Virus record (IMG/VR): IMGVR_UViG_3300025889_000860
Coordinates: 1 to 25,540 of that record
Source of the DNA: a virus
Reading direction: 5' to 3' (one strand)
DNA length: 25,540 nucleotides
Under the pieces are notes generated by a model. That model searched no databases. It worked only from the letters and a program-made list of their open reading frames with translations, and had not been told where the DNA came from. Of the stretch, positions 1 to 25,540 are shown piece after piece (within the stretch, counting starts at the first letter, position 1; each line of letters opens with the position of its first letter). Both the position numbers and the translations under genes were made by a program.

Positions 1-5
1 AAGTT

Positions 6-413
6 ATGAACAGAAATGAATTAGTTAAAAAAGCGTTAGAATCAGGAATTACTAAAGCGAACACTATGAAGAGTGTAGTGTTAGAAGAAATGTTAAAAGG
101 GATGGAAGTGAAAGAAACAGGTAAACGAGGACGCCCCATTAATATTAATAGTGTAAGACAACAACGGTTAAAAGAATTAGAAGAAAAAAGAAATAATGGT
201 GAGTTAAAAAGAGGACGCCCCGTTAATAGTAATAGTAATAGACAGAAAAGGTTAGTAGAATTAGAAATGAAAAGAGTGAATGGTGAGTTACGAAAAGGAC
301 GACCAGTGAATGAAAATAGTGTTAGACAATTAAGGTTGAAAGATTTAGAAGAAAGACGTTTGAATGGAACACTTAAATTAGGTCGACCAAAAATGATTAA
401 GACAGAAGAGTAA
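6..413 (+). CDS. AT-hook-like repeat DNA-binding protein (135 aa)
   Basis: Small, very basic protein. After an N-terminal segment (residues 1-38) come four GRP cores at residues 42-44, 70-72, 98-100 and 126-128, exactly 28 residues apart. Each is preceded by K/R and followed by a linker of the form N-S-x-R-Q-x-R-L-x-x-L-E-x-x-R-x-N-G-E-L. An R-G-R-P core is the hallmark of AT-hooks, which bind the minor groove of A+T-rich DNA; the linkers look helical and charged. At DNA level this is an 84-bp tandem repeat. I infer a phage DNA-binding or nucleoid/transcription-modulating protein. The target is unknown. The start follows AAGTT, the same context as the genes at 899 and 3782, but only five upstream bases are visible, so an extension cannot be excluded. 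Confidence 0.75.
   Translation: MNRNELVKKALESGITKANTMKSVVLEEMLKGMEVKETGKRGRPININSVRQQRLKELEEKRNNGELKRGRPVNSNSNRQKRLVELEMKRVNGELRKGRPVNENSVRQLRLKDLEERRLNGTLKLGRPKMIKTEE
129..389 (+). repeat. 84-bp tandem coding repeat (GRP units)
   Basis: GRP codons begin at 129, 213, 297 and 381, an exact 84-bp period inside the AT-hook-like gene. This gives three full units plus a terminal core. The units are diverged at both nucleotide and protein level but keep identical length, so they are an old duplication under length constraint rather than a fresh slippage array. Confidence 0.8.
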
Positions 414-432
414 GTAATTAGTTAAACTAGAA

Positions 433-465
433 ACACCGGAACTCGAGTAATCGAGTTTTCGGTGT
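433..465 (+). other. Stem-loop with GTAA (GNRA-type) loop
   Basis: ACACCG (433-438) pairs with CGGTGT (460-465), and AACTCGA (440-446) pairs with TCGAGTT (451-457). They are separated by a G versus TT internal irregularity and capped by a GTAA tetraloop, a GNRA class loop in RNA. It lies 20 nt after the stop of the AT-hook gene and just before the ATG at 468. No U tract follows, so it is not a textbook intrinsic terminator. It may cap an mRNA 3' end, act as a processing site or shade the downstream start. Confidence 0.6.
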
Positions 466-467
466 CG

Positions 468-617
468 ATGAGAGTGGATGAATTTATACAACAGAATAAA
501 GAGCGGATTTTGAATATTGATGGCAATATAGAAGATGGCAATCTTACCATCATGGGAGATAACGGTTTAGAGTTTTATTATTTCGAAAACGGAATTATAA
601 TAGGATCAAGAAAATGA
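468..617 (+). CDS. Small hypothetical protein (49 aa)
   Basis: Open frame from ATG 468 to TGA 615-617, beginning MRVDEFIQQNKERI. The product is acidic and polar, with a D/N/G-rich middle and a short hydrophobic C-terminal strand (FYYFENGIIIGSRK). No family is recognised. It starts three bases after the stem-loop at 433-465, and its stop overlaps a possible 18-codon frame (ATGA). Its length and protein-like composition in an otherwise packed gene row support a real gene, but there is no motif to confirm it. Confidence 0.5.
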   Translation: MRVDEFIQQNKERILNIDGNIEDGNLTIMGDNGLEFYYFENGIIIGSRK

Positions 618-670
618 AAACAACAGGATTAGGTCATATGGTATACGGTACATATATAGTACGGGAATAG
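614..670 (+). CDS. Possible 18-aa peptide
   Basis: ATG at 614 overlaps the preceding TGA (ATGA), the overlap style used by clear genes in this window. The frame encodes MKTTGLGHMVYGTYIVRE and then TAG. The only supports are the overlap and plausible residues. It runs into a stretch packed with 6-bp palindromes, so the open frame may be incidental to a non-coding element. Confidence 0.25.
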   Translation: MKTTGLGHMVYGTYIVRE

Positions 671-775
671 TATTACCTAGGTACCACGTGCGTTGATATC
701 AATATACGCGGGATAGCAGGATTAAGGGACTTAGAGTAAAAGCCAGCCTCGAAAATACCCCTCTCAATCGACCCC

Positions 776-791
776 ATATATAATTATATAT
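776..791. repeat. 16-bp perfect palindrome
   Basis: ATATATAATTATATAT is a perfect inverted repeat with no loop. It sits between the GC-richer block and the start of the gene at 899. Such sites can bind dimeric regulators or extrude as cruciforms. In A+T-rich DNA a chance origin is also possible. Confidence 0.6.
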
Positions 792-854
792 TTCCATTTT
801 ACACATCCTTATAAACAATCATGAAATCCAAAATCTCTCTTTTTAAAAAATTTT

Positions 855-883
855 TTGGTATCGACAAAATATATATGTATATT
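855..883 (+). promoter_or_regulatory. Possible sigma70-type promoter
   Basis: TTGGTA (855-860) and TATATT (878-883) are separated by 17 bases. They match TTGACA at 4 of 6 positions and TATAAT at 5 of 6. Transcription would start near 890, only about 9 nt before the ATG at 899, and would serve the run of small genes 899-1746. The A+T-rich background makes false positives likely. Confidence 0.3.
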
Positions 884-898
884 TAAAGAAAACAAGTT

Positions 899-1189
899 AT
901 GAGACTAACACGAGAACAAAAGAAAGAAAAAGCCGTTGAAGATCTAATCAACCAGATGTTTATCATAGCAGGCCATGATGTTAGATTTGAAGACATTAAA
1001 ACGCGCCAAGATAATTGGTTTCAACAATATACAATGACCATGGCTCAAAATGATGAGTGGAAAGAATGGGGTAAACAATACCTCCAAAAGAACTTACGTA
1101 CTAAAGCCAAAGCAGCAGAAATGGAAATGCAATGGTTTAGTTTAAACTATGGATTAAAGTTTTCAGATTGGCCAGATAAATCAGAATAA
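899..1189 (+). CDS. Conserved T4-like phage small protein (96 aa)
   Basis: Hydrophilic, charged, predominantly helical protein starting MRLTREQKKEKAVEDLINQM. It has a tryptophan-rich middle and end (DNWFQQYT, DEWKEWGKQYL, NYGLKFSDWPDK). The pattern resembles small uncharacterised proteins of marine T4-like phages; I know no assigned function. The start follows AAGAAAACAAGTT, an A-rich leader without Shine-Dalgarno, with a promoter-like sequence just upstream. One base after its stop begins the next small gene, so 899-1746 looks like one transcription unit. Confidence 0.75.
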   Translation: MRLTREQKKEKAVEDLINQMFIIAGHDVRFEDIKTRQDNWFQQYTMTMAQNDEWKEWGKQYLQKNLRTKAKAAEMEMQWFSLNYGLKFSDWPDKSE

Positions 1190-1190
1190 G

Positions 1191-1310
1191 ATGGGAATAC
1201 TACAAGATAAAGTCAATAGTCTAAAAAAAGACCCTTGGTATAAGAAATTAAGAAGGTGGCTAAAGTTTAAATTATGGCTATGGAAACACAAACTCAATAA
1301 CCCAAAATGA
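1191..1310 (+). CDS. Small basic protein (39 aa)
   Basis: ATG 1191 to TGA 1308-1310. The product is strongly basic and tryptophan-rich, with a run KKLRRWLKFKLWLWKHKL that could form an amphipathic or membrane-surface helix. It sits one base after the preceding stop, and its own stop overlaps the next ATG as ATGA, which argues for translational coupling with the membrane protein downstream. No family recognised. A lysis accessory or membrane-active peptide is possible, but that is inference from composition alone. Confidence 0.55.
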   Translation: MGILQDKVNSLKKDPWYKKLRRWLKFKLWLWKHKLNNPK

Positions 1311-1555
1311 AATACCCAATTATATTTTTAAGTGCTTTAATAATTGAAATTTGTTCTACCTTTTACATAAATTATGTAGCAGATAAAAATCCTATTGGTA
1401 TGATAATATTTGCAGCTATAGGACCATTTTTAGGTTTACCCTTTGCCGGTTATATGGTTGAATCTAAATTATGGAGTGAACGTATCAAAATGGCATTTGC
1501 TTTATCCTTAGGTTATATAGTAGGGTGCTTAATAGTTTTAAAATTAATAAAATGA
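1307..1555 (+). CDS. Small integral membrane protein (82 aa, ~3 TM)
   Basis: Mostly hydrophobic, with segments at about residues 2-20, 30-50 and 62-80 separated by short polar loops. No cleavable signal peptide is evident. The start overlaps the previous stop (ATGA), and its stop overlaps the next start (ATGA at 1552). I do not recognise a family. Size and topology are compatible with a holin-like protein, but no lysis enzyme is adjacent, so this remains a hypothetical inner-membrane protein. Confidence 0.65.
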   Translation: MKYPIIFLSALIIEICSTFYINYVADKNPIGMIIFAAIGPFLGLPFAGYMVESKLWSERIKMAFALSLGYIVGCLIVLKLIK

Positions 1556-1746
1556 GTGAAAAAAATTCATCAAACGGATTTGGATTCGGAACAGTTCTAT
1601 TCTTAATCTTTTTAATCCTAAAATTAACTAATTATATTGATTGGAGTTGGTGGTGGGTCACTTCCCCACTATGGATCCCAGTTGCTATAATTATGTTTAT
1701 ATCAGGAATAGCCGTAATTTCTTACTACAACAAAACCAAGAAATAA
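1552..1746 (+). CDS. Transmembrane Fragile-X-F-like small protein (64 aa)
   Basis: Start chosen at ATG 1552, which overlaps the previous TGA; an upstream ATG at 1525 would add nine residues inside the preceding gene. The protein begins MSEKNSSNGFGFGTVLFLIF and continues with LKLTNYIDWSWWWVTSPLWI and a second hydrophobic helix. The pattern L-K-L-T-x-x-I-D-W-S-W-W-W-V-T-x-P-L-W-I is typical of the short phage and bacterial proteins labelled transmembrane Fragile-X-F (TMEM185-like). Two membrane segments flank the W-rich turn. Biochemical role unknown. Last gene of the 899-1746 overlapping set. Confidence 0.75.
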   Translation: MSEKNSSNGFGFGTVLFLIFLILKLTNYIDWSWWWVTSPLWIPVAIIMFISGIAVISYYNKTKK

Positions 1747-1786
1747 AAAAACTTGGTTCCCTTAAAAAAGGTTCGTTGGTTACTCA

Positions 1787-1795
1787 TATTTATAA
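1787..1795 (+). promoter_or_regulatory. TATTTATAA motif (candidate late promoter/leader)
   Basis: TATTTATAA followed by TCAAATAA, 20 nt before the ATG at 1816, in the 69-bp gap between genes. It is one of five intergenic copies in the window. It contains TATAATCA, close to the T4 late promoter core TATAAATA. Confidence 0.4.
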
Positions 1796-1815
1796 TCAAA
1801 TAAAAACTATAAATT

Positions 1816-2052
1816 ATGAGTGACATCAGACCAGAAATCGACAAATTAATTGAAGAACTTGAAACCCAGGGAATATCCCAAGATACAAGCCCTAATAATG
1901 TAGTAGGTTTAGGTGATTTAGTTGAATCTACTTTAACTAAAATGGGTATTACCCAAGAGCGTTATAAAGAATTTTTTGGACTTGAAGAATGTGGTTGTAC
2001 TAAACGTAAAAAATGGCTTAACGGTGTTTTAAGTTGGACTGTTAAAAAATAG
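1816..2052 (+). CDS. Phage small protein with C-terminal CGC-KRK-W motif (78 aa)
   Basis: Acidic N-terminal helix (residues 1-20), a linker, a middle segment V-G-L-G-D-L-V-E-S-T-L-T-K-M-G, and a C-terminus ECGCTKRKKWLN. Short phage proteins ending in CGC-x-x-R-K-x-x-L-N occur widely in marine myoviruses and have no known function. The paired cysteines could bind metal with a partner. It is preceded by the TATTTATAA motif and an A-rich leader. Confidence 0.7.
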   Translation: MSDIRPEIDKLIEELETQGISQDTSPNNVVGLGDLVESTLTKMGITQERYKEFFGLEECGCTKRKKWLNGVLSWTVKK

Positions 2053-2056
2053 TCCT

Positions 2057-2161
2057 ATGTTAAGAAACTTATTAGCTATCCCTTTTTATTTTATGTTAGG
2101 TTCATTAGCTATTATAGTTTGTGGTTTTATTTCTTTTTATGAAATTCTTACCCTTAAATAA
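2057..2161 (+). CDS. Single-TM micro-protein (34 aa)
   Basis: ATG 2057 to TAA 2159-2161. It encodes MLRNLLAIPFYFMLGSLAII followed by a second hydrophobic part and a short KL-type tail. One long membrane helix covers most of the protein. It starts four bases after the preceding stop, and its stop overlaps the next ATG (TAATG), matching the tight packing of neighbours. Function unknown. Confidence 0.5.
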   Translation: MLRNLLAIPFYFMLGSLAIIVCGFISFYEILTLK

Positions 2162-2508
2162 TGGCAGTATATACTTATGTTCAATTGTATGGTAGTGGGA
2201 CGTCAAGTCAAAACTTGACAGCCTCTACTACTTATCAATTTAAATTCTCAAACCCAAGTGGGTCTTCTTATTTCGTAATGGAAACTGCTCGTGACACAAA
2301 TGGTTTCTATACATCTGTTTCCCCTAACAATATTGATGGAGTTTTTATAGTTTCTTCCTCTATGAATTTTTCAACTTCATCTTACGTGGCAGGCTTTGAA
2401 GTTCCTGAAGGTGTCTCTGCTTTTAGGTTTACCCCAACTAATAATGTTACCGGAACTACTCTTTATTTAAGAGGAACTGGAATGTTTGATTTAACTATAA
2501 CTCCTTAA
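2161..2508 (+). CDS. Small beta-rich protein, probable virion or decoration component (115 aa)
   Basis: Composition is S/T/G/N-rich with alternating hydrophobic residues throughout, which predicts a small beta-sandwich. There are no cysteines, no signal peptide and no membrane segment. The C-terminal strand TTLYLRGTGMFDLTITP resembles edges of phage decoration or fibre modules. It sits among accessory small genes rather than in the main structural block, so a virion role is only inferred. It could also be a moron-type adhesion or decoration protein. It starts one base inside the previous stop. Confidence 0.55.
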   Translation: MAVYTYVQLYGSGTSSQNLTASTTYQFKFSNPSGSSYFVMETARDTNGFYTSVSPNNIDGVFIVSSSMNFSTSSYVAGFEVPEGVSAFRFTPTNNVTGTTLYLRGTGMFDLTITP

Positions 2509-2563
2509 ATTTTAATTTGGCCCTTAAACCTAGAGATAATATATTCAGGTTAAAATTAAGGTT

Positions 2564-2698
2564 ATGTTGAAAATTAAAGAAATCAAAATTTTACTGATAA
2601 TATCTTTATTTGTGGCGTTTGGCTTAACTGGACTAATAGGTTTTGCTTTTGCTGCTGGATGTGTTATTGGAGATTTAATTGTTGAGGAATTATTTTAA
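2564..2698 (+). CDS. Small membrane protein (44 aa)
   Basis: ATG 2564 to TAA 2696-2698. A basic N-terminus (MLKIKEIK) is followed by about 25 hydrophobic residues (ILLIISLFVAFGLTGLIGFA) and an acidic tail (DLIVEELF). This is a typical single-pass topology with N-in orientation by the positive-inside rule. No family recognised. The upstream gap 2509-2563 can form an imperfect stem (CCTTAA 2522-2527 with TTAAGG 2556-2561). Confidence 0.5.
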   Translation: MLKIKEIKILLIISLFVAFGLTGLIGFAFAAGCVIGDLIVEELF

Positions 2699-2707
2699 AT
2701 TAGTTAT

Positions 2708-2947
2708 ATGGAAAAGGAATATAAAAGATCAAAAAAAGTAACTACGGCGGATGGAACTGTAATGTTTACGTTTGACGGCAAATTACATAATTGGGAAGGG
2801 CCGGCGTTAATACCCCAAGGAAATACCAAGAAACGCGAGTATTATCTTAATGGGATTAAAATGAGTGAGTTAGAATGGAAGGCTGCTCTTAAAGGTAGAG
2901 AAGGTTTACCATGGTATAAGGGGTCGGGTGCTAAAGCTAGATTTTAA
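2708..2947 (+). CDS. MORN-like phage protein (79 aa)
   Basis: It contains T-F-D-G-K-L-H-N-W-E-G-P-A-L-I-P (about residues 21-37), followed by a second strand pair (REYYLNGIKMSELEW). The G-K-x-H-N-x-x-G-P-A core is the signature of MORN/YwqK-like beta-hairpin units, and the ending LPWYKGSGAKARF resembles small proteins of T4-like cyanophages. Function is unknown; such repeats usually mediate protein or membrane contacts. It starts nine bases after the previous stop, with ATTAGTTAT before the ATG. Confidence 0.7.
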   Translation: MEKEYKRSKKVTTADGTVMFTFDGKLHNWEGPALIPQGNTKKREYYLNGIKMSELEWKAALKGREGLPWYKGSGAKARF

Positions 2948-2956
2948 TATTTATAA
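2948..2956 (+). promoter_or_regulatory. TATTTATAA motif (candidate late promoter/leader)
   Basis: TATTTATAA followed by TAAATAA begins at the last base of the preceding stop codon, 35 nt before the ATG at 2992. A small hairpin, ACCCT (2963-2967) with AGGGT (2974-2978), lies between the motif and the gene. Confidence 0.4.
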
Positions 2957-2991
2957 TAAATAACCCTAATATAAGGGTATATAAGTATAGA

Positions 2992-3447
2992 ATGATGAAT
3001 TTGACAGGTGTGTTTGCATTATTTGGATTCCCTGAAGATAAAGATGATAAATGGGATAAACAACAGAAAGAATTAGAAGATTTTAAAGAATCTGCTTATT
3101 TCAAAATCGGCATGTTTAAAAAATTAATCAGAAATGGAACTTCATTTAAAAAACAAGTTGTAAAATTTCTTAGTAGCTCCGATGATAAACTTGATATTAA
3201 AGGAATAGATGAAGCTGGAGATTATATGATGTTTACTAGAGCTTATTTTTGGATTGAGGATTGTAAATTTAGAAGTAAAGAATGGAAAGAAGCTTTTTAT
3301 AATCATTCTGATGAAGAATTTATTAAGTTTATAAAATTATCAATTAATTATTTTGAGGTTTCTGAAGAATATGAGAAATGCGCTCATTTAAAGAAAGTAC
3401 AAAATCTTATAGAAAAGAACTTAAAAGTTCTTAATAAGGAAAAATAA
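2992..3447 (+). CDS. Hypothetical helical protein with UVR-like C-terminal motif (151 aa)
   Basis: Charged, helical protein. It begins MMNLTGVFALFGFPEDKDDK; ATG 2992 and ATG 2995 are both possible starts. The C-terminal part (about 120-145), E-V-S-E-E-Y-E-K-C-A-H-L-K-K-V-Q, resembles the UVR helix-turn-helix motif of UvrB/UvrC/McsA (E-E-Y-E-x-A-A-x-L-R), a protein-protein contact element. The central region is rich in aromatics with D/E. I know no defined function. It lies in the accessory block and is followed by a small hairpin and a long A+T-rich gap. Confidence 0.65.
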   Translation: MMNLTGVFALFGFPEDKDDKWDKQQKELEDFKESAYFKIGMFKKLIRNGTSFKKQVVKFLSSSDDKLDIKGIDEAGDYMMFTRAYFWIEDCKFRSKEWKEAFYNHSDEEFIKFIKLSINYFEVSEEYEKCAHLKKVQNLIEKNLKVLNKEK

Positions 3448-3461
3448 CTTGGCTTCCCAAG
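3448..3461 (+). terminator. Weak stem-loop after the 2992 gene
   Basis: CTTGG (3448-3452) pairs with CCAAG (3457-3461) around a CTTC loop, directly after the stop codon. The stem is only 5 bp, and the following bases are GAAAAATTTATT rather than a clean T tract, so termination is doubtful. Confidence 0.25.
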
Positions 3462-3468
3462 AAAAATT

Positions 3469-3570
3469 TATTATCTTCAATAATGTTATTATTTTATATA
3501 AAAAATTAAATATGAAAATTTAATAATAAAAAATATAATATAATAAAGATAAAAATAATAGAAGATAATA
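3469..3570. repeat. Inverted repeat bounding an almost pure A+T tract
   Basis: TATTATCTTC (3469-3478) and GAAGATAATA (3561-3570) are perfect 10-bp inverted arms. The 82 bases between them contain three G and no C by my count. No gene fits here. It may be a promoter/UP-like region, an easily melted site or a protein-binding tract upstream of the 3597 and 3782 genes. Confidence 0.5.
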
Positions 3571-3596
3571 TTAAATATTAAAAACCAAAAACCCTA

Positions 3597-3764
3597 ATGA
3601 GAAATAAAGAATTAGTTTTAAGACGACTAGAGTCTTTAGATGGAAAGATGAAAAGGATGAGAAATGCTCTAAATGAACGAAATATAGATGCTGCTCGTCA
3701 AATTTTGCAAGAATTACTTGAAGCAAGAGAAGATCTTCAAGCTATTATTGAACGAGAAAATTAA
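3597..3764 (+). CDS. Small coiled-coil protein (55 aa)
   Basis: ATG 3597 to TAA 3762-3764. Entirely charged and helical, MRNKELVLRRLESLDGKMKR onward, with heptad-like leucine spacing (LVLRRLESL, ILQELLEAREDLQAIIE). Similar short helical proteins occur in T4-like phages without assigned function. It probably dimerises or binds a partner through the coiled coil. It lies between the A+T-only tract and the HD-domain gene, 17 nt before the latter. Confidence 0.6.
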   Translation: MRNKELVLRRLESLDGKMKRMRNALNERNIDAARQILQELLEAREDLQAIIEREN

Positions 3765-3781
3765 TCCAAAATAAATAAGTT

Positions 3782-4576
3782 ATGAAATTAACCGCTGAAC
3801 AGATCCAAGATAATTGGAATGAATTAATGAAGTATATTGAGCAATATATTTCTGAACCCCGTAAAGAAAAACTTTTAGAATTTTATGATCAATATTCTGA
3901 ACGTTTAATGTTAATGCCCGCATCACATAAAAAAGAATATCATAATGCATTCCCAGGTGGTTATGTAGAGCATGTTTTGCGAGTTATTAGATGTTCTTTA
4001 AAACAATTACATTTATGGGCTAGTGAGGGAATGGATGACTCTACTTTCACTACTGAAGAATTAGTATTCTCAGCTTTAAATCATGATTTAGGTAAAATGG
4101 GTAATGAAGAAGAAGAATCATATATCCCTCAAACTGACCAATGGAGAAAAGATAAATTAGGAGAGGATTATATGTTTAATGAAAAAGTACCTTTCTCTTC
4201 AGTTCCTGACAGAACATTATATTTATTGCAGTCACACGGAATTTTTTATACTTTTAATGAAATGATAGCCATTCAAACCCATGATGGTTTATACGATGAG
4301 GGAAATAAAAAATATCTTATTTCATTTATTCCAGGACAAAAACCAAGAACTAGTTTACCTTATATTTTGCATCAAGCAGATTTAATGGCATCTCGTATTG
4401 AGTTTGAACGTGAATGGTTACCTAAGTTAAAAGAAGGTAAAAAATCCGTGGATAATAAAAAAGAAAATTTTACATTGGGGACAAAACCCAACACATCTAA
4501 AAAATTAACAACTAAAACTAAAGCTTTAGGTTCATTTAAAAGTGATGGTTTAAAAAACATGTTAGATAATTTATGA
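3782..4576 (+). CDS. HD-domain phosphohydrolase-like protein (264 aa)
   Basis: It shows the HD-superfamily metal-binding set: H64 in GGYVEHVLRV, H101-D102 in ALNHDLGKMG, H152 and H167 as further histidines, and D200 in HQADLMASRIE. HD proteins hydrolyse phosphate esters, including nucleotides, cyclic nucleotides and (p)ppGpp; the substrate cannot be told from sequence. The C-terminal 50 residues are lysine- and serine-rich and probably disordered. The ATG follows AAATAAGTT, and its stop overlaps the next ATG (ATGA). Candidate roles are nucleotide-pool control or removal of host signalling nucleotides. Confidence 0.8.
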   Translation: MKLTAEQIQDNWNELMKYIEQYISEPRKEKLLEFYDQYSERLMLMPASHKKEYHNAFPGGYVEHVLRVIRCSLKQLHLWASEGMDDSTFTTEELVFSALNHDLGKMGNEEEESYIPQTDQWRKDKLGEDYMFNEKVPFSSVPDRTLYLLQSHGIFYTFNEMIAIQTHDGLYDEGNKKYLISFIPGQKPRTSLPYILHQADLMASRIEFEREWLPKLKEGKKSVDNKKENFTLGTKPNTSKKLTTKTKALGSFKSDGLKNMLDNL

Positions 4577-4860
4577 TAGGCTTAATAATTACAATTTGTA
4601 TTTTAGCAGTATTAGTCGTGATTCTTGGATTCACGACTTTTAATCTTCTAAGAAAAAATGAGAAACAAGAAGATATAGTAGCAGGATATTTAATTTATCT
4701 TGATCGTATATCTCGTACAATCGAAATCTCAGACAAAAAATTAAAAGAACTTGATCGAGGTGGTGTATTTCAAGCGGATGATGAAGTTGGGGTTATATTT
4801 AAATCAATTCTCCAAATTCAAGATATCCTCAATGAATTCAACCTTAGAAAGTTCAATTAA
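4573..4860 (+). CDS. Single-TM phage protein with cytoplasmic helical domain (95 aa)
   Basis: Residues 2-26 form one hydrophobic helix (GLIITICILAVLVVILGFTT), followed by about 65 charged helical residues ending RGGVFQADDEVGVIFKSILQ and a final helix. The pattern resembles membrane-anchored small proteins that T4-like phages carry near gene 55; function unknown. The start overlaps the HD gene by four bases, and the stop is one base before the late sigma start, so the three are probably co-expressed. A perfect 8-bp hairpin lies inside it (4614-4638). Confidence 0.65.
   Translation: MIGLIITICILAVLVVILGFTTFNLLRKNEKQEDIVAGYLIYLDRISRTIEISDKKLKELDRGGVFQADDEVGVIFKSILQIQDILNEFNLRKFN
4614..4638 (+). 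other. 8-bp perfect stem-loop upstream of the late sigma gene
   Basis: AGTCGTGA (4614-4621) pairs with TCACGACT (4631-4638) around a 9-nt loop, within the transmembrane-helix codons of the 4573 gene. It has a higher G+C stem than its surroundings. It could be an mRNA processing or stability element for the downstream gp55-like gene, or chance. Confidence 0.45.
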
Positions 4861-4861
4861 A

Positions 4862-5566
4862 ATGTCTAAAAAACCTGCTAGTAAAAACTACTTTACTCAG
4901 GAGACTGAAAATGCTATAGTACTGTATAACAGTATTACTGACCCTGTTTTAAAAAGTAAAATATATGAAGATAAAATTCATTATGCTTTTTTTAAACTTA
5001 CTCAAAATATAATCCATACATTTAAGTTTTACCATACTGAAGTAGAGAATTTAGAACACTTACAACACGAGATAATCGTGTTTTTACTTTCTAAAATTCA
5101 TCTCTTTAATCCTCAAAATGGGGCTAAAGCTTATTCTTACTTTGGTACTATTGTAAAACGATGGTGTATATTATATAATGAAAAAAATTATAAAAGTAAA
5201 ACTAGTAAAACATCTGTAGATGAATTAGCAAAAGACGATTCATATTCATATACATTAGAATCATCTGAATTAGATGATAAATTATCTTTTTTTATGAATA
5301 GATATGTTGAGTTTGTTAGTGTTAATATTTATGTAATTTTTCCTAAAGGGAATGACGCTAAAATAGCAGATGCTATATTAGAATTATTTCGAAAAAGAGA
5401 TAATATAGATGTTTTTAATAAAAAAGCATTATACATCTATATCCATGAAATGATTCCTGATGCTAAAACTCCTAAAATCACTAAAATAGCTGGAGTGTTA
5501 TATAATGTATTTAAAAAGAATTATTTATTTTACCTAGAACAAGGTTATATAGATTTCCAACTCTAG
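4862..5566 (+). CDS. 55: Late-transcription sigma factor, gp55-like (234 aa)
   Basis: Start chosen at ATG 4862 (MSKKPASKNYFTQETENAIV), two bases after the previous stop; a longer frame from 4751 would run inside the upstream gene. The N-terminus Y-F-T-Q-E-T-E-x-A-I, the middle region (FLLSKIHLFNPQNGAKAYSY, then FGTIVKRW) and the segment FNKKALYIYIHEM match the sigma70 region-2-like layout of T4-family gp55. T4 gp55 is shorter (185 aa). T4 gp55 redirects host RNA polymerase to late promoters with a minimal TATAAATA core. Its position just before the structural module fits. An intragenic hairpin followed by T residues lies at 5064-5082. Confidence 0.75.
   Translation: MSKKPASKNYFTQETENAIVLYNSITDPVLKSKIYEDKIHYAFFKLTQNIIHTFKFYHTEVENLEHLQHEIIVFLLSKIHLFNPQNGAKAYSYFGTIVKRWCILYNEKNYKSKTSKTSVDELAKDDSYSYTLESSELDDKLSFFMNRYVEFVSVNIYVIFPKGNDAKIADAILELFRKRDNIDVFNKKALYIYIHEMIPDAKTPKITKIAGVLYNVFKKNYLFYLEQGYIDFQL
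5064..5082 (+). other. 7-bp stem-loop with following T run inside gp55-like gene
   Basis: AACACGA (5064-5070) pairs with TCGTGTT (5076-5082) around GATAA and is followed by TTTAC. It resembles a short intrinsic terminator on the coding strand, placed about 200 bases into the late sigma gene. The T run is short, so attenuation is only a possibility. Confidence 0.35.
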
Positions 5567-5576
5567 TTGATATCTA

Positions 5577-5585
5577 TATTTATAA
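5577..5585 (+). promoter_or_regulatory. TATTTATAA motif with exact TATAAATA (candidate late promoter)
   Basis: TATTTATAA at 5577-5585 overlaps an exact forward TATAAATA at 5581-5588, the T4 late promoter core. It lies directly after the gp55-like gene and 10 nt before the first gene of the structural run. If it acts as in T4, the transcript would begin at or very near the ATG at 5596. Confidence 0.5.
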
Positions 5586-5595
5586 ATAAAATAAT

Positions 5596-5934
5596 ATGAG
5601 TAATTTAGAATCAAACGTATTTGGTAAGAAAAAATTCTCTGATCTTCTTAAAGAAATTTATGATAATCAAAAGAAAAAAGAACAACAAATCACAGCTTTA
5701 ATAGGTGAATTAAAACCACTTATTAATGATATTGGTGATGCTACTTTAATTGTTCCCCTAATTAAAGAATACATGGAATTAGGTATTAAAAATGATGAAC
5801 AATTAATTAAAATGGCCACCATTATCCAACGAGCTTTAGCTTCGGGTAAATCAGAAGAAGAAGGATTTGGAATGACTGAAGAAGAAAAAGCTCAATTATT
5901 ATCTGAAGTTAAAAAATTTAACTCTAAAGACTAA
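5596..5934 (+). CDS. Hypothetical helical protein preceding the baseplate genes (112 aa)
   Basis: Charged helical protein: MSNLESNVFGKKKFSDLLKE, a helical core with D-A-T-L-I-V-P-L-I-K-E-Y-M, and an acidic tail GFGMTEEEKAQLLSEVKKFN. No family recognised. Its stop overlaps the start of the gp5-like hub gene (TAATG). Location suggests a tail or baseplate assembly role. T4 gp33, the late co-activator, has the same length, but I see no similarity in sequence, so I do not assign it. Confidence 0.6.
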   Translation: MSNLESNVFGKKKFSDLLKEIYDNQKKKEQQITALIGELKPLINDIGDATLIVPLIKEYMELGIKNDEQLIKMATIIQRALASGKSEEEGFGMTEEEKAQLLSEVKKFNSKD

Positions 5935-7175
5935 TGAGTAATCCATATGGGAAATTTGGCTTCCCAGCCATGACTAATAATGCTCTAGGTAATAAATCCT
6001 CAGATAAATCTAATAAATCTAGTACTGATTCTTTTATAGTTAGAGTAATTAGTATTAATCTTACTACTAATGAAGGATTTACCCAAGTAGGAGTTATTAA
6101 TGGGGAGCGTATTAGTAGTAAAGGAATACCAACTGGTAAAATTATTACTAATATATTTCCTGCTGATCCTTATAGAAAAATAATTCCTTTAGTTAATGAA
6201 TTTGTAAAAGTATCATATATTATAGCCCCTAACACAACTGGAGGGCAATTTGTTTATAGTTCTCCTCTTTCATTATATGGTATAGCCTCAATAAATGTTA
6301 ACCCATCACCTACCCCATTAAATAATAATACTCCAGATTCTCAAACTGTAGATTATGCCCAATCATTTAATGGCGCTGTTAATATAGTACCTAATACAGA
6401 TACTGAGTTAAATTATAATTCTCCAAATCAATTAGAAAATTCTACATTTATAGAACGTAGTAATATTCACCCATTATTACCTTTTGAAGGAGATGTTTTA
6501 TATGAAAGCAGATGGGGAAGCAGTATTCGGTTTGGTAGTACAGTTAAATCAAAAAACCCATGGTCAAAATCAGGAATAAATGGAGATCCTATTACTATTA
6601 TAAGGAACGGGCAAAATCCTAATTCTAATGATTTTGGAGCTGAGCCTATTATTGAAGATATAAAACAAGATTTAGCTTCAATTTATTTAACTTCTACTCA
6701 ACAATTAGAAAATTTTAGTTTAGCTAATGAAAATTTTATTTCATATACTACCCCACCAATAACTCCTGCTTTTTATTCTAACCCTCAAGTAAATATAAAT
6801 TCTAGTAGAGTAATATTAAACGCTAATTCTGACAGTGTTCTAATCAGTGGAGAAAAATCAGTTGGTTTATCTTCAAATAATAGTATTAATATAGAAGCTA
6901 AACAAATATATTTTGATGGTGTTGATATTAGATTAGGTAGAAAGAATGCTTCCCAAGCTGTTTTAAAAGGAAACGACACTGTAGAATATTTAAAAATGAT
7001 ATTAAATGAATTAAAAAATATAACTGAAGCTTTAAAAATAATTCAAGATTGGCCAGCTGGAGCCCCAGTCCCTAATTCAGTAATATTAACTGTAGCTAAT
7101 TCATCTCAAAAAGTATTTGAAGACATTTATAATAATATAGATAGTATTAAATCTAATTTTGTAAAAACAATTTAA
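5934..7175 (+). CDS. 5: Baseplate hub/spike protein, gp5-like without lysozyme (413 aa)
   Basis: The N-terminal part (about 35-125) is beta-rich and compatible with the gp5 OB fold. The middle carries FEGDVLYESRWGSSIRFGST (about 185-205), K-N-P-W-S, G-D-P-I-T-I-I-R-N-G-Q and D-L-A-S-I-Y-L-T-S-T, a signature of myoviral baseplate spike proteins. About 285-345 is a repeated beta series (INSSRVILNANSDSVLISGE, then SINIEAKQIYFDGVDIRLGR), as in the C-terminal beta-helix of gp5/gpV. No lysozyme domain is inserted; the next gene supplies a GH19 enzyme. It probably forms the trimeric membrane-puncturing tip under the tail tube. Confidence 0.75.
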   Translation: MSNPYGKFGFPAMTNNALGNKSSDKSNKSSTDSFIVRVISINLTTNEGFTQVGVINGERISSKGIPTGKIITNIFPADPYRKIIPLVNEFVKVSYIIAPNTTGGQFVYSSPLSLYGIASINVNPSPTPLNNNTPDSQTVDYAQSFNGAVNIVPNTDTELNYNSPNQLENSTFIERSNIHPLLPFEGDVLYESRWGSSIRFGSTVKSKNPWSKSGINGDPITIIRNGQNPNSNDFGAEPIIEDIKQDLASIYLTSTQQLENFSLANENFISYTTPPITPAFYSNPQVNINSSRVILNANSDSVLISGEKSVGLSSNNSINIEAKQIYFDGVDIRLGRKNASQAVLKGNDTVEYLKMILNELKNITEALKIIQDWPAGAPVPNSVILTVANSSQKVFEDIYNNIDSIKSNFVKTI

Positions 7176-7176
7176 T

Positions 7177-8355
7177 ATGCAAACTATTGGAAAATTTGAT
7201 ATAGAAGAAGCAATAAGACTATATAAAGAAAGTTTTATTGGGAAATCACACCCTGTTTCTTCAATATTTGAAGATAGTTTACGTTTAGTTTTAAATAAAG
7301 CTCAAAATGATAAAAATATAACTAATGTAATAAGATTAGCTTATCTATTAGGAACAGCCGCTATAGAGAGTGGTTATTCTTTACAAAGATGGGAAGCTGA
7401 TTTTGTATGTGGGCCTAAAGGAATACCATACGGCCCAAAAGGGCCATGTCAAAGTGCTCTTAACTATTACCGTAGCACAAAAGGTGGTAAATTAAATTAT
7501 TATACTCTTGGTTTAGATTCTAGAGGATTTCCTTATTTTGGTCGTGGTCTTATTCAATTAACGGGTAAAGAAAACTATGAAAAATACGGAACAGGTGTAA
7601 AAAATGGTAAACCAATTAAAGATTACACTAATTTTATTGGTGTAAATCTTGCGGATAATCCTGAATTAGCTTTAACAAATGATAATAGTTATGCTATTGC
7701 TATTGCTTATATGATAGAGAGAAAAACTTTTCAATTTGCTGAACAAAATAATTTTGCTGCGGCTAGAAAGAGTGTTAAAGGTAATAGTGAAGGATTTGAA
7801 GCTGTTAGAGATGTATCTCTTGCTTGGAAAAAAATTATAGAAGATCTTATTAAAAAATACCGAGAAACACCTAATTGGTATGGTGAAGAATTAAGACCTA
7901 TAACAGCATCTGTTACTATAATCAACAGTGAAACTAATGAATTTATTAAAAAACCAAAAATTGAACCTCTTCTTACTATTAATGAAATAACTCCAATCAC
8001 GTCTAAAGACCCTAGAAAAGAAAATTTATATACTGATGGAGAAATAGAGTTAGCATATTCTTTAAATCCTCCAACTGTTGGGAATTACCAAATACCTTAT
8101 ACTGGGTATTATCATATAAATAACCCTAAAGATCCTGGAGTACCATACACTGGAAGAACCTGGTATTCTATACAATCTGATACTACTACAACTTCTACTG
8201 GAAATATAATTACAAATCTTTCTCAACTCCCTATAACTGAATCAGAAAAATTATATCTTATAGATGAATCATTTTTACCAAGTGGTGCTAAATTATTACA
8301 AAAACAATTACTTAAAGAAATGGAAAGAGGATACCCTTCAATGAAAAATTTTTAA
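7177..8355 (+). CDS. Tail-associated GH19-type lysozyme/chitinase-like protein (392 aa)
   Basis: Residues 45-230 match the glycoside hydrolase 19 fold. AYLLGTAAIESGY carries the likely catalytic E64, with E73 in QRWEADF as the second acid, and YFGRGLIQLTGKENYEKYG (120-138) is the conserved substrate-cleft motif. Phage GH19 enzymes cleave peptidoglycan glycan strands. The C-terminal 150 residues are T/P/N-rich without an obvious domain and may attach to the baseplate. It starts one base after the gp5-like gene, and I infer it does the infection-time wall-cutting that a gp5-embedded lysozyme does in T4. An endolysin role at cell exit is the alternative; no signal peptide or holin partner is adjacent. 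Confidence 0.8.
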   Translation: MQTIGKFDIEEAIRLYKESFIGKSHPVSSIFEDSLRLVLNKAQNDKNITNVIRLAYLLGTAAIESGYSLQRWEADFVCGPKGIPYGPKGPCQSALNYYRSTKGGKLNYYTLGLDSRGFPYFGRGLIQLTGKENYEKYGTGVKNGKPIKDYTNFIGVNLADNPELALTNDNSYAIAIAYMIERKTFQFAEQNNFAAARKSVKGNSEGFEAVRDVSLAWKKIIEDLIKKYRETPNWYGEELRPITASVTIINSETNEFIKKPKIEPLLTINEITPITSKDPRKENLYTDGEIELAYSLNPPTVGNYQIPYTGYYHINNPKDPGVPYTGRTWYSIQSDTTTTSTGNIITNLSQLPITESEKLYLIDESFLPSGAKLLQKQLLKEMERGYPSMKNF

Positions 8356-8358
8356 ATT

Positions 8359-9438
8359 ATGAACCCTAATCAAACTTTATTTCCATTATCTTCTTCAGCT
8401 ATTCCACCAAATCCTAAAGATTTACCTAAAATATTAATATCATCAGATGGTTTTGAATCTCAAGAAATAGTAACTATTAAAGGAGATGGGTCATTAAAAG
8501 AAGATTTAGGAGTAATTTCTTTAGTACCAACAAATATTGCTTTAGAAAAAGATAAAATTAAAGCATCCCAATTAAACACAGATCAAATTAAAGAACTTTC
8601 TAAAGGAAATAAAGGAGCTGATTATTTTATTCAAGAACGTTTATCTAACCAAATAATAACTATTAAATCTACTTTAATTCCCTCTATATTGACCATGATA
8701 GCATCTTTTGGGATAACTAATGCTTCTGATTTACTAACCCAAAAACCAGATAAAGTTAAAGATGTTATATCTAATAGATCTAAACTCCCTGATACGATAC
8801 TTATAGAAACTTTAATAAATAAAAAAAATAAATTAGTTAAACAATTAAATAATACTTTTAAAATAATAGATAATACTACTAAAGCTTTAGGCATATCAGG
8901 AGGTATTATAGAGGGATTAAGTATAACATATATTACTTTAAAAAATATTCCTATCCCTACTTCAACAGGAGTACCTGGTGTCCCTGGATTACCAGTGAAT
9001 ACTATATTAAATATTCAAGATAATAAAGATAATCTTGATCAACTTATAAATAAATCAGAAAAAAATAATACTAATATATCCTCTAATTTAACATTACTAA
9101 AACAAGTTCTTATTCCTGCTCTTCAATTATTAAATTTACTTGATAAATTAATTGAAAATCATTATCCTGGTATTGATCAAGAACAAATATCTTTACAGCT
9201 CACAGATTTAACTATTAAACAATCTCAACAATTATCTCCTATAGTAACTAATATTAATGGATTTGAAATGAAAGTTGAAACTGAAGAAACTAATAAACCT
9301 TTAAAACGTAGAAGAGCAGTTGCTATTAATAAAAAAGGAGTTAGAGTATTAGAAGGAGATTGGTCTTTTAGTTCAATTGATCAAATATTAATTGATGAAC
9401 TTGTATTTTATATTCAACAGAATAATTTAAAAGCTTAA
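8359..9438 (+). CDS. Putative baseplate/virion structural protein (359 aa)
   Basis: Long helical middle (about 75-275) with repeated N/K/L/I-rich helices, a proline-glycine turn (PIPTSTGVPGVPGLPVN) and a compact C-terminal domain. That domain contains N-G-F-E-M-K-V-E-T, L-K-R-R-R-A-V-A and G-V-R-V-L-E-G-D-W-S-F (about 305-345). Such an ending is seen in uncharacterised virion proteins of marine myoviruses. It lies between the GH19 lysozyme and gp25, within the baseplate set and four bases from the previous stop, so a hub or wedge component is the likely role. It is far too short to be a tape measure. Confidence 0.6.
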   Translation: MNPNQTLFPLSSSAIPPNPKDLPKILISSDGFESQEIVTIKGDGSLKEDLGVISLVPTNIALEKDKIKASQLNTDQIKELSKGNKGADYFIQERLSNQIITIKSTLIPSILTMIASFGITNASDLLTQKPDKVKDVISNRSKLPDTILIETLINKKNKLVKQLNNTFKIIDNTTKALGISGGIIEGLSITYITLKNIPIPTSTGVPGVPGLPVNTILNIQDNKDNLDQLINKSEKNNTNISSNLTLLKQVLIPALQLLNLLDKLIENHYPGIDQEQISLQLTDLTIKQSQQLSPIVTNINGFEMKVETEETNKPLKRRRAVAINKKGVRVLEGDWSFSSIDQILIDELVFYIQQNNLKA

Positions 9439-9447
9439 TTAACCCTA

Positions 9448-9456
9448 TATTTATAA
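9448..9456 (+). promoter_or_regulatory. TATTTATAA motif (leader element)
   Basis: TATTTATAA followed by TC, only four bases before the ATG at 9461. At this distance it cannot be a conventional -10 element for that gene. Either the motif acts at mRNA level or this copy serves downstream genes. Confidence 0.35.
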
Positions 9457-9460
9457 TCAT

Positions 9461-9793
9461 ATGAAAACAGATATATTAAAAAAATTAATTAAAGAGGCTG
9501 TACGAGAAGCAATTCAAGAAGAATTAAAAGATATTCTTTTAGAATCTATTCGTTCACCAAAAACAATCGTAAAGGAATCTATCCAAACAATAGATACTCC
9601 TAAACCCACATTTACTCAACCTACAATGGATGCAAGAAAAGCTTATATGGATGTAATGAACGAAACATCTTTAAGTTTTACTTCACGTGACGCTCAAACT
9701 TTTAATCCTAAAAGTGTAGATCCAATTAATGGGAATTTAGGAAATGGTGAAGTAGGAATGGATCAAATTATGTCTTTAATGAATAATAAATAA
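9461..9793 (+). CDS. Hypothetical virion assembly protein (110 aa)
   Basis: The N-terminal 30 residues form a charged amphipathic helix (MKTDILKKLIKEAVREAIQE). A proline- and threonine-rich linker follows, then a conserved-looking tail segment P-T-M-D-A-R-K-A-Y-M-D-V-M-N-E-T. No enzyme motif. It directly precedes gp25 with a TAATG overlap, so expression with the baseplate wedge is expected. The terminal helix could be a docking or scaffold element. Family not recognised. Confidence 0.6.
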   Translation: MKTDILKKLIKEAVREAIQEELKDILLESIRSPKTIVKESIQTIDTPKPTFTQPTMDARKAYMDVMNETSLSFTSRDAQTFNPKSVDPINGNLGNGEVGMDQIMSLMNNK

Positions 9794-10197
9794 TGGCTTT
9801 TAGCCCTCAACAAATAGCACCTATTGATTTTGATGCAAGTATTGCAGTAGGGGTAAATCTTCCTTTAAATGGACCTGCTGTTTTTACATCAAATTATCAA
9901 ACTAAAGATGCTATAAAAAACAATTTAATTAATTTTTTCCTTACTAACCCAGGTGAAAGACCTTTAAATCCTCTATTTGGAGGGGGCTTACGAGCTTTTG
10001 TATTTGAACAAATTACATTAGATAATTTAACTACTTTAAGAGAAGACGTTAATGAAAAACTTCAAATATATTTTCCTAATATTATAGTTGAAAGTCTTGT
10101 TGTAACTGGAGATAATGATAATAATCAAGTAAATGTAACTCTTAAATATAGTGTTTTAAATACAAATATTAATGATACCCTAGAAATTGAATTCTAA
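9793..10197 (+). CDS. 25: Baseplate wedge protein gp25-like (134 aa)
   Basis: A near family-length match to T4 gp25 (132 aa) and phage P2 gpW. It carries the diagnostic segment N-P-G-E-R-P-L-N-P-L-F-G-G-G-L (about 54-68), preceded by the helix AIKNNLINFFLT and followed by beta strands ending DTLEIEF. The gp25/gpW family (Pfam GPW_gp25) forms the part of the wedge that contacts the tail sheath and primes its polymerisation. It lies two bases before the gp6-like gene, the usual gp25-gp6 pairing in contractile-tail systems. Confidence 0.9.
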   Translation: MAFSPQQIAPIDFDASIAVGVNLPLNGPAVFTSNYQTKDAIKNNLINFFLTNPGERPLNPLFGGGLRAFVFEQITLDNLTTLREDVNEKLQIYFPNIIVESLVVTGDNDNNQVNVTLKYSVLNTNINDTLEIEF

Positions 10198-10199
10198 AA

Positions 10200-12044
10200 A
10201 TGGCTACAACAAATAGAGATATAAAATATATTAATCGTGATTTTTCTGATTTCAGACAACGATTAATTGAATTTAGTAAAACTTACTTCCCACAAACATA
10301 TAATGATTTTTCTGAAGCATCCCCAGGAATGATGTTTATGGAACAAGTGTCATATGTAGGTGATGTTTTAAGTTTTTATTTAGATAATCAATTTCAAGAA
10401 ACTTTTATTCAATATGCTCAACAAACAAATAATATATTTGAATTAGCATATATGTTTGGTTATAAACCAAAAATAACAGGAGCAGCCCAAGTAACTTTAG
10501 ATTTTTATCAACAATTACCAGCTAAACAAATTGGAGCTGATTATTTTCCTGATTATGATTATGCTATAACCATTAATGAAAATACTACAGCTACATCAGT
10601 GAATGGGATTTCTTTTTTAATTCAAGATAAAATTGATTTTTCTATATCAAGTTCTCAAGATCCAACTGAAATAACTATTTTTCAAGTATCAAATAATATC
10701 CCTCAATATTATCTTTTAAAGAAAAGTAGAAATGCTATTTCATCCACAATAAACACTATTAATTTTAATTTTAATGATCCTATTCCTTATAATACTGTTA
10801 CTTTAAGTACTAATAATTTTATTAAAATATTAGATGTTATAGATTCTGATGGTAATATATGGTATGAAGTAGATCATTTAGGACAAGAAATGGTATTAAA
10901 TCCTATTAAAAATACTAATATAAATGATCCTAATAAAACAGATAATACTCCTTATTTATTAAGACTTAAAAAAGTAGCTAGACGATTTACTACTAGAATT
11001 ACATCTCCAACAACAATTGCTTTACAATTTGGAGCTGGATCTCCATCTGATATAACTGAAGAAATAACTCCTAATGCTGATAATGTTGGTTTAGGTTTAC
11101 CTTTTAAACAAGATAAATTAACAGCGGCTTATTCTCCTGTTAATTTTTTATACACAAACACATATGGTATAGCACCTTCAAATACTACTTTAACAGTAAG
11201 ATATTTAACTGGTGGTGGAGTTTCATCAAATGTAAGTGCTAATACTTTAACAATATTAAACACTGGTAATACTAAATTTAATAATATTAATTTAAACCCT
11301 ACTATTGCTAATTATATTTTTAACTCATTAGCTGTTAATAATGATGAAGCTGCTAGTGGAGGTAGTGCTGGTGATACTGTTGAACAAATCCGCCAAAATT
11401 CTCTAGCATTAATAGCATCCCAACAACGTTCAGTAACCGCTGATGATTATTTAGTTAGAGCTTTAAGTATGCCCTCAAATTATGGTTCTGTTACTAAAGC
11501 TTATATTGAACAACCTAAATTAACTGATAATCAAGTTTCTACAGTTGAAACTTTAAATTTATATGTTTTATCACAAAACACATTAGGACAACTAGATAAT
11601 GCTACTGAAACTTTAAAAAATAATTTAAGAACTTATATTTCTCAATATAGAGTAATTGGAGATAATATTGAAATTAGAGATGCTTTTATAATAAACATAG
11701 CTATTGAGTTTGAAATTATAGTTTTACCTGAGTATAATAATAATGAAGTATTATTAAATTGTATAACAGCATTAAAAAATTATTTTAATATTTCTAACTG
11801 GCAAATTAATCAACCTATTTTATTAAGAGATCTTTATATTTTATTAGACAAAATTAAAGGAGTTCAAACCGTTAAAAATATTTATATTACTAACAAAGCA
11901 GGAACTACTTCAGGTTACTCACAATATGCTTATGATATAACAGGAGCTACACAAAATCAAATAATTTACCCTTCATTAGATCCTAGTATTTTTGAAGTAA
12001 AATATCCTAATAATGATATTAAAGGTAAAGTAGTTCCTTTATAA
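10200..12044 (+). CDS. 6: Baseplate wedge protein gp6-like (614 aa)
   Basis: It begins MATTNRDIKYINRDFSDFRQ and continues F-S-E-A-S-P-G-M-M-F-M-E-Q-V-S-Y-V-G-D-V-L-S-F-Y-L-D (about 41-66), the characteristic N-terminus of T4-like gp6. The baseplate_J-like core follows, with E-Q-I-R-Q-N-S-L-A-L-I-A-S-Q-Q-R-S-V-T-A-D-D-Y (about 395-418). Length is close to T4 gp6 (660 aa). gp6 dimers form the iris of the baseplate wedge and connect hub to periphery. It lies directly after gp25 and is followed by a short gap with the TATTTATAA motif. Confidence 0.9.
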   Translation: MATTNRDIKYINRDFSDFRQRLIEFSKTYFPQTYNDFSEASPGMMFMEQVSYVGDVLSFYLDNQFQETFIQYAQQTNNIFELAYMFGYKPKITGAAQVTLDFYQQLPAKQIGADYFPDYDYAITINENTTATSVNGISFLIQDKIDFSISSSQDPTEITIFQVSNNIPQYYLLKKSRNAISSTINTINFNFNDPIPYNTVTLSTNNFIKILDVIDSDGNIWYEVDHLGQEMVLNPIKNTNINDPNKTDNTPYLLRLKKVARRFTTRITSPTTIALQFGAGSPSDITEEITPNADNVGLGLPFKQDKLTAAYSPVNFLYTNTYGIAPSNTTLTVRYLTGGGVSSNVSANTLTILNTGNTKFNNINLNPTIANYIFNSLAVNNDEAASGGSAGDTVEQIRQNSLALIASQQRSVTADDYLVRALSMPSNYGSVTKAYIEQPKLTDNQVSTVETLNLYVLSQNTLGQLDNATETLKNNLRTYISQYRVIGDNIEIRDAFIINIAIEFEIIVLPEYNNNEVLLNCITALKNYFNISNWQINQPILLRDLYILLDKIKGVQTVKNIYITNKAGTTSGYSQYAYDITGATQNQIIYPSLDPSIFEVKYPNNDIKGKVVPL

Positions 12045-12049
12045 CATTA

Positions 12050-12058
12050 TATTTATAA
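12050..12058 (+). promoter_or_regulatory. TATTTATAA motif (candidate late promoter/leader)
   Basis: TATTTATAA followed by TAAAATA, 14 nt before the ATG at 12073, in the 28-bp gap after gp6. The forward octamer TATAATAA is two changes from the T4 late core. Confidence 0.4.
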
Positions 12059-12072
12059 TAAAATATATTTAA

Positions 12073-13272
12073 ATGGCTGTATATAAAATCTTCCCTACAC
12101 AGGATACTACTTTATATTGTTCAAACCCAACAGCAAATACTGGGCTAGATGCTATTTTAGAAGTATCTAATAAAATAGGAATAGCTAATACCCCAGAAGT
12201 AGCCAGATATTTAATTCAATTTGATCAAGAAGAAATTTTAGATATCTATTCTAATAAAATTGGAACTAATTCTTATGAAGTTTATTTTAAAAATTTTATA
12301 GCAGAAGCTCAAGGATTAAATCAAAATACTTTTTTAGAATTACTTCCTGTAGCTCAAGAATGGAATAATGGAACAGGATATTATTTAGATAATCCTATTG
12401 AACAAGATGGTGCTTCTTGGACATATGCTAATTTTAGTGGCTCTTCTCCTTGGAGTATTTCAGGTTCATATTCTAGTGTTAATGGAGATGCTTTTTACAC
12501 TAGTTCTTATAGTAACATATGTGGTGGAGTTGGTGGAGGTAACTGGTTTACCGACGCATCAGGAAGTTATTATGTAGTAGTAGGATATGTTCTTCCAGGA
12601 TATGTAGCTACAGCGTATAGTAGCGGTTCAGTAAATATTTCTTTTGGTTTAAGAAGTCCTAAAGATATTGAAGCTAAAGTAACTAATATAGTAGATGCTT
12701 GGGTAGGAGAATCAATTCCAAATTATGGTTTTATAATTAAACTTACTGGATCTCAAGAATTTAATCCTAGTCAATTTATACAACCTATATTTAAATATTA
12801 TAGTGTTGATACAAATACTATTTATCCTCCAACTTTAGAATTTAGATGGAGAGATTATTCTACAGTATTAACAGGAAATAATACTGGTAGTATAGTTACT
12901 ACTTCTAATCTTAAAATGTCCCTTTCTGAAAACCCAGGGGTATTTTATCCTGAAAGTGTAAATAGATTTTATGTTAATGTAAGTCCTTTATATCCAACAC
13001 GTGTATATCAAACATCATCTTTATACACTAATTTAAATTATTTACCAACTGCTTCATATTACGCCATAAAAGACTTGGACACTAACGAATATGTTATTAA
13101 TTTCGATGACAATTACACTCAAATCAGTGCTGATTCAACCGGTAATTATTTTGATGTGTATATGAGTGGTTTAGAACCTGAAAGATATTATAAAATTTTA
13201 ATTAAAACAAATATTAATGGTTCTACTAAAATTTTTGATGATCATTACTATTTTAAAGTAGTTAACGGATGA
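12073..13272 (+). CDS. Baseplate/tail beta-sandwich protein, DNRLRE-like (399 aa)
   Basis: It opens MAVYKIFPTQDTTLYCSNPT, then N-T-G-L-D-A-I-L-E-V and E-V-A-R-Y-L-I-Q-F-D. This resembles the start of DNRLRE/carbohydrate-binding beta-sandwich modules (P-x-x-D-T-x-[IL]-x...N-x-G-x-x..RxLIKFD). A G/S/Y-rich insertion follows (about 105-195). The C-terminal third looks fibronectin-like (YAIKDLDTNEYVINFDDNYT, then a YFDVYMSGLEPERYYKI hairpin). I infer a surface-exposed baseplate or fibre-attachment protein. It sits where T4 has gp7-gp10. Its stop overlaps the next start (ATGA). Confidence 0.6.
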   Translation: MAVYKIFPTQDTTLYCSNPTANTGLDAILEVSNKIGIANTPEVARYLIQFDQEEILDIYSNKIGTNSYEVYFKNFIAEAQGLNQNTFLELLPVAQEWNNGTGYYLDNPIEQDGASWTYANFSGSSPWSISGSYSSVNGDAFYTSSYSNICGGVGGGNWFTDASGSYYVVVGYVLPGYVATAYSSGSVNISFGLRSPKDIEAKVTNIVDAWVGESIPNYGFIIKLTGSQEFNPSQFIQPIFKYYSVDTNTIYPPTLEFRWRDYSTVLTGNNTGSIVTTSNLKMSLSENPGVFYPESVNRFYVNVSPLYPTRVYQTSSLYTNLNYLPTASYYAIKDLDTNEYVINFDDNYTQISADSTGNYFDVYMSGLEPERYYKILIKTNINGSTKIFDDHYYFKVVNG

Positions 13273-13631
13273 GTGAAAATGTAAATTTAAATAAACAAGT
13301 ATATAATAAAGGAGATTATTCTAAAGTTATTAATACTTCTTTTACTCAATTAGGAGTAACTCCTATTCAAATTCAAATAGAATCTCAACCAAATGTTAAT
13401 GAATTTTTTAACATGTATAATGATTTATTTTATGATATACCTGAATTAGGAAATACTAATTCACATGAATATTTAGTTAAAAAAAGTGGTGAATATATTG
13501 GTGTGGGAGTTAACCAAGAAGAAATTTTAGCACTTCAAGATGAAATCGCCCAATTAAGGATAGAATTACTTAATGCTCAACAACAAATAATTGAATTACA
13601 AACAGGAACTCCACTAGCTAATCCTCAATAA
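13269..13631 (+). CDS. Small tail protein with C-terminal coiled coil (120 aa)
   Basis: The N-terminal domain contains INTSFTQLGVTP, then V-N-E-F-F-N-M-Y-N-D-L-F-Y-D-I-P and a segment H-E-Y-L-V-K-K-S-G-E-Y-I-G. The last 35 residues form a leucine/isoleucine heptad coil (EEILALQDEIAQLRIELLNA). The F-F-x-x-Y-x-x-L-F-Y-D-I-P and H-E-Y-L-V-x-x-S-G-E-Y patterns recur in small tail proteins of marine myoviruses. It overlaps both neighbours by a few bases (ATGA, TAATG) and probably acts as an adaptor for the 2021-residue protein. Confidence 0.65.
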   Translation: MSENVNLNKQVYNKGDYSKVINTSFTQLGVTPIQIQIESQPNVNEFFNMYNDLFYDIPELGNTNSHEYLVKKSGEYIGVGVNQEEILALQDEIAQLRIELLNAQQQIIELQTGTPLANPQ

Positions 13632-16600
13632 TGGCGGCAGAAATTATTCAAATAGACCCTAATATTTTTACTTCACAAACTTATGAAGTACAAGATATAA
13701 ATCTGATTCCTACTTTTGAGGTTAATACATCTTTAACTTCTGGAAGTTATATCGAATTATTTATTTATAATAATAACCAATCTATTTTATCATCAGATTA
13801 TACTTTTAATCAATATACTGTTTTAAATAACGGCCAATCTCCAGGTACTAATAATAGTATTTCTCAAATAGAAATAGATCCTGAAAAAATTCTTTTAGAT
13901 TATGGTTATTCTCAAGGAGAATATATAACTTATTTTAATTTTTTAGAAAAACAAATTGGATCATATCTTCAACAACTCTATATATCAGAAATTTCACCTG
14001 ATAGAACTGAGTTAAGATTAGATAGTACTTCTTTAAGTACTCTTGATATTATAGAACAAACTTCTCTTTTTATAATTGAAAGAGAAAACAGTGATTATTT
14101 TTTAGATTTTTATCTTAATTTTGGAGAGAATCAACTTATTATAGCTAATAATGTTCAATTAGACGATCAAAGCCCAAATACAACAATTCTGGTTAAATTA
14201 TATGAACCATTACCTGTTGATTTTGATCTAAATTCTACTTTATGGGTAGTTACCTCAATTGATGAACCTTTAGCTTATAAAGTAATATATGATAATGAAT
14301 TTATTATAATTAATGACACTACACCTATTAGTGGACCTAATTTTAATTTAAATATTAAAGATCAAGTTAATAATTCAACTTTAGAATTATCTTATATTGA
14401 TTTAATATCTACTTCTTTAACAAGTTCTCAAAACCAATTAAATAGTCTATTTGAAGAAAAAGAAATTGATATTAATATTGATTATTCTAATTTTTCTAAC
14501 TTTATACATTTTAGTTCAGCTAAAACTAGATTAGAAAATTTTTATTATAAATTAGGATTAATTGAACAGTATTCATCTTTAATATCATCATTAAATAGCG
14601 TTACAAACTCACCTATCCAAATAAGTAGTAGTAAAGCTAATTATGAATCAAGTATAAATAATATTATTACTAATTTTGATAATTATGAATATTATCTATA
14701 TTATAATAGTAGTTCTTATGCTTGGCCTAAATCAAACACTGAACCCCCATATCAATTATATCCAACAAATGACCCTATAGCTTTAACCTGGTTGGGTAGT
14801 GATAATGCTAATAGCCCATATTATGGTGGATTAATTCTATCAGCTTCTTTATTTGATAATAATAACCAAGATAACCTACTTTATACAATACCAGAATATC
14901 TTAGAGATGATCCTGCTAATCAACAATATGAATTATTTGTTGAAATGGTAGGACAATTTTATGATAATATTTGGGTATATTATAAAGACGTTACTGAAAA
15001 ATATAATGCTGATAACCGTTTAGATTATGGTGTATCAAAAGATATAGTAGCAGATGCTATTAGAGAATTTGGTATTAAATTATATCAAAATAATTTTTCT
15101 AATGAGGATTTATATTTAGCATTTTTAGGTTTAACCCCTGAAGGTGGATTATTCCCATTCCCTAATATTACCGGTTCACTTCCAACTCCAAGTGGATTTG
15201 AATATATTGATACTTTAATATCTGCTTCTAATGATTATATACCGTTAGATGATGTAAATAAATCGTTATATAAACGCATTTATCATAATTTACCATACCT
15301 ACTTAAATCAAAAGGTACTCTACCTGGATTACGCGCTTTAATTACCTCATATGGTGTTCCTGATACTATATTAAGAATAAATGAATATGGGGGTAAAGAT
15401 AAAATAAACTCAAATGATTGGGATTTTTGGCAAGATACTTTTAATTATGCCTTTACTACTCCATCTAATAATTTTATATCATCCCCCTGGAATGTTAGTT
15501 CGTCTTGGAATACTTTAAATGGAGTACCTGATTCAATTTCATTTAGATTTAAAACCACAGGTCTTCCTCAAAACAATATTCCGTATTCTCAAAGTTTATG
15601 GAATTTAGATAATAAAACCTTCTTAACCCTTAAATATACAGGATCAGGATATACAAGTGGTTCTTATCTTGGATCAACTATTGACCCATATTATCAATAT
15701 GCTAATTTAGAACTTTATCCAAATTATACTAATGCCCCTACAATATCTGCCAGTATATATCTTCCATTTTTTGATGGTGGATGGTGGTCTGTAATGATTA
15801 ATAGAGTACCAAGTACATCTAGTGGTTATAGTGATTTTACTTTATATGCTGGAAATAAAATATATGAAGGAGGTGATAATGGGACTTTATTAGGATTTTA
15901 TTCCTCTTCAACAATCACAGTTGATGATACTGATTGGACTTCATCTGGAACTTCTTATTTTGCTTTAGGTGGCCATATAATAAACGGAGATTTATATAAT
16001 TACTTTTCAGGATCATTACAAGAAATTAGATATTTTAAATCTCCTTTAAGCGAAAGTGTATTTAAGGATTACATAATGAATCCTTATTCAATTGAAGGAA
16101 ATACTATTAATTCTTCACCTAACGAACTTATCTTTAGAGCTTCTTTAGGAGGTGAACTATATACTGGATCGACTTCAATACATCCCAAAGTAACTGGTTC
16201 TTGGATACCTACAAGCTCTTTCACTTCAGATAGTAATTTTTATTACTTCCAATCCCCTACATTTATTCCCAACACAGAATATTTCTTTTACGATCAACCT
16301 GTAATAGGAATTAAAAATGCTATATCTGATAAAATCAGATTAGAAGATAATGTTTTACCACCTGGAGATACTTTATCACCATTTAAAGTAATTTCCCAAC
16401 AAACTAACGCTAGCCAAAGTTATACCGCTAATACTAATTTACTTGAAGTAGCATTTTCACCTCAAGATGAAATCAATGATGATATTACATCTCAAATTGG
16501 ATATTTTAATATTGGAGAATACATAGGTGACCCCAGAGAAAGATTTACTCCAGCTCAATCATACCCAGCTTTAAATAAATTTAGAGATGAGTATTTTCAA

Positions 16601-19600
16601 AAATATATCAAAAATTATGATTTAGTTGATTTTATTAGATTAATTAAATTTTTTGATAATTCATTATTTAAAATGATTAAAGATTTTGTACCTGCCCGTA
16701 CAAGTCTAGCTTCAGGTATTGTTATTAAACAACATATTCTTGAAAGAAATAAATACCCTCAACCTAAAGTTGATAACCATACAACTATAGCTCATTATAA
16801 ATCTAATCCTTACAATACTCCAATTATTGTTCAAGACATATCTGTTTCTGGAACCGTAGCACCTCAATGGAATGATTACCAACCAGGTACTATAGAAAAT
16901 TTTAGTGGAGGTACTGGAGGAACTTTTGAACCATTTAATGGAGTTGATACTTCACCTTATGGTCCTAACGGAACTGGTCCTGAAAATATTTATTTTATTA
17001 CTCAAAGTTGGGTTGAAACCATCCCTACAATCTCAGGTTCAGTAGTAATATTGCATGACGCTCAAGATGAATTTTATGATGGAGAATTTAGTGGGTCTAA
17101 TATAACTGTCACAACACAAAGTTTATTTGCTCCTTATCCTCCTATACTTGAATCTATTCCTTATAGATTAGTTCAATATTATAGTACTTCTTCAATTGAA
17201 GAAAATATATTTGAAACTAATTTTTTAAATCCAAATACTGCTCCTAGTGATGGTGAGATTTTATTTTTTAATGAAAAATTAACAGGTATAAACCCCCTAT
17301 TATTTGAAACTAAATATTTAAAAATAGCAAAAATTGATTGTAATGGAGGAGACCAATCATATCCTTTAGGACAAGCTACTCTTTTAAAAATATTTATTCC
17401 TGCTACCAATTTTTATGCTCCGTATGTTATATCTAATATAACAGAATATTCTACTTATTATTTTTGTGAAGCCAATGAAACTGAATTCTTTACAGGTTCA
17501 TTATGGCCTAATCAAATTTTAGATTATTATGTTACTTCATCAATAATAACTCCTAGAACTTTACCATCAATTAATTCCCAAATTATTAATTCATGGGAAA
17601 TAGAATCTGGTGATACTCTTAATTATTTTGATACATCTTTAGGAATATATACCTTAGGAAATACTCCTAACATTAATTTATCCATATCAGCTTCAGTTGA
17701 AACCCTTGGTTATCTCCCTACAGGATCAACAGGAAAAATAAATTTAATATTATTAAGAAATGGTTCTGAAATAGCATTAGATTCTCAAACTTATAATTTA
17801 CAAGGTTCAGATACAACATTTTTATCTGCATCTATTTACCCAATTCAACAAGATCAAATTTATATAAAACTTACTAAAGGACCATTCGCTGCGGGTATAT
17901 TAGAACTTCATAATGCTCAATTTTTTATCACTCAAAGCACCCCTCCTGTAAGTTCAAGTTGCAACCCAATAATTATAGAACCTTATTTAGTATTACCTAA
18001 TTATTATAATAGTGACTATAATCCATTATTAAATAATGTTGAATTAGAAAGATTAAATACTTTCTATCAAGATATAGATTATTACCCAGGAATATTAACT
18101 CCTACAAATTTTGAGCTTTTAATAAATGGAAATGCTTTAAAAGCAGCAGTACCTGATTCAAATTATACTACCCATAGACATATTATTCCAAGATATAATG
18201 GTAGTAAATCAACATCACAATTATTAAACACCTGGTCTCCTCCCAACACAATAGGCCCAGGATACTCAGATCAAGGAACTTATGGTAATATACCAACAGC
18301 AGAAAGTTTAAAAACAGTAGTTGCTTATGTTGAATCTATAAGTGGATGGCCTCCTGAAAGAATGAATGCTTCAGCAGTCACAATTAAATACTTAATAAAT
18401 TCTGATGGTAGCGTAACTATACCTAATATAACTGAAAATTCATTAGCTGATGTTCAAAATGCTTTTGTCACTAATGAAAGACTTATTATTCAATCTAACA
18501 CTATAGGCTCTGGAGCGGCTACTCAGTATAGAAATATAATTAGAGGAGGATCTAGAATTGAACCTATTTTATATAATCAAGTAGGACAAATACCTGGAGG
18601 ATATTTTACTAGTAGTATTGATTTAACAGATAACGGAATCACAGGTAGTGTGGTAAATAATTACCAAGCCCAATTAAGACCTTCTAGCTATACTATTAAT
18701 ACATTAACTACTTCTTATTCTGAAGTAATCTTTAATACTATTCTATCTCAAGGTAATGCTGCTACTTTTTCCCCACAAACAATTTCAGGATATACATCTT
18801 ATAGATATAAAGTTGCTCCAACTTTAGTTAGTGAAGGTTCAGGTTTACAATTAATAGCTTTCATGAATCTTACTGATACTAATCCACAATTACAAACATC
18901 AAAAGTTAACTATAGAATAGTTAGATTAAGAAATGGAGTTAAAACAACTTTAGTTTCTACTCCTTCATGGGTAGTTGTAGGTTATATATCTGGGTACGGA
19001 TCAGGTACTAATATAGTTAATAATACTCAAAATAGTATTAATGTTTCAATACCTTATAATGATCTTATAGCTAATGATGAATTATTTATTGAAATAGAAT
19101 GGAATGGAGTAGGAAATGTAGTAATAGAGAATAATTCTAAATTTGTTATTAACCAAACTGTAATCCCTAATTCTGCTATACCTACTAATGGATTATGGAT
19201 TTCATCCTCAGGAACAATAACTTCAATAATTCAATCTTCATTAAGTTCAAGTGCTAATATTATATACACTACATCATCAAATCTAGTAACATATTTTGGT
19301 AACCAATATGTATTCCAAAAAGATATTTCAGGTTCAGGATTTAATCCAATAGCATTACCTTGGTCAATTGAATATGGTGATGAGTTTAGATTTGAAGGAT
19401 GGGAAAATAGAGTATTCCAAGTAGGTAAAGTTGATATAGTAAATAACTCAAGCATACCTGGATCCCCAGTATTAGCAGTTGAACTAAACCAACCTATCCC
19501 CCCTTCAGGCTCTTTAAATCTTGATCAATTTTTAATTAGAAGATATGTTGATGATGCTTCTCAAATTATAATGGAAGGATTTAAACCTATTAACTCTCAA

Positions 19601-19696
19601 GGACCATATATTATAAAACCTGAATATGTAGTTCCTGAATTAAATAAAAACCTTGATGAGTTTATAATAGAACTTACACAGAAAAATTTGATTTAA
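13631..19696 (+). CDS. Giant multidomain baseplate/tail protein with LamG-like domain (2021 aa)
   Basis: Largest gene of the window. Visible modules: beta-rich N-terminus (1-250); helical segment (about 255-360); conserved core YHNLPYLLKSKGTLPGLRAL plus Y-G-V-P-D-T-I-L-R-I-N-E-Y-G-G-K-D-K (about 553-595); a concanavalin/LamG-like beta-sandwich (about 620-830) with W-W-S-V-M-I-N-R and the strand SGSLQEIRYFKSPLSE; a conserved helical stretch F-R-D-E-Y-F-Q-K-Y-I-K-N-Y-D-L-V-D-F (about 982-1045); then beta-sandwich modules to the end. Two of these, near 1370-1440 and 1760-1840, look alike. I infer a gp7-like wedge platform fused to receptor-binding modules. No protease or hydrolase motif seen. 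The start overlaps the previous stop (TAATG). Confidence 0.7.
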   Translation: MAAEIIQIDPNIFTSQTYEVQDINLIPTFEVNTSLTSGSYIELFIYNNNQSILSSDYTFNQYTVLNNGQSPGTNNSISQIEIDPEKILLDYGYSQGEYITYFNFLEKQIGSYLQQLYISEISPDRTELRLDSTSLSTLDIIEQTSLFIIERENSDYFLDFYLNFGENQLIIANNVQLDDQSPNTTILVKLYEPLPVDFDLNSTLWVVTSIDEPLAYKVIYDNEFIIINDTTPISGPNFNLNIKDQVNNSTLELSYIDLISTSLTSSQNQLNSLFEEKEIDINIDYSNFSNFIHFSSAKTRLENFYYKLGLIEQYSSLISSLNSVTNSPIQISSSKANYESSINNIITNFDNYEYYLYYNSSSYAWPKSNTEPPYQLYPTNDPIALTWLGSDNANSPYYGGLILSASLFDNNNQDNLLYTIPEYLRDDPANQQYELFVEMVGQFYDNIWVYYKDVTEKYNADNRLDYGVSKDIVADAIREFGIKLYQNNFSNEDLYLAFLGLTPEGGLFPFPNITGSLPTPSGFEYIDTLISASNDYIPLDDVNKSLYKRIYHNLPYLLKSKGTLPGLRALITSYGVPDTILRINEYGGKDKINSNDWDFWQDTFNYAFTTPSNNFISSPWNVSSSWNTLNGVPDSISFRFKTTGLPQNNIPYSQSLWNLDNKTFLTLKYTGSGYTSGSYLGSTIDPYYQYANLELYPNYTNAPTISASIYLPFFDGGWWSVMINRVPSTSSGYSDFTLYAGNKIYEGGDNGTLLGFYSSSTITVDDTDWTSSGTSYFALGGHIINGDLYNYFSGSLQEIRYFKSPLSESVFKDYIMNPYSIEGNTINSSPNELIFRASLGGELYTGSTSIHPKVTGSWIPTSSFTSDSNFYYFQSPTFIPNTEYFFYDQPVIGIKNAISDKIRLEDNVLPPGDTLSPFKVISQQTNASQSYTANTNLLEVAFSPQDEINDDITSQIGYFNIGEYIGDPRERFTPAQSYPALNKFRDEYFQKYIKNYDLVDFIRLIKFFDNSLFKMIKDFVPARTSLASGIVIKQHILERNKYPQPKVDNHTTIAHYKSNPYNTPIIVQDISVSGTVAPQWNDYQPGTIENFSGGTGGTFEPFNGVDTSPYGPNGTGPENIYFITQSWVETIPTISGSVVILHDAQDEFYDGEFSGSNITVTTQSLFAPYPPILESIPYRLVQYYSTSSIEENIFETNFLNPNTAPSDGEILFFNEKLTGINPLLFETKYLKIAKIDCNGGDQSYPLGQATLLKIFIPATNFYAPYVISNITEYSTYYFCEANETEFFTGSLWPNQILDYYVTSSIITPRTLPSINSQIINSWEIESGDTLNYFDTSLGIYTLGNTPNINLSISASVETLGYLPTGSTGKINLILLRNGSEIALDSQTYNLQGSDTTFLSASIYPIQQDQIYIKLTKGPFAAGILELHNAQFFITQSTPPVSSSCNPIIIEPYLVLPNYYNSDYNPLLNNVELERLNTFYQDIDYYPGILTPTNFELLINGNALKAAVPDSNYTTHRHIIPRYNGSKSTSQLLNTWSPPNTIGPGYSDQGTYGNIPTAESLKTVVAYVESISGWPPERMNASAVTIKYLINSDGSVTIPNITENSLADVQNAFVTNERLIIQSNTIGSGAATQYRNIIRGGSRIEPILYNQVGQIPGGYFTSSIDLTDNGITGSVVNNYQAQLRPSSYTINTLTTSYSEVIFNTILSQGNAATFSPQTISGYTSYRYKVAPTLVSEGSGLQLIAFMNLTDTNPQLQTSKVNYRIVRLRNGVKTTLVSTPSWVVVGYISGYGSGTNIVNNTQNSINVSIPYNDLIANDELFIEIEWNGVGNVVIENNSKFVINQTVIPNSAIPTNGLWISSSGTITSIIQSSLSSSANIIYTTSSNLVTYFGNQYVFQKDISGSGFNPIALPWSIEYGDEFRFEGWENRVFQVGKVDIVNNSSIPGSPVLAVELNQPIPPSGSLNLDQFLIRRYVDDASQIIMEGFKPINSQGPYIIKPEYVVPELNKNLDEFIIELTQKNLI

Positions 19697-19737
19697 TAAT
19701 ATTTATTAATATAATACATCTATAATAGAAATAAAAC

Positions 19738-20397
19738 ATGGGATATCTAAATAATCAAGTCGTAACTGTTGACGCGATTTTAACAACCAAAGGTAGAGAA
19801 TTATTAGCTAAAAATGATGGTTCATTCCGCATTACGCAATTTGCTTTAGCTGATGATGAGATCGATTATACATTATACAATCCTAATCACCCTTCCGGTT
19901 CTGCTTTTTATGGTGAAGCACTTCAAAATATGCCTTTATTAGAAGCATTTCCTATTGAAACCCAAACCATGAAATATAAGCTAGCTACTTTACCTCGTGG
20001 AACATCTAAATTACCAGTATTAGATTTAGGGTATGCTGCTGTAACTTTACAACAAGGAGCTTCTTTAGCTATTACTCCTCAAACTCTTAATTATCTTGGA
20101 AATAATCAAACATATGAAACTAGTGGATATGCTTGCACGATTTCAGATATCAGGTTATTAAATACATTTACAGGTTTAGGAATTAATACTGAAGCTGCTC
20201 TTGCTGCTAACACAGCTGTGACTACAACATTAGGTACAAATGTTTCTAAAACTATCATTGGAACTCAATTTAATTTAAGAGCAACAACAGTAAATACACT
20301 TTTTGGCACTAACACTCAAATAAACGGAACATTAACTTTTGTTGGGTTAGATAGTGGTGCTAGATTAACTATTCCTATTACTATTAATTACGTATAA
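19738..20397 (+). CDS. Conserved phage virion structural protein (219 aa)
   Basis: It begins MGYLNNQVVTVDAILTTKGR, then E-L-L-A-K-N-D-G-S-F-R-I-T-Q-F-A-L-A-D-D-E-I-D-Y-T-L. This N-terminus is strongly conserved among uncharacterised virion proteins of marine T4-like phages. The first 105 residues look like a compact alpha/beta domain; the rest is T/N/G-rich beta structure. It is preceded by a 41-bp gap holding TATTTATTA (19700-19708), a near copy of the window's motif. Likely a tail or fibre-attachment component; exact role unknown. Confidence 0.7.
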   Translation: MGYLNNQVVTVDAILTTKGRELLAKNDGSFRITQFALADDEIDYTLYNPNHPSGSAFYGEALQNMPLLEAFPIETQTMKYKLATLPRGTSKLPVLDLGYAAVTLQQGASLAITPQTLNYLGNNQTYETSGYACTISDIRLLNTFTGLGINTEAALAANTAVTTTLGTNVSKTIIGTQFNLRATTVNTLFGTNTQINGTLTFVGLDSGARLTIPITINYV

Positions 20398-20418
20398 TAA
20401 AAATTAAACATTTAAATA

Positions 20419-21483
20419 ATGTCATTTAAACGATTAGACCCAGAAGATTTTGTAGTAAGTAGTGATTCTATCACCGCTACTCTATGGTCAAATAACGCTC
20501 CAATATTAAATACCTTTTTTACATCTTCAGTTCAAGCTGCTGGATCTTCAGGTAATTTTTATCTAAGTGTATATCAAACCTCTTCTAATTTATCAACAGC
20601 TGAAATCCAATTAGATGTTGTTTACTGCGATTCTTTAGGTAGTGGTAGTGAGTTTTATAATAATATTGTACCTGGATATTCTCCTACTAGAACAATGTAT
20701 GGACAGTATCGTTCACTTATTTTAGAAGATGAAACTCAAAACTTTATTTTTGGTTCTTCTGCTAATGCTGGTTATAATAGTTGTGGAGTATTAGTATCAA
20801 GTAGTACTGCTATTTTTGGAGATCATTTTTGGACATTATCTATTGAAAGAGCAAGATATAAAGAATCTTTATTTCCTGGTTCTTGTAACTTAACCCTTAC
20901 AGGCCCTGGCGGTATCGCTGGCACAACTATTAAAATTACAGACAATTCAAATGATATAACTGTAATTCCATATTTAGGAGCTACCAGAGCATATCAATTA
21001 GTTTCAGGATCAAATGGATATGGAACTGGCCCTAACGGTGGTTATACCCAAACTTCAGGATCATATGGAATATTATTCCCAGATTTAGGTATTGTTATGT
21101 TAAACCCATATGCTTTAAGTGAATCTATTGGTTTAACTCCTAATAGAACATATGATGCTCCTGGATTTAATAATCAAATAATGTATGATGCTTTAGTAGC
21201 AGGAAATTCATTTGCTTTAAATTCACAAGAAACTATTACATCAGATTATGTATTTGTTAGAGCTCGCAATAGTGAATTTAATTACTCAGAAAACCCATCT
21301 TTTATTTCAGGGTCTACTGGTGAAGTTATTTATAGTAGTTTTATAAACAACCCCCAAGTTTATATTACAACTATTGGACTTTATAATGACACTACAGATT
21401 TATTAGCTGTAGCTAAAATGTCTCGACCTTTAATAAAAGACTTTACAAAAGAAGCTTTAGTTAGAGTGAAATTAGATTTCTAA
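20419..21483 (+). CDS. Tail/fibre structural protein, tandem paralog A (354 aa)
   Basis: It begins MSFKRLDPEDFVVSSDSITA and is beta-rich throughout. The last 75 residues contain R-N-S-E-F-N-Y-S-E-N-P-S, then V-Y-I-T-T-I-G-L-Y-N-D, L-L-A-V-A-K-M-S-R-P-L and V-R-V-K-L-D-F. The following gene ends with the same series, so the two are tandem paralogs. A middle segment, YGILFPDLGIVMLNP, also aligns with YVGNIIYEHGIAIV-type strands of the neighbour. I infer a baseplate-peripheral or fibre protein. Five bases separate it from paralog B. Confidence 0.7.
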   Translation: MSFKRLDPEDFVVSSDSITATLWSNNAPILNTFFTSSVQAAGSSGNFYLSVYQTSSNLSTAEIQLDVVYCDSLGSGSEFYNNIVPGYSPTRTMYGQYRSLILEDETQNFIFGSSANAGYNSCGVLVSSSTAIFGDHFWTLSIERARYKESLFPGSCNLTLTGPGGIAGTTIKITDNSNDITVIPYLGATRAYQLVSGSNGYGTGPNGGYTQTSGSYGILFPDLGIVMLNPYALSESIGLTPNRTYDAPGFNNQIMYDALVAGNSFALNSQETITSDYVFVRARNSEFNYSENPSFISGSTGEVIYSSFINNPQVYITTIGLYNDTTDLLAVAKMSRPLIKDFTKEALVRVKLDF

Positions 21484-21488
21484 AATGA

Positions 21489-22604
21489 ATGAGTGTATTC
21501 AAACCATTTTTAACTTCGGATACTATTGTATCACCTTTTCAGGTAAATAAATCTTTTACTTTTCAAGGTATAGATGGGTATGGATATGTTAATTATGGCA
21601 CTACTGCTATTTATGGAGGGATTTTTGATTCATTAAATGACGCAGGAGTAGCTTTATATGTAGGTATCAATACTCCAACATTACCATTTGTTCCTTCTCA
21701 AAATACAGGATACGTACCTTTTACCCAAAATAATTATTTAATTTATAAATCAATAGAACAATTATATTATTCTAATTATTTATTAAACCCCTCAGGATCT
21801 CAAGCATCTACTGCTTCTTTTAATATAGATGATACTATAACAGGACCTCAAGCTACAACTAATTATTATAATTATTTGACTGACACTTTACCTCCTAATA
21901 GAATATTTCCAACAGGAGCTAATGACATGATAGGTGTTGTATCTATCCCTTCTAAAGTATTTGGAGAATATATTAAACTTGGAAGTTTTAAATTAGAAAA
22001 CCCTACCGGTTCAATTTATGATGATGGACAAGGAAATCTTCTTTTAAGTAGTTCAATTTATCAAATATCTGATTATCATGTAGGAAATATTATTTATGAG
22101 CATGGAATAGCCATAGTAAATAAAAACTTAATAAATGTTATAGATGGTTATGCTTATACCTCATATGGAACCTCATCTGCTTTCCCAGTAGCAATATATG
22201 GTGGTTTATTCCCAACATTCTTTTTATCAAATACTGTTAGTTGTTCTTTTGAAAGTACAACAACAATATATGAAGCTCAATATAAATGTACTGTTAGAGA
22301 AAATGAATTTAACTTTTCTCAAAATCCTACTCTTATAGATTATCAAGATGGATATGATATATCTATTTATAATCAAGGAAATTATTATGATTCATTTCAA
22401 CATTTTTTATGTTATTTAAATCAAAATACCCCTTTTTATTCTCAAACATATAATTTTGTAACAAGTTCATATTTTTCTCCTTATGTAACAACAGTAGGAT
22501 TATATAATAACAATTATGAATTATTAGCTGTAGCTAAACTTTCTCAACCGTTACCATTATCACAAGTAACTGATACTACTATATTAGTTAACTTAGACCT
22601 TTAA
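21489..22604 (+). CDS. Tail/fibre structural protein, tandem paralog B (371 aa)
   Basis: ATG 21489 chosen because it alone opens the long frame; the ATG at 21485 is out of frame. Beta-rich, with G-S-F-K-L-E-N-P-T-G-S-I-Y-D-D-G-Q-G-N and HVGNIIYEHGIAIVNK in the middle. Its C-terminal domain has R-E-N-E-F-N-F-S-Q-N-P-T, then Y-V-T-T-V-G-L-Y-N-N, L-L-A-V-A-K-L-S-Q-P-L and V-N-L-D-L. Compared with paralog A, the segment between the first two motifs is longer, and the N-termini differ, as expected if the C-terminus is the conserved docking domain. Function inferred as tail or fibre. Confidence 0.7.
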   Translation: MSVFKPFLTSDTIVSPFQVNKSFTFQGIDGYGYVNYGTTAIYGGIFDSLNDAGVALYVGINTPTLPFVPSQNTGYVPFTQNNYLIYKSIEQLYYSNYLLNPSGSQASTASFNIDDTITGPQATTNYYNYLTDTLPPNRIFPTGANDMIGVVSIPSKVFGEYIKLGSFKLENPTGSIYDDGQGNLLLSSSIYQISDYHVGNIIYEHGIAIVNKNLINVIDGYAYTSYGTSSAFPVAIYGGLFPTFFLSNTVSCSFESTTTIYEAQYKCTVRENEFNFSQNPTLIDYQDGYDISIYNQGNYYDSFQHFLCYLNQNTPFYSQTYNFVTSSYFSPYVTTVGLYNNNYELLAVAKLSQPLPLSQVTDTTILVNLDL

Positions 22605-22606
22605 TC

Positions 22607-23056
22607 ATGAATTGGATATATAAAAAACAAGAAATTGAGAATATTTCTCAATTCCCTGATAACACATATGGATTTATTTATAAAATCACCCATAAAGTTT
22701 CAAATAAATCTTATATAGGTAAAAAAGTACTTTTCCATAATAAAAAAATAAAATTAACTAAAAAAGATCTTGAATTATATGAGGGTGTAGTTGGTAGAAG
22801 ACCTTCATATAAACTTGCAGTAGTAGAATCTGATTGGCAAAAATATTGGGGGTCAAATAAACCATTACTTGAATTATTAAAAACAGAATCAAAAGAAAAT
22901 TTTATACGTGAAATTTTAATAGTTGCTCCTTCTAAAAAACTTTTAACATATTATGAAACACAAATTTTATTTGTTTATAGAGTATTAGAAGAACCTGATT
23001 TATATTTTAATGATAATATTTTAGGTAAATTTTATCGAAAAGATTTTGATATATAA
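22607..23056 (+). CDS. GIY-YIG-family endonuclease (149 aa)
   Basis: The GIY-YIG nuclease signature appears as G22-F-I-Y25 in YGFIYKITHKV and Y36-I-G38 in KSYIGKKVLF. W-Q-K-Y-W-G-S-N follows (77-84), and a likely metal-binding glutamate, E117, lies in TYYETQILF. The fold is short and has no separate DNA-binding domain, like Seg-type or related phage nucleases. It could be a free-standing homing endonuclease or a phage recombination nuclease. It lies two bases after the tail genes, at their junction with the replication genes. A perfect 9-bp hairpin and a TATTTATAA copy sit in its first 80 bases of coding sequence. Confidence 0.75.
   Translation: MNWIYKKQEIENISQFPDNTYGFIYKITHKVSNKSYIGKKVLFHNKKIKLTKKDLELYEGVVGRRPSYKLAVVESDWQKYWGSNKPLLELLKTESKENFIREILIVAPSKKLLTYYETQILFVYRVLEEPDLYFNDNILGKFYRKDFDI
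22633..22653 (+). other. 9-bp perfect stem-loop inside the GIY-YIG gene start
   Basis: AATTGAGAA (22633-22641) pairs with TTCTCAATT (22645-22653) around a 3-nt TAT loop. It begins 26 bases after the start codon. Free-standing homing endonuclease genes of T4 often carry early hairpins that restrict translation, so a regulatory use is plausible. At this position it would block elongation or initiation only weakly. Confidence 0.55.
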
Positions 23057-23079
23057 AAAATTTATCATATTTTAACTTT

Positions 23080-24009
23080 ATGGTGAATGAGTTATTAGTT
23101 AATTTAGTTAATAATGTTTTAGGGACTAGTAAACGAACAGCGAGAGGAAATCAAGCTTATACTTGTCCATTTTGTCATCATCATAAACCAAAGTTAGAAG
23201 TTAATTTTACTGAAAATAAAGAAGGATTTAATCCTTGGCAATGTTGGGTTTGTGGTCAAAAAGGAAGAACAATAAAAAGTTTATTTAAACGTCTAAAAGT
23301 TTCATCTGATTATTTTCAAGAATTAAGTAAATTAATTAAAAATACTTCTTTAGAAGGTGTAAAAGAAATTAAATCTGATTTACTTGAATTACCTAAAGAA
23401 TATAAAACTTTTATAAATAATAAAGATATTGTTGCAAGACATGCTCTAGCTTATCTAAAAAAACGTAATATCACTAAACAAGATATTATAAAATACAACA
23501 TAGGCTATTGCGATTCAGGGCAATTTATAAACATGATTATTATACCCTCATATGATAATATTGGAAAATTAAATTACTTTACAGCTAGATCATTTGAAAA
23601 AGAACCATTTATTAAATATCGTAATCCTGATACTTCTCGTGATATAATTCCATTTGAATTATTTATTAATTGGGATTTACCTATTATATTATGTGAGGGT
23701 CCATTTGATGCTATGGCTATTAAAAGAAATGTTATTCCATTATTTGGTAAAAATTTACAACCTAGTTTAATGAAAAAAATTGTTACTTCTAAAGTACAAA
23801 AAATATATATTGCTTTAGATAATGATGCTGTTAAACAAGCCCTTGGTTTTTGTGAACAACTTTTAGATATTGGAAAAGAAATTTATTTAGTAGAACTTAA
23901 AGGAAAAGATCCTAGCGATATGGGATTTGAAAATTTTACTAAATTAATACAAACAACCCAACCATTAACTCAATACAAATTAATGGAAAAAAAACTATCA
24001 ATTATATGA
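23080..24009 (+). CDS. 61: DNA primase, gp61/DnaG-type with zinc finger and Toprim (309 aa)
   Basis: The N-terminal zinc-binding module has C29-P-F-C32 and C55-W-V-C58. A primase core follows with YLKKRNITKQDIIKYNIGYC (about 125-145). The Toprim domain shows L-C-E-G-P-F-D-A-M-A (glutamate near residue 205) and I-A-L-D-N-D-A (aspartates near 247-249). Phage primases of this type lay RNA primers for lagging-strand synthesis with a replicative helicase (gp41 in T4), which is not in this window. Length is similar to T4 gp61 (342 aa). The stop overlaps the next start (ATGA), coupling it to the RecB-like nuclease. Confidence 0.9.
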   Translation: MVNELLVNLVNNVLGTSKRTARGNQAYTCPFCHHHKPKLEVNFTENKEGFNPWQCWVCGQKGRTIKSLFKRLKVSSDYFQELSKLIKNTSLEGVKEIKSDLLELPKEYKTFINNKDIVARHALAYLKKRNITKQDIIKYNIGYCDSGQFINMIIIPSYDNIGKLNYFTARSFEKEPFIKYRNPDTSRDIIPFELFINWDLPIILCEGPFDAMAIKRNVIPLFGKNLQPSLMKKIVTSKVQKIYIALDNDAVKQALGFCEQLLDIGKEIYLVELKGKDPSDMGFENFTKLIQTTQPLTQYKLMEKKLSII

Positions 24010-24770
24010 TTATCAAAAAACAATACCAACGCGTCTTACAAATCTCAGACGATGCTAAACAAATCACTTTACCTGATTCACGTTATTATTTACGTAATGG
24101 AGAATATTATCCATCAATAACTTATGTTTTACAATATTATCCTAAAGGAAAATATTTTGAAGATTGGTTAAAACAAGTAGGAAATAATGCTGACCATATT
24201 GTTAAAAAAGCAGCTGAAGAAGGTACCCAAGTACATGAAATGTGTGAAGCTTACCTAAATGGAGAAGAATTAAACTTCCTATCTCCTTCAGGTGATATAA
24301 AATATGATGTTAACATCTGGCAAATGTTTTTACGATTTGTTGAATTTTGGGAAACATTTAATCCTATACTTATTGAAACAGAAGTTCATTTATTTTCTGA
24401 CGAATTAAAAGTAGCTGGTACTTGTGATTTAGTAGTTGAAATTAATGATGAATTATGGATATTAGATATTAAAACATCTAATAATTTACATACATCATAT
24501 GATCTTCAAACAGCTGTTTATGGAAAATGTTATGAAGAATGTTTTGATAAACCTATAGCTAGACGTGGTATTTTATGGCTTAAATCCACTAAACGAGGAC
24601 CTAAAAAAGATAAAATGCAAGGTAAAGGATGGGAAGTAGTTGAGTCATCTCGTACCCATGAGGAGGATTTAAATTTATTTAAAAATGTAAAAACATTATT
24701 TGATTTAGAAAATCCTAACCATTCTCCATCATTTACTGAATTCAGAACGAGCGTTAAAAGAGAATCGTGA
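24006..24770 (+). CDS. PD-(D/E)XK nuclease, RecB/Cas4-like (254 aa)
   Basis: Classical RecB-family motifs in order: H77-E78 in GTQVHEMCEAYLNGE, G138-T-x-D141 in AGTCDLVVE, D154-x-K156 in WILDIKTS, and Q168-x-x-x-Y172 in DLQTAVYG. It lacks the four-cysteine iron-sulphur cluster of Cas4. T4-like phages of marine bacteria often carry such an exonuclease, thought to act in recombination, repair or host DNA breakdown. It starts inside the primase stop (ATGA), so it is translationally coupled to replication. S/K-rich tail. Confidence 0.85.
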   Translation: MIIKKQYQRVLQISDDAKQITLPDSRYYLRNGEYYPSITYVLQYYPKGKYFEDWLKQVGNNADHIVKKAAEEGTQVHEMCEAYLNGEELNFLSPSGDIKYDVNIWQMFLRFVEFWETFNPILIETEVHLFSDELKVAGTCDLVVEINDELWILDIKTSNNLHTSYDLQTAVYGKCYEECFDKPIARRGILWLKSTKRGPKKDKMQGKGWEVVESSRTHEEDLNLFKNVKTLFDLENPNHSPSFTEFRTSVKRES

Positions 24771-24781
24771 TATGTATAATC

Positions 24782-25219
24782 ATGATGAATTTAACCAATT
24801 TACTCAATGAAATATACGCTGAACCCAGTAAATTCAGTTACCCACCTTTAATCAAATCACTTACAGAATATATGTTGGAAAAAGGCATGAATCTTCATCC
24901 TTTACCTAAAGTAAAATTTGTAGATGATGATACTGAAAATGCTAAAGACTTTTTTGGAAAAACAGCTTATTATCAACCTGATAATAATATAATTGTTCTT
25001 TATACTTTAAACAGACATCCTAAAGATATTATGCGTTCTTTTGCTCATGAAATGATTCATCATGAACAAAAATGTAATAATAGAATAGGTGGTAATAAAA
25101 TAAAAACTACTAATGTTAACGAAGACGATTATTTAAAAGAAATTGAAGAAGAAGCTTTTAGAAAAGGAAATATGATTTTTAGAGAGTGGACAGATAAATT
25201 AAATCCACGTAAACAATAA
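24782..25219 (+). CDS. HExxH zinc metallopeptidase-like protein (145 aa)
   Basis: H89-E-M-I-H93 in RSFAHEMIHHEQKCNN is the zincin active-site helix. Acidic residues downstream (YLKEIEEEAFRKGN) could give the third ligand, as in gluzincins. Upstream features include N-E-I-Y-A-E-P-S-K-F-S-Y-P-P-L and L-Y-T-L-N-R-H-P-K-D-I. I chose ATG 24782; ATG 24785 is equally possible, and a GTG at 24767 overlapping the previous stop (GTGA) would add five residues. Substrate unknown: host protein cleavage or capsid/tail maturation are both possible. The lack of a signal peptide argues for an intracellular role. Confidence 0.75.
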   Translation: MMNLTNLLNEIYAEPSKFSYPPLIKSLTEYMLEKGMNLHPLPKVKFVDDDTENAKDFFGKTAYYQPDNNIIVLYTLNRHPKDIMRSFAHEMIHHEQKCNNRIGGNKIKTTNVNEDDYLKEIEEEAFRKGNMIFREWTDKLNPRKQ

Positions 25220-25221
25220 AT

Positions 25222-25540
25222 ATGAAAGATTCAGTTTTAAAAAAAGAATTTCAAAAACGAGATGTTGAACGTCTTCGCAATTTAGTCAAAGGTAAACAAG
25301 GAGATAGAACAACAGCAGGTATAGGTTACAATGGTGAAACTCAAGAAGAACATAAAGAAGGTGATGTTTGGGAAGAAAAAGGTAAAACTTGGACTATTCG
25401 AGATGGTATCAAAGAAAATATTACTAAATTAGATAAAATTAAAAAAGCAGCTGTCCCATTATTTTGTCCAAAATGTAAACAAATAATGGATAAACAGCTA
25501 GATCCATTCTATTTTAAAGCATACAATGAATGTTTAGATT
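25222..25540 (+). CDS. CxxC zinc-binding phage protein, 3' end cut by window
   Basis: Frame open from ATG 25222 to the window end (106 codons). It begins MKDSVLKKEFQKRDVERLRN, then G-K-Q-G-D-R-T-T-A-G-I-G-Y, E-G-D-V-W-E-E-K-G-K-T-W-T-I-R-D-G-I, and C-P-K-C (about 83-86) with a further C near residue 104. The CxxC pair and later cysteine suggest a zinc ribbon that is completed outside the window. Similar uncharacterised proteins occur in marine T4-like phages. It starts two bases after the metallopeptidase stop. Confidence 0.7.
   Translation, partial: MKDSVLKKEFQKRDVERLRNLVKGKQGDRTTAGIGYNGETQEEHKEGDVWEEKGKTWTIRDGIKENITKLDKIKKAAVPLFCPKCKQIMDKQLDPFYFKAYNECLD

What the first reader, a model, noticed from the sequence alone, without database searches (positions are those of the whole stretch)
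1787..12058. TATTTATAA recurs in the intergenic gaps of a phage that encodes its own gp55-like late sigma factor
Seen: exact TATTTATAA at 1787, 2948, 5577, 9448 and 12050, each in a gap just before a + strand gene, plus a near copy at 19700. Gaps are a small part of the window, yet I found only about three copies inside genes (13762, 22364, 22675). Known: T4 gp55 recognises TATAAATA. At 5581 the forward octamer is exact; the others read TATAATAA or TATAATCA. Inference: a late promoter variant or an mRNA leader element. The ATG spacing varies (35, 20, 14, 10 and 4 nt), and the 4-nt case does not suit a -10 box.
Basis: partly seen in the sequence, partly recalled or inferred. Interest (0 to 1): 0.55.

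Follow-up and report, generated by a model that had tools for sequence, protein, structure and literature searches.

The report
Phage late-gene promoter with leaderless starts
The repeated TATTTATAA is very probably the "on" switch for the late (virion) genes of a large family of aquatic phages, probably read by a sigma factor that the phage encodes itself, and at some genes it sits so close to the start codon that the message would begin almost at the start codon.

Summary
TATTTATAA lies at 1787, 2948, 5577, 9448 and 12050, all on the + strand in gaps before + genes; the gaps hold 5 copies against 0.26 expected (0 of 300 shuffles). The conserved unit is TATTTAT, usually preceded by A or C. 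It is present before the gene that follows the sigma-like gene in 116 of 116 unique relatives, and before the gene upstream of gp25 in 100 of 100. Neighbouring genes inside operons lack it almost completely. In six related records it is strand-specific and precedes virion genes: 36 of 106 structural genes against 1 of 128 replication or metabolism genes. It has no -35 partner, which is the architecture of a T4 late promoter. The sequence differs, though: it is the reverse complement of T4's TATAAATA. Spacing to ATG is bimodal, 4-6 nt or about 14 nt, so the 4-nt case fits a leaderless start. In a relative with Shine-Dalgarno sites the element sits about 33 nt upstream, arguing against a translation signal. 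The adjacent protein has a sigma region-2-like predicted fold. A T4-type clamp was not found. No RNA data exist here.

The parts
1786..1793 (+). late promoter core ATATTTAT before gene 1816-2052 (22 nt between core and ATG)
   Evidence: ATATTTA in 12 of 14 unique ortholog upstreams
2947..2954 (+). late promoter core ATATTTAT before gene 2992-3447 (37 nt)
   Evidence: weakly conserved, ATATTTA in 19 of 55 unique ortholog upstreams
5576..5583 (+). late promoter core ATATTTAT directly after the sigma-like gene, before gene 5596-5934 (12 nt)
   Evidence: core in 116 of 116 unique upstreams; after the sigma stop in 92 of 92 loci tested
9447..9454 (+). late promoter core ATATTTAT before gene 9461-9793 (6 nt; predicted leaderless or a 1-2 nt leader)
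   Evidence: core in 100 of 100 unique upstreams, 4-7 nt from ATG
12049..12056 (+). late promoter core ATATTTAT before gene 12073-13272 (16 nt)
   Evidence: TATTTATAA in 69 of 72 unique upstreams of the window clade; 1 of 43 in the immuto clade has the core
19699..19706 (+). late promoter core ATATTTAT (followed by TA) before gene 19738-20397 (31 nt)
   Evidence: ATATTTA in 23 of 23; core in 21 of 21 of the stricter set
4862..5566 (+). sigma-factor-like protein, 234 aa; candidate reader of the element
5596..5934 (+). first gene behind the sigma-like gene; predicted first target of the late promoter
9793..10197 (+). baseplate wedge protein, gp25-like; inside an operon, no TATTTATAA of its own (0 of 85)
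10200..12044 (+). baseplate wedge protein, gp6-like; inside an operon, no TATTTATAA (0 of 80)

Best explanation
The element is the -10-type box of the late promoters of a large family of T4-related aquatic phages (relatives: Flavobacterium phage immuto and Microcystis phage Mel-JY01). Shown: the conserved core is TATTTAT, nearly always preceded by A or C, followed by an A-rich stretch, with no upstream box; it occurs in one orientation, in gaps before virion genes, and directly behind the sigma-like gene. Inferred: the phage sigma-like protein (4862-5566) binds host core RNA polymerase and reads this element through its region-2-like domain. Transcription would start about 5-6 nt after TATTTAT, on an A that is invariant at that place in front of the gene that follows the sigma gene. 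Where the ATG lies 4-6 nt downstream, the mRNA would be leaderless or carry 1-2 nt; elsewhere it has a short A-rich leader, as suits a host without Shine-Dalgarno sites. The sigma gene has no late element of its own, and its first target promoter lies just behind its stop codon, so late transcription would begin only once the sigma protein has been made from an earlier transcript.
For: Gap enrichment and strand bias. TATTTATAA in gaps, forward/reverse: window 5/1, G002 18/1, G001 22/6, G004 17/4, G006 18/4, immuto 16/5; 0 of 300 shuffles reach the forward count in each of these six. Core in 116 of 116, 100 of 100 and 21 of 21 unique upstreams of three genes, with flanks far less conserved. In the window clade TATTTATAA is in 0 of 58, 70, 71, 41, 85, 80, 63 and 62 upstreams of g3782, g4573, sigma, g5934, gp25, gp6, g13269 and g13631. 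In the immuto clade the core is in 70 of 70 and 52 of 52 upstreams of the two target genes, and in 0 of 52, 0 of 69, 0 of 52 and 0 of 51 of imm151, sigma, gp25 and gp6, and 1 of 58 of the HD gene. Structural against replication/metabolism genes: 36 of 106 against 1 of 128 over six records (orthologs are shared, so the pooled numbers are not independent; immuto alone 9 of 22 against 1 of 40, p = 0.0002). No -35 box in 115 aligned sites. In front of g5596, the sixth base after TATTTAT is A in 116 of 116; with the core at -13 to -6, the T4 placement in PMC1524935 (passage), this is +1. Spacing is bimodal, with 1 of 120 sites below 4 nt. In Mel-JY01, which has SD-like sites before 69 of 178 genes against 0 to 9% elsewhere, the element stays before orthologous late genes but at median 33 nt (n = 18) instead of medians of 9 to 22. 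Element within 60 nt after the sigma stop in 92 of 92 loci. Sigma fold: region 2 of RpoS (5h6x_B, Z 8.6, 3.4 A, 95 residues) and sigma-E region 2 bound to its -10 strand (4lup_A, Z 7.8, 2.8 A, 90 residues); BFVD hits at rank 2, 3 and many below are named phage sigma factors.
Against: There are no transcript data. The link between the sigma-like protein and the element is position and co-occurrence only. Sequence evidence for the sigma is weak: hhalign with T4 gp55 probability 1.2%, PDB Foldseek E-values 0.3 or worse, and Z below 13 for a helical protein may mean only a common arrangement (note). A distant relative with the same sigma family (LR756508) shows no TATTTAT bias, 7 against 7 in the 41.9 kb read. 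One replication-class gene, nrdB of immuto, carries the core, and sites also precede unknown genes and groES. The site at 2948 is poorly conserved, and the site before g12073 is missing in the immuto clade.
Confidence: 0.78

Rival explanations
1. Late promoter read by the host's own (Bacteroidota) primary sigma factor, with late timing set by another activator or by replication; the phage sigma-like protein does something else.
For: ATATTT lines up with the TTT of the Flavobacterium -7 element TAHHTTTG (PMC6847099, passages read). Some immuto sites merge with the second motif, CGTATATTTATAA.
Against: The nearly invariant G of the host element is replaced by A: of ATATTT in gaps, AT follows in 116, AA in 42 and AG in 9 (five freshwater-clade records). 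The exact host element TAHHTTTG is rare in forward gaps: window 0, G002 2, G001 1, G004 6, G006 0, immuto 0. The immuto clade often uses CTATTTAT, which lacks the -11 A. The element persists in Mel-JY01, whose recorded host is a cyanobacterium.
Confidence: 0.12
2. An mRNA leader or ribosome-recruiting element just upstream of start codons.
For: It always lies in the leader region; spacing before g9461 is nearly fixed.
Against: Spacing elsewhere runs from 4 to 40 nt and is bimodal. It is absent before most operon-internal genes. It moves to about 33 nt upstream in a relative that uses Shine-Dalgarno sites. It is nearly confined to late genes among named genes.
Confidence: 0.05
3. An endonucleolytic mRNA processing site (the RNA UAUUUAU is A/U-rich, as RNase E/G sites are) that makes 5' ends of late mRNAs.
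For: A/U-rich core next to start codons; RNase E preference recalled, not from a call.
Against: It sits at operon heads of late genes and right after the sigma gene. A separate two-part promoter-like motif (TTTCGTATATT with AGGA about 25 nt upstream) holds the equivalent place before small early-type genes. An invariant A six bases downstream suits a transcription start.
Confidence: 0.04
4. Chance or composition: AT-rich gaps.
For: GC 0.28; whole-window both-strand excess is modest (1 of 100 shuffles reach it).
Against: 0 of 300 within-gap dinucleotide shuffles reach the count in any of six records; strand bias; conservation in more than 100 relatives.
Confidence: 0.01

Closest known systems
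Bacteriophage T4 late promoters (gp55/gp33/gp45 system), including the divergent Aeh1 version CTAAATA (PMC1524935, passages read)
   Same: One short AT-rich box, no -35 box, before late virion genes, in a T4-related myovirus that encodes a sigma-like protein; spacing fits the same -13 to -6 placement.
   Different: Sequence is TATTTAT, the reverse complement of the T4 core rather than the core itself; no PF02916 clamp found and DNA polymerase is family A (immuto annotation); many sites predict leaderless or nearly leaderless mRNAs.
Bacteroidota primary-sigma promoters, TTTG / TAHHTTTG (PMC6847099, passages read)
   Same: A TTT-containing box close to the start; 4-5 nt from -7 element to transcription start in F. 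johnsoniae.
   Different: A in place of the nearly invariant G; no -33 signal; found before 1 of 128 named replication/metabolism genes only.
Early/late promoter pairs of AR9-type giant phages (PMC5312081, passages read)
   Same: Phage-specific late motif, distinct from an early motif.
   Different: AR9 uses its own multisubunit RNA polymerases, late motif AACA-N6-TA/G, leaders of 26-491 nt.

Membership tests
T4-type late promoter system | single -10-type box without a -35 box | tested here: met
   115 aligned gap sites show no conserved column upstream of the core
T4-type late promoter system | consensus TATAAATA (or N/CTAAATA) on the coding strand | tested here: not met
   TATAAATA in 4 of 67, 0 of 76, 0 of 72 ortholog upstreams; ATATTTA in 67, 76, 71
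T4-type late promoter system | located before late/structural genes | tested here: met
   36 of 106 structural, 1 of 128 replication/metabolism genes
T4-type late promoter system | phage sigma homologous to gp55 | tested here: inconclusive
   PHROG late sigma factor weakly in 7 of 44; hhalign with T4 gp55 nothing; region-2-like fold
T4-type late promoter system | gp45-type sliding clamp (PF02916) as co-activator | tested here: not met
   0 of 6 related records, of which immuto and Mel-JY01 are titled complete genomes and four may be fragments; T4 positive at 2.9e-35. Clamps of other families not tested
T4-type late promoter system | gp33 co-activator | not tested
   no search made
T4-type late promoter system | transcription starts 5-7 nt after the box | not testable with these tools
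   needs RNA; the A at the predicted start is invariant in 116 of 116 before g5596
Sigma-70 family protein (4862-5566) | region 2 fold (residues about 13-115) | tested here: met
   Z 6.9-8.6, 2.2-3.4 A over 74-95 residues to isolated sigma region 2 chains, modest for a helical protein; phage sigma factors among the top BFVD hits
Sigma-70 family protein (4862-5566) | curated Pfam sigma-70 domain hit | tested here: not met
   only a sub-threshold unrelated hit for the window protein
Bacteroidota primary-sigma promoter | TAHHTTTG with G at -5 | tested here: not met
   core continues with A; TAHHTTTG rare in forward gaps

The most novel reading that the evidence does not exclude
A previously undescribed late transcription system, spread over hundreds of aquatic phages. 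A sigma factor too diverged for routine annotation reads TATTTAT, the flip of the T4 late box, and its gene is followed at once by its first target promoter. The distance from promoter to start codon has been retuned to host translation: leaderless or about 8-nt leaders where the host lacks Shine-Dalgarno sites, about 30-nt leaders with Shine-Dalgarno sites in Mel-JY01. It would run without a T4-type sliding clamp.
Probability: 0.5. Interest if true: 0.65.

Novelty: new variant of a known kind. Interest (0 to 1): 0.55.

Why it matters
It gives a concrete promoter rule and a candidate sigma factor for a very common group of freshwater and marine phages whose transcription appears unstudied (no paper found in the listings). 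Because relatives occur with and without Shine-Dalgarno sites, promoter-to-start spacing becomes a natural experiment on how phages adapt mRNA leaders to the host ribosome. The predicted leaderless late mRNAs can be tested in a cultured phage and host (immuto and Flavobacterium sp. LMO8).

Tried and rejected
Nucleotide search for the window in the phage collection: no match. Forward TATAAATA as the conserved unit: rejected. A shared -35 box: none. The 'read backwards' control that the genome search offers for ATATTTATAA is not a clean control, because AATATTTATA contains most of the motif. Mel-JY01 first looked like a counterexample (0 TATTTATAA); the reason is that TTATAA is almost absent from that genome (2 against 253 expected from a first-order Markov model), while ATATTTAT is enriched in its gaps (19 against a mean of 4.4). 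LR756508, a more distant relative, does not show the element in the 41.9 kb read. RM378 was fetched in part but its promoters were not analysed. A search for relatives of the Mel-JY01 sigma in IMG/VR confirmed none. The second motif (TTTCGTATATT) has no good match in the window (best score 3.3 against a median of 32 for its own sites). Nearest upstream motif of the sigma gene within 4 kb: second motif in 37 of 92 loci, late element in 13, neither in 42, so how the sigma gene is switched on is not settled. A literature search for the literal string ATATTTATA returned only unrelated papers among the 20 of 34 listed.

Rows dropped before counts: G003 (its match positions are offset copies of those of G001) was left out of logos, enrichment and spacing. 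L001-L008 (pieces of the window) were left out. Blast hits on the minus strand, hits starting after residue 25, 12 or 10, and hits with too little upstream sequence were dropped. 62 of 154 loci were dropped for short upstream sequence. Identical upstreams were counted once. In some searches only sites in gaps and within 60 nt of a called ORF were counted. ORFs were called with a simple longest-ATG rule, so some starts may be wrong.
Full report
WHAT IS THERE. The window is a complete IMG/VR record of 25,540 bases at about 28% GC. Nearly all its genes lie on the + strand. It carries an HD-type phosphohydrolase, baseplate wedge proteins like gp25 and gp6, an endolysin-like protein, a protein matching 'NAD synthetase'/homing endonuclease families, a primase and an exonuclease. 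It belongs to a large group of T4-related aquatic phages. A scan with the gp6-like protein found 451 stretches encoding relatives, of which the best 80 were kept. The closest isolates, at about 45% protein identity for the gp6-like protein, are Flavobacterium phage immuto and Microcystis phage Mel-JY01.

IS IT MORE THAN CHANCE? Over the whole window and both strands the excess is modest (11 against 4.81). In the gaps on the coding strand it is strong: 5 against 0.26, with 0 of 300 shuffles reaching it. In G002, G001, G004, G006 and immuto the gap counts are 18, 22, 17, 18 and 16 against means of 0.6 to 1.4, again 0 of 300 each. ATATTTAT in gaps is 23/0, 24/1, 22/2, 18/0 and 19/1 forward/reverse in the same five. 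Unsupervised counting of 8- and 9-mers in the gaps put this element and one other motif on top.

THE CONSERVED UNIT. Upstream regions of orthologs (for the window clade, for the immuto clade, for both) show TATTTAT as the invariant part, preceded by A (freshwater clade) or A/C (immuto clade). It is in 116 of 116 unique upstreams of the gene behind the sigma-like gene, 100 of 100 upstreams of the gene before gp25, and 21 of 21 upstreams of gene 19738, while flanking columns vary. Operon-internal neighbours have none or almost none. Not every window site is old: 2948 is kept in a minority of relatives, and the one before 12073 is missing in the immuto clade.

WHERE IT STANDS. In immuto and G002 the sites precede tail sheath, tail completion, tail spike and other late-type genes, in G002 also the tape measure gene, and in immuto also portal, terminase and baseplate hub (tape measure of immuto). 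By name, 36 of 106 structural genes over six records have it within 60 nt, against 1 of 128 replication or metabolism genes (orthologs shared between records, so not independent; immuto alone 9 of 22 against 1 of 40, Fisher p = 0.0002; G004, G006 and Mel-JY01 alone are not significant). A different motif, TTTCGTATATT with a conserved AGGA about 25 nt upstream, stands before runs of small genes typical of early regions in G002. The two motifs largely divide the genome; three immuto sites fuse them.

ANATOMY AND MECHANISM. Aligned late sites show the core, an A-rich stretch behind it, and nothing upstream (115 sites). That is the layout of T4 late promoters, for which PMC1524935 gives the octamer at -13 to -6 (passage). 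Placing ATATTTAT at -13 to -6 puts +1 on the sixth base after TATTTAT, which is A in 116 of 116 upstreams of the gene behind the sigma gene. Distances from the core to ATG are bimodal: 24 of 120 at 4-6 nt, 8 at 7-10 nt, a peak of 20 at 14 nt, and only 1 below 4 nt. A floor at 4 nt with a cluster at 4-6 nt is what leaderless or nearly leaderless mRNAs would give. Before the gene upstream of gp25 the distance is 6 nt in 63 and 4 nt in 35 of 100 unique upstreams. In F. johnsoniae most predicted leaders (87%) exceed 10 nt (PMC6847099, passage), so this would be a special feature of the phage.

PROMOTER, NOT TRANSLATION SIGNAL. Mel-JY01 is a natural control. It has SD-like tetramers before 69 of 178 genes, against 0 of 21 in the window and 3 to 9% in the others. 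Its element stays before orthologs of the same late genes (portal, imm197, scaffold, tail completion, baseplate hub, imm163), but the median distance to ATG is 33 nt (18 sites) against medians of 9 to 22 nt elsewhere (Mann-Whitney p = 0.0004). A promoter would keep its place before late genes while the leader lengthens to hold a ribosome site; a translation element would not be expected to move in this way.

THE CANDIDATE READER. The protein at 4862-5566 is conserved across the group (44 members aligned) but is annotated 'hypothetical protein' in immuto and Mel-JY01. Sequence evidence is weak: PHROG late sigma factor in 7 of 44 members at E 0.021 or worse, nothing against T4 gp55, and a partial match to a hypothetical protein of Rhodothermus phage RM378 (probability 84%). 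The AlphaFold model (mean pLDDT 77, pTM 0.43) places residues 13-115 on sigma region 2 of RpoS and of sigma-E, and its BFVD neighbours include many phage sigma factors. All 92 loci with enough sequence have the core within 60 nt of its stop codon. Upstream of the sigma gene itself, TATTTATAA is in 0 of 71 (window clade) and the core in 0 of 69 (immuto clade). I infer that it is the late sigma factor. No T4-type clamp (PF02916) was found in six related records, with T4 as positive control; clamps of other families and gp33 were not tested.

COMPARISON AND NOVELTY. It works like a T4 late promoter but fails two defining features tested here (consensus TATAAATA; PF02916 clamp), so I do not file it as a member of that system. 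It differs from the host consensus TAHHTTTG by A in place of G. Searches for Flavobacterium or Bacteroidetes phage late promoters, Immutovirus, immuto and Mel-JY01 returned no paper describing it (listings only, in an open-licence library). I rate it a new variant of a known kind.

Noticed in passing
Mel-JY01 (PP395634), whole genome: TTATAA is almost absent: 2 copies against 253 expected by a first-order Markov model, suggesting avoidance of a restriction site.
   Followed up: partly
G002 positions 795-9425 and 163039-172227; also G001, G004, G006, immuto: A second, two-part motif (AGGA, about 25 nt, then TTTCGTATATT) stands before runs of small early-type genes; 80 unique gap copies in the window-clade records, reverse complements of its 8- and 9-mers 0 or 1. 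Probably the early or middle promoter class.
   Followed up: partly
immuto 90613, 128524, 130520: The two motifs are fused as CGTATATTTAT, as if one box served both promoter classes.
   Followed up: no
immuto gaps: A repeated gap element TATATTTAGGTATCAATAATTA, 10 to 18 copies of its k-mers, probably the immuto version of the second motif (CGTATATTTAGGTAT).
   Followed up: no
L307 (LR756508, 484 kb phage): Carries relatives of the sigma-like, gp25, gp6 and other proteins but no TATTTAT strand bias: its late promoter, if any, must differ.
   Followed up: partly
window 13631-19696: A 2,021-residue protein with no PHROG match sits in the baseplate operon.
   Followed up: no
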